From Dactylorhiza incarnata (lineage: Eukaryota > Streptophyta > Magnoliopsida > Asparagales > Orchidaceae): 64,000 bases of DNA. The stretch lies in NCBI GenBank assembly GCA_033032865.1, contig JAWHQI010000757.1, positions 186,001-250,000 on the forward strand, given 5' to 3'. Positions 1 through 64,000 of this stretch are shown in pieces. Both the position numbers and the translations under genes were made by a program. Numbering within the stretch: position 1 is the first letter of the stretch; each line of letters opens with the position of its first letter. The notes beneath the pieces were generated by a model. It was given only the letters and a program-made list of their open reading frames with translations. It searched no databases and was not told the origin of the DNA.

Positions 1-399
1 CTCGGCGGCGAACATTGCTTTCCTCAGAAAGATCATCAAAGCTGTAACTATATCCCTTCGGGGCATGATAGAGCTGACAATCACCTAGACCTCCCTTGAT
101 GCAGGGGTGTGTCAGATATCGGCCGGGATCCAAAGTTCTGAAGACCACCGCAGCGGAATTGGCAAGCTACCACTACATGTGTGCGAAAACTCCCCGCATC
201 ACATGGTCTTGGTGGGTTTTACGCTACGACTACAATCCGAGGGGGTTCGAGCAGAATTTGGCGATATCTCAGAGGTTCGGGGAGTGAGATATGTGTGTTT
301 ATATTTATGATGCGGAGAACCATCATACAAGAAGGAAATGTCAGTATAGGGCTTTTTATTCAATACCAAAAAGAGATGTAAAGAATAAAAGAAATAGTT
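1..399 (-). other. A, 3' untranslated region (start of it)
   Basis: Non-coding region just downstream of A's pol stop. It carries the block that is conserved after pol in all copies (roughly 80-300). At 1-37 is the truncated half of a hairpin cassette ending in stem GATCATC (31-37); the matching arm lies left of the window. It is nearly identical to 7088-7490 because A and B are sister copies. Confidence 0.8.
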
Positions 400-3300
400 T
401 CAAGGATAGAATCGTTTGAGATCGTCACCGCTCCACGTGCGTGGGATGTCTTCTCCTTCGTTGGTTTGGAGACGGTAGGCCCCATTCTTAGATACTTCTT
501 TGATGATGAAAGGTCCTGCCCAATTAGGATCCAGCTTTCCAACATTACCAGACCTCGCTGCGGCATCCACCTTTTTTAACACCAAATCCCCGACTACAAA
601 CTGCTTCACTCTGACATTCTTATCAAAATATTTTGCCATTCTCCTTTTAACTTCTTCCTGCCTGATTGTTGCTTCATTCTGAAGTTCCTCGATTAGATCA
701 AGATTATGCATGAGGGCCTCACCATTTTCATCTATCCAGGATTCTCCTCCTTCTTTGGCGTAAATAACCCTTGGAGTGACCACCTCGAATTCCACAGGGA
801 CAACAGCTTCCGAGCCATGAGATAATTTGAAAGGTGTCTCCCCGGTAGCCGAGGACGGAGTAGTACGAAGGGTCCACAGGATGGAAGGAAGTTGGTCCGC
901 CCAATTCCCTTTCTGGTTCAAGACTCTTTTCATCAAAAGCTGCCGAATTTGCCTGTTTGCCGCCTCCACTTGACCATTGGTCCTTGGATGGTGTACTGAG
1001 GCAAACCGAAGATCAATTCCTATCTGATCACAGAAGTTTATCATCTCTGGATTGTTGAATTGTGGGCCATTATCGGTGACGATTGCCAACGGAATTCCAT
1101 GTCGGCAGATAATCTCTCCCCAGACGAAGTTTCTGACAATTTGGGTGGTAGTTCTTGCTAATGCTTTTGCTTCGATCCACTTACTGAAATAATCGATCAT
1201 TACCAGGATAAAGCGACGTTGTCCGCTGGCCATTGGGAAAGGCCCCATAAGATCCATTCCCCATACTGCAAAAGGCCATGGCACAGTTATTGACCTGAGT
1301 GACTGAGCAGGCAAATGTTGAAGAGGAGCGAACTTTTGACACTGGACACATCGCTTGGCGAAGGCTTCAGCATCCTTTCTCATGGTTGGCCAGAAGTATC
1401 CTTGCCGCAGGATCCTTTTTTCTAAGGTTTTCGCCCCTGAATGGCTACCACACTCCCCAGAATGAACTTCCTGAAGTATGACCGGGATCTCCTCTTCTGA
1501 AACGCACCGTGCCGAGGGAGAAATCAAAGTTTTTCGGTACAAGACTCCTGCTATCAAGTAGTAGTACGCCGCCTTTCTTCTGAACCTATTTTTGTCCTTG
1601 ATTGATGGATGATATTCTCCTTTTGTCAGAAACAATTCGTAGGGGTCTTTCCAAGAAGGATGTTGATCGATCTGCATGAGCTCTTCTTCCTCTGTCTCCT
1701 CTGTTGCCGGATGAAAAAGTTCTGAGGTTACTCCCCCTGATGGAAGACCAAATTTTGACAATTCGTCTGCCTCTTCATTCTGCGTTCTCGGAATATGCTC
1801 GATGATGAAGGATTTGAATCTCCCGATTTCTTTCTTAGCTAGGAATAGATATTTTCTCAACATCGGTTCTCTTGTCTCGTAGTTCCCCAGAACCTGCGAG
1901 GCCATTACAAGAGAATCAGTTTTCACATGAACATGTTCTATCCCAAGCTCCTTTGCGAGTCTCAGGCCGGCCAAGAGTGCTTCGTATTCGGCCTGGTTAT
2001 TTGTAACTGAAAAGAAGAATCTAACAGCTTGTTCCAGCCTGATGCCGTTTGGACTGATCAAAACCACTCCGGCTCCCACGGAGTTCCTGCCAGAAGCCCC
2101 ATCCACATAAATGATCCAAGCAAAAGGAGATTGCACTACCTGCTCTGGATTAGACTCCATTGTGTCTACCAAGAAATCTGCCAATACTTGTGCCTTTATT
2201 GCCGTTCTGGGAGTGTACAATATTTCGAACTCGCTTAGCTCGATTGCCCATTTGGCCAACCTTCCTGAATGTTCCGGCTTCTCCAAGATATTCCTCAGTG
2301 GATGATCTGAAACCACCTGAATAGGATGAGCTTGAAAATAGGGGCGGAGCCTTCGTGATGACATGACTAAAGCCAAGGCTAATTTCTCCAGGATTGAATA
2401 TCTAGTTTCTGCATCTTTAAGGATATGGCTGACATAGTATATCGGAAACTGTTTCTTTTTCTCTTCCCGAACCAGGACAGAGCTTATCGCATCAGGGCCC
2501 ACCCCCAAGTACAAGAATAGTGTTTCTCCTTCGCGAGGGCTTTGAAGAAGGGGGGTTGAAGTTAATTGCTTTTTCAATTGTTCGAAAGCATTATTGCATT
2601 CCTCGTTCCATTCAAACTTAGATCCTCCCCTAAGTGTTTTGAAGAACGGAGCGCTTTTATCTCCCGATTTGGAAATGAATCGGCTCAATCCTGCCAACCT
2701 TCCACCAAGTTGCTGTACCTCTTTCGGATTACGAGGAGGGGTCATGTCTAGGATGGCTTTTACTTTATCTGGGTTCGGTGCGAGACCATCAGGAGTGAGA
2801 AGATGTCCAAGAAATTTCCCCTTGTTCGCCCCGAACACGCATTTCGAGGGGTTTAATTTTAATTTGAACCTCCGTAGAGTAGCGAACGTCTCTACGAGGT
2901 CTTCCAGATGGATTAAAAAAGTTTTACTTTTTAGAAGGAGATCATCAACATATACTTCCAGATTTCTCCCTTTTTGTTTTTCAAAAACTGTGTCCATCAT
3001 CCTCTGATATGTTGCCCCCGCATTTTTGAGGCCGAAAGGCATGACGAGATAACAATAACATCCATCATTGGTAATGAAGGATGTATGCGGGATATCAGGC
3101 TTATGCATCTTAATCTGGTGATAACCAGAAAATGCATCTAAAAAACTCATAAAACTATATCCCACCGCGGAATCTACCAAAACATCTATCCGAGGCAAGG
3201 GATAACAATCCTTGGGGCATGCTTTATTGAGTTTAGTGAAATCAACACACATACGCCATTTCCCCCCAGACTTTTTCACCATCACTACATTCGACATCCA

Positions 3301-6018
3301 GGTGGGATACTAGATTTCAGAAATGAAATTGGCCTTAAGAAGCTTTGCAACTTCTTCTTTGATAGGTACCGCCAGCTTAGTTGCTACCTCCCTCTTCTTC
3401 TGTTGGATTGGCTTGAACTCCGGAGAAACGTTGAGGTGATGGCACGCGACATCTGGATCTATTCCAGGCATGTCTTCCGCCGACCAAGCGAAGATGTCCA
3501 AGTTATTCAGCAGGCAGGAGGTTAACTGGAGCTTTTCCTCTTCTGATAGCTCGGCGTTGATGATCAGCTTCTTCCCTTCCCCTTCAACAATGGGGATCTC
3601 TTGGGTCTCCTGGGCAGGTTCCAGGTAGGTCCCTTTCCGTTCCACGCTCCCCTCAGCTTCTTCAGGGAGTTCGGACACCTCTTGGATGTCATTCTGGGCC
3701 TTGTGAAGTGGTGCCTCGGTGATCACATTAACTGTCTTCACATAACATTCGCGTGCCACCTTTGGATCGCTCCGGATCCGGTACTGACGCCCCTCAGCAG
3801 CGAATTTCAAGGCCAAATGGAAAGTAGATACCACCGCTCTGTAAGCATTCAGGATTGGCCTTCCGAAAATTGCGCAGTAGCTACTTGGGGCTTCCACTAC
3901 TACGAAGTTCACCAACTTTGTTATGCCCCCTAGCGATACCAGAAGCTTCACGCACCCTTCTACTTCCTTCTTTTCTCCTGAGAAGCCATAGAGGGGGCCT
4001 TCCGTAGAGAGTAAGGACTTTCCAGTCTTGAGGGCCTCAAACGTTTGGCGAAAGATGAGATTAACTGAGCTGCCTGTATCGATCAAAATTTTGTGCACTG
4101 CGTAATTCTCAATAACCGCCTTTATCACCACCGCGTCATCGAACGGATTTGCATTTGGGGAGAGATCTTCCTGGCCAAACGTAACAACCGTCCTTTCCGG
4201 GGCAGAAGTGGAGGCAACTGCCACTTCTTGCTTTGTAACTCTCCCGATGCTAGATTTTCGGGAGGATTCTATCCCTGCCCCACCATGGATGCAATAGATG
4301 TTGCCGAGAGGGCCAACATCATTCACCTCTATGCATTCGGCTGCAGGATGTATATCCCCATAACCACCGGCCTCCTCTACATCAGCACACTCCCATGTTA
4401 CTTCGACTGCCTCCTTCTTCTTCTCAGCTCGTGGTTCAACCGGAGTTTCTTGCCGAATCAACCCCCGAAGCTTTCCCTCTTTCAGGAGTTTTTCTATCAA
4501 CCACCGGAGGGCCCGGCAATCTTCAGTTAGATGCCCCTCTTCTTTATGATATTCACAGTAAAGGTTTGGGTTCCGATTGCGAACTTCTGATTTCAAAGGA
4601 GGGGGCCTTTTAAAGTCAGGCCTCTTCTGAAGAATCTGCACGACCTCATTCATGGTAACGTTGAGCGGGGTGAACGAATCTTGTGATTCATCATATCGGA
4701 TGGATGGGATAGGTGGAGATGGTTGTGCGATGTATTGTGGCAGATATACGGGCATGATTTGCGGGACTCCCATGGGTTGAGTGGGTGCGATGGCCAACGG
4801 CGGCTTCTGATCCTGAAACCGTTGATGGCCAATGAATGGTTGCTTGGGCTTAAGATTCCTTCCCCTTTGAGCCCGAGGCTCGAAATCAGGCCGAGACGAG
4901 TGATTATAACGTTGCTGATGGGTTGATGCAGAATTGAACTGATCGTTGTCGCTGAGCAACTTGGCAACGTAACCCGGATTAGTCTTTTCCCCCCTGATGA
5001 ATTTGTTTGCCAGACTAATCATTTCTTGATATGTCTTTGGTTCCCTGATTTGGGCTTCAAACTTCAGTGGCCCTTCCCTAAGGCCATGCATTAGCGCGAC
5101 CCTATATAACTCTGGATCGACGTTTTGTACCTCCATTATTTCCCTTTGGAAACGATCGACAAAACGGGCCCACGTTTCGTTTTCTTGCTGTCGTATCTCG
5201 AATAGGGCTGCCGGACCATTCTTCCTCTTCTTAGAGGTAGAGAATCGAAGCAAAAATTCTCTACGTAACTCCGCAAAGCATCTGATAGATCGAGGATGCA
5301 ATCCATAGAACCATTCTCTGGCCTGCCCATCAAAGGATGTCACCAGGAGCTTGCACTTTGTTGCATCAGTGATGGTCCTTAGAGCAACAGCTGATTCAAA
5401 TGCCTGGAGGTGTATTGCTGGATCGGACTCCCCACTATATGCCGACATACGTGGTTCTCGAAAGTTGTTTGGGGCCGGCTCTCCTCGGATTTCGTCGGTG
5501 AAGGGAGAACTCTCCTCGGCATCCTCGTACAGAGGGAAAGCAGGGTTATAAGGGATCTCGGCTGCGGTCATTGGCGGACAGGCCGCATGATAGGAGCGGG
5601 CAGGTGCTCCAGTCGGATATGATTGGAAGGCGGCGACCTCAGGCGGATAGGGAAAATGAGCGGCCTGAGAGGTCGCCCCTTGAAAGTCAAGGACCCGAGC
5701 TGGCATACATCGCGCGGCCTCTTGGTAGAGATTCGGACGGTCCGCGGAACCTTCTTGTGGTGGTCGGGAATGAGCGACTTGCGCGAACGGATATGGAGGT
5801 GGAGGAGGTAGAACAGGAGTGACCGCCTGGGGAGCCGCGGCCTGCTGAGGGGCTAACCGCTCGGTTAGTAGTGTTAGGGCCTGAGTGATCGCGTCCAGAC
5901 GCTGATCAGTTGCCTGCCGAGCCTGGTCGGCCTCTCTCTTTGTCTGCTCCAGAGCTTCCCACAAAGAGTCTTCACTATGGTCGGATCGGTCTCTTGGAGG
6001 GAGCTGGCGGTCTGACAT
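400..6018 (-). pseudogene. gag-pol: A gag-pol polyprotein, one in-frame stop
   Basis: A continuous frame of 1873 codons broken only by TAG at 3310-3312. Order of domains (approximate residues): N-terminal MSDRQ helix, then a proline-rich stretch; retrotransposon gag core 200-345; zinc knuckle C-x2-H-x4-H-x4-C near 485; aspartic protease with IDTGSS near 646; reverse transcriptase with YVDD near 1022; connection/RNase H 1150-1270; second, archaeal-like RNase H beginning IYVDGASG near 1300; integrase HHCC zinc site to about 1560, catalytic core with MDLMGPF, TDNGPQF and NGQVEAAN (1590-1685), GPF-type C-terminus near 1834. There is no chromodomain. The stop falls within the start of RT, where sister copies have a Gln codon, so it is a mutation and not a gag/pol boundary. 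This is the least damaged gag-pol in the window. Confidence 0.95.
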
Positions 6019-6069
6019 TCTGAGCTAAGGATTTCGCTGACAGTCTGCGATCTGAAGGTCGCGTGTTTC
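6019..6069 (-). other. A leader between 5' LTR and gag
   Basis: Only 51 nt separate the LTR end from the gag ATG. It begins (minus strand) GAAACACGCGACCTTCAGAT, conserved in all copies. A TGG-starting primer-binding site, as expected for priming by a tRNA CCA end, is absent. Confidence 0.75.
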
Positions 6070-6905
6070 TGTTCGATTCAAAAGTGCGCCTCCGAAGTGA
6101 AACGAGGGTTGCGGACTATCAGTTACTATTTAGTTGAAGAATTCAGACCGCTAGCAGCGGTCGAGGCCAGACTTCGCCCGTCGCGGCAAATGCCACTCCT
6201 GCGACGGGCTTTCCTTTTATTGAAAAGAAGCGGTTACAAATGTGAAAGAGCAGAAGCCGGCCGGTCAGCAGTTCGCGAGACCTGAAACTCGAGACCGGAG
6301 CTCAGACAAGCGAGCTCTTGGATTCGAGTGTGCGTGTCTTGGGAACAGTGCCGCCCCCTATTTATAGGCTTGGGGGCCTGCCCGATCGGGCAGGGATAAA
6401 ATAACCTCCTGCCCGGGTACAGGAGAAACGGGCAGGCGGTGACGGGATACACAAAGAAGAGAAAGAAAGAGGCCGCGCGATCTGACGGCCTGCCTTCCCG
6501 ATCTGTCTTGCTTGCGGCTGAGGACGCCGGGACCAAGTCAATAATGCAGACCGCGCGGTTTGGAGATTGAGGTCGCGGTCTGCCCTCTGGTCATGACTCA
6601 GCCGATCTTCAAGAGGTAACTTGGATAGCCTTCGATCTGGAGCCCCGACCTGTTCTTCGGGGCTGGAACTTCGAGTTTCTATGGGACAACCCGCGCGGCC
6701 TTCTTGCTGAGACCGCGGATGAACTTCCTGCCTTGGCTCTTTGACGATCTTATCTCTTTGGGGGTGATCCTGGAAATGACACCAGGCCGCCCGGCCTGGC
6801 CCTTCTTGAACGGGGAACCGCCGATTCCAGGACCCAGCGGCTTGGCTCAAGAGTCCGAGCGGTCTGATAATGGTTCAAACCGAGAAGCGGTTTTCCGGGC
6901 AAACA
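6070..6905 (-). repeat. A 5' LTR
   Basis: 836 bp; on the minus strand it begins TGTTTGCCCGG and ends GAATCGAACA. TATA box TATAAATA at 6359-6366 (minus). Upstream of it lie GC-rich inverted repeats of CCTGCCCG/CGGGCAGG type. Downstream are two hairpins: GCCCGTCGC...GCGACGGGC, and GACCGCT...AGCGGTC. Confidence 0.93.
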
Positions 6906-6910
6906 CATCC
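6906..6910. repeat. Putative target-site duplication of A (CATCC)
   Basis: Follows the LTR end directly. The unoccupied sequence in H's 3' region (near 35757-35764) also contains this motif next to the same GCTCTCTTGCCTAGG block, which supports A having inserted here. Confidence 0.6.
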
Positions 6911-7494
6911 GCTCTCTTGCCTAGGGTTACAAGCCGAGTTGATCAATTGGGCAGGTGGGCCTCGGCGGCGAACATTGCTTTCCTCAGAGAGATCAACTCA
7001 GTTGTGGGCCCAACTAGGCACCATTTCGAGAGTACCTAAGAGTATTCGATGGTCACAGACTATGATGATCAGTTGGGCAGGTGGGCCTCGGCGGCGAACA
7101 TTGCTTTCCTCAGAAAGATCATCAAAGCTGTAACTATATCCCTTCGGGGCATGATAGAGCTGACAATCACCTAGACCTCCCTTGATGCAGGGGTGTGTCA
7201 GATATCGGCCGGGATCCAAAATTCTGAAGACCTCCGCAGCGGAATTGGCAAGCTACCACTACACGTGTGCGAAAACTCCCCGCATCACATGGTCTTGGTG
7301 GGTTTTACGCTACGACTACAATCCGAGGGGGTTCGAGCAGAATTCGGCGATATCTCAGAGGTTTGGGGAGTGAGATATGTATATTTACATTCACGATGTA
7401 GAGAACCATCAGACAAGAAGAGGTGTCAGTATAGGACTTTTCATTTAATACCAAAAGAAATGTAGAGAATAAAAGAGATAATTCAAGGATAGAA
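6911..7494 (-). other. B 3' untranslated region with two hairpin cassettes
   Basis: Contains cassettes at 6938-6997 (arms GTTGATC and GATCAAC) and 7064-7123 (arms GATGATC and GATCATC), each enclosing the conserved loop with AGGAAAGCAATGTTCGCC (minus strand), then the conserved post-pol block. Confidence 0.8.
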
Positions 7495-10400
7495 TCATTT
7501 AAGATCGTCACCGCTCCAAGTACGCGGGATGTCTTCCCCTTCACTGGTGTGGAGACGGTAGGCCCCGTTCTTTAATACTTCTTTGATGATAAAAGGTCCT
7601 GCCCAATTAGGATCCAGCTTTCCAACATTACCAGACCTGGCTGCATCATCTACCTTCTTTAATACCAAATCACCGCTTGCGAACTGCTTTACTCTGACAT
7701 TCTTGTCAAAATATTTTGCCATCCTCCTTTTAACTTCCTCCTGTCTGATAGTTGCCTCGTCTTGAAGCTCCTCCATCAGATCCAGACTATACCTCATAGC
7801 CTCATCATTTTCATCCATCCATGATTCTCCTCCCTCTTTTGCATATATAACCCTTGGAGTGACCACTTCAAATTCTAAGGGAACAACGGCCTCTGAGCCA
7901 TGAGATAGTTTGAACGGCGTCTCCCCTGTAGCTGAAGATGGCGTAGTACGAAGAGTCCAAAGGATGGAAGGAAGCTGGTCCGCCCAATTCCCTTTTTGAT
8001 TTAAGACCCTTTTCATCAAGAGCTGCCGGATTTGCCTGTTTGCTGCTTCCACCTGACCATTGGTCCTGGGATGATGTACTGAGGAAAATCGCAGATCAAT
8101 TCCCGCCTGATCGCAGAAGCTTTTCATCTCGGAATTGTTGAACTGTGGACCGTTATCGGTAACAATTGCTAACGGAATTCCATGCCGGCAGATTATTTCC
8201 CCCCAGATGAAGTTTTTGACAATTTGAGTTGTTGTTTTTGCCAGCGCTTTTGCCTCAATCCACTTACTGAAATAGTCGATCATTACAAGGATGAAACGGC
8301 GTTGACCGTTGGCCATTGGAAAGGGTCCCATAAGATCCATTCCCCATACTGCAAAGGGCCACGGCGTGGTTATCGACCTGAGCGACTGAGCAGGCAAATG
8401 TTGAAGAGGAGCGAACTTTTGGCACTGGACACATCGCCTGGCAAATGCTTCAGCATCTTTCCTCATGGTCGGCCAGAAATATCCCTGCCGCAAGATCCTT
8501 TTCTCCAAAGTCTTCGCTCCTGAATGACTACCACACTCTCCTGAATGAATTTCCTGAAGTATGATCGGAATTTCTTCTTCTGAGACACATCGCGCTGAGG
8601 GAGAAATCAGAGTTTTTCTATACAGGACTCCTGCCATCAAGTAGTAGTAGGCTGCCTTTCTTTTGAATCTATTTCTGTCCCTGATTGATGAATGAAACTC
8701 TCCTTTTGACAGAAACAATTCGTAGGGGTCTTTCCAGGAAGGATGCTGATCGATCTGCATGAGCTCCTCTTCCTTTGTCTCATTTATTGCCGGACGAAAG
8801 AGTTCTGAGGTCACCCCTCCTGATGGAAGACCAAACTTTGACAATTCGTCTGCCTCTTCATTCTGTGTTCTCGGAATGTGTTCGATAATGAAGGATTTGA
8901 ATCTCCCAATTTCTTTCTTAGCTAAAAATAGATACTTTCTCAATATCGGTTCTCTTGTTTCATAATTCCCTAGAACCTGCGAAGCCATCACAAGAGAATC
9001 AGTTTTCACATGAACGTGTTCTATCCCAAGCTCCTTCGCGAGTCTCAAGCCGGCCAAGAATGCTTCGTATTCGGCCTGGTTATTTGTAACTGAAAAGAAG
9101 AATTTGATAGCCTGCTCCAGCCTGATGCCATTTGGACTGATCAGAACCACTCCGGCTCCCACGGAGTTTCTGCCAGAAGCCCCATCCACATAAATGATCC
9201 AAGCCAAGGGAGATTGCATTATTTGTTCTGGATTAGACTCCATCGTGTCTACCAAGAAATCTGCCAATACTTGTGCCTTTATTGCCGTTCTGGGAATGTA
9301 TAATATTTCGAACTCGCTTAACTCGATTGCCCATTTGGCCAACCTTCCTGAATGATCCGGCTTTTCCAAGATGCTCTTTAGTGGATGGTCCGAGACCACC
9401 TGAATGGAATGAGCCTGAAAATAGGGGCGGAGCCTTCGTGATGACATGACCAAAGCCAAGGCTAATTTCTCCAAGATTGAATATCTAGTTTCCGCATCTT
9501 TGAGGATGTGGCTGACATAATATATCGGAAACTGCTTCTTTTTTTCTTCCCACACCAGGACAGAGCTTATCGCATCTGGGCCCACTCCTAAGTATAAGAA
9601 TAGTGTTTCCCCTTCGCGAGGGCTTTGAAGAAGAGGGGTTGATGTTAACTGCTTTTTCAACTGTTCGAAAGCATTATCGCACTCTTCACTCCATTCGAAC
9701 TTAGATCCTCCCCTAAGTGTTTTGAAAAATGGAGCGCTTTTATCCCCTGACTTGGAAATGAATCGGCTTAATCCTGCCAACCTCCCCCCAAGTTGCTGTA
9801 CTTCCTTCGGATTGCGAGGAGGGGTCATGTCCAGGATGGCCTTTACTTTATCTGGGTTTGGCGCGAGGCCATTAGGGGTGAGAAGGTGTCCCAGAAATTT
9901 TCCTTTGTTGGCCCCAAACACACATTTCAAAGGATTTAGTTTTAATTTGAACCTCCGCAGAGTAGCGAACGTCTCTACGAGGTCTTTCAGATGGATTGAA
10001 AAAGTTTTACTTTTTAGAAGAAGATCGTCTACATATACTTCAAGATTTCTCCCTTTCTGTTTTTTGAATACTGTGTCCATCATCCTCTGATATGTCGCCC
10101 CCGCATTTTTGAGCCCGAAGGGCATGACAAGATAACAATAACATCCATCATTGGTAATGAAGGATGTATGCGGGATATCAGGTTTATGCATCTTAATCTG
10201 GTGATAACCAGAAAATGCATCTAGAAAGCTCATGAAATTATATCCTACCGCAGAATCTACTAAAACATCTATCCGAGGCAAGGGATAGCAATCTTTGGGG
10301 CACGCTTTATTGAGCTTTGTGAAGTCCACGCACATGCGCCACTTCCCACCAGATTTTGGAACCATTACAATGTTTGACATCCACGTTGGATATTGAATTT

Positions 10401-10744
10401 CAGAAATAAAACCCGCTTTTAGGAGCTTGGAAACCTCCTCTCTGATGGGCAATGCCAGCTTTGTTGCCACCTCCCTCTTCTTTTGTTGGATCGGCTTGAA
10501 TTCAGGAGAGACGTTGAGGTGATGGCATGCTACGTCTGGATCTACCCCAGGCATGTCCTCCGCTGACCAGGCGAAGATGTCCAAGTTCTCCAACAGGCAG
10601 GAGATTAGTTGAGCTTTTTCCTCTTCCGACAGCTCGGCGTTGATGATCAGCTTCTTCTCTTCCCCTTCAGCAATGGGGACTTCTTGGATCTCCTGGGCAG
10701 GTTCCAGGTAAACTCCTTTCCGCTCTGTGCTTCTTCTTTGATTT
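7495..10744 (-). pseudogene. gag-pol: B gag-pol, 5'-truncated, pol part open
   Basis: The frame is open without a stop from the truncation point at about 10744 to TGA at 7495-7497. It starts within the gag/protease-to-RT linker (equivalent to residue ~775 of A) and includes RT (YVDD), both RNase H domains, and integrase. Protease and gag are lost. The stop comes three codons before the LKRFYP end of sister copies because a CGA codon became TGA. As a 5'-deleted fragment it cannot be translated from its own start. Confidence 0.9.
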
Positions 10745-10760
10745 TGGACTCAACAGAATC
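10745..10760. other. B/C junction with filler sequence
   Basis: Between the end of B homology (CTTTGATTT) and the start of C's residual LTR lie about 16 nt including GGACTCAACAGAA, a copy of the LTR-end/leader sequence that occurs again intact at 10794-10806. This looks like templated filler at a repaired double-strand break. Confidence 0.55.
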
Positions 10761-10803
10761 GCGGCCTCTGATTTCCTTCGGGGGTGCGATTTCGGACTCA
10801 ACA
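10761..10803 (+). repeat. C 5' LTR remnant (last ~43 bp)
   Basis: Matches the final bases of the D and E LTRs (GATTTCCTTCGG...TTTCGGACTCAACA) and is followed by the standard leader. The other ~700 bp are missing, so the junction with B is a deletion and not a clean insertion. Confidence 0.8.
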
Positions 10804-10852
10804 GAAACACGCGACCTTCAAATCGCGGATTGTCGGTGAAACCCTCGATACA

Positions 10853-13800
10853 ATGTCAGACCGTCAGTTCCCCCTTGGAGACCGCTCCGATCACAGCGAA
10901 GATACTTTGTGGGAAGCCTTAAAGCAATCCAGAAGGGAAGCCAAGCGGGCTCAGAAGGTGACTGATCAGCGGTTGGACACCATCAATCAGACTTGGCCCT
11001 ATTAACCGAGCGGTTAGTTCCACAGCAAGCCGCGGCTAATCAGGCGGTGACTCCGGCTCCTCCTCCGCCTCCACCTTACCCGCTACCACAAGCCACCAAC
11101 TTCCAACCCCAGCAAGAAGGTTTTGCGGCTAGGCAAAACTTCTACCAGGAAGCAGCGCACAGCATGCCGGCTCGAGTCCTCGATTTTCAGGGGGCGGCTT
11201 CTCTTGCCGCCCTCCTTTCTTACCCGCAAGAGGGCGCAACCCGCTTCTCCTACCTGCCAGAAGCTGCTGCTCGGTCCTCCTACCAGGCGGCTTGTCCGCG
11301 AGTAGCCGCAGCACCGGCGGCTTACTACCCTGCTCCTCTATATGAAGATGGTGAAGAAACTTCTCCCTTCGTGGACGAAGTCCGGGGGGAGCCAGCCCCT
11401 AATAATTTCAGAGAGCCTTATCTGCCGGCTTTTAACAGAGAGACGGATCCTACTGTTCATTTACAAGCCTTCGAGTCAAAGTTCGCTCTTAGGACCTTAA
11501 CTGATGCAACCAAGTGCAAGCTCCTTGTGACCTCCTTTGAAGGACAAGCAAGGGAGTGGTTTTATGGGTTGCACCCCAGATCGATCAGTTGTTTTGCTGA
11601 GCTGCGAAGGGAATTTCTGCTGAGATTCTCTACATCAAGGAAGAGGAAAAGTGGCCCGGCGGCCCTTTTCGATATAAAGCAGTGGGAAGATGAAACGTGG
11701 GCCCGTTTCGTAGACCGCTTCCAAAAGGAGATCATGGAAGTCCAGAATGTGGATCCAGAGCAATGGGTCGCCCTCATTCATGGCTTAAGGGAGGGCCCCC
11801 TGAAGTTTGAAGCAAATATAAGGGAGCCGAAAACTTATCAGGAAATGATAAGTTTGGCAAATATGTTCATTAGAGGAGAGAAGAGCAATCCTGGTTATGT
11901 CGCAAAGCTGGTAAGCGACAAGGAGCAGTCCAATCCGTCCTTTCACAATCCACCATCAAACCAGTCCCATTTTGAACCCCGTTCCCAGAGGGGGAGAAAT
12001 TATAAAAATAAACAACCCTTTATTGGCCATCAACGATTTCAGGATCAGAAACCGTCGTTGGCCATCGCTCCCGCTCCATCCGTTCCCCTTCCGCAAATCA
12101 TGCCAGTATACTTGCCACAGTATACCGCGCAGCCACCTTCAGTCACTCCATCCACTCAATATGATGACTCTCAAGAGTCGTTCACTCCATTAAATGTCAC
12201 CATGGACGAAGTAGTCCAGATCCTGCAAAAGAGACAAGATTTCAAAAGGCCTGCTCCTCTGAAGTCAGACATTCGCAATCGAAACCCGAACCTTTACTGT
12301 GAATACCATAAAGTGGGAGGGCATCTGACCGAAGACTGTTGGGCCCTTCGCTTGCTAATAGAGAGGCTCCTGGGAGAAGGAAAGCTCCGGGGTCTAGTTC
12401 GGAAAGAGGCAACTGCTGAGCCAGCTGCCGAGAAGAGAAAAGAGAAAGAAACAGTGGAAGTAACCTGGGAATGCACCGACGTCGAAGACGCTGACTGCTA
12501 TCGTGACATCCATCCTTCCGCTGAATGCATCGAAGTCAATGATGTTGGCCCCTTGGGGGAAATCTATTGTATCCATGGAGGAGCTGGAGCGGAATCGTCT
12601 CGCAAATCCAGCATCGCAAGAGTTCTGAAGCAGGAAGTGGCAGCCACTCCAAGTTCTCCCCCTGAAAGCACCATTGTCACTTTTGGTCAGGATGACCTTC
12701 CCCCAAATGCCAATCCCTTTGATGATGCTGTGGTCATCAAAGCCATCATCGAGAATTATACAGTTCACAAGATCTTGATTGATACGGGCAGCTCCGTCAA
12801 TCTCCTTTTCCGCCCAACCTTCGAAGCCCTGAAGACCGGAAAGCCTTTGCTTTCCACCGACGGGCCCCTCTACGGTTTTTTTGGGGAGAAGAAAGAAGTA
12901 GAGGGTTCAATAAAGCTCCTGGTCTCTCTTGGAGGAGTAATAAAGCTAATTAATTTCGTGGTGGTAGATGCCCCGAGCTACTACTGCGCCATCTTCGGCA
13001 GGCCAATTCTCAATGCATACAGGGCAGTAGTGTCTACCTTCCATCCTGCTCTTAAGTTTGCCGCTGAGGGAAGGCAGTATCGGGTTAGAAGCAACCCAAA
13101 GGTGGCTCGGGAGTGCGACGTCCGAACTGTCAACACGATCACCGACGTTCCACTTCCCGAGGCCGTGGCTGAAGTTCTGGAGATTGCTGAATCCTCAAGG
13201 GCTGCTGAGGAAGAAAAACATCGCGAAGGGGTTCACCTGGAACCTTCCCAGGTGACTCAAGAGGTTCCTATTGCTGAAGGGGAAGAAAAGAAGCTGGTTA
13301 TCAATGCTGAGTTGCTGGAGAAGGAGAAAGTGGAGCTAATCTCCTGCCTTTTGGAGAACCTGGATATCTTCTCCTGGTCAGCGGAGGATATGCCAGGAGT
13401 GGATCCAGACGTGGCATGTCATCATCTGAACATGTCTCCTGAGTTCAAGCCCGTCCAGCAAAAGAAGAGAGAAGTGGCGACCAAGCTGGCGTTGCCCATC
13501 AGAGAGGAGGTTTCCAAACTCCTGAAAGCGGGTTTTATTTCTGAAATTCAATATCCCACGTGGATGTCGAATGTTGTAATGGTTAAGAAATCTGGTGGGA
13601 AGTGGCGCATGTGCGTGGACTTCACCAAACTTAATAAAGCGTGCCCTAAAGATTGCTACCCTCTGCCTCGGATAGATGTCTTAGTTGATTCCGCGGTTGG
13701 GTATGGTTTTATGAGTTTCCTCGATGCCTTCTCTGGGTATCATCAAATTAAAATGCACAAACCTGACGCCCCACATACCTCATTTATCACAAATGATGGG

Positions 13801-16429
13801 TGTTACTGCTATCTCGTAATGCCCTTCGGTCTTAAAAATGCGGGCGCAACATACCAAAGAATGATGGATACCGTCTTTAAGCATCAAAAAGGCAGGAATC
13901 TCAAAGTTTATGTTGATGATCTCCTTCTAAAAAGTAAAACATTCTCACTGCACTTGAAAGACCTCGTAGAGACGTTCGCTACTCTACGGAGGTTCAAGTT
14001 AAAATTAAACCCATTGAAATGTGTGTTTGGGGCAAACAAAGGTAAGTTTCTTGGGCATCTCTTAACTCCTAACGGCCTTGCACCAAATCTAGATAAGGTG
14101 AAGGCCACCCTTGATATGACCCCTCCTCGAAATACCAAAGAAGTTCAACAACTTGGGGGAAGATTGGCAGGATTGAGCAGCTTTATCTCTAAATCCGGAG
14201 ATAAAAGTGCCCCATTCTTTAAAATACTACGGGGAGGGTCGAAGTTTGAATGGAGCGAGGAGTGCAACAGGGCTTTCGAGCAGCTAAAAGTACAGTTAAC
14301 TTCAACTACGCTACTCCAAAGTCCCAGAGAGGGAGAAATATTATTCTTATATTTGGGAGTCGGCCCGGATGCGGTAAGTTTTGTCCTCGTTCGGGAGGAA
14401 AAGAAGAGGCAATTTCCAATATATTATGTCACCCACATTCTCAAAGATGCAGAAACCAGATATTCAATCTTGGAGAAACTGGACTTGGCCTTGGTTATGT
14501 CTTCGCGAAGGCTTCATCCTTATTTTCAGGCTCATTTTGTCCAAGTGATTACAGATCATCCTTTGAAAAATGTTCTTGAAAAGCCAGACCATTCAAGGAG
14601 GTTGGCTAAATGGGCTATTGAACTAAGCGAATTTGAGATATCATACATCCCCCGAACAGCAATCAAAGCACAAATCTTGGCAGACTTCTTCGTGGATACA
14701 GCAGAACCTAGTCCTGAACAGGTGGTGCAATCTCCTTTGGCTTGGTTCATTTATGTGGATGGGGCTTCTGGCAGAAACTCCGTAGGAGCCGGGGTAGTCT
14801 TAATCAGTCCAAATGGCATCAGATTAGAGCAAGCCATCAAATTCTTCTTTCCAGTTACAAATAATCAGGCAGAATTTGAAGCACTTTTGGCTGGGCTGAG
14901 GCTTGCGAGAGAGCTGGGCATAGAACATGTACATGTTCGAACCGATTAATTGGTAATGGCCTCTCAGGTCTTGGGGAATTATGAGACAAGGGAGCCGATT
15001 CTGAGGAAATATCTGTTGTTAGCCAAAAAGGAAATCGGAAGATTCAAGTCATTTATTATCGAGCACATTCCAAGAACGCAAAATGAGGAAGCAGATGAGT
15101 TGTCAAAGTTCGGTCTTCCATCCGGGGGAGTGCCTTTTGAACTTTTCCATCCGACAACAGATGAAGCGGAACTTATGCAAATTGATCAGAATCCTTCGTG
15201 GAAGGATCCTTACGAGCTGTTTTTATCAAAAGGAGAATTCCATTATTCCATCAAAGATATGAGAAGGTTCAGAAGGAAAGCAGCATACTATTATCTGATA
15301 GAGGGAGTTCTCTACAGAAAGACTTTGATCTCTCCCTCAGCACAATGTGTCTCCGAGGATGAAATCCCAACTGTACTTAAGGAAGTTCATTTCGGGGAGT
15401 GTGGTAGCCATTCAGGAGCGAAGACTCTGGAGAAGAGAATCTTAAGGCAGGGGTATTTCTGGCCAACCATGAGGAAGGATGCTGAAGCATTTGCCAAGCG
15501 ATGTGTTCAATGTCAAAAGTTTGCTCCGCTTCAACATCTGCCTGCTCAATCACTCAGATCCATAACTGCACCGTGACCCTTCGTAGTTTGGGGGATGGAT
15601 CTTATCGGACCCTTCCCAATAGCCAGCGGCCAGCGTCGCTTTATTATCGTGATGATTGACTACTTCAGCAAATGGATTGAGGCGAGGGCATTAACAAGAA
15701 CTACAACTCAAATTATCAGGAACTTCATCTGGGGAGAGATAGTCTGCCGACATGGAATTCCGCTAGCAATTGTCACTGACAATGGTCCGCAATTTAACAA
15801 TCCGGAGATGATAAACTTTTGTGATCAGGTGGGAATTGACCTTCGATTTGCCTCGGTACATCATCCAAGGACCAATGGTCAAGTAGAAGCAGCAAACAGG
15901 CAAATCCAGCAGCTCCTGATGAAAACAGTTTTGAATCAAAAAGGAAATTGGGCGGACTCTTCGTACTACCCCGTCTTCAGCTACAGGGGAGACACCATTC
16001 AAATTATCTCATGGCTCGGAAGCTGTTGTTCCTATTGAATTTGAGGTGGTCACTCCAAGAGTTGTGTATGCAAAAGAGGGAGGAGAAGCATGGATAGAAG
16101 ACAATGACGAGGCTATCAAGTATAGTTTGGATCTGATCGAAGAACTTCAGGACGAGGCAACCATCAGACAGGAAGAGGTTAAAAGGAGAATGGCGAAGTA
16201 CTTTGACAAGAATGTCAGGGTAAAACATTTTGCAGTCGGAGACGTTGTGCTAAAGAAAGTTGATGCAGCAGCCAAAACTGGCAACGTCGGAAAGTTGAAT
16301 CCCAATTGGGCCGGACCTTTTATCATCAAAGAAGTACTAAAAAGCGGAGCTTACCGCCTTCAAACAAGTGAAGGAGAAGACATCTCACGCACCTCGAGCG
16401 GTGACGATCTCAAACGGTTCTATCCTTAA
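10853..16429 (+). pseudogene. gag-pol: C gag-pol polyprotein, multiple lesions
   Basis: Starts with MSDRQFPLGDRSDHSED and has the same domains as A: gag, C-x2-H-x4-H-x4-C knuckle, protease IDTGSS, RT YVDD, two RNase H domains and integrase. Lesions seen by comparison with E and A: a 1-nt loss near 10992, TAA at 14947-14949 in the second RNase H, TGA at 15574-15576 replacing a Trp codon before the integrase core, and a deletion of about 23 bp near 15958 that shifts frame through the integrase. After this the frame recovers at about 16046 and ends at 16429. It is a dead copy. Confidence 0.93.
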
Positions 16430-18331
16430 AATGTCCTCTTTACTTTCCTGCAATTTTTGGATATTTCAATGAGAAGCCCCATACTGACACTTCTCCATGT
16501 CTGATGTTTCTTTTTTTACACTTTCTTATATATCAACCTCACTGAACCGCGGAGACATCGCCATGTTCTACTCGAACCCCCTCAGATTGTAGTCATTAGC
16601 GTAAAACCACGAAGATCATGTGTAGCGGGGAGTTTTTCGCACACGTGTAGTGGTAGCTTGCCAATTCCCGTGCGGTGGTCTTCGGAACCTTGGATCCCGG
16701 ATGATATCCGACACACCCCTGCATCAAGGGAGGTCTAGGTGAATGCTGGCTCTATCTTGCCCCGGGAGGGTTATAGTTACAGCTTTGATGATCTTTCTGA
16801 GGAAAGCAATGTCGATATAGCCCCCGCGGCATAACCACACCTGCCCAACTGATCATCTTAGTCTGTGACCATCGAATACTCCTAGGTACTCTCAAGCGAT
16901 GCCTAAGCGGGACCCACAACTGAGTTGATCTCTCTGAGGAAAGCAATGTTCGCCGCCTAGGCCCACCTGCCCAATTGATCAACTCGGCTTGTAGCCCTAG
17001 GCAAGAGAGCAGCTGAGTCGCTTACAACCCTTATGACCACTTGAGGAAAGCAATGTTCGCCGACTAGGCCCACCTGCCCACTTAGTCATCTGGGTCTGTA
17101 CTTGCCTTTTTCTTTATTTCTACAGCTCTTATGACCACTTGAGGAAAGCAATGTTCGCCGCCTAGGCCCACCTGCCCACTTGGTCATCTGAGCCTGTAGC
17201 CATCTTTTGTTACATTACAGGGAATTATCTCATCCTATATGGTCATTCTAGACCATTTGGAGAAAAAGCAAGATTCTTATGTACATCACAAACCGGCCGG
17301 CTTGATACTTAAATCGGGCTGTTTGAAATAAGCAGGTATCAGGATTATCGGGCTGTCTAGTTATTAAACCGGGCGGTTTAAAATATACAGGTTCCAAAGA
17401 TGTCATGCGGTCTGGTTTTCAGACCGGACGGTTTGAAATAAACAGGACATCATTAAAATATCACAAGGCAAATATCGGGGGATCAAGCATAATCCTGATC
17501 GGTCGATCTCATCATTTGGTTTATGAACCGATACTTTATGGGTTTCAATTCAATCCGTTCGGCTAATAACAGGCTCTTTTCAATCAAGTTATTATGATTC
17601 TCATTGCAAGTATCAAACTACTAACCGCTCAAATTGTATGTAGTCCGCGCGGATTACTAGCTAATATTATGCAATTATGCAAGGCCAGGTTATGGTCGCA
17701 CGACTTAGTTATGTCAATTTCCTGATCGATTATTAGCTATATTCACGGGGATGGGACTTGCAGCAATCTTTGTTATAAGTCGCTTGATTTAAAGTGCTGG
17801 CCGCTCGGTCTGTTGATTGTTCTTATGACATGGCATTCTTTATCCTGAAAAGCAAGTGTGCAGAGTCTAGGAATAATCGCGCGGCATGGTTTTGTTCGGT
17901 TTCCTGGTTATTACAAGGCATCAATAATGCAGAACTTGGATTTCTGTCCGCTCGATTATATATCCAAACCGCATCAACTACGAAACATTATAGTTAACAC
18001 TTTCTCAGGATGAATCAAGTTCCCTTGATCCGGATTGAAGAAACAAGCTATGCGAACAAGTTTTTTCTAATGGTTACCTAACCGAAATTCCGTGAAGACC
18101 AGTGTTCTAACTGGTTGAGTTAATATTAAGTCGCACGACTTGATTAGAAGAGTCAATTATCTAAAGCAGAAAGAGATCGCAAACAATCACAAGTAAGTCG
18201 CAGAAAATAGACAGCTAGACAGGTAAAAACTTTCCATTTCATTATCAAAATATTCATACATTATGTTTGGACCGATCGGCTAAACAAAATCGAGCCGTCG
18301 ACTATTCAAAATAGAAAACAAAATACAACTG
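16430..18331 (+). other. C 3' region: hairpin cassettes and degenerate repeats
   Basis: No sense gene. A conserved post-pol block lies at about 16530-16780. Four hairpin cassettes follow: 16787-16857, 16924-16983, 17033-17089 and 17131-17187. Around 17285-17460 are about three degenerate copies of the repeat that is regular in E (aaccgggcggtttaaa type). The remainder to 18331 is AT-rich with scattered CCGNNCGG dyads. Confidence 0.75.
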
Positions 18332-20139
18332 CTAATTATCCGGCTTAAGTCTCTTAGACGCAGGAGCACTTGAATGTTCACTGCCATCGATTGAGGCCTC
18401 GGGAGAATAGCCCTCGCTGCCTGACGAAGACGAGCTGCTCAGTTCGCCCGACTTGCGCCCGGCCCCTTCTTCAGAATCACTGGACTCAGATTCCGAGCTA
18501 CTCTCATCGTCCTAGCCATTGCGGGCTCTTCGACTTCATCATCCTCGTCGTCACTTTCCTCCGAACTAGATCCATCGACCTTATTCTTCCCTTTGGCCTT
18601 CCGCCTGATCTTCTCTAACTTCCTTTGTAAGGTCGGGTAGGCGTCAGAAAAAGTGAAGTGCTCGAAACCGGGCGCAAGCCCTCCGAGCTCCCGCAGGGTG
18701 TTAAAAGCATTGTCGATTCCCTCGGCGACATGAGGGAAAAGTTCCTCTTGATAGACCGGATCGGTCTCGTCATACTTTGTCTGCAAAAAAGAGTAAGGTA
18801 AGAGACCGTGCGATCTGGAAAATGCAGAAGGATGTTTGGCCAGGTGATAACTTACCAACTCGGCCTCCTTTAGCCGCGTATTTTCCTTCTTCAACTCGAC
18901 AAATTCCTTCTCTAGATGATCATTCGATCTGATCAATCTTTTGAGGGCCATCCCCATGAAAACATTGGTGATGAGGCTCTCGGCACCAACCCGCGCGGCC
19001 TCCCGGGCGAGCTCCTCTTCAGGAATCTTCCTCAATCGCCTGAAATTCCGTCGGCCGAACATGGCAATGCTGGCAGCCTCAGCATGCCGGCCCGACTTCT
19101 CATTCGCCCAGTGGGGAAGCGCAGTAGAGATCTGGACGCTATCACCGTACAGATGCCAGGTCAAGACCGTGCGGCCTTTTAAGTCCTTCACCTTGCTGAA
19201 GGAGCGGAGGGCGGAGAAGTCGCCCGAGGAGGTCGAATCCTCCCCATCGGATAGCAGCGGCTTATTCCTGACCTGTCGTTTTCTCTTCTCCGTCTGAGTT
19301 AAGATCAAACCGGCCGGACTGACCGGCTTGTTAGCAGGGACAATGGCCTCGGCTACAAAAGAGAAGAGTCAACACAAGAGGTCGTGCGATTAACATTAAA
19401 GCCGGAAGCGGGTTGAGTAAGAACTTACTGTCCTCAGGCCGAATATTCTCTAGTTCGGCGAGTAGCGGAATGTAGTGACGTACATTAAGCCGCTCATTCT
19501 CGAGAAGTTGACAGGTCTCCTCCTCGATTTTGCTGATAGCGATTTGTTGGAAGGCTTCCTCCGGCCTCACCTGCGGGTTTGGATTCAGTAGGCCAAGCCG
19601 GCCTTCGAAAATCAGATATCTCTCCGGCCACGCCTGACCTTGTTCGCAAGGTTGACCATTTTCAATCCCTGACACCCGAAGTAGAGGTGGCCCTTGAAAA
19701 TGTTTGACTCAGAATCCGGGATAGCCCGCACTGAGAACATTCTTCTGAAGAGGTCCATAGAGAAGCGGACTCTCTCAGACCGCAGGTAGGAGATGAAGCT
19801 ACAAATCCCGGCCTTCGAGTTAGGGGAGATTTGGTCGGGGACAACTCCATAGTGGTCAAAGACCATGGCGAGCTCGATGGATATGGGGAACTTGAAACCG
19901 CAATCGAAATGATCGATTGGGATGGAGATTTGGTTCGGGCCAGAAGAATTCATCCGCTCATCACGGAGCGGAAGCCGTGCGAGCAGCGGACTATCAACCA
20001 TATGCTTTTCAACAAATTCATCCAATTCGGCCTTTGTCAAACAGCGTTCCTCGAGATCGGCCGAATGAAATGCTAGATCGGCTTCGGAGCGGGTAGCAGA
20101 GGTTTTCGCAGGTCGCTTCGGGTGGCGCTTTGCTCCCAT
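18332..20139 (-). pseudogene. C aORF1 (antisense extra gene), decayed
   Basis: Antisense to the element. Exon 1 starts with MGAKRHPKRPAKTSATRSE at 20139 and carries the block DHFDCGFKFPISIELAMVFD, which resembles the plant 'putative gypsy type transposon' domain family. Inferred exons: 20139-19429, 19352-18856, 18780-18332; both introns have GTAAG donors and AG acceptors, and the second is 75 bp. A frameshift near 19625 and another near 18510 break it. The C-terminus is acidic and Ser/Glu-rich, ending ASKRLKPDN. TATAAGTA lies at 20176-20183 (minus), about 40 bp upstream of the ATG. The function is unknown. Confidence 0.8.
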
Positions 20140-20510
20140 CTTGAGATTCTGGTAAAAAGACCTTCGGAAAGGCGCTACTTATAAGAACGGCTGATCTGCA
20201 TTTAGCAAAGGTCAAATCATGGCTAGACTAATCAACCCGCGCGACCACATTTCTATACAGGACTAAATCATTAAAACTATAAGTAAAATCCAAGCCGACG
20301 GATTAAAAAAGCAACAGAAACAAGCCGCTCGGCTTATAAAGCAATTCGCAGGCATCAACCAACATACAAAAAGAAGAGTATAAAGCACATTCAAATACAC
20401 AGACCGAGCGGTCCGAAAGACAGATCGAATGACATAAAATCAAGCTCAAGCAGTTCAGTTGTCCAAAGGACCGAATAAAATATTACAAATAATTGTCTTA
20501 GAACCGCTTA
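20140..20510. other. C spacer between the two aORFs
   Basis: Contains the aORF1 TATA box (20176-20183, minus) and the 3' flank of aORF2. I see no other gene here. CCGNNCGG-type dyads are present. Confidence 0.6.
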
Positions 20511-21218
20511 TCACTGACGGGCATCACTCGGCGCGTCTTCTCTATGAAGTCGCGCGACATGATCACCTATCTGAAGAACTGTCCCTTGCATTTGATTAAT
20601 GCTGTGATTGAGGTGATTGATCATGCTATGAAGCCGCGCGGCATCCCTCTCTACTCGCGCCGCTGGAATCACGCGAGTAGGTAAGGACGCTGCGGGCTCA
20701 TTTGCACTAGCAATGTGGTGGATCGTCCCGGCTACCGGAAGAGCCATCATCCGGGCGGCGTGACCCACGCCGACCTTTATCAACTGCATTAATAGGACGC
20801 CGGCTTCCGCCGGCCTCCCTAGTCAATTGAAGGTACTTGTCTCTGTAGTAGGTGCAGTACTCTTCAAGCTTGCAGATTTCTTTCTTTCCTCGATCAACCC
20901 GGGCGGTCAGGGCAGCCACCTGGTCTTGCTGCGCCTTTTCCTTCTCTCGGCGCTCTCTCCGCTCGCCCTCCAGTGCGGCTCGGTTCTCCTTCCTTTCGGA
21001 TTCCAACTCAGCCCGCAGCGCAACTTTATCATCTTGGGCGGTTTTCTCCCTCTCCTCAAGAGCCTTCAACTGTCTCGTAAGGGTTTCGAAGTTCCTTTGA
21101 AGTCGGGACACCTCGTCCTCCATCCGGGTATCCGGCAGCGAGGAATGCTGTAAGGGTGGATCAAGAGGGGGAAGATAGGTCGCCAGTTCGCCCGGCTTCG
21201 GAATGGAGTCACGATTAT
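20511..21218 (-). pseudogene. C aORF2, last exon only
   Basis: The exon begins after acceptor TTGCAG at 21219 with codons for NRDSIPKPGEL. It encodes a long coiled coil (LEEREKTAQDDKVALRAEL...) and ends with RVERDAARLHSMINHLNHS...VARLHREDAP, the signature C-terminus shared by all aORF2 copies. A frameshift lies near 20750, where two frames overlap. The upstream exon is separated by insertion of D into the intron. The function is unknown. Confidence 0.8.
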
Positions 21219-21271
21219 CTGCAATGAAAAAGGCAGTCAAAAGTTGTCGGCTGAATATAGCTTCGTATAAC

Positions 21272-21276
21272 AGGAG
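21272..21276. repeat. Putative target-site duplication of D (AGGAG)
   Basis: Five bases directly before D's LTR. The second copy would be right of this window. Confidence 0.5.
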
Positions 21277-22040
21277 TGTTTACCCAGAAGACCGCTTCCA
21301 ATAGAATTACTCGCAGACCGGGCGGTTTGTAGTCATAAGTCGCCCGGTTCAGGTTTTACAAGGTCCATCAACACCAACTAGCACGGGCCGAGCGGCCTGA
21401 CAAGATTCAGATAGCCTCCAAGTACTGAAGATTATCCAGGCCCAAGTCCAAAAAGGTAAGCCGCGGTCTCAAGTCGGAGACCGCCCGGGTTGTGCCATAA
21501 AGACAAGCCAAGGTTCAAATCCAATGAACAGCCCGCGGTTTCAAGACGAAAACCGCTCGGATTACATCATCACCTTGGTCACGTTATCTTCAACCCCTGG
21601 TCAGACAGGTCGGAAGGGCAAGCCGCCAAGCCGCGCGGCTTCTTTCTTTTCTTCTTTGTATCCCGTCACCGCCTGCCCGTTTCTCCTGTACCCGGGCAGG
21701 CGGTTATTTTATCCCTGCCCGTTCGGGCAAGCCCCCGAACCTATAAATAGGGGGTGGCACTGTTCCCAAGGCACGCACACTCGAATCCAGGAGCTCGCTT
21801 GTTAGAGCTGCGGTCTCAAGTTTCCCGTCTTGCGGACTGTTTGACCGACCGACTTCTTCTTTCCTGCACTTGTAACCACTTCTTTTTAATCAAAGGAAAG
21901 CCCGTCACAGGAGTGGCATTCGCCGTGATGGGGGAAGTCTGGCCTTGACCGCTGCTAGCGGTCTCATTTTCTCCACCTAAAAAGTAACCGGCAACCCGCA
22001 GCCTCTGATTTCCTTCGGAGGTGCGATTTCGGACTCAACA
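21277..22040 (+). repeat. D 5' LTR
   Basis: 764 bp, TGTTTACCCAGAAGACC at the start and TTTCGGACTCAACA at the end. TATAAATA at 21742-21749, preceded by CCTGCCCG/CGGGCAGG dyads. Closely related to the E LTRs. Confidence 0.92.
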
Positions 22041-22092
22041 GAAACACGCGACCTTCATATCGTGGATTGTCGGTGAAATCCTCTTTGCCATA

Positions 22093-23038
22093 ATGTCAGA
22101 CCGCAAGTTCCCCTGGGAGACCACTCCGATCATATTGAGGACTCTTTGTGGGAAGCCTTGGAGCAATCCAGAAGAGAAGCCGAGCGGGCTCAGAGGGCGA
22201 CTGATCAGCGGTTGGACGCAATCAGCCAGACTTTGGCCCTATTAACTGAGCGGTTAGTTCCACAGCAAACCGCGGTTAATCAGGCGGTGACTCCAGTTCC
22301 TCCTCCGCCTCCACCTTACCCGCTACCACAAGCCGCCAACCTCCAATCTCAGCAAGAAGGTTTTGTGGCTAGGCAATACTTCTATCAGGAAGCCGCGCAC
22401 AGCATGCCGGCTCGGGCCCTTGATTTCCAGGGGGAGGCTTCTCATGCTGCCCCGCCTTTCTTACCCGCAGGAGGGCGCAACCCGTCTCTCCTACCTGCTT
22501 GAAGTTCCTATTCATCACTCCTACCCGCCAGAAGCTGCTGCCCGGTCCTCTTACTAGGCGGCTTGTCCGCGAGTAGCCGCAACTCCGGCGGCTTATTATT
22601 CTGCTCCTCTATATGAAGATATGGAAGAAACTTCACCCTTCGTGGACGAAGTCCGAGGGGAGCCTGCCCCTAATAATTTCAGAGAGCCTCGCCTGCCAGC
22701 TTTCAATGGGGAGACTGATCCCATGGTTCATTTACAAGCCTTCGAGTCAGCCATCGCTCTTAGAGCCTTAACTGATGCGACTAAGTGCAAGCCTCTTGTG
22801 ACCTCCTTTGAAGGACAAGCAAGGGAGTGGTTTTACGGGTTGCACCCCAGGTCAATCAGTTGTTTCGCTGAGCTGCGAAGGGAATTCCTGCTGAGATTCT
22901 CTACCTCAAGGAAGAGAAAAAGTGGCCCGGCGGCCCTTTTCGATATAAAGCAGCGGGAAGACGAGACGTGGGCTCGTTTCGTAGACCGCTTCCAGAAGGA
23001 GATCATGGAAGTCCAGAATGTGGATCCGGAGTTGTATA
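22093..23038 (+). pseudogene. gag-pol: D gag fragment
   Basis: Starts MSDRK at 22093. A 1-nt loss near 22107 and further frame breaks and stops near 22500-22557 disrupt the N-terminal and proline-rich part. From 22621 the gag core (FAELRREFLLRFSTSRKRK) is open until G interrupts it after VDPELY at 23038. Only the start of gag is in the window. Confidence 0.9.
23034..23038. repeat. Putative target-site duplication of G (GTATA)
   Basis: The last five bases of D before G begins. The matching right copy is outside the window, so it is unconfirmed. Confidence 0.45.
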
Positions 23039-23779
23039 TGTTGGATCCAAAGATGTAACCCCGCGGTTTGCGACTAGAAAAGCGGAGGTTGCAGACTGTC
23101 GGTTACTTAGAAAGAAGGGAATGAGACCGCTAGCAGCGGTCGAGGCCGAACTTTGCCCGTCACGGCAAATGCCACTCCTGTATGCCACTCCTGTGACGGG
23201 CTTTCCTTTGATTAAAGTGAGAAGGTTACAGCGGGTTACAAGCGCAAGCCGGATGGACAAGCAGGTCGCAAGAAAGGTAACTCGAGTCTGCAGCTCAAAC
23301 AAGCGAGCTCCTAGATTTGAGTGTGCGTGTCTTGGGGACAGTGTCGCCCCTATTTATAGGCTTGGGGGCTTGCCCGAACGGGCAGGGATAAAATAACCGC
23401 CTGCACGGGTACAGGAGAGTTGGGCAGGCGGTGACGAGATATGAGGGAAGAGAAAGAGGCCGCGCGGTCTGACTGCCTGCACTTCCGATCTGACTTGGCC
23501 GGAGGCTTGATGATGTTATGACCGAGGAGACAGCATAGTCCGAGCGGTCTCTTGTATGAGGCCGCGACTTGCCCTCTGGGTTTGAGCCTTGATATTCTTC
23601 ATGATGTAACTCGAGTGGCCTCTGTCTTGAGACCGCAACTTGAGTTCTTGCCTCGAGCTTTTGACAATCTTGGGAATGGCCAGGAGTGTTACCAGACCGC
23701 CCGGATTGGCTTTCCTTGGTTATAAGGTGGCTTCACTTGGGATTACCCGACCTGGCCTATCAAGCCGCCCGGCCCGGGC
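23039..23779 (-). repeat. G 3' LTR, left part (split by E)
   Basis: Minus-strand LTR whose last base pairs are at 23039 (TGTTGGATCC on plus = ...GGATCCAACA on minus). TATA box at 23351-23358 (minus), with the usual GCCCGTCAC-type hairpin between it and the LTR end. E is inserted at 23780; the LTR resumes at 61102 and ends at 61159. Joined length is about 799 bp. Confidence 0.88.
23775..23779. repeat. Target-site duplication of E, left copy (CGGGC)
   Basis: Identical to 61097-61101 on the other side of E. Confidence 0.9.
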
Positions 23780-24246
23780 TGTTTACCCGGGAGACCGCTT
23801 TCAAGAGGATTACTCGCAGACCGTACGGTTTGAGGATCGAAGTCGCCCGGCTCAGGTTAAACAAGGTCCATCAACACCAACTAGCACTGGCTGGGCGGAC
23901 TGACATAATTCAGATCGCCCTCAAGTACTAAGGATAATCCAGGCCCAAGTCCAACAGGACAAGTCGCGGTCTCAAGTCAGAGACCGGGCGGATTGTGCCA
24001 TAGAGACAAGTCAAGGTTCGGGATCAAAGAACAAGCCACGGTCTCAAGACGAAGACCGCCCGGATTACATCGTCGCCTTGGTCGCGTAATTCTCAGCCTC
24101 TGGTCAGACATGTCGAAAGGGCAAGCCGCCGATCCGCGCGGCTTCTTTCTTTTCTTCTTTGTGTATCCCGTCACCGCCTGCCCGTTTCTCCTGTACCCGG
24201 GCAGGCGGTTATTTTATCCCTGCCCGTTCGGGCAGGCCCCAAAGCC

Positions 24247-24254
24247 TATAAATA
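24247..24254 (+). promoter_or_regulatory. E 5' LTR TATA box
   Basis: TATAAATA in the context GCCTATAAATAGGGGGCGGCACTGTTC, shared by A, D, G, E and H LTRs. It marks the U3/R boundary about 25-35 bp downstream. Confidence 0.75.
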
Positions 24255-24404
24255 GGGGGCGGCACTGTTCCGAAGGGGCGCACTCTCGAATCTACGAGCT
24301 CGCTTGTTTGAGCTGCGGACTCGAGTTTCCCGTCTTGCGGATTGTCTGACCGGCCGGCTTCTCTTTTCCTGCACTTGTAACCGCCTCATTTTAATCAAAA
24401 GAAA

Positions 24405-24468
24405 GCCCGTCACAGGAGTGGCATTCGCCGTGACGGGCAAAGTCTGGCCTCGACCGCTGCTAGCGGTC
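24405..24468 (+). other. Paired hairpins near the E LTR end
   Basis: First hairpin GCCCGTCAC...GTGACGGGC (24405-24438); in A and F the same arms are GCCCGTCGC...GCGACGGGC, so both sides changed together. Second hairpin GACCGCT-GCT-AGCGGTC (24452-24468). Both lie in the transcribed part of the LTR and could serve RNA 3'-end formation, packaging or strand transfer. Confidence 0.6.
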
Positions 24469-24594
24469 CCATTTTCCTCACCTAAAAAGTAACCGGCAAC
24501 CCGCAGCCTCCGATTTCCTTCGGAGGCGCGATTTCGGACTCAACAGAAACACGCGACCTTCAGATCGCGGATTGTCGGTGAAATCCTCACCACA

Positions 24595-26453
24595 ATGTCA
24601 GACCGTCAGTTCCCCCTTGGAGACCGCTCCGATCACAGCGAGGACTCTTTGTGGGAAGCCCTGGAGCAATCAAGGAGGGAAGCCGAGCGGGCTCAGAGGG
24701 CCACTGATCAACGACTTGAAGCGATCACTCAGACTCTAGCAGTGCTAACCGAGCGACTTGTTCCACATCAAGCCACGGCTAATCAGGCAGTAACCCCGGT
24801 TCCTCCTCCACCTCCTCCTTACCCGCTACCGCAAGCCGCTAACTTCCAGCCCCAGCAAGAAGGCTTTGCGGCTAGGCAAAACTTCTATCAGGAAGCCGCG
24901 CACAGCATGCCGGCTCGGGTCCTCGACTTCCAGGGGGCGGCCTCTCATGCTGCCCATGTTTCCTACCCGCAAGAAGGCTCGGCCCGTCATTCCTACCCGC
25001 CAGAAGCTGCTGCCCGATCCTCTTACCAAGTGGCTTGCACGCGACTAGCCGCAGTTCCGGCGACTAGTTGCCCTGCTCCTCTATATGAAGATATGGAGGA
25101 AACTTCTCCCTTTGTGGACGAAGTCCGAGGGGAACCAGCCCCTAATAATTTCAGAGAACCTCGCCTGCCAGCTTTCAATGGGGAGACTGATCCCACGGTT
25201 CATTTACAAGCCTTCGAGTCAGCCATCGCTCTCAGAACCTTAACTGATGCAACTAAGTGCAAGCTTCTTGTAACCTCCTTTGAAGGACAAGCAAGGGAAT
25301 GGTTTTACGGTTTGCACCCCAGGTCGATCCGTTGTTTCGCTGAGCTGCGAAGAGAATTCCTGCTGAGATTCTCTACCTCAAGGAAGAGAAAGAGTGGCCC
25401 GGCGGCCCTCTTCGATATAAAACAACGGGAAGACGAGACGTGGGCTCGTTTTGTAGACCGCTTCCAAAAAGAGATAATGGAAGTTCAAAATGTGGATCCG
25501 GAGTTATATAGGGTTGTCCTCATCCATGGCTTAAGAGAGGGCCACCTAAAATTCGAAGCAAATATAAGGGAGCCTAGGACTTATCAGGAAATGATAAGTT
25601 TGGCAAATATGTTTATCAGAGGAGAGAAGAGCAATCCAGGCTACGTCGCGAAACTGGTAAGCGACAAGGAGCAGTCAAATCCATCCTTTCATCATCCGCC
25701 ATCGAATCAGTCCCACTTTGAACCCCGTTCCCAAAGGGGGAGAAACTACAAAAATAAGCAGCCATTTATGAGCCATCTGCGGTTTCAAGATCAGAAACCA
25801 CCGTTGGCCGTCGCTCCCGCTCCATCCGCTCCCCTTCCGCAAATCATGCCGGTATACTTACAACAGTATGCCGCGCAGCCACCTCCAGTTATTCCATCCA
25901 CTCAATATGATGACTCGCAAGAGTCATTCACTCCCCTAAACGTCACCATGGACGAAGTGGTCCAGATTCTGCAAAAGAGGCCAGATTTCAAAAGGCCTGC
26001 TCCTCTGAAGTAGGATATCCGCAGTCGAAATCCGAACCTCTATTGTGAATATCATAAAGAAGGCGGGCATCTGACCGAAGACTGTCGGGCCCTTCGTTTG
26101 CTTACAGAGAGACTCCTTGGAGAAGGAAAGCTCCGGGGTCTAGTTCGGAAAGATACAAGTGCTGAGCCAATTACCGGGAAGAAAAAGGAGAAGGAAACAG
26201 TAGAAGTGACCTGGGAATGCGCCGACATCGAAGACGACGACTGCTATGGTGACATCCATTCTTCTACCGAATGCGTCGAAGTCAATGATGTTGGCCCCTT
26301 AGGGGACATCTATTGTATCCATGGAGGAGTTTTAAAGCAGGAAGTGGCAACCACCTCGAGTTCTCCTCCCGAAAGCACTATTGTCACCTTTGGTCAAGAT
26401 GATCTTCCCCCCAATGCCAATCCTTTCGATGATGCGGTGGTCATCAAGGCCGT
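24595..26453 (+). pseudogene. gag-pol: E gag-pol, first part
   Basis: Starts MSDRQFPLGDRSDHSED. Gag core and C-x2-H-x4-H-x4-C knuckle are present. TAG at 26011-26013 interrupts the region between the gag core and the knuckle. About 13 codons present in C (after YCIHGG) are deleted in frame near 26330. The frame is cut at 26453 by F, just before the protease, and continues at 50290. Confidence 0.93.
26449..26453. repeat. Target-site duplication of F, left copy (GCCGT)
   Basis: Identical to 50285-50289. The interrupted codons GCC-GTC-ATC of E's gag-pol are restored when F and one copy are removed. Confidence 0.93.
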
Positions 26454-27600
26454 TGTTGAATCCAAAATTGCACCTCCACGATCTACTCGAGGGGATTGGG
26501 GGAAAAGGAGGCCGCGAGCAGCTGGTTACTTGGGTCGCGAGTGAAGAGGGGAGAAGAAGAGAGGGCCGCTAGCTTGCGGCGAGGCCAGACTTCGCCCGTC
26601 GCGGCAAAAGCCACTCCTGCGACGGGCTTTCCCTTTATTCAATAATCTGTCTTACAACTTGCCACTCTTAATACATGGAAATGAAATGAGTACAAGAGGT
26701 CGACAGATAAGAAAAACAAGTCGCCCAGGCTGTTTTGTTGAGGCCGCCCGGCCTGTTTGTTGAGGTCGCCCGGGCTTCTTTGCTGAGGCCGCCTGGCCAG
26801 TTTGGTGAGGTCGCCCGGGCTGCTTTGCTGAGGCCGCCCGGCCTGGCCGCTGTTAGGTGCGGTCTGGCTGTTTCTAGCCGCTAGTTTTGCCCCCAACCTG
26901 CCTGTCCTTTGTTCATGGTCGAGGGTCCTATTTATAGGCTCTGGGTCGATGTCGTCACCTCCGGTGAGCCGGTGACTGGATCCCTACCTGCGCGGTCTGA
27001 AGGAAGAGGCCGTCTGGCTTGGCGGCCCGACGGCGGAGGCCGCCCCTGTTGGGCGGCCTGACGGCGGAGGCCGCCCCTGCTTGGAGGCCTGACGGAGGAG
27101 GCCGCCCCCTGCCGGGCGGCCTGACGGAGGAGGCCGCCCCTGTTGGGCGGCCTGACGGCGGAGGCCGCCCCTGCTGGGCGTCCTGACGGAGGAGGCCGCC
27201 CCCTGCTGGGCGGCCTGACGGAGGAGGCCGCCCCTATTAGGCGGCCTGACGGCGGAGGCCGCCCCCTGCCGGGCGGCCTGACGGAGGAGGCCGCCCCCTG
27301 CCGGGCGGCCTGACAGAGGAGGCCGCCCCATGCCGGGCGGCCTGACGGAGGAGGCCGCCCCCTGCAGGGCGGCCTGACGGAGGAGGCCGCCCCCTGCCGG
27401 GCGGCCTGACGGAGGAGGCCGCCCCCTGCCGGGCGGCCTTACGGAGGAGGCTGCCCCCTGCTGGGCGGCCTGAAGGAGGCCACACGCCTTGGGCGATCTG
27501 AAGGAGGAGGTCGCCCCATCTTACCATTCTGGGCGCGTCATGTATAAAAACGTCGCGAAAAAGGCCTCTTCGGAGAGGATCGCCGATTTCTGGGTAAACA
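26454..27600 (-). repeat. F 3' LTR
   Basis: 1147 bp; on the minus strand begins TGTTTACCCAGAAATCGG and ends TTTTGGATTCAACA. TATA box at 26929-26936 (minus). Its U3 holds the GC-rich minisatellite at about 26990-27480. The GCCCGTCGC...GCGACGGGC hairpin is at about 26592-26625. Confidence 0.93.
26990..27480. repeat. U3 minisatellite of F (left LTR)
   Basis: About fifteen units of 29-32 bp of type CCTGACGGAGGAGGCCGCCC followed by CCTGCCGGGCGG. Each unit contains the dyad GGCCGCCC...GGGCGGCC. It lies 60-550 bp upstream of the TATA box. Open frames across it (Pro/Arg/Gly/Gln-rich) are by-products of the period. Confidence 0.88.
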
Positions 27601-27660
27601 TAATCCCCGCACTTTTTCAAGTTCCATAAAGAACTTCAAAAAAAGTAGAACTTACCCACG
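27601..27660 (-). promoter_or_regulatory. F purine tract and flank before 3' LTR
   Basis: On the minus strand GTGCGGGGATTA precedes the LTR start TGTTTACCC, the same tract that precedes the H (41626-41635) and E (60339-60348) 3' LTRs, where second-strand synthesis would start. Confidence 0.7.
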
Positions 27661-28678
27661 AAAATCGCGATCCTCTGCAAAACAGAACATAAAGCAGGTA
27701 TAAAACAATCTAATATGCGAGTACCTGAAGAGAACTCGCAAATACCTGCTAATCTCTGCAAAACAGAACATAAAGCAGGTATAAAACAATCTAATATGCG
27801 AGTACCTGAAGAGAACTCGCAAATACCTGCTAATCTCTGCAAAACAGGACATAAAGCAGGTATAAAATAATTTAATATGCGAGTACCTGAAGAGAACTCG
27901 CAAATACCTGCTAATCTCTGCAAAACAGAACATAAAGCAGGTATAAAACAACCTAATATGCGAGTACCTGAAGAGAACTCGCAAATACCTGCTAATCTCT
28001 GCAAAGCAGAACATAAAGCAGGTATAAAACAATCTAATATGCGAGTACCTGAAGAGAACTCACAAATACCTGCTAATCTCTGCAAAACAGAACATAAAGC
28101 AGGTATAAAACAATCTAATGTGCGAGTACCTGAAGAGAACTCGCAAATACCTGCTAATCTCTGCAAAACAGAACATAAAGCAGGTATGAAATATAACATA
28201 ACGCGAGTACCTGAAGAGAACTCGCGAATACCTGCTAATCTCTGCAAAAGAGATCTCAAAGCAGGTATGAAATATAACATAACGCGAGTACTTGAAGAGA
28301 ACTCGCGGACACCTGCTAATCTCTGAAAAAGAGAACATAAAGCAGGCATAAAACATAGTGCGAGTACCTGAAGAGAACTCGCGAATACCTGCTAATATCT
28401 GCAAAACAGAATATAAAGCAGGTATAAAATAATCTAATACGCGAGTACCTGAAGAGAACCCGCGAATACCTGCTAATCTCTGCAAAACAGAACATAAAGC
28501 AGGTATGAAATATAACATAACACGAGTACCTGAAAAGAACTCGCGAACACCTGCTAATCTCTGCAGAAGAGAACTCGAAGCAGGGATATAACATAACGCG
28601 AGTACATGAAGAGAACTCGCGGACACCTGCTAATTTCTGTAAAAGAGAACTCAAAGCAGGCATAAAACATAGCGCGAG
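27661..28678. repeat. F 82-bp tandem array, left part
   Basis: About 12-13 units of GCGAGTACCTGAAGAGAACT-CGC...TACCTGCT...AGCAGGTA. Each unit has two dyads: CGCGAGT/ACTCGCG (or TGCGAGT/ACTCGCA) and TACCTGCT/AGCAGGTA. The array is cut by H at 28679 and continues at 42472. It occupies the place of the aORFs in complete elements. Confidence 0.93.
28674..28678. repeat. Target-site duplication of H, left copy (GCGAG)
   Basis: Identical to 42472-42476. It lies within the CGCGAGT arm of a satellite unit. Confidence 0.93.
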
Positions 28679-29514
28679 TGTTTGCCCGGAAAACCGCTTC
28701 TTGGGTTGGACCATTAGCAGACCGCTCGAACTCCTGGGTCAGGCTGCTGGGTCCCGGGATCAGCGGTTCCCAGTTCAAGAAGGGCCAGGCCGGGCGGCCT
28801 GGTGTCATTTCCGGATCGCCCCCAAAGGGAGAAGATCGTCAAGAGCTAAGGCAAAAAGTTCATCCGCTGTCTCAGCTAGAAGGCCGCGCGGGTTGTCCCA
28901 TAGAAACTCGAGGTTCCAGCCCCGAAGAACAGGCCGGGGCTCCAGATCAAAGGCTATCCGAGTTACCTTGTGAAAAACGGCTAAGTCATGACCAGAAGGC
29001 AGACCGCGGCCTCAATCTCCAGGCCGCTCGGTCTGCATCATTGACTTAGTCCCGGTATCCTCAGCCTCAAGTCAGACGGGTAGGGAAGGCAGGCCGTCAG
29101 GTCGCGCGGCCTCTTTCTTTTTTCTTCTTTATGCATCCCGTCACCGCCTGCCCGTTTCTCCTGTACCCGGGCAGGAGGTTATTTTATCCCTGCCCATTCG
29201 GGCAGGCCCCCAAGCCTATAAATAGGGGGCGGCACTGTTCACAAGGGGCGCACACTCGAATCGAAGAGCTCGCTTGTCGGAGCTCCGGTCTCGAGTTTCT
29301 GGTCTCGCGAACTGTTTGACCGGCCGGCTTCTGCTTTCCTGCACTTGTAACCGCTACTTTTCAATCAAAGGAAAGCCCGTCGCAAGAGTGGCATTTGCCG
29401 CGGCGGGCGAAGTCCGGCCTCGACCGCTGCTAGCGGTCTAAATTCTCTAACCAAATAGTAACCGATAATCCGCAGCCCTCGATTTTCTTCGTGAGCGCAC
29501 TTTTGAATCGAACA
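28679..29514 (+). repeat. H 5' LTR
   Basis: 836 bp, TGTTTGCCCGG to GAATCGAACA. TATAAATA at 29217-29224. Hairpin GCCCGTCGC...GCGGCGGGC at 29375-29408 keeps pairing through a G-T wobble. Confidence 0.96.
29217..29224 (+). promoter_or_regulatory. H 5' LTR TATA box
   Basis: TATAAATA, 38 bp downstream of the TGCCC...GGGCA dyad and followed by GGGGGCGGCACTGTTC as in the other LTRs. Confidence 0.75.
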
Positions 29515-29565
29515 GAAACACGCGACCTTCAGATCGCGGACTATCAGCGAAATCTTTGGTTCAGA
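29515..29565 (+). other. H leader
   Basis: 51 nt beginning GAAACACGCGACCTTCAGAT right after the proven LTR end. There is no TGG. It contains the small dyad CGCGA...TCGCG. Its complement resembles the 3' anticodon arm, variable loop and T arm of a tRNA (see findings). Confidence 0.7.
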
Positions 29566-32500
29566 ATGTCAGACCGCCAGTTCCCTCCAAGAGACCGGTC
29601 CGATCATAGCGATGACTCCCTGTGGGAGGCTCTGGAGCAAACTAAGAGAGAAGCCGACTAGGCTCAGAAAGCAACTGATCAGCGTCTGGACGCGATCAGT
29701 CAGGCTCTAGCTCTGCTAACCAAGCGGTTAGCCCCCCAACAGGCCGCGGTTAACCCGGCCATGACCCCTGTTCTACCTCCTCCACCTCCATACCCATTTG
29801 CGCAGGTCGCTCACTCCCAACCGCCACCAGAAGGTTCTGCGGATCGGCAGAATTTCTACCAAGAGGCCGCGCGCTGTATGCCGGCTCGAGTCCTTGACTT
29901 CCAGGGGGCGGCTTCTCAGGCCGCTCGCTTTTCCTATCCGCCTGAGGTCGCCGCCTACCAGTCCTACCCGGCCGGAGCACCTGCCCGCTCCTATCAGGCG
30001 GCCTGTCCGCAAATGACCGCAGCAGAGATCCCCTACCACCCTGCTTTTTCTCTATACGAGGATGCCGAGGAGAGTTCTCCCTTCACGGATGAGATCCGGG
30101 GAGAGCCGGCTCCGAATAACTTTCGAGAACCACGCTTATCAACATATGGTGGGGAGTCCGATCCGGCATTTCATCTCCAAGCGTTTGAATCGGCTGTTGC
30201 TCTGAGGACCATCACCGATGCAACTAAGTGTAAGCTCTTGGTGACGTCCTTCGATGGACAAGCCAGAGAATGGTTCTATGGATTGCATCCTCGATCCATT
30301 AGATGTTTTGCAGAACTGCGTAGAGAATTTCTGCTTCGATTCTCTACCTCGAAAAAGAGGAAGAACGGTCCGGCAGCCCTATTTGAGATACGGCAGCAGG
30401 AAAACGAAACGTGGGCCCGCTTCGTTGACTGTTTCCAAAGGGAGATAATGGAGGTGCAAAACGTCGATCCAGAGTTATATAGGGTCGCTCTGATGCATGG
30501 CCTTAGGGAGGGGCCGCTGAAATTTGAAGCTCAAATCAGGGAGCCAAAAACATACTAGGAGATGATTAGTCTGGCTAACAAATTTATCAGGGGAGAAAAG
30601 ACTAATCCTGGTTATGTTGCCAAATTGCTCAGCAATAACGATCAGTTTAATCCCGCATCAACTCATCAGCAACGTTACAATCATCCATCTCGGCCTGATT
30701 TCGAACCCCGGGCTCAGAGGGGGAGGAATCTTAAGCCTAAACAACCATTCCTCGGCCATCAACGGTTTCAAGATCAGAAACCGCCGTTGGCCATCGCACC
30801 CACTCAACCCATGGGAGCTCCGCAAATAATGCCTGTATATCTGCCGCAGTACATCGCACAACCATCCCCAACTATCTCATCCATCCGATATGATGAATCT
30901 CAGGAGTCGTTCACCCCTCTCAACGTCACCATGAACGAGGTCGTGCAGATTCTCCAAAAGAGGCCTGACTTCAAGAGGCCTCCTCCCTTGAAATCAGAAG
31001 TTCGCAACCGGAACCCTAACTTTTATTGTGAATATCATAAAGAGGAAGGGCATCAGACTGAGGATTGCCGGGCCCTCCGGTGGTTGATAGAGAAGCTCCT
31101 GAAAGAAGGGAAGCTCCGAGGGTTGATTCGGCAAGAAACCCTGGTTGAGCCGCGAACCGAGAAGAAGAAGGAAGTGGTCGAAGTGACCTGGGAGTGTGCT
31201 GATGTGGAAGAGGCAGGTTGCTATGGGGATATACATCCCACAACCGAGTGTATAGAGGTGAATGACGTTGGCCCTCTTGGCAACGTCTATTGCATTCATG
31301 GTGGGGCAGGAGTAGAATCTTCTCGGAAATCTAGCATCGGGAGAGTTACGAAGCAAGAAGTGGCAGTCGCCTCCACTTCTACTCCAGAAAGGGCGGTCGC
31401 TACCTTCGGCCAAGAAGATCTTTCCCCAAATGCAAATCCTTTTGATGATGCAGTGGTGATAAAGGCGGTTATTGAAAACTACACCGTGCACAAAATTCTG
31501 ATTGATACCGGCAGCTCAGTTAATCTCATTTTCCGTGAAACATTCGAAGCCCTTAAAACTGGAAAGTCTTTACTCTCCACGGAAGGGCCCCTCTATGGCT
31601 TCTCGGGAGAGAAGAAGGAAGTGGAGGGGTGCGTAAAGCTTTTGGTATCGCTGGGGGGTATAACAAAGCTGATAAACTTCGTGGTGGTGGAAGCCCCAAG
31701 CAGCTACTGTGCAATTTTCGGAAGGCCAATTCTGAACGCTTACAGAGCGGTAGTATCTACTTTCCATTTGGCCTTGAAGTTCGCCGCTGAGGGGCGTCAA
31801 TATCGGATCCGGAGTGATCCAAGGGTTGCTCGCGAATGCTATGTAAAGACAGTTAATGTGATCACCGAGGCACCACTTCACAAGGCTCAGAATGACATCT
31901 ACGAGGTGTCCAAGCTCCCTGAGGAAATCAAAGAAAGCACAGAGCGGAAAGGAGTTTACCTGGAACCTGCCCAGGAGATCCAAGAAGTCCCCATTGCTGA
32001 AGGGGAAGAGAAGAAGCTGATCATCAACGCCGAGCTGTCGTATGAGGAAAAAGCTCAACTAACCTCCTGCCTGTTGGAGAACTTGGACATCTTCGCCTGG
32101 TCAGCGGAGGACATGCCTGGGGTAGATCCAGACGTAGCATGCCATCACCTCAACGTCTCTCCTGAATTCAAGCCGATCCAACAAAAGAAGAGGGAGGTGG
32201 CAACAAAGCTGGCATTGCCCATCAGAGAGGAGGTTTCCAAGCTCCTAAAAGCGGGTTTTATTTCTGAAATTCAATATCCAACGTGGATGTCAAACATTGT
32301 AATGGTTCCAAAATCTGGTGGGAAGTGGCGCATGTGCGTGGACTTCACAAAGCTCAATAAAGCGTGCCCCAAAGATTGCTATCCCTTGCCCCGGATAGAT
32401 GTTTTAGTAGATTCCGCGGTAGGATATAATTTCATGAGCTTTCTAGATGCATTTTCTGGTTATCACCAGATTAAGATGCATAAACCTGATATCCCGCATA

Positions 32501-35185
32501 CATCCTTCATTACCAATGATGGATGTTATTGTTATCTTGTCATGCCCTTCGGGCTCAAAAATGCGGGGGGCGACATATCAGAGGATGATGGACACAGTAT
32601 TCAAAAAACAGAAAGGGAGAAATCTTGAAGTATATGTAGACGATCTTCTTCTAGAAAGTAAAACTTTTTCAATCCATCTGAAAGACCTCGTAGAGACGTT
32701 CGCTACTCTGCGGAGGTTCAAATTAAAACTAAATCCTTTGAAATGTGTGTTTGGGGCCAACAAAGGAAAATTTCTGGGACACCTTCTCACTCCTAATGGC
32801 CTCGCGCCAAACCCAGATAAAGTAAAGGTCATCCTAGACATGACCCCTCCTCGCAATCCGAAGGAAGTGCAGCAACTTGGGGGGAGGTTGGCAGGATTGA
32901 GCCGATTCATTTCCAAGTCAGGGGATAAAAGCGCTCCATTTTTCAAAACACTTAGGGGAGGATCTAAGTTCGAATGGAGTGAAGAGTGCGATAATGCTTT
33001 CGAACAGTTGAAAAAGCAGTTAACCTCAACCCCTCTTCTTCAAAGCCCTCGTGAAGGGGAAACACTATTCTTATACTTGGGAGTGGGCCCAGATGCGATA
33101 AGCTCTGTCCTGGTGCGGGAAGAAAAAAAGAAGCAGTTTCCTATATATTATGTCAGCCACATCCTCAAAGATGCGGAAACTAGATATTCAATCTTGGAGA
33201 AATTAGCCTTGGCTTTGGTCATGTCATCACGAAGGCTCCGCCCTTATTTTCAGGCTCATCCCATTCAGGTGGTCTCGGACCATCCACTAAAGAGCATCTT
33301 GGAAAAGCCGGATCATTCAGGAAGGTTGGCCAAATGGGCAATCGAGCTAAGCAAGTTCGAAATATTATACATTCCCAGAACGGCAATAAAGGCACAAGTA
33401 TTGGCAGATTTCTTGGTAGACACGATGGAGTCTAATCCAGAACAAGTAGTGCAATCTCCCTTGGCTTGGATCATTTATGTGGATGGGGCTTCTGGCAGAA
33501 ACTCCGTGGGAGCTGGAGTGGTTCTGATCAGTCCAAATGGCATCAGGCTGGAGCAGGCTATCAAATTCTTCTTTTTAGTTACAAATAACCAGGCCGAATA
33601 CGAAGCATTCTTGGCCGGCTTGAGACTCGCGAAGGAGCTTGGGATAGAACACGTTCATGTGAAAACTGATTCTCTTGTAATGGCTTCGCAGGTTCTAGGG
33701 AATTATGAAACAAGAGAACCGATATTGAGAAAGTATCTATTTTTAGCTAAGAAAGAAATTGGGAGATTCAAATCCTTCATTATCGAACACATTCCGAGAA
33801 CACAGAATGAAGAGGCAGACAAATTGTCAAAGTTTGGTCTTCCATCAGGAGGGGTGACCTCAGAACTCTTTCGTCCGGCAATAGATGAGACAGAGGAAGA
33901 GGAGCTCATGCAGATCGATCAGCATCCTTCCTGGAAAGACCCCTATGAATTGTTTCTGTCAAAAGGAGAGTTTCATTCATCAATCAGGGACAGAAATAGA
34001 TTCAAAAGAAAGGCAGCCTACTACTACTTGATGGCAGGAGTCCTGTATAGGAAAACTCTGATTTCTCCCTCAGCGCGATGTGTCTCAGAAGAAGAAATTC
34101 CGATCATACTTCAGGAAATTCATTCAGGAGAGTGTGGTAGTCATTCAGGAGCGAAGACTTTGGAGAAAAGGATCTTGCGGCAGGGATATTTCTGGCCGAC
34201 CATGAGGAAAGATGCTGAAGCATTTGCCAGGCGATGTGTCCAGTGCCAAAAGTTCGCTCCTCTTCAACATTTGCCTGCTCAGTCGCTCAGGTCGATAACC
34301 GCGCCGTGGCCCTTTGCAGTATGGGGAATGGATCTTATGGGACCCTTTCCGATGGCCAGCGGTCAACGCCGTTTCATCCTTGTAATGATCGACTATTTCA
34401 GTAAGTGGATTGAGGCAAAAGCGCTGGCGAAAACAACAACTCAAATTGTCAAAAACTTCATCTGGGGGGAAATAATCTGCCGGCATGGAATTCCGTTAGC
34501 AATTGTTACCGATAACGGTCCACAGTTCAACAATTCCGAGATGAAAAGCTTCTGCGATCAGGCGGGAATTGATCTGCGATTTTCCTCAGTACATCATCCC
34601 AGGACCAATGGTCAGGTGGAAGCAGCGAACAGGCAAATCCGGCAGCTCTTGATGAAAAGGGTCTTAAATCAAAAAGGGAATTGGGCGGACCAGCTCCCTT
34701 CCATCCTTTGGACTCTTCGTACTACGCCATCTTCAGCTACAGGGGAGACGCCGTTCAAACTATCTCATGGCTCAGAGGTCGTTGTTCCCGTAGAATTTGA
34801 AGTGGTCACTCCAAAGGTTATGTATGCAAAAGAGGGAGGAGAATCATGGATGGATGAAAATGATGAGGCTATGAGGTATAGTCTGGATCTGATCGAGGAG
34901 CTTCAAGACGAGGCAACTATCAGACAGGAGGAAGTTAAAAGGAGGATGGCAAAATATTTTGACAAGAATGTCAGAGTAAAGCAGTTCGCAAGCGGTGATT
35001 TGGTATTAAAGAAGGTAGATGCTGCAGCCAGGTCTGGTAATGTTGGAAAGCTGGATCCTAATTGGGCAGGACCTTTTATCATCAAAGAAGTATTAAAGAA
35101 CGGGGCCTACCGTCTCCACACCAGTGAAGGGGAAGACATCCCGCGTACTTGGAGCGGTGACGATCTTAAACGATTCTATCCTTGA
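29566..35185 (+). pseudogene. gag-pol: H gag-pol polyprotein, two stops and one frameshift
   Basis: Same architecture as A: gag with N-terminal helix, Pro-rich stretch, gag core, zinc knuckle (CEYHKEEGHQTEDC), protease IDTGSS, RT with YVDD, RNase H plus archaeal-like RNase H, integrase with D,D,E core and a LKRFYP end. Lesions: TAG at 29659-29661, TAG at 30556-30558 (both replace Gln CAG/CAA of sister copies), and one extra G in the run at 32565-32570 just before YQRMMDTVF in RT. The rest is open, so decay is very slight and fits the low LTR divergence. Confidence 0.95.
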
Positions 35186-37116
35186 ATTATCTCTTTTATT
35201 CTCTACATCTCTTTTGGTATTAAATGAAAAGCCCTATACTGACACCTCTTCTTGTCTGATGGTTCTCTACATTGTGAATGTAAATATACATATCTCACTC
35301 CCCAAACCTCTGAGATATCGCCGAATTCTGCTCGAACCCCCTCGGATTGTAGTCGTAGCGTAAAACCCACCAAGACCATGTGATGCGGGGAGTTTTCGCA
35401 CACATGTAGTGGTAGCTTGCCAATTCCGCTGCGGAGGTCTTCAGAATTTTGGATCCCGGCCGATATCTGACACACCCCTGCATCAAGGGAGGTCTAGGTG
35501 ATTGTCAGCTCTATCATGCCCCGAAGGGATATAGTTACATCTTTGATGATCTTTCTGAGGAAAGCAATGTTCGCCGCCGAGGCCCACCTGCCCAACTGAT
35601 CATCATAGTCTGTGACCATCGAATACTCTTAGGTACTCTCGAAACGGTGCCTAGTTGGGCCCACAACTGAGTTGATCTCTCTGAGGAAAGCAATGTTCGC
35701 CGCCGAGGCCCACCTGCCCAATTGATCAACTCGGCTTGTAACCCTAGGCAAGAGAGCGGATGAGTCATTTACAGCTCTTATGACCACTTGAGGAAAGCAA
35801 TGTTCGCCGCCAAGGCCCACCTGCCCACTTGGTCATTTGAGTCTGTACATACCTTTTTTATTCTTTCTCTACAGGGAGGCATTTGCCTCTTATGGTTTCT
35901 TGTATAAGAACAATTCGAGGAAGATTTGGTTAAAACAGGTGCAGGTGTTCGTCTACCCTAATAAAGGGTTATGATATTAAGACCGTGCGGTCTGAACATC
36001 CAAACCGAACGGTCTGATTGGATATAAGTTGGGATATTTCCTGGCAATTATATAATGACCCGAGTGGTTATCCAACTGGGCGACCTTATCAATTTTTTAA
36101 TTGGGTATCTCCGGAACCGATCATCTATTACCCGGGTGGCATTCAAGCCGGGCGGGTCCATTCATCTTTTATAAGTTGATATTTCGGGAACTAATATTGC
36201 TCGGATCTCATTCTGGCCGGACGGTTTTATCTATCTATCCATCCTTTAATAAGTTGGATGTTTTTTAGATTTAGTCATATGATTATCCGGATTGTGTTCT
36301 AGCCGGGCGAATCTGTCTGTCTTTAAACTAAGTTGGATATCTCCAAAGCTGATTATCTGATTGTCCGGGTTGCATTCAAACCGGGCGGGATCATCCATCC
36401 TTTATAAAGTTGAATATTTCTGGAGCTAATTATATGATCGCTCGGGTTACATTTTGACTGAATCGGATCTATCTATCTCTCCATTCTATCAAGTTGTATT
36501 TCTGGATCTGGCTATATGATCCGGGTTGAATTTTAAACCGGCCGGGCACTATCTATTCCTGAATGAATAGTCGAAATTGGATATTTCTGGATCTGAATAT
36601 ATGGTCGCTCGGATTGTGCTCTAACCGATCAGGTTAAGCTATTTCTTAGCGAAAATTATCTCTAGACACAATGGATTACTCGGCAGGACTGAATTCAAAC
36701 CGCGTGAAAGTTGTTCATTATTTATAGCAGCAAGTATAAAGTATCTTCAAATGAAAAGAAGCCGCGCGGTCCGAATTTTAGTCGCATGAATCTATCTGTT
36801 ATGGTCTATACCGATTAGAAATCGAATATCCTGAGATCCAAATAAATAATCGTGCGGGTTGGACAAAGGATCGTCGAAGACAATCAATCATCACTTATGC
36901 TCGGACCAGGATGTCCGCGCGGTTAGAACGAAAAGAGCAAAAGAAAAGAAAAAGGGAAAAGACAAGGTATCAATCACAAGTAAGTAGTAACAGAAGGACG
37001 GCCAGACAGGTAAAAATTTCTATTCATTTCTTCAAAATATGTTAAAACAAAATATTGACCGCCCGGCTAACAAAAAGAAACCGGCGGTTACAAAAGTTAA
37101 AATCAAAACGAAAGCA
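35186..37116 (+). other. H 3' region: cassettes and degenerate ~80-bp repeat
   Basis: Conserved post-pol block at about 35280-35540. Hairpin cassettes at 35545-35604, 35671-35730 and 35780-35836. About 36020-36650 holds roughly eight diverged copies of a repeat of about 80 bp (motifs TAAGTTGGATATTTC, TGATCG, CCGGGTTGCATTC, AACCGGGCGG). From 36650 to 37116 is AT-rich sequence and the aORF1 3' flank. No sense gene is present. Confidence 0.75.
35545..35836 (+). other. H hairpin cassette cluster
   Basis: Three units share a loop containing TGAGGAAAGCAATGTTCGCC then AGGCCCACCTGCCCA but have different arms: GATGATC/GATCATC (35545-35604), GTTGATC/GATCAAC (35671-35730), ATGACCA/TGGTCAT (35780-35836). 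Each pair of arms is perfectly complementary. Confidence 0.75.
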
Positions 37117-38988
37117 CTAGTCTGCCGACTTTCTCTTCTTCTTGACAGGAGAATTTGGGTACACACCATCGATGTCAACCTCCGGCGAATAACCTTCGCT
37201 TAATGAGGAGGAGCCGGATGAACTGCTGTCACTAGACCGCCCGGTCTTGCTTGCAGAACCGGTGGTCCCGGAGGACAAGTCATCCTCATCATCCTCATCA
37301 GCATCACCGGCTTCATTATCCGCGTCGACCTCGTCGGCGGCTTCACCACTTCCATCGCCCCCTTGATGGAGTACGATCTCCCTGCCCGCATCGGCCTCCG
37401 CCTCCTCGCCCACCTTAGTCTTTCCTTTTTGCCTTCGGTTGATTTCGTCAAGTTGAGTCTTCAAGGTGGGGAAGAGGTCGGAGAAGGTGGTACCCTCGAA
37501 CCCTTCGGTCAGACCGCCCCGGTCTTCCATAAGACCCAAGGCTTTGTTGATCCCCTGGGCCACATGAGGCAGCACCTCATCTTGGAAAGCCGGGTTGGTC
37601 ATCTCATATTGCTTCTGCAAGAAGGGGAAAAATGAATTAGGCCGCTCGGGCTAAACAAAAGGAACCGCGTTGTCTTGTGAGAAACTCACCGCCACGACTT
37701 CTTGAAGCCGCGCGTTCTCCTCTCGAAGCCGCATATTCTCCGCGGCTTGCTCCTCGTACTTCTTCTCCAGGTGTTTCTGAACAGAAACTAGCCGCTTATA
37801 CGACAGGGCCATGAAGTGATTGGACGCGAATCCCCATGCGCCGGCCTGTGCCGCTAGCCGGGGGAGCTCTTCTTCGGGAGTATTCCTCAGCTTCTTTAGG
37901 GTCTTTCGACCATACAAGGCGGCCGCGGCGGCTAGGGCGTGGCGGTCAATCTTTTCACTCCCCCACGGAGGGAGCGCGGTGGATACCCGAATGCGGCTTC
38001 CATCCCTATGCCAGAGGACGGTCGGGTTGCCCTGCAGGTCGGGCGGGTTCCCACAAGAATGAAGGAGCTCGTAGTCATCAGGAGAAGCCGGGCCTTCTTC
38101 CTCTGACGATAGCGATCTGTTTCGCTTCTGCCTCCTCTCCCTTTGGGTTAAAACCGGCACGGCCGGAGTGACCGGCTTGTTCGCAGGGACGACGTGGGCA
38201 GCTGTAAAGTGAAAACAAAAGTGTAAATAACGATGTCCGCGCGGTTACATACAGGCGGTCTAAAAGAACTTACTATGCTCAGGGAGGATATCCTCCAGCT
38301 CCGAGAACAGCGGGATGTAGTGGTTGATATCCAACCGCTCGTTCTCAAGGAACGTGAAAGTGTCCGCCTCGATCTTTCCGACCTGGGGGATCTGGAAAAC
38401 TTCTTCCCCTCGGACTTGCGGGTTGGTCTGCAACAGTCCGAAGTTGCCTTCGAGCATTACAAACCGCTCCGACCAGTCGGAGACTTTGTTTGCCAAGTTG
38501 ACGATCTTCAACCCATGGCAGCCGAAGTAGAGGTGTCCCCTATAAGTTGAAGTCCCCGAGTCGGAGACCGCCCGCACCGAGAAGAACTTTCTGAATAGGT
38601 CGAGGGAGAACCTGATCCGCTCGAACCGCAGGTACGAGATGAAACTGTATATGGAGGCGATGGAGTTCGGTGGAAGTTGACCGGGTACGACCCCGTAATG
38701 GTCGAAGATGGCTATGACTTCAAATGGCAGTGGGAACTTGAAGCCGTATTCGAAGTGGTCGACCGGGATAGCTAACTGGTGCGGATTGGAAGAGTTAATC
38801 CGCTCGTCGCGCAAAGGAAGCCGCGCGAGCAGACTACTCCCTGCCATGTGTTTTGCGATGAAATCGTCCAGTTCGCTCTGAGTAAGGCGGCATTCCGGAT
38901 GGTCCCCCGAATGGAATGCTAAGGCCGCATCAGCTCGGACGGCTTTAACTTTAACAGGTCGCTGCGACTTGTTCTTGGATCGCGCCAT
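37117..38988 (-). CDS. H aORF1, three-exon antisense gene
   Basis: Inferred exons 38988-38274, 38201-37690 and 37614-37117 (715+512+498 nt = 575 codons including stop). Introns of 72 and 75 bp have GTAAGT/GTGAGT donors and TTTACAG/TTGCAG acceptors, and phases match. Exon 1 has a basic start (MARSKNKSQRPVKVKA) and the block IPVDHFEYGFKFPLPFEVIA with downstream LPPNS and F..YLRFERIRFSLDLFRKFFS, resembling the plant 'putative gypsy type transposon' domain. Exon 2 has a coiled coil (ENMRLREENARLQEVV). Exon 3 ends in an acidic, Ser-rich tail and KKKRKSAD, a possible nuclear signal. TATAAGTA at 39023-39030 precedes it. No lesion was found. The role is unknown. Confidence 0.85.
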
Positions 38989-39022
38989 CCGGAAATCGTG
39001 AGAATGACTTCGAAGAATTCCC

Positions 39023-39030
39023 TACTTATA
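39023..39030 (-). promoter_or_regulatory. TATA box of H aORF1
   Basis: TATAAGTA on the minus strand, 35-42 bp upstream of the ATG. The same box at the same distance is in C (20176-20183) and E (57752-57759). Confidence 0.65.
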
Positions 39031-39336
39031 GATTTCTATGATCTGTGAATAGTAAAATCATATCGCGACTATACATTCTAACCGCGCGGTCAATGACCTA
39101 AGTGGTTAGATTCACCAGAAAAATAAAAGAAGCAAAGGCATCCAGGAAAACAAAAGCAAGCATACATCACAGATCGAGCGACCTGAAGTCGGTTCGAATA
39201 AAGCATGAGATCTAAAACAGAACACAAAGTATAGCGGTTAAATAAGAGACCGCACGAGTTATCCAGAATACAAGACAAAGAACATTGTTCAAACCAATAA
39301 GCCACGCTTATAGTACAAATTGTTCTCAAAGGCCGG
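39031..39336. other. H spacer between aORF2 and aORF1
   Basis: Holds the 3' flank of aORF2 and the sequence upstream of the aORF1 promoter. No frame resembling other copies was seen. Includes CCGCGCGGT-type dyads. Confidence 0.55.
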
Positions 39337-41447
39337 TCACGGCTGACGGCGTTCTGGGGAGACATCCTCTCTGTGAAGTCGCGCGACCTGGTCACTGGTT
39401 GTGTTCAGGAGAGAGTAAATCTGGCTTGTATGATAATGAAGGTGGTTGATTGTGCTATGAAGCCGCCCGGCATCCCTTTCGACCCGCGTAGCGGCAATCA
39501 TACGGGGGGTTGCGGCGGCCTCGTCAATCATTGGATCAGCCGCCCGGACTGGGGGAGGATTCGAGCCCGCTCCAATAGTCGGGCGGCTAACAGCTACCAC
39601 CCCATCGTTCATATTTCGCCGACCAGCGGCGACTTCTCTGGTTAACCGCAGGAATTTATCCTGGTAATATTTCGAGTCGCTCTCAAATTTAGCAGAGGCT
39701 CTCTTCTCCTTCTCCAGTTGAGCGGTTAGAGCAGCCCGCGTAGCCACCACTGCTGCCCGCGCGGCCTCAAGCTGAGTCTCCAGGACTTTCTCCTTTTCTG
39801 AGCCGGATTTCCTGTTGATCTCCGACTGCGCCTTCAGCGCCTCTTCAGCCTTCTTCCTCGCAATCTGCTCAGCCTCCAGAGCGGTCCGAGTGGCGGCCTC
39901 CCGGTCTTCTACCTCCTTCAAGCGGGCTCTCAGGTTGACCAGATCTTCCTCGAGATGGTCAAACAGCTGCAGTCCTTCCGGCAAAGTCGTTGCACCGGTT
40001 GGAATCAGTGGAACTAACGGAGGCGGGCTGGCCTCAAGGTCGCCCGGCTTCGTAACCTGATCCACGCTATCTGAAAGAAGCCGCTCGGTTATGAAAAGTA
40101 AGAGCATGCAAAGCCATATATATATATACAAATGAACATAAATACAAGAGCAGTGCCTGGACGGACAGGCCACTTAGACCGTTCCGGATTCATCCTCTGA
40201 CATTGCTCACGCCAGAGTCTTTCCGTACTTTGTCTAACAGAAGGGAACCGGGCCGCTAAAGAAAGGAGGATCGGCGGCGGGTTCACTAATTTATTATGGC
40301 GAGGCCGCGGAATGGAGAAGCGGACAGCTTTATAGTCCGTGGAGCCCTTACCTGCCACAAGAGGATCAGGCCGCGACGGCTTGTTCAAAGTTCGTTCCGC
40401 CCCCTCCTTCTTCACCATCATTATTTCTTCCCCGGTCATCGCTGGGGGAACTTCCTCCCGCGCTTTCAGCATTTCTTCAAGCTCCCTCGTTCTCTCTTCG
40501 ACCTCCAAGGCAGTCCGGGCGGCAGCTTCTCGTTCTTCGGCCTCCGTCCGAGCGGTCTCTTCAGGCCGGACTGTATTATCAGTGGCAGAGGGATTTTGTC
40601 TGGAAACAATCGGGCTGTCAAGAAGCTGATCTCGCTTCACCAGCTCATCCATACCCCTGAAGATCCCATTAAAAGATAAGCTGCTCGACGAATCCGGAGG
40701 CAGTTCGCCCGGTTTCGTATCAGGGGTAGCCGGTGATTCATTTGACTTGTTGGGTGGAGGAGTCGCAAGGCCTAGCTCCTCCTTTAGTCGCGAATTGGTC
40801 TGGAGGAGGGATTCGGTCGGTTTCTTAAGAGCCGCCCTTTCCTTAGCGGCTAACCTCTTGACCTTCTTCGTTATCCGCTCGGTCACGGACCCGGTCTTCT
40901 TCCTTTTCCTCTCCTTCTTGCTCGGAGTTGGGCTAACTTCTTTGGAAGGGCTGGGGTAGTCGTCCACGGACAAAGGGGTATTCAGATCGCCCGCCCTTGG
41001 GCAGTTGACCGCCTCTTCCTCCAAGTTTCTAACTAGCAGATGGGGGTTCCCAGAAGGAGTAATCTCCATGCCAAACGAGTCGTTTTTGCCGGTCTTCTTC
41101 GAAGGGCTACCGGTATCAGCTTTTTCAGGAGGAGCGGTCTCCTCTTTGTTCAGCGGGTTGGCGACCTGTTGACCAGGGTCTTCTAAAGGAATCAGCGGGT
41201 CACCAAGAAGAGGCCTCGAACTGTTCGCCACGGGCTCTGCAGGAGTCTTGGGAGTTGTTAAGTCCACGACCGGTTTGGGGCTATCCGCTGCGGCCTTCTC
41301 GGCCCGCTTTCTCTTTTTCCGGTCCTTCCGGTCTTGCTTTTCCTTCTCCTTATTCGATTTCTTCGACGATTCGCGCCTCTTATCTTCCACCCTCTTCTGA
41401 TCTCCGTTGGGATCCACGCGGTCTAACACAGCGTCCAGGAAGTCCAT
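39337..41447 (-). CDS. H aORF2, two-exon antisense coiled-coil gene
   Basis: Inferred exons 41447-40352 and 40070-39337 (1096+734 nt = 610 codons with stop). The 281-bp intron has donor GGTAAGG and acceptor TTTCAG; exon 1 ends in phase 1 and exon 2 needs two bases, so they fit. G has the same phase and exactly 281 bp. Exon 1 is Lys/Glu-rich (KEKEKQDRKDRKKRKRAEK) with Pro/Ser-rich linkers and a DELVKRDQLLDSP motif. Exon 2 is a long coiled coil (LEEDLVNLRARLKEVEDREA...) ending RVERDAGRLHSTINHLHYHT and VARLHREDV. No enzymatic motif was recognised. Part of the intron is also conserved as protein-like sequence (NPPP...ERLWREQ), so alternative splicing is possible. Confidence 0.8.
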
Positions 41448-41542
41448 TGCGGAAGAATTGCCGGTCTTAAAAATTCTAACCGCAACTGGCGAGTAATACC
41501 CCGTGATTTCAGGAAAAACTCCGCAGAATGAATTCTCTGGCT

Positions 41543-41550
41543 CTCTTATA
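41543..41550 (-). promoter_or_regulatory. TATA box of H aORF2
   Basis: TATAAGAG on the minus strand about 100 bp upstream of the aORF2 ATG. E has TATAAAT at 60258-60264 and G has TATATAAG at 61242-61249 in equivalent positions. Confidence 0.55.
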
Positions 41551-41625
41551 GAATTTAAGGCAGGTCGGATGCGGTCTCCCGGTCAAAGCTAATATTTTCG
41601 AAATTCTCTTGAGATTTGAAAATAT

Positions 41626-41635
41626 GCGGGGATTA
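41626..41635 (+). promoter_or_regulatory. H polypurine tract
   Basis: GCGGGGATTA directly before the 3' LTR. The same ten bases flank the 3' LTRs of E and F. Confidence 0.75.
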
Positions 41636-42471
41636 TGTTTGCCCGGAAAACCGCTTCTCGGGTTGGACCATTAGCAGACCGCTCGAACTCCTGGGTCAGG
41701 CCGCTGGGTCCCGGGATCAGCGGTTCCCAGTTCAAGAAGGGCCAGGCCGGGCGGCCTGGTGTCATTTCCGGATCGCCCCCAAAGGGAGAAGATCGTCAAG
41801 AGCTAAGGCAAAAAGTTCATCCGCAGTCTCAGCTAGAAGGCCGCGCGGGTTGTCCCATAGAAACTCGAGGTTCCAGCCCCGAAGAACAGGTCGGGGCTCC
41901 AGATCAAAGGCTATCCGAGTTACCTTGTGAAAAACGGCTAAGTCATGACCAGAAGGCAGACCGCGGCCTCAATCTCCAGGCCGCTCGGTCTGCATCATTG
42001 ACTTAGTCCCGGTATCCTCAGCCTCAAGTCAGGCGGGTAGGGAAGGCAGGCCGTCAGGTCGCGCGGCCTCTTTCTTTTTTCTTCTTTATGCATCCCGTCA
42101 CCGCCTGCCCGTTTCTCCTGTACCCGGGCAGGAGGTAATTTTATCCCTGCCCATTCGGGCAGGCCCCCAAGCCTATAAATAGGGGGCGGCACTGTTCACA
42201 AGGGGCGCACACTCGAATCGAAGAGCTCGCTTGTCGGAGCTCCGGTCTCGAGTTTCTGGTCTCGCGAACTGTTTGACCGGCCGGCTTCTGCTTTCCTGCA
42301 CTTGTAACCGCTACTTTTCAATCAAAGGAAAGCCCGTCGCAAGAGTGGCATTTGCCGCGGCGGGCGAAGTCCGGCCTCGACCGCTGCTAGCAGTCTAAAT
42401 TCTCTAACCAAATAGTAACCGATAATCCGCAGCCCTCGATTTTCTTCGTGAGCGCACTTTTGAATCGAACA
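41636..42471 (+). repeat. H 3' LTR
   Basis: 836 bp, the same ends as the 5' LTR. TATA box at 42174-42181. Differences from the 5' LTR noticed by eye: seven single-base changes, no indels. Confidence 0.96.
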
Positions 42472-42476
42472 GCGAG
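42472..42476. repeat. Target-site duplication of H, right copy (GCGAG)
   Basis: Matches 28674-28678; the satellite unit resumes here. Confidence 0.93.
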
Positions 42477-45400
42477 TACCTGAAGAGAACTCGCGAATAC
42501 CTGCTAATCTCTGCAAAACAGAATATAAAGCAGGTATAAAATAATCTAATATGCGAGTACCTGAAGAGAAAACGCAAATACCTGCTAATCTCTGCAAAAC
42601 AGAACATAAAGCAGGTATAAAACAATCTAATATGCAAGTACCTGAAGAGAACTCGCAAATACCTGCTAATCTCTGCAAAACAGGACATAAAGCAGGTATA
42701 AAATAATCTATAACGCGAGTACCTTTAGAGAACTCGCGAACACCTGCTAATCTCTGCAAAAAGAGAACATAAAGCAGGCATAAAATAATCTATAACGCGA
42801 GTACCTGGAGAGAACTCGCGAACACCTGCTAATCTCTGCAAAAACAGAACTTAAAGCAGGTATGAAATATAACATAACGCGAGTACCTGAAGAGAACTCG
42901 CGAATACCTGCTAATCTCTGCAAAAGAGAACTCAAAGCAGGTATGAAATATAACATAACGCGAGTACCTGAAGAGAACTCGCGGACACCTGCTAATCTCT
43001 GAAAAAGAGAACATAAAGCAGGCATAAAACATAGCGCGAGTACCTGAAGAGAACTCGTGAATACCTGCTAATCTCTGCAAAACAGAATATAAAGCAGGTA
43101 TAAAATAATCTAATACGCGCTACCTGAAGAGAACCCGCGAATACCTGCTAATCTCTGCAAAACAGAACATTAAGCAGGTATGAAATATAACATAACGCGA
43201 GTACCTGAAGAGAACTCGCGAACACCTGCTAATCTCTGCAAAAGAGAACTCAAAGCAGGGATATAACATAACGCGAGTACCTGAAAAGAACTCGCGGACA
43301 CCTGCTAATTTCTGTAAAAGAGAACTCAAAGCAGGCATAAAACATAGCGCGAGTACCTGAAGAGAACTCGTGAATACCTGCTAATCTCTGCAAAACAGAA
43401 TATAAAGCAGGTATAAAATAATCTAATACACGCTACCTGAAGAGAACCCGCGAATACCTGCTAATCTCTGCAAAACAGAACATTAAGCAGGTATGAAATA
43501 TAACATAACGCGAGTACCTGAAGAGAACTCGCGAACACCTGCTATTCTCTGCAAAAGAGAACTCAAAGCAGGGATATAACATAACGCGAGTACCTGAAAA
43601 GAACTCGCGGACACCTGCTAATTTCTGTAAAAGAGAACTCAAAGCAGGCATAAAACATAGCGCGAGTACCTGAAGAGAACTCGTGAATACCTGCTAATCT
43701 CTGCAAAACAGAATATAAAGCAGGTATAAAATAATCTAATACGCGAGTACTTGAAGAGAACCCTCGAATACCTGCTAATCTCTATAAAACAGAACATAAA
43801 GCAGGTATGAAATATAACATAACGCGAGTACCTGAAGAGAACTCGCGAACACCTGCTAATCTCTGCAAAAGAGAACTCAAAGCAGGTATAAAACAATCTA
43901 ATATGCGAGTACCTGAAGAGAACTCGCAAATACCTGCTAATCTCTGCAAAACAGGACATAAAGTAGGTATAAAATAATCTAATATGCGAGTACCTGAAGA
44001 GAACTCGCAAATACCTGTTAGTCTCTGCAAAACAGAACATAAAGCAGGTATAAAATAATCTAATATGCGAGTACCTGAAGAGAACTCGCAAATACCTGCT
44101 AATCTCTGCAAAACAGAACATAAAGCAGGTATAAAACAATCTAATATGCGAGTACCTGAAGAGAAACTCGCAAATACCTGCTAATCTCTGCAAAACAGGA
44201 CATAAAGCAGGTATAAAATAATTTAATATGCGAGTACCTGAAGAGAACTCGCAAATACCTGCTAATCTCTGCAAAACAGAACATAAAGCAGGTATAAAAC
44301 AATCTAATATGCGAGTACCTGAAAAGAATCCGCGAATACCTGCTAATCTATGCAAAACAGAACATAAAGCAGGTATGAAATATAACATAACGCGAGTACC
44401 TGAAGAGAACTCGCGAACACCTGCTAATCTCTGCAAAAGAGAACTCAAAGCAGGTAGGGAATATAACATAACGCGAGTACCTGAAGAGAACTCGCGGACA
44501 CCTGCTAATTTCTGTAAAAGAGAACTCAAAGCAGGTATAAAATAATCTATAACGCGAGTACCTGAAGAGAACTCGCGAATACCTGCTAATCTCTGCAAAA
44601 AGAGAATTCAAGGCAGGTATAAGACATAGCGCGAGTACCTGAAGAGAACTCGCGAACACCTGCAAATTTCTGTAAAAGTGAAATCAAAGCAGGTAAAAAA
44701 CATAACGCGAGTACCTGAGGAGAACTCGCGAACACCTGCTAATCTCTACAAAAGAGAACTCAAAGCAGGTACGAAATATAACGCGAGTACCTGAAGAGAA
44801 CTCGCAAACACCTGCTAATCTCTGCAAAAGAGAACTCAAAGCAGGTATAAAATAATCTATAACGCGAGTACCTGAAGAGAACTTGCGAATACCTGCTAAT
44901 CTCTGCAAAAAGAGTACATAAAGCAGGTATAAAACAAACTACGATGCGAGTACCTGAAGAGAACTCGCGAACACCTGTCAATCTCTGCAAAAAAGAGAAC
45001 ATAAAACAGGTATAAAACAATATATAACGCGAGTACCTGAAGAGAACTCGCAAACACCTGCTAATCTCTACAAAAGAGAACTCAAAGCAGGTACGAAATA
45101 TAACGCGAGTACCTGAAGAGAACTCGCAAACACCTGCTAATCTCTGCAAAAGAGAACTCAAAGCAGGTATAAAATAATCTATAACGCGAGTACCTGAAGA
45201 GAACTCGCGAATACCTGCTAATCTCTGCAAAAAGAGTACATAAAGCAGGTATAAAACAAACTACGATGCGAGTACCTGAAGAGAACTCGCGAACACCTGT
45301 AAATCTCTGCAAAAAAGAGAACATAAAACAGGTATAAAACAATATATAACGCGAGTACCTGAAGAGAACTCGCAAACACCTGCTAATCTCTCCAAAGAGA

Positions 45401-47106
45401 ACTCAAAGCAGGTACGAAATATAACGCGAGTACCTGAAGAGAACTCGCAAACACCTGCTAATCTCTGCAAAAGAGAACTCAAAGCAGGTATAAAATAATC
45501 TATAACGCGAGTACCTGAAGAGAACTCGCGAATACCTGCTAATCTCTGCAAAAAGAGTACATAAAGCAGGTATAAAACAAACTACAATGCGAGTACCTAA
45601 AGAGAACTCGCGAACACTTGTCAATCTCTGCAAAAAGAGAACAAAAAACAGGTATAAAACAATCTATAACGCGAGTACCTGAAGAGAACTCGCAAACACC
45701 TGCTAATCTCTACAAAAGAGAACTCAAAGCAGGTACGAAATATAACGCGAGTACCTGAAGAGAACTCGCAAACACCTGCTAATCTCTGCAAAAGAGAACT
45801 CAAAGCAGGTATAAAATAATCTATAACGCGAGTACCTGAAGAGAACTCGCGAATACCTGCTAATCTCTGCAAAAAAGAGTACATAAAGCAGGTATAAAAC
45901 AAACTACGATGCGAGTACCTGAAGAGAACTCGCGAACACCTGTCAATCTCTGCAAAAAAGAGAACATAAAACAGGTATAAAACAATATATAACGCGAGTA
46001 CCTGAAGAGAACTCGCAAACACCTGCTAATCTCTACAAAAGAGAACTCAAAGCAGGTACGAAATATAACGCGAGTACCTGAAGAGAACTCGCAAACACCT
46101 GCTAATCTCTGCAAAAGAGAACTCAAAGCAGGTATAAAATAATCTATAACGCGAGTACCTGAAGAGAACTCGCGAATACCTGCTAATCTCTGCAAAAAGA
46201 GTACATAAAGCAGGTATAAAACAAACTACAATGCGAGTACCTAAAGAGAACTCGCGAACACCTGTCAATCTCTGCAAAAAGAGAACATAAAACAGGTATA
46301 AAACAATCTATAACGCGAGTACCTGAAGAGAACTCGCAAACACCTGCTAATCTCTACAAAAGAGAACTCAAAGCAGGTACGAAATATAACGCGAGTACCT
46401 GAAGAGAACTCGCAAACACCTGCTAATCTCTGCAAAAGAGAACTCAAAGCAGGTATAAAATAATCTATAACGCGAGTACCTGAAGAGAACTCGCGAATAC
46501 CTGCTAATCTCTGCAAAAAGAGTACATAAAGCAGGTATAAAACAAACTACAATGCGAGTACCTAAAGAGAACTCGCGAACACCTGTCAATCTCTGCAAAA
46601 AGAGAACATAAAACAGGTATAAAACAATCTATAACGCGAGTACCTGAAGAGAACTCGCAAACACCTGCTAATCTCTACAAAAGAGAACTCAAAGCAGGTA
46701 CGAAATATAACGCGAGTACCTGAAGAGAACTCGCAAACACCTGCTAATCTCTGCAAAGAGAACTCAAAGCAGGTATAAAATAATCTATAACGCGAGTACC
46801 TGAAGAGAACTCGCGAATACCTGCTAATCTCTGCAAAAAGAGTACATAAAGCAGGTATAAAACAAACTACAATGCGAGTACCTAAAGAGAACTCGCGAAC
46901 ACCCGTCAATCTCTGCAAAAAAAGAACATAAAACAGGTATAAAACAATCTATAACGCGAGTACCTGAAGACAACTCGCGAATACCTGCTAACCTCTGCAA
47001 AAAGAGAACATAAAGCAGGTATAAAATAATCTATAACGCGAGTACCTGAAGAGAACTCGCGAATACCTGCTAATCTCTGCAAAAAGAGAACATAAAGCAG
47101 GTATAA
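42472..47106. repeat. F 82-bp tandem array, right part
   Basis: About 55-60 further units, some shortened to about 70 bp. From 43021 two copies of a 313-bp higher-order block are seen (43021-43333, 43334-43646) and a third starts at 43647. From about 44700 to 46960 a 321-bp four-unit block repeats seven times (GTACGAAATATAACG markers at 44771, 45093, 45413, 45734, 46058, 46379, 46700). Long minus-strand frames rich in Leu/Phe/Ser come from unit lengths divisible by three and are not genes. Confidence 0.93.
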
Positions 47107-47733
47107 ATGAATTTATAACTGTTAGTCTTTGCTATTTTACTTACTTGTGGATATCCATATGCGATCTTCTGTTTTTAGCATTATTCCTTATAAAACTTCA
47201 AATCCTTTATGAAAAACCTCCAGGGAAAAGAAAAGATATCTCCAAAAGAATAATTGTCCAGTTATCATGAAATGTTGCCCTGACGGTTTATCATTTTAGT
47301 TCAAAAGTAGATCCTGATTGGCTCAGTGAAGGTGAATCGCGGGCTGAAACTGCCAGAGATTATATCTTCATAAGCTCTGATTGTCAAGAGGATTAATAAG
47401 TCCATTTCCCGACTATTAGAGTGAAAGCCTTGACTCGATTATCTCGAGTCGGTAACACTGCCTTGTTGCTTCCTGTAATAGCCCGCTTTCCAGCTTTGAA
47501 GCCAGATATATCCCACTTGGCTAGCCTATTATGCAGCCATTTTTCATAACCTGTTGTACTCTTTCAAACCGACCGTCTTGATAGATGAAACTGCCTGGTC
47601 TAAAAGTTTTTCAACTTTTAAATGACCAAGTGGGCCAATATTTGTACCTGTTAGATACTGCTTTCTCCAAATGATCAAGGATCATAAGAGAGATAATTTT
47701 CCTGTAAGGAAAAAGGAATGGCTACAGACTCAG
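47107..47733 (-). other. F 3' region next to the array
   Basis: Degenerate AT-rich sequence linking the array to the cassette cluster. No gene was seen. Short stretches resemble the region after the cassettes in C and E. Confidence 0.5.
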
Positions 47734-48133
47734 ATGACCAAGTGGGCAGGTGGGCCTAGGCGGCGAACATTGCTTTCCTCAAGTGGTCATAAGAGTTGTA
47801 GAAATAAAGAAAAAGGAAGTACAGACCCAGATGACCAAGTGGGCAGGTGGGCCTAGGCGGCGAACATTGCTTTCCTCAAGTGGTCATAAGGGCTGTAAAC
47901 GACTCAACTGCTCTCTTGCCTAGGGCTACAAGCCGAGTTGATCAATTGGGCAGGTGGGCCTAGGCGGCGAACATTGCTTTCCTCAGAGAGATCAACTCAG
48001 TTGTGGGTCCCGCTTAGGCATCGCTTGAGAGTACCTAGGAGTATTCGATGGTCACAGACTAAGATGATCAGTTGGGCAGGTGTGGTTATGCCGCGGAGGC
48101 TATACCGACATTGCTTTTCTCAGAAAGATCATC
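47734..48133 (-). other. F hairpin cassette cluster
   Basis: Four units: 47734-47790 and 47831-47887 (arms ATGACCA/TGGTCAT), 47937-47996 (GTTGATC/GATCAAC), 48063-48133 (GATGATC/GATCATC, long 71-bp variant with a changed loop). Order and types equal those of C and E, showing F was derived from the C/D/E side of the family. They are retained although gag-pol is lost. Confidence 0.75.
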
Positions 48134-48476
48134 AAAGCTGTAACTATATCCCTCTCGGGGCATGAAAGAGCCAACATTCACCTAGACCTCCCTTGATGCA
48201 GGGGTGTGTCGGATATCAGCCGGGATCCAAGGTTCCGAAGACCTCCGCACGGGAATTGGCAAGCTACCACTACACGTGTGCGAAAACTCCCTGCTACACA
48301 TGATCTTCGTGGTTTTACGCTAATGACTACAATCCGAGGGGGTTCAAGCAGAACCTGGCGATGTCTCCGTGGTTCAGTGAGTTTGATAATAAGGAACAGA
48401 CAAGTCACAAAGAAGAGTGTCAGTATTGTATCCACTTCATTCGATATCAAAATGCAAACAAATGAGAGCATTATCA

Positions 48477-48578
48477 TTAAGGATAGAACCGTTTTGAAGA
48501 CCACCGTACTAGTCTGATAGTTGCTTCATCTTGAACTGAGGTTCTTAGTGAAGTAGCCGCCTCAAACGCTTGTAGATG
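48477..48578 (-). pseudogene. F gag/pol micro-remnant
   Basis: On the minus strand a 33-codon stretch reads HLQAFEAATSLRTS (gag core start) fused directly to VQDEATIR (integrase C-terminus) and then SKRFYP and TAA. Two internal deletions therefore removed nearly all of gag-pol, leaving only its two ends. Confidence 0.8.
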
Positions 48579-49002
48579 AAAAACTTATAAAACTCATTGT
48601 AAGGAGTATAGGGTGAGGAGTAGAGGGCTCTTCTGCTTCAGGTTGCGCCAAATGTTCTATATGATTGCTGAAAAGCTTGTCATTAGTAGTCGTTGCAGTA
48701 TGAGGTTGAGAATCCACTTGTCCTTTGAGAGGAACGTTCTCTGCTAATAGGTGATGGATGTCGTTGTTTTGCACACGCATTTCTGGGTGATCGGAGGGAT
48801 GCCCGAGGCCCTTGGACGGATGATCCATGAAAACAGAAATTGCGGAAAGAGAAAAACTGAAATAACTTTCAAACGGAGCCGAATTTTTGAAATCTGAGGG
48901 CTGAAAAATGGCTGAACGGGGAACCCGGTTCAATTTTTGGATAGTTCGGCTCGATCCGGTCGCGTCGGGCTTTGAATTTCTGAATTCCGACACCCGGATC
49001 AA
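48562..49002 (-). other. F short open frame of unknown nature
   Basis: 146 codons, with an internal Met (MDHPSKGLGHPSDHPEMRVQ) and a possible helix (IHHLLAENVPLKGQVD). It does not match the N-terminus of gag in A-H. It lies where gag should start and overlaps the gag remnant in another frame. It may be the N-terminal part of a gag from a different Tat family. Low confidence that it is translated. Confidence 0.35.
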
Positions 49003-49105
49003 AAGTTATGGCCGTTTTAAGATTGAGTGTATTTTAGGCCAAATCTCGCGTCTTCATCGCAACTGTTGTTCATCAACCACTCGCTATCTGAAGGTCGCGT
49101 GTTTC
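49003..49105 (-). other. F leader
   Basis: Starts next to the 5' LTR with GAAACACGCGACCTTCAGAT, then diverges from the leaders of the other elements. This is the only internal segment at the 5' side that F clearly shares with autonomous copies. Confidence 0.65.
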
Positions 49106-50284
49106 TGTTGAATCCAAAATTGCACCTCCACGATCTACTCGAGGGGATTGGGGGAAAAGGAGGTCGCGAGCAGCTGGTTACTTGGGTCGCGAGTGAAGAG
49201 GGGAGAAGAAGAGAGGGCCGCTAGCTTGCGGCGAGGCCAGACTTCGCCCGTCGCGGCAAAAGCCACTCCTGCGACGGGCTTTCCCTTTATTCAATAATCT
49301 GTCTTACAACTTGCCACTCTTAATACATGGAAATGAAATGAGTACAAGAGGACGACAGATAAGAAAAACAAGTCACCCAGGCTGTTTTGTTGAGGCCGCC
49401 CGGCCTGTTTGTTGAGGTCGCCCGGGCTGCTTTGCTGAGGCCGCCTGGCCTGTTTGGTGAGGTCGCCCGGGCTGCTTTGCTGAGGCCGCCCGGCCTGGCC
49501 GCTGTTAGGTGCGGTCTGGCTGTTTCTAGCCGCTAGTTTTGCCCCCAACCTGCCTGTCCTTTGTTCATGGTCGAGGGTCCTATTTATAGGCTCTGGGTCG
49601 ATGTCGTCACCTCCGGTGAGCCGATGACTGGATCCCTACCTGCGCGGTCTGAAGGAAGAGGCCGTCTGGCTTGGCGGCCCGACGGCGGAGGCCGCCCCTG
49701 TTGGGCGGCCTGACGGCGGAGGACGCCCCTGCTGGGAGGCCTGACGGAGGAGGCCGCCCCCTGCCGGGCGGCCTGACGGAGGAGGCCGCCCCCTGCCGGG
49801 CGGCCTGACGGAGGAGGCCGCCCCTGTTGGGCGGCCTGACGGCGGAGGCCGCCCCTGCTGGGCGTCCTGACGGAGGAGGCCGCCCCCTGCCGGGCGATCT
49901 GACGGAGGAGGCCGCCCCTGTTGGGCGGCCTGACGGCGGAGGTCGCCCCCAGCCGGGCGGCCTGACGGAGGAGGCCGCCACCTGCCGGGCGGCCTGACGG
50001 AGGAGGCCGCCCCATGCCGGGCGGCCTGACGGAGGAGGCCGCCCCCTGCAGGGCGGCCTGACGGAGGAGGCCGCCCCCTGCCGGGCGGCCTGACGGAGGA
50101 GGCCGCCCCCTGCCGGGCGGCCTGACGGAGGAGGCTGCCCCCTGCTGGGCGGCCTGAAGGAGGCCACACGCCTTGGGCGATCTGAAGGAGGAGGTCGCCC
50201 CTTCTTACCATTCTGGGCGCGTCATGTATAAAAACGTCGCGAAAAAGGCCTCTTCGGAGAGGATCGCCGATTTCTGGGTAAACA
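49106..50284 (-). repeat. F 5' LTR
   Basis: 1179 bp; same ends as the left LTR, TATA box at 49581-49588 (minus), minisatellite at about 49670-50150. Outside the minisatellite I counted about six differences from the left copy; the minisatellite differs in unit order and number. Confidence 0.93.
49670..50150. repeat. U3 minisatellite of F (right LTR)
   Basis: Same 29-32 bp GC-rich units with GGCCGCCC/GGGCGGCC dyads as in the left LTR, with a slightly different arrangement, so units have been gained or lost since insertion or during reverse transcription. Confidence 0.88.
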
Positions 50285-50289
50285 GCCGT
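50285..50289. repeat. Target-site duplication of F, right copy (GCCGT)
   Basis: Matches 26449-26453. Confidence 0.93.
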
Positions 50290-53200
50290 CATCGAAAACT
50301 ATACAGTCCACAAGATTCTGATTGATATCGGCAGCTCCGTCAATCTCCTTTTCCGCCGGACTTTCGAGGCCCTGAAGACCGGAAAGCATTTGCTTTCCAC
50401 CAACGGGCCCCTCTACGGTTTTTCTGGGGAGAAGAAGGAAGTAGAGGGTTCAGTAAAGCTCCTGGTCTCTCTTGGAGGAGTAATAAAGTTGATCAATTTC
50501 GTGGTAGTAGATGCCCCGAGCAACTACTGTGCTATCTTCGGGAGGCCGATTCTCAATGCATATAGGGCAGTAGTGTCCACCTTTCACCTTGCCCTCAAGT
50601 TCGCTGCCGAAGGAAAGCAGTATCGGGTCAGAAGCAACCCAAAGGTGGCTCGGGAGTGCTACGTCCGAACTATTAACATGATCACCGAGGTTCCATTTCC
50701 CAAGGTCGTGGATGAGGTTTTGGAGATTGCTGAGTCCTCAGGGGCCGCCGAGGAAGGAAAAGATCGAGAAGGGGCTCACTTGGAACCTGCCCAAGCGACC
50801 CAAGAAGTTCCTATTGCTAAAGGGGAAGAAAAGAAGCTGGTCATCAACGCTGAGTTACCCAAGAAGGAGAAAGTGGAGCTAATCTCCTGCCTGCTAGAAA
50901 ATTTGGATATCTTCGCTTGGTCAGCGGAGGATATGCCAGGAGTGGATCCAGATGTGGCTTGTCATCATCTAAACGTATCTCCTGAGTTCAAGCCCGTCCA
51001 ACAAAAAAAGAGAGAAGTGGCAACCAAGCTGGCGTTGCCCATCAGAGAGGAGGTTTCCAAGCTCCTGAAAGCTGGTTTTATTTCTGAAATTCAATATCCC
51101 ACGTGGATGTCGAATGTTGTAATGGTTAAGAAATCTGGTGGGAAGTGGCGCATGTGCGTGGACTTCACGAAACTTAATAAAGCGTGCCCTAAAGATTGCT
51201 ACCCTTTGCCTCGGATAGATGTCTTAGTTGATTCCGTGGTTGGGTATGGCTTTATGAGTTTTCTCGATGCTTTCTCAGGGTATCATCAAATTAAAATGCA
51301 CAAACCTGATATCCCGCATACTTCATTTATCACAAACGATGGGTGTTACTGCTATCTCGTAATGCCCTTCGGTCTTAAAAATGCGGGCGCAACGTACCAA
51401 AGAATGATAGATACCATCTTTAAGCATCAAAAGGGCAGGAACCTTGAAGTTTACGTTGATGACCTCCTTCTAAAAAGTAAAACATTCTCATTGCACTTGA
51501 AAGACCTCGTAGAGACGTTCGCTACTCTACGGAGGTTCAAGTTAAAATTAAACCCGTTGAAATGTATGTTTGGGGCAAACAAGGGAAAGTTTCTTGGGCA
51601 CCTCTTAACTCCTAACGGTCTTGCACCGAATCCAGATAAGGTGAAGGCCATCCTTGATATGATCCCTCCTCGAAATGCTAAAGAAGTTCAGCAACTTGGG
51701 GGAAGATTGGCAGGATTGAGCAGGTTTATCTCCAAATCCGGAGATAAAAGTGCCCCTTTCTTTAAGATACTACGAGGGGGATCAAAGTTCGAATGGAGCG
51801 AGGAGTGTAACAAGGCTTTTGAGCAGCTGAAAGAACAGTTAACCTCGACTCCACTACTCCAAAGTCCCCGTGAGGGGGAAATGTTATTCTTATATCTGGG
51901 AGTCGGCCCGGATGCGGTAAGTTCTGTCCTCGTTCGGGAGGAAAAGAAGAGGCAGTTTCCAATATACTATGTCAGCCATATTCTAAAAGATGCAGAAACC
52001 AGATACTCGATCTTGGAGAAACTGGCCCTGGCCTTGGTTATGTCTGCGCGAAAGCTTCGCCCCTATTTTCAAGCTCATTCCATCCAAGTTATTACAGATC
52101 ATCCTTTAAAAAATATTCTTGAAAAGCCAGATCATTCAGGGAGGTTAGCAAAATGGGCCATTGAACTAAGCGAATTTGAGATATCCTACATCCCTCAGAC
52201 AGCGATCAAAGCGCAAATTTTGGCAGACTTCTTGGTAGATAAAACAGAACCTGGTTCCGAACAGGCGGTGCAATCTCCTTTAGCTTGGGTTATTTATGTG
52301 GATGGGGCTTCTGGCAGAAACTCTGTGGGAGCCGGAGTAGTATTGATCAGCCCGAATGGCATCAGGCTGGAGCAGGCTATCAAGTTCTTCTTTTCAGTTA
52401 CAAATAACCAGGCAGAATACGAGGCACTCTTGGCAGGGTTGAGACTTGCGAAAGAGATGGGCATAGAACATGTGCATGTTAGAACTGATTCGCTGGTAAT
52501 GGCCTCTCAGGTCTTGGGAAATTATGAGACAAGGGAGCCGATTCTAAGGAAATATCTACTGCTAGCTAAAAGGGAAGTCGGAAGATTCAAGTCATTCGTC
52601 ATTGAGCATATTCCAAGGACACAAAATGAGGAGGCGGATGAGTTGTCCAAGTTCGGTCTTCCGTCCGGGGGAGTGACATCTGAACTCTTTCATCCGGCAA
52701 CAGATGAGGCAGAACTCATGCAAATTGATCATAAACCTTCGTGGAAGGACCCTTACGAGCTATTTCTATCAAAAGGGGAGTTCCATCATTCCATCAAAGA
52801 TCGGAGAAGATTCAAAAGGAAGGCGGCATATTATTATATGATAGCGGGAGTTCTTTATAGAAAACTTTGATCTCTCCCTCAGCACGATGCGTGTCGGAGG
52901 ATGAAATCCCAACCATACTTCAGGAAGTTCACTCAGGGGAGTGCGGTAGTCATTCAGGAGCAAAGACTCTGGAGAAAAGAATCTTAAGGCAGGGGTATTT
53001 TTGGCCAAATATGAGAAAGGATGCTGAAGCATTTGCCAAGCGGTGTGTGCAGTGCCAAAAGTTCGCTCCTCTTCAGCGTTTGCCTGCTCAGTCACTCAGA
53101 TCAATAACTGTGCCATGGCCTTTTGCGGTATGGGGAATGGATCTTATGGTACCTTTCCCAATATCCAGCGGTCAACGTCGTTTTATCATTGTGATGATCG

Positions 53201-53995
53201 ATTATTTCAGTAAGTGGATTGAGGCAAAACCATTAGCAAAAATTACTACCCAAATTGTCAGAAACTTCGTCTGGGGAGAAATCGTCTGCCGGCATGGAAT
53301 TCCGCTGGCAATCGTCACTGATAATGGCCCACAGTTCAATAATCCGGAGATGATAAGCTTTTGTGATCAGGTCGGAATTGATCTTCGGTTTGCCTCAGTA
53401 CATCATCCAAGGACCAATGGTCAAGTAGAGGCAGCAAACAGGCAAATCCGGCAGCTTTTGATGAAAAGGGTCTTGAATCAAAGATGGAATTGGGCGGACC
53501 AACTTCCTTCCATCCTTTGGACTCTTCGTACTACCCCGTCTTCAGCTACCGGGGAGACACCATTCAAATTATCTCATGGCTCGGAAGCTGTTGTTCCTAT
53601 AGAATTTGAGGTGGTCACTCCAAGAGTTATATACGCCAAAGAAGGAGGAGAATCATGGATAGATGAAAATGATGAGGCTATCATGTATAGTCTAGATCTG
53701 ATCGAAGAACTTCAGGATGAGGCAACAATCAAACAGGAGGAATGTAAAAAGGAGAATGGCAAAATATTTTGACAAGAATGTCAGAGTGAAACAATTTACA
53801 GTTGGGGATTTGGTACTAAAGAAGGTGGATGATGCGGCCAGGTCAGGCAACGTCGGAAAACTAGATCCTAATTGGGTCGGACCCTTCATCATCAAAGAAG
53901 TACTGAAAAACGGGGCTTATCGCCTTCAGACGAGTGAAGGAGAAGACATCTCACGCACCTGGAGCGGTGACGATCTCAAACGGTTCTATCCTTAG
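50290..53995 (+). pseudogene. gag-pol: E gag-pol, second part
   Basis: Continues from 26453 with the protease, RT (YVDD), both RNase H domains and integrase. The protease active site reads IDIGSS in place of IDTGSS (codon ATC at 50327-50329). A 1-nt loss near 52862 (RKL, then stop) and a frame change near 53742 split the integrase region into 52867-53772 and 53717-53995 frames. Together with TAG at 26011 and the F insertion this copy is dead. Confidence 0.94.
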
Positions 53996-55901
53996 AATGT
54001 CCTCTTTTATTCTCTTACATTCATTGGATATTTTAATGAAAAGCCCTATACTGACACTTCTTCATGTCTGATTTTTTCCCTTTTATCCTTTTTTTATACA
54101 TCAAACTCACTGAACCGCGGAGACATCGCCAAATTCCGCTTGAACCCCCTCGGATTGTAGTCATTAGCATAAAACCACGAAGATCACGTGTAGCGGGGAG
54201 TTTTCGCACACGTGTAGTGGTAGCTTGCCAATTCCCGTGCGGTGGTCTTCGGAACCTTGGATCCCGGCTGATATCCGACACACCCCTGCATCAAGGGAGG
54301 TCTAGGTGAATGTTGGCTCTGTCATACCCCGAGAGGGATATAGTTACAGCTTTGATGATCTTTCTGAGGAAAGCAATGTCGGTATAGCCCCCGCGGCACA
54401 ACCACACCTGCCCAACTGATCATCCTAGTCTGTGACCATTGAATACTCCTAGGTACTCTCAAGCGATGCCAAAGCGGGACCCACAACCTAGTTGATCTCT
54501 CTGAGGAAAGCAATGTTCGCCACCTAGGCCCACATGCCCAATTGATCAACTCGGCTTGTAGCCCTAGGCAAAGAGAGCAGTCGAGTCGCTTACAGAACTT
54601 ATGACCACTTGAGGAAAGCAATGTTCGCCGTCTAGGCCCACCTGCCCACTTGGTCATCCGGGTCTGTACTTGTCTTTTTCTTTATTTCTACAGCTCTTAT
54701 GACCACTTGAGGAAAGCAATGTTCGCCGCCGAGGCCCACCTGCCCACTTGGTCATCTGAGTCTGTAGCCATCTCTTATTGCATTACAGGGAATTATCTCA
54801 CCTTATATGGTTAATATAGACCATTCAGAGAAAAGAGCATGATCCTTATGAACATCACAAGCCGGTCAACTTGACACTCAAACCGGGTGGTCTAAATAAG
54901 CAGGTACCACAACTTTCAGGCGGTCTGGTTATCAAACCGGGCGGTCTAAATAAGCAGGTACCATGACTTTCAGGCAGTCTGGTTATCAAACCGGGCGGTC
55001 TAAATAAGCAGTTACCATGACTTTCAGGCGGTCTGGTTATCAAACCCGGCGATCTAAATAAGCAGGTTCCGAAGATGTCATTCGGCCTGGTTTTCAGAAC
55101 GGGCGGTTTAAAACAGATGGGATATCATTAAATATCGTAAGGCAATTATGATTCTCATTACAAATGTCAAACCTACTAATCGTACAAATTCTATACAGTC
55201 CGTGCGGGTTGTCAGCTAATACTATATAAGGCTCACATAAATTGTTCGGATTAAATATTAATCGCACGGTCTGTCAACTAATTTTCTTGCGACTTGATAT
55301 TCTGTCTTGCAAATCAATTATGTAAAACCAGGTTATGGTCGCGCGGCTTGATTATTTTCAATTCCCTGATTGATTATCAGTTACCTTCACGGGGGTGAGA
55401 CTTGCAGCAATCTTAGTTGCAAATCGCTTGAGCTAAAAAACTGGCCGCTCGGTCTGTTGATTGTTTTTATGACTTGGCATTCTTTATCCTTGAAAGCAAG
55501 TATGCAGGGTCTAGTAACAACCGCGCGGCTTGATTATGTTCGGTCTCCTGGATATCTTAATGCATTCATAATAAGATAGCACCTTCTTGGGATGAATCGA
55601 ATCAATTTGATCCAGATTGAAGAAAGCAAGCTATGAGAATTTGTTTCTGCTAACAACTATTTTACCGGAATCTTATCCTAACCGGATAAGTTAATATTAA
55701 GTCGCACGACTTGGTTAGAAGGGTCAATTATCTAAACACAAAAAGAGATCGCAAACAATCAAAAGTAAGTCGCAAATAATAGACAGATAGACAGGTAAAA
55801 GCTTTCCATTCCATTATCAAAACATTCTTTACATTAAACTTCAAACCGACCGGCAAACAAAATCAAGTCGTCGACTAATCAAAATAAAAAGCAAAATACA
55901 A
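53996..55901 (+). other. E 3' region: cassettes and 54-bp tandem repeat
   Basis: Conserved post-pol block at about 54100-54345. Four cassettes: 54354-54424 (long variant), 54491-54550, 54601-54657, 54699-54755. From about 54876 to 55100 a 54-bp unit (aaaccgggcggtctaaataa..., then gcaggtaccatgactttcag) is repeated about four times. The rest is AT-rich with CCGNNCGG dyads. No sense gene. Confidence 0.78.
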
Positions 55902-57715
55902 CTACTGATTATTCGACTTGAGTTTCTTAGATGCAGGAGCACTCGAGTGTTCGCTGCCACCAATTGAAACATCAGGAGAATAACCCTTGCTACCCGACGA
56001 GGATGAGCTGCTCAATTCGCCCGACTTGCGCTCAGCCTCTTCTTCGGAATAGCTGGATTCGGACTCCGAGCCACTCTCACCACTCTTAGCCGCTGCGGGT
56101 TCCTCGTCCTCATCATCCCCGTCATCGCTCTCCTCTGAACTGGATCCATCGGCTTTGTTCTTTCCTTTGGCTTTTTGCCTGATCTTCTCTAACTTCTTTT
56201 GCAAGATCGGGTAGGCGTCTGAGAAGGTAAAATGCTCGAAACCATGCGCGAATGCTTTGAGCTCCCGCAGGCGGTTAAAAGCATTGTCGATTCCCTCGGC
56301 GACATGAGGGAAAAGCTCATGTTGATAAACCGGATCGGTTTCATCATACTTTGCCTGCAAAAAAGAGTAAGGTAAGAGACCGCGCGGTTTGAAAAATTCA
56401 GAAGGATGGCTGGCCAGGTGATAACTTACCAACTCGGCTTCCTTTAGCCGCACATTCTCCTTCTTCAATTTGGCGATTTCCTTCTCTAGGTGATCATTTG
56501 CTCTAATCAACCTTTTGAAGGTCATTCCCATAAAGACATTGGTGATGAGGCTCTAGGCACCAACCCGTGCGGCCTCCGTGGCGAGCTCTTCCTCGGGAAT
56601 CCTCCTCAGCCTCCTGAAGTTCCGTCGGCCGAACATGGCAATACTAGCGGCCTCAGCATGCCGGCCCGACTTCTCATTCGTCCAATGGGGGAGCGCGGTA
56701 GAGACCTGAACGCCGTCGCCGTCCGGATGCCATGTCAAGACCGCGCGGCCTTTTAAATCCTTCACCTTGCTGAAGGAACGAAGGGTGGAAAAGTCGCCCG
56801 AAGAGGCCGAATCCTCCCCGTCGGATGGCAGCGGCTTGTTCCTGACTTGTCTTTTTCTCTTCTCCGTCTGAGTTAAGATTAAACCGGCCGGGCTGACCGG
56901 CTTGTTAGCAGGGACAACGACTTCGGCAAGAAAGAGGAAAGGGTCAACACAAATAGCCGAGCGGTCAATATGGAAGTCGGAAGTGGGTTAAAGGAAAGCT
57001 TACTATCTTCAGGCCGAACGTTCTCTAGCTCGGCAAGTAGCGGGATGTAGTAACTTACGTTAAGCCGCTCATCCTCGAGAAGCTTGCAGGTTTTCTTCTC
57101 GACCTCGTTTATTGAGACTTGTTGAAAGGCCTCCTCCGGCCGCACTTGCGGATTCGGGTTCAACAGGCCAAGTCGGCCTTCGAAGATCAAGTACCTCTCC
57201 GACCAGGCTGTGACCTTATTCGCAAGGTTAACCATCTTCAACCCGTGGCAGCCGAAGTAGAGGTGGCCTTTGAAGATATTCGACTCGGAGTCTGGGATAG
57301 CCCTCACCGAGAATATCTTCCTGAAAAGGTCCATAGAGAAGCGGACTCTCTCAGACCGCAGGTAGGAGATGAAGCTGCAAATCCCGGCTATCGAGTTAGG
57401 AGAGATTTGGCCGGGTACAACTCCATAATGGTCAAAGACCATGGCGAGCTCGATCGAAATCGGGAACTTAAATCTGCAATCGAAATGGTCGATTTGGATC
57501 GCGATTTGGTTTGGGCCAGAAGAATTCATCCGCTCGTCACGGAGCGGAAGCCGCGCGAGCAGCGGGCTATCAGTCATATGTTTTTCAACGAATTTGTCCA
57601 GTTCAGCTTTTGTCAAACGACACTCATCAAGGTCTGCTGAGGGAAAGGCCACAGCGGCTTCAGAGCGGGTAGCAGACGTCTTCGCAGGTCGCTTCGGCTG
57701 GCGCTTTGCTCCCAT
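55902..57715 (-). pseudogene. E aORF1, decayed
   Basis: Starts MGAKRQPKRPAKTSATRSE. Exon 1 57715-57004 is open and carries IQIDHFDCRFKFPISIELAM. Intron 1 keeps the GTAAGC donor, but the acceptor TTGTAG seen in C is changed to TTCTTG. Exon 2 has an in-frame TAG near 56555 where C has GAG. The second intron is 75 bp (56429-56355), divisible by three, so the frame reads through. Exon 3 56354-55902 ends PASKKLKSNNQ. TATAAGTA at 57752-57759. The role is unknown. Confidence 0.8.
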
Positions 57716-57759
57716 CTTGATGTTTTGGTAAGAAGACTTTCGAGAGGCCGCTACTTATA

Positions 57760-58071
57760 GGGACGGCTGATTTGCGCTTAGCAAGGGTCAAATCACGGCT
57801 AGACCAATCAACCCGCACGGGTACATCGCCACAAAAGAATTACTAAGACAAGTATAATCCAAGCAAACGAATTAGAAAAGCGCGGAAAGAAGCCGATCGG
57901 CTTATGAAGTAATCCACAGGCATCAATCGACATTCAACACGAATATGAAATAAATTCAAAAACTCAGACCGCGCGGCCTGGAAAACAAACCAAATATCAT
58001 GAAATCAAGTTCAAATAGTTGTCCAAAGGACCGAATAAAAATATTATTACAGACAAAGATCTTAAAATCAC
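57760..58071. other. E spacer between the two aORFs
   Basis: No gene seen; corresponds to 20184-20510 of C. Contains the aORF2 3' flank and CCGNNCGG dyads. Confidence 0.55.
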
Positions 58072-59070
58072 TCATGATTTGCGGGCATCACTCGGCGCAT
58101 CTTCCCTATGAAGCCGCGCGACTTGGTCGCCTATCTGGAGAATTGTCCCTTGCATTTGGTTCATGCCGTGATTAAGGTGATTGATCATACTATGAAGCCG
58201 CACGACATCCCTCTCTACCCGCGCCGTTGGAATCACACGGGTAGGCAGGGTCGTTGCGGGCTCATTCGCATGAGCAATATGTCGGATCGTCCCGGCCGCT
58301 GGAAGAGACGAGCTTGTCCCAGCATCCGGGCGGCGTGATCTACCCCGACCTTCATCAGCAACATTTAGGGGACGTCGGCTTCCGCCGATCTCCCTCGACA
58401 AAAGAAGATATTTATCTCGATAATAAGCGCAGTCCGCTTCAAGCTTCTGCATCTCCTTCTTTCCACGATCAACCCGGGTGGTCAGTGCGGCCACCTGATC
58501 TTGCTGCGTTTTCTCCTTTTCCTCGGCGCTCTCTCCGCTCGGTCTCCAGTATAGCCAGTCTCTCTTTCCTTTCAGCCTCCAGTTCTGCCCGCAATGCAAT
58601 CTTTTCTTCTTGAGCGGTCTTCTCCCTCTCCTCAAGGGCCCTCAACTGCTTTGAAAGAGTTTCAAGATTCCTTTGAAGCCGTCCCATCTCATCCTCCATC
58701 CGGGTATCTGGTACAACCCGAGATCCCGACAAAAGCGGATCAAGCGGAGGGAGATAGGACACCAGCTCGCCCGGCTTCGGAATAGAGTCACGATCATCTG
58801 AAATAAGAAAAAGCAGTCAGAAAGTGTTCAAAAGGAGATCACTCTCTTCGAAACTTCCTCGCTTACAAGCCGCGGCGGTTTGGGTTGAATTCGGGCGGAC
58901 AGGTCGCCTTGCCTGCTCGGTATCAAACTTTCGGCGTTGTTCTCTCCACGATCTCTCGCTTTGCCTCCGCTTAGCAGCAGAAAATTGAGCAGCGGAGGGA
59001 AAGAAGCTGGGCGACGGGTTCAACAACAAAGCGCGCAACTTGTTTCGGGGTCGCGGCTTGAAAAATTGAA

Positions 59071-59114
<44 letters not shown>

Positions 59115-60148
59115 AACCCGCCTTCCTTTTTACCTTGCAGCAGAAGGTTGGGTGGCGGCGGGTGGCGGCCTAGAAAGTGATCTCTTACTCGCTCCGCCTT
59201 CACCTGCATAAGCCGCAAGACCTGTCATCACGGTATCTTCGGGTGCCGTTACGGTTTTTCTTCGGTCCCCTTAGTGCTGGTCGCAACCTCAGGGAGGATG
59301 GCCTCCTTAAGGCTGGTCGCATCCTCAGACAGGGCGACTCTTTTCTCTTCGGGCGGGTTGGCAGCCTGTAGTTCAGAAGAAGTTCTCAGCTGATCGTCTT
59401 GCTTCTGAAGGGAATGAAAATCCCTAAGGATGTCACTGACAGAGATGCTATGAGCGTCGACAGGAGCCTGGTCGTTCGACTGGGGGGAGGGAGTAACCAC
59501 GCCCCTCCGAGACTTCATTCTCGCGCGACTTGCCTTGTAGGCTGTCCGCTTTCGGTCTCCCAGACGCTGCCTTGTTCTGGCCTTTAGCCTCTTCATCTTC
59601 TTCAGAAGCCTGTCCGCCGCGGACTCCTCCTTCCTCTTTTTCGACTTCAGCGCGGCCGGATTTTCCGGGCTATCCTCGATGTCGACTACTGAAGCTTGCT
59701 GGTCGCTCGGCTTGGGGGAGTCAACTGCCTCCCCCCCTTCATCTCTTATTTTTAGATGAAAAACCCCGGACGGGGTGACCTCCATCTAAAAGACTCATCA
59801 CCGCCGCTCTTCGGGGCGACGGTCTCCAAGTCTGTCTTATCCGGCGGGGGAGGCGGTTTGTTGCCTTTTTCAGAGAAGTTTGGGGGATCAGCTGGGGGTG
59901 GATTCGGACAATTCGCCTCCTTTTCAGTCGACAAGTCGACCGTCTGCTCGGGAAGCAGGTCGGTTGGCTTATTCGCCTCCTTTTTTGATAAGTCAATTGC
60001 CAGCCCGGCAGGCGGGTCGGTCGGCTTACTCGTGGAAGCAATTGTTACTGTCTTATCAGGCCGCGTCGCCTTTTTCTTCCTCTTATCTTTCGAGCGGTCT
60101 CTCTCGCGGTTTTTTTCCGGGTTTCTCAAGAACTTCGAGCTGGGCCAT
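58072..60148 (-). pseudogene. E aORF2, decayed
   Basis: ATG at 60148 (MAQLEVLEKP). Exon 1 runs to 59134 (donor GGTAAAAAGG, phase 1) with frame breaks near its start and near 59770. The intron 59133-58798 contains a 42-base C run on the minus strand. Exon 2 58797-58072 starts (D)DRDSIPKPGELVSYLPPLDP, is a coiled coil, and ends RVERDVVRLHSMINHLNHGM and VARLHREDAP, with a frame break near 58540. TATAAAT at 60258-60264 (minus). The role is unknown. Confidence 0.78.
59072..59113. repeat. G42 homopolymer in E aORF2 intron
   Basis: 42 consecutive G on the plus strand (C on the minus). Length may be affected by sequencing or assembly. Confidence 0.85.
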
Positions 60149-60348
60149 TAAAACCCACCATCCTTTTCGGGCTGTTCAAACCGAAAGTCCTAACGCGATA
60201 GGCGAGTAGTGACTCGTGATAGCAAAGGAGTTATGCCAGAATAGAAGCTCCTGGAACATTTATAGCTAACAGGGTGAAATCGGCGCGGTCTCGGCTAGCA
60301 CTGATATTTTCGAAATCTTCTCGGAAATTTAAAAATATGCGGGGATTA

Positions 60349-61096
60349 TGTTTACCCGGGAGACCGCTTTCAGAGGATTACTTGCAGACCGTACGGTTTT
60401 GAGGATCCAAGTCGCCCGGCTCAGGTTAAACAAGGTCCATCAACACCAACTAGCACTGGCCGGGCGGACTGACATAATTCAGATCGCCCTCAAGTACTAA
60501 GGATAATCCAGGCCCAAGTCCACAGGACAAGTCGCGGTCTCAAGTCAGAGACCGGGCGGATTGTGCCATAGAGACAAGCCAAGGTTCGGGATCAAAGAAC
60601 AAGCGCGGTCTCAAGACGAAGACCGCCGCCTTGGTCGCGTCATTCTCAGCCTCTGGTCAGACAAGTCGAAAGGGCAAGTCGCCGATCCGCGCGGCTTCTT
60701 TCTTTTCTTCTTTGTGTATCCCTTCACCGCCTGCCCGTTTCTCCTGTACCCGGGCAGGCGGTTATTTTATCCCTGCCGGTTCGGCAGGCCCCCAAGCCTA
60801 TAAATAGGGGGCGGCACTGTTCCCAAGGGGCACACTTCGAATCTAGGAGCTCGCTTGTTTGAGCTGCGGACTCGAGTTTCCCGTCTTGCGGATTGTCTGA
60901 AAGGCCGGCTTCACTTTTCCTGCACTTGTAACTGCCTCATTTTAATCAAAAGAAAGCCCGTCACAGGAGTGGCATTCGCCGTGATGGGCGAAGTCTGTCC
61001 TCGACCGCAGCTAGCGGTCCCATTTTCCTCACCTAAAAAGTAACCGGCAACCCGCAGCCTCCGATTTCCTTCGGAGGTGCGATTTCGGACTCAACA
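60349..61096 (+). repeat. E 3' LTR
   Basis: 748 bp with the same ends as the 5' LTR and preceded by GCGGGGATTA. TATA box at 60799-60806. It lacks a short segment near 60630 present in the 5' LTR and has other small indels. Confidence 0.95.
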
Positions 61097-61101
61097 CGGG
61101 C
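61097..61101. repeat. Target-site duplication of E, right copy (CGGGC)
   Basis: Matches 23775-23779. Confidence 0.9.
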
Positions 61102-61159
61102 TGTCAAGCCGCACGGCCTGGGAGAGGTTCTACTTTAGTAGCGGTTTGCAGGGTAAACA
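61102..61159 (-). repeat. G 3' LTR, right part
   Basis: The remaining 58 bp of the LTR split by E. On the minus strand it starts TGTTTACCCTGCAAACCGC and is preceded by the GCGGGGATTA purine tract (61160-61169). Confidence 0.85.
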
Positions 61160-61241
61160 TAATCCCCGCATATTTTCAAATTCTAAAGAGATTTCGAAAA
61201 TATCAGTCTTTCCCGGAGACCGCGCCCGACCTGCCAAAATT

Positions 61242-61249
61242 TATATAAG
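61242..61249 (+). promoter_or_regulatory. TATA box of G aORF2
   Basis: TATATAAG about 135 bp upstream of the aORF2 ATG; a C run (61260-61289) lies between. Confidence 0.5.
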
Positions 61250-61259
61250 GGTCTTAGAG

Positions 61260-61289
61260 CCCCCCCCCCCCCCCCCCCCCCCCCCCCCC
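61260..61289. repeat. C30 homopolymer upstream of G aORF2
   Basis: 30 consecutive C followed by six T. It lies in the presumed 5' leader of aORF2. Confidence 0.85.
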
Positions 61290-61380
61290 TTTTTTCTTCA
61301 TAATCCTTTTGAGACCACGGGGAACTATTCGCCAGCTGAGGTCAGATTTCTGAAGTCCGATTTCTTGAGTTCGACAATGA

Positions 61381-63673
61381 ATGTTTTTATATAACTTCGC
61401 CAGCCGGACGGGCAAAGATAACGACCAGAAGAAAGGTGATAAAGGAAAGGAGATCGAGTGGAAGAGGAGAGAGGAGCAGAGAAGAAAAGACCGAAAGAGA
61501 AAAGAGCGGTTTGAGAAAGAGCAGGCCGAGAAGGCCAAGGCCGAGAAGGAACATGCCGAGAAAGCCAGAGCTGAGAGGGAGCTGGCCGAAAAGACCAGGG
61601 CTGAGAGGGAGCTGGCTGCTGAAAAGGCCAGGGCCGAGAAGGAACAGGCCGAGAAGGCCAGAGCTGACAGGGAGTGGCCGAAAGGGCCAGGGCCGAGAGG
61701 GAGCTGGCCGAAAAGGCTGAGGCTGAAAAGGAGTTGGCCAGGCAGGCCGCAGAAGAGGAATTAGCTAGGCAGGCTGCTTCGGACATGCAAAAACCCTCCA
61801 CTGAGTTGGTGGTTTCAAGTCTCCCGGAACAACCCGGAGCGGGTGGTTCTAAGGCTCTCCCTCCAGACGTATCCATGTTCCTTAGTTCCGATATCGCCCT
61901 ACGAGAAGGGGGAGAGTCCGCCCCTCCAGTTACTCTGCTGAAAGGAGGGGAGCCCGCTGTTGTTGATAGAGCGGACTCCAACCAGGTCGCTTCCAGGACT
62001 GACGACATGGCCCCCACCTTCGCGATGGACATTACTCCTTCCGGGGAGCATCGCTTACTAATAAAGGTTGGGGAAGAAGGAGCAGCCAATTCTTCAACAC
62101 CGGGCAGATTGGAAGAGGGTGAGGCGGTCACCTCTCAGAGGTCGCGCGAGTTGATCCTCACCTCGACAGACGCGGCAGGCGAGTCCAGTCGGTCTCATCC
62201 GCCTGACTTGCCGTCCGCTAAGAAGAAGAAGAGGAAGAGGGCTGAGACGATAGCCGAGCGGATTGCTAGGAAGGTCGGAAAACTGAAGGTCAAGAATAAG
62301 TCGATCTCGAAGAAGTCGGCGCGGCTAGCCTTCAGTTCAGGCCGCATGAGAAAGAGGTATCTGAGGGGCAGGTTACTCCTTCGGACAGGCCGGAAGAGAT
62401 AAACCTAAATTCTGTGGAAAGTTTTTCCATGAGTGTTGTTTTTAATGTTATGTATACCCTTGTGCAGCAGGATAGACTTCTTGACAGCCCAATCACTCGT
62501 ACTGACGTTGTAGACCTTGATGCTGACGAGGCCAGCACTGGGGAGGCCATGGCGAAGGTCGACGCCATTAGAACCGGGATGCTGCTGTTGAAGGCGAAGG
62601 CGGAGTCAATGAGAGGTTCCTTTGTCAAGCCGCAGCGGCTTGATCCTTTCTCGACAGGTAAACAGGTCTTGAATTTCCGTCCGTCCGCTTCTTTCGATCG
62701 CGGCCTCGTAAGATGCAAAATGTTCTATTGTTGAACCCGCCGCCGAGCTTTTTTCCATCCGCGGCTCAGACCTCCGCGGCTAGACGAAAGCTCAATGAAA
62801 GATTGTGGAGGATGCAGCGACAAAAGATAGACCCTGAACAGTCGCGGCGGCCTGTCCTCCCAGGCATTAATTCGTTATACCTTTGCATAGTTTTGTTCGG
62901 TTGTAATTGTTCTCTAACCGCTTTATTTCTTGCGTCAGATAATCCTGAATTGCCAGTTAGGCCGGGCGACCTGGAGGCCCTTCTTCCACCACTGCCCGGC
63001 TCCATCTTGAGAACAGATCCCGGAACGGAGCATCTCAGTAAGCTTGAACGCGATTGTGGGACGGTGACGGTGATGTTGAAAGAGAGGGAAGAGTAGGAAA
63101 GAGCTGCGCGAGCTGGTCTTGAGGTTAGTTTGGAAATTGAGAAGAAAGAGAAGGAGATTCTGATGGCTCAGTTGGAGGCCGAGCGAGCTGAAAGAGTGGC
63201 TGACCGGACCGAAAGGCTGTCATGTGAGAAGGCTTTTCAAGAGCGGGAGAAAGCTCTTAAAGAAGAGGTTGCCGCGGCGCGGGGCCAAATCGCTGTGGTG
63301 GTCGGGCGGCTTGATAAGGAGAAGAAGGCGAACAACAAACTTGAGGATGACCTGAAGCACTACAAGGATAAATTCTACAATTTAACCCGGTCGATTAATA
63401 AGGGTCAGCGAACCACTTTAGCCACCTTGACCGTTGGAGAGACCTCAAATCTCCAGCGGCCAAGGAGACTGGCCGGGTAACTTTCCTAATGAGGCTGCGG
63501 CGTCGCGTGCTATTCCGGCTGCCCGGATAGAGCGTGATGCCGCGCGGCTTCATAGTACTTTTCAGCTAATGCATAAAAGCATGAATTCTTTGTATGGGCT
63601 TCTAATTCAACCCGGTGACCAGACCGCAAGACTGCATAGGGAAGACGTTCCTCCGGAAGATCCCCAGCCATGA
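61381..63673 (+). pseudogene. G aORF2, decayed
   Basis: Starts MFLYNFASRTGKDN. Exon 1 to 62657 has Ala/Glu/Lys repeats (KARAERELAEKTRAEREL) forming a long helix at 61510-61790, DITPSGEHRLLIKV, and QQDRLLDSP. Frame breaks lie near 61690 and 62400. Donor GGTAAAC at 62658 and acceptor GCGTCAG at 62938 define a 281-bp intron in phase 1, as in H. Exon 2 (62939-63673) begins (D)NPELPVRPGDLEAL and ends RIERDAARLHSTFQLMHKSM...ARLHREDV; it has TAG at 63094-63096 and a frame break near 63475. The role is unknown. Confidence 0.78.
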
Positions 63674-64000
63674 ATGGCTTTCAATTCGGACAATGTTGTT
63701 TGTAATATTATTTGCAGTCTTCAGACTTATGACAGTCTTCTTGATGATACGCGCAGTTTAATTTTTCTGATACTCGCGATCTGTATTTATGTCATAACGC
63801 TGCGCGATCTCTTTATTTGAATGGATTTATAGTCCGCGCGATTTTGTATGTATTTCTTCCTTTGCAGGGCTTGAAAATTGATGGCCATACGGTCCGTGTT
63901 GTGATGATTTTGAGCACCTAGCTCAAACTATTTGATAGATCGTATATTGAGAAATGCGCGGTTAGAACGTATTTTCGCTAACTGCAGATCATTGGAAGCT

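Follow-up and report, generated by a model that had tools for sequence, protein, structure and literature searches.

Behind the pol gene of LTR retrotransposons in an orchid genome lie tandem hairpin units that share a loop, while their arms differ from unit to unit and remain complementary, and the question raised by this arrangement is what the units do and whether they act as RNA or as DNA. In the initial annotation of the window, the whole stretch of 64,000 nucleotides from Dactylorhiza incarnata that was analysed here, the units were taken for cassettes forming a selected RNA or DNA structure, with packaging, export or the binding of aORF products as possible uses.

Hairpin units in a nest of LTR retrotransposons

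Nested Ty3/gypsy elements lie in the window, and a Pfam search (10/22 ORFs scanned) finds gag, RT, RNase H and integrase together with an antisense PF04195 ORF. In element H, whose LTRs are 99.2% alike, the TRP28 ORF at 38260-38988 on the minus strand matches PF04195 with E=2.3e-9, and homologues also lie downstream of elements C and E, with none found in element F. A long region between pol and the 3' LTR with an antisense TRP28 (PF04195) ORF, the arrangement by which Retand elements are recognised, is thus present, and from this ORF and the domain content the elements would be typed as Retand-type LTR retrotransposons. Six relatives were found for the TRP28 protein of the window, all of them in Platanthera orchids, with identities of 59-61% in five and 47% in the sixth. 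Two elements are delimited as follows:

28679..42472, plus strand: element H, with LTRs at 28679-29515 and 41636-42472, gag-pol, the RNA domain, and antisense ORFs including TRP28/Transposase_28
26454..50284, minus strand: element F, interrupted by H, with LTRs at 49106-50284 and 26454-27600; boundaries approximate, from self-comparison

An 81-bp repeat array of ~5.7 kb inside F is split by the insertion of H (27654-28679 and 42463-47119); 81 bp correspond to 27 codons, and on the minus strand the array is read through by two frames, of 237 and 319 codons.

Seventeen complete hairpin units and half a unit (in element A) lie in the window, the 17 including the first units (u1) of C, E and F, in which the apical part is longer and different. 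With up to 3 mismatches allowed, the window contains 15 copies of the loop TGAGGAAAGCAATGTTCGCC (0.01 expected by chance), and with up to 2 allowed, 14 copies of AGGCCCACCTGCCCA (0.14 expected); a chance origin of the loop matches is excluded. Loop matching and unit alignment across the window recovered the units where the initial annotation had placed them, as well as its arms GATGATC/GATCATC, GTTGATC/GATCAAC and ATGACCA/TGGTCAT and the single mismatch in the unit of C at 17033-17089. The loop that it had called nearly constant is so across most units, the exceptions being the longer, different apices of u1 in C, E and F, and its arm length of 7 bp proved too short, as folds of single units and the 17-unit alignment extend the stem further. 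The full stem consists of ACAR/YTGT, a single bulged pyrimidine in the 3' arm, CY/RG, a 2x2 mismatch in some units, and then the 7 bp. The units that follow the first are:

35660..35742, plus strand: u2 of H, from loop matching, single fold and unit alignment
35769..35848, plus strand: u3 of H, from loop matching, single fold and unit alignment
6925..7007, minus strand: u2 of B, from unit alignment
16913..17199, plus strand: u2, u3 and u4 of C (16913-16995, 17022-17101, 17120-17199), from unit alignment
47722..48007, minus strand: u2, u3 and u4 of F (47925-48007, 47819-47898, 47722-47801), from unit alignment
54480..54767, plus strand: u2, u3 and u4 of E (54480-54562, 54590-54669, 54688-54767), from unit alignment

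Eight units were folded singly (H1-H3, C1-C4 and E1), and seven of them have an outer stem with the bulged 3' pyrimidine, a stem of 7-8 bp, an inner part that is irregular, and GCC/GGC at the apex; in C3 the outer stem and apex are kept and the inner part is shifted. The outer stem co-varies as well (ACAG/CTGT versus ACAA/TTGT in u2). Exceptions are u1 of H, with ACAT instead of ACAG, an A.C at that place in C3 and F4, and broken outer pairs in E2 and E3. Over the alignment of all 17 units, 89.0% of cells are paired, against 30.5-39.6% in slid versions, and 23 cells are double-changed, against 11.1 in letter shuffles, with six of 25 pairs changing on both sides. That last count equals the letter-shuffle mean of 6.0. 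The window alone thus gives strong support to pairing and modest support to covariation, in line with the caveat in the initial annotation. The statement that only three arm types exist holds within the window; genome-wide, other families show more. The linkers before u4 or after the last hairpin (17100-17126, 35849-35876, 47700-47830, 54665-54690) are pyrimidine-rich and mostly end in ACAG, in which they resemble 3' splice sites; an ACAG that precedes a hairpin is its outer stem as well.

A predicted closed domain and its relatives

Conservation extends over ~260 nt upstream of u1, as seen in an alignment of 7 copies from 4 families, and RNAalifold on 14 representatives predicts one closed domain of ~330 nt, with the stem GAG..TCG/CGA..CTC and three branches, of which domains I and II lie upstream and arm III is u1. 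The first hairpin is therefore an arm of this domain rather than a free-standing cassette, as the units had been described, and u2-u4 repeat that arm, with two or three such copies behind the domain in the window's uncut arrays. The domains and, for H, their parts are listed here, with p values from the helix counts given below:

35312..35628, plus strand: RNA domain of H, from an nhmmer match with the consensus fold mapped; three branches
35321..35452, plus strand: domain I of H; inner hairpin at 35377-35406, with GGGGAG in the loop
35453..35530, plus strand: domain II of H; two helices with p of 0.0025 and 0.005, remaining helices not significant
35534..35617, plus strand: arm III, u1 of H; p=0.005 for the stem and p=0.0025 for the apical stem, no events in two inner helices
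7040..7356, minus strand: RNA domain of B, including u1 at 7051-7136, from nhmmer and unit alignment
16552..16881, plus strand: RNA domain of C, including u1 at 16776-16867, from nhmmer and unit alignment
48039..48367, minus strand: RNA domain of F, including u1 at 48053-48144, from nhmmer and unit alignment
54120..54448, plus strand: RNA domain of E, including u1 at 54343-54434, from nhmmer and unit alignment
1..270, minus strand: RNA domain of A, truncated within u1 by the edge of the window (half a unit); nhmmer match 12-270, model positions 1-261

Comparative evidence thus points to a large multi-stem structure, as a predicted fold, in the sense genomic RNA. The domain starts 120-153 nt after the end of pol in 42 of the 45 copies with upstream sequence. 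A place directly behind pol at so nearly fixed a distance, in the 42 copies with pol, would suit a 3' enhancer of translation or a stabiliser of the gag-pol message, yet this role is unlikely, given that the domain is kept in F, where both gag and pol are incomplete, that no U-rich internal loop facing a stem, of the ENE type, was seen by eye in the predicted fold, and that Rfam gave no match. The Rfam searches returned nothing at E<=5 in 35200-36100, at the gathering score in the whole window, or at E<=1 in 8 other loci, and covariance models of the hammerhead and other self-cleaving ribozymes had no match in the window or those 8 loci. A CCCCCTC/GGGGAG pseudoknot and a hammerhead-like CTGAGGA were each considered and dropped after inspection by eye. 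Between pol and the domain, a conserved ATACTGACAC and, behind it, pyrimidines (16450-16520, 35200-35290) are found in H, B, C, E and F and resemble a branch point.

The pattern GAAAGCAATGTN{8,38}CACCTGCCC, present in the window at 35556-35596, has 21,868 matches in the 3.27-Gb genome that contains the window, and its reversed control has none. Divergent families elsewhere in this genome have the domain too: a pattern built to exclude the families of the window gives 2,382 matches (control 0), and from the 100 matches listed for it 20 loci were picked for differing loops, 18 of which gave a usable domain. Two loci taken early diverge, with differences that include the outer stem GTTACAA/TTGTAAC, the 7-bp stem AATGATC/GATCATT, the inner AGGG/CCCT and the apex ACC/GGT. 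At one locus, L120 (G000:C57:80125-81023), four loop matches stand at a regular spacing of 125 nt, which suggests recent tandem amplification of the arm. All relatives used in the comparisons come from this one genome; scans of IMG/VR (0, 29 and 1 matches) and of GTDB genomes (11 matches) yielded no recognisable relative, the matches being read as chance after their contexts had been inspected for all 29 and for three of the 12 later ones (L098, L102 and L107).

Compensatory change and the strand under selection

Covariation was assessed in a first set of 43 sequences (22 H, 16 C and 5 X/Y) and a larger set of 61, both counted without identical domain sequences, copies with fewer than 300 model positions (L114 and the copy in A) and L110, which has no row. 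In the first set, folds derived from X/Y, H+C, H and C paired 81.8, 85.4, 86.1 and 89.7% of held-out cells, against 32-45% when slid, with 8, 7, 29 and 29 held-out pairs double-changed, against 2-6, 0-4, 4-11 and 4-10. A null simulated on the tree, with 300 simulations for each of three training sets, gave means of 11.5-12.2 and maxima of 19-22 double-changed pairs where 33, 32 and 32 were observed in the same set, and maxima of 80.3, 77.6 and 81.2% paired cells where 92.9, 92.8 and 83.4% were observed. At the larger size, the tip-based held-out counts exceed the null in part only: in one direction 84.6% of cells were paired (null maximum 81.0) and 17 pairs double-changed (maximum 18), and in the other 81.5% (maximum 81.8) and 7 (maximum 9).

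A per-pair test in the manner of R-scape (APC-corrected G-test with a tree null) placed none of 102 pairs at E<0.05 and five at E<1 in the 61 sequences, none of the 60 top-scoring column pairs of that set fell inside the structure, and no pair reached E<0.05 in the set of 43 either. Because a few deep splits dominate the tree and leave per-pair tests empty, weight is placed on aggregate, helix-level and branch-wise counts. For three structures, 18.9, 18.6 and 17.6 compensatory changes fell on the same branch, where 400 simulations gave means of 3.0, 2.7 and 2.7 and maxima of 11, 8 and 9. By helix, with p values uncorrected and bounded below at 0.0025, p is 0.0025-0.005 for five of 16, namely a helix of domain I, a pair of helices in domain II, and the stem and apex of u1; two lie near 0.05, one has 0.16 and eight are without a compensatory event. 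The domain I helix is the inner hairpin (p=0.0025), and two other helices of that domain have p of about 0.05.

On internal branches the consensus structure has 13.3 compensatory changes where 1.3 are expected and 23.6 breaks where 62.8 are expected (minimum 52 of 200 simulations), and a fold from C only gives 12.8 versus 1.4 and 33.0 versus 67.5. Terminal branches have more breaks than expected (131.9 versus a null of 90.4), and with all branches pooled there is no deficit of breaks (159 versus 160, 159 versus 151, and 155 versus 152). The constraint is thus confined to internal branches, and is read as selection while a lineage transposes followed by decay after insertion.

The coding end of pol served as a control, with a structure from C only, in 39 of the 45 copies, leaving out three without pol, the copy in A and two outside the distinct domain set. 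There, compensatory changes were 3.9 versus 0.9 (P=0.020; 3.0 versus 0.9 in an earlier run), breaks 38.3 versus 48.7 (P=0.025), and 85.4% of held-out cells were paired; the domain in the same 39 copies gave 13.6 versus 1.8, 19.0 versus 49.1, and 89.6%. Since the control pairs nearly as well, the raw pairing percentage is by itself weak evidence, and since it is mildly positive, part of such a signal reflects bias or weak structure in pol; compensatory changes and breaks set the domain apart from the control.

These counts bear on the reading in which the units are a functionless, hypervariable 3' tandem repeat whose complementarity comes from the common descent of a few arm types. Tandem arrays are described in about half of the Retand clusters in the main text of PMC11963269, often beside pol, the independent families are few and the per-pair tests negative, yet the held-out and simulation results argue against it, domains I and II are unrepeated, and the compensatory changes, breaks and A.C counts (below) on internal branches contradict it, so that it is scarcely tenable. 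Arms varying without complementarity, or no excess over phylogeny, would have told against the structure that the initial annotation proposed, and in aggregate neither was found; the check on related elements that it had called for yielded an aggregate and branch-wise excess, with per-pair significance not reached.

The strand can be told from the kinds of mismatch. Internal branches have 33.0 changes to G.U against a null of 34.7, and 10.8 to A.C against 27.6; in the 86 pairs common to the sense and antisense folds, the figures are 24.7 against 29.6 and 9.2 against 24.0. As an A.C in the sense strand is a G.U in the antisense strand, tolerance of G.U and purging of A.C point to sense RNA as the form that is kept. 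A.C is not depleted in the pol control (22.8 versus 20.7), and in the domain of the same copies it is (5.4 versus 20.2). Raw tip counts are 180 G.U and 179 A.C over all 61 sequences, and 92 and 67 in representatives.

The near equality of the former pair would favour DNA structure, with the units as dyads recognised by a DNA-binding protein, TRP28 for instance, from the element or the host; the inverted arms look dyad-like, and DNA binding is predicted for the TRP28 domain in the text of PMC11963269. DNA would, however, treat G.U and A.C alike, whereas internal branches tolerate the one and purge the other, also in the 86 pairs shared by both strands, and neither domain I (~130 nt) nor domain II (~78 nt) is a simple dyad; this already disfavoured explanation is very improbable. 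Of the alternatives left by the phrase "RNA or DNA structure", selection on sense-strand RNA is thus the one that stands, with DNA and antisense RNA disfavoured, and on this comparative evidence the hairpins very probably belong to a structured sense-strand RNA.

The domain also diverges well below the four-fold sites of the adjacent pol. Among 8 copies, uncorrected divergence at four-fold sites of the pol end is 0.31-0.41 between H and C and 0.64-0.81 between either and X/Y, with 0.12-0.15 and 0.31-0.38 for the domain.

A putative cis-acting signal of the genomic RNA

Element F, whose LTRs are 95.7% alike and which has GCCGT on both sides, shares its primer-site region with H and contains a remnant of gag, a few codons from the end of pol, the domain, four hairpins and the 81-bp array. 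The C-terminal 227 residues of pol and three antisense proteins of H had no match in the stretches of F searched, and the 5' part of F, compared with the window's DNA, matched, apart from F itself, only in LTR and leader. A junction of F has 426 matches in the genome at up to 2 mismatches (control 0). The domain is thus kept in non-autonomous copies: more than 300 of 330 model positions remain in 19 of 20 sampled copies, and in 22 of 23 with F, L074 and L092 added. Among these copies the domain diverges like its upstream flank (3.35% versus 3.41%); the family probably goes back to one founder event, and retention is therefore weak evidence for necessity. Nevertheless, F retains the domain and its hairpins although gag and pol are all but gone and no relative of the antisense genes was found in it, which suggests that the genomic RNA carries a signal acting in cis; a role of the domain in cis during mobilisation is likely, as far as element structure can tell.

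Packaging, export and aORF-product binding would each be compatible with the sequences. The reading preferred here, at a probability of roughly 0.4 for the whole, is that a selected sense RNA of ~330 nt marks the unspliced RNA in cis, export being the likeliest use. The hairpins would be part of a large RNA structure of the sense transcript directly after pol, with the third arm repeated downstream. The internal loops around GAGGAAAGCAATG and CACCTGCCC, conserved and asymmetric, would serve as protein-binding sites, repeated for multivalency, and, once bound, would mark full-length, unspliced RNA for a step peculiar to it. That step may most readily be nuclear export, as with the RTE, MTE, CTE and RRE in retroviruses and animal LTR elements; packaging comes next. 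Two considerations tentatively favour export, the analogy with animal LTR elements, in which RNAs of this kind occur, and the need of the element's RNA to exit the nucleus whole and without splicing. Several animal export RNAs sit between pol and the 3' LTR. On the opposing side, plants may lack a plain NXF1 orthologue.

Nearly as likely as export is a signal for packaging or dimerisation, in which Gag (nucleocapsid) would bind the repeated hairpins and select genomic RNA for particles; taken by itself it is possible but doubtful. Tandem hairpins are multivalent, and they are kept in F, an element with a mere remnant of gag and without pol that would depend on helper proteins. In LTR elements the known packaging signals usually sit close to the 5' end, which counts against packaging here, and only one of four loop stretches pairs with the leader and LTR of H beyond shuffles, inconsistently between elements. 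This is loop I, GCGGGGAGTTTTCGC (35385-35399), which pairs with the gag start of H (29608-29624) better than any of 200 shuffles; the pairing is weak in E (9/200 shuffles as good) and A (18/200) and absent at 22000-22300 (65/200), at 10740-11050 (156/200) and in F (98/200). The other three loop stretches, tried against the leader and LTR of H, did no better than 9 of 100 shuffles.

LTR retrotransposons make up a large share of many plant genomes. In the text of a 2025 review, direct studies of the nuclear exit of LTR-retrotransposon RNA are said not to have been conducted in plants (PMC12786077), and a conserved, covarying RNA of ~330 nt with repeated hairpins is a concrete candidate for a cis element of export or packaging. 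Structured RNAs that export unspliced RNA are described for animal LTR elements, namely the IAP RTE and MusD MTE of mouse and SERV-K1/MER11 (in accounts in PMC12786077 and PMC11379458), and they likewise lie in the full-length transcript; the present case differs in its plant element, its tandem copies of one arm and an export role proposed by analogy. Retrozymes with hammerhead ribozymes are, as outlined in PMC4918200, also structured RNAs inside plant retroelements, but they propagate via circular RNAs, and no hammerhead or other Rfam match was found here. The region between pol and the 3' LTR of Retand elements has been described (Vicient 2025, PMC11963269) with the same lineage type, antisense TRP28 ORF and pol-adjoining tandem repeats; in that main text the repeats are given just by place, size and number, and a search for the terms "hairpin", "stem" and "secondary structure" found none. 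No description of this RNA in print was found among mainly openly readable papers, taken without supplements.

The RRE, likewise a highly structured RNA, of ~350 nt (as given in PMC4488727), lies in env and is bound by Rev, while the domain here adjoins pol, its binding partner is putative and it has no Rfam match. As a further parallel, a nuclear element-encoded protein is reported in the text of PMC11963269 for Grande, a Retand element. By analogy, the domain and hairpins could be a response element bound in the nucleus by the antisense-encoded TRP28 of the same elements, an improbable arrangement. If so, elements of the F type would keep only the response element and use the TRP28 of full copies in trans.
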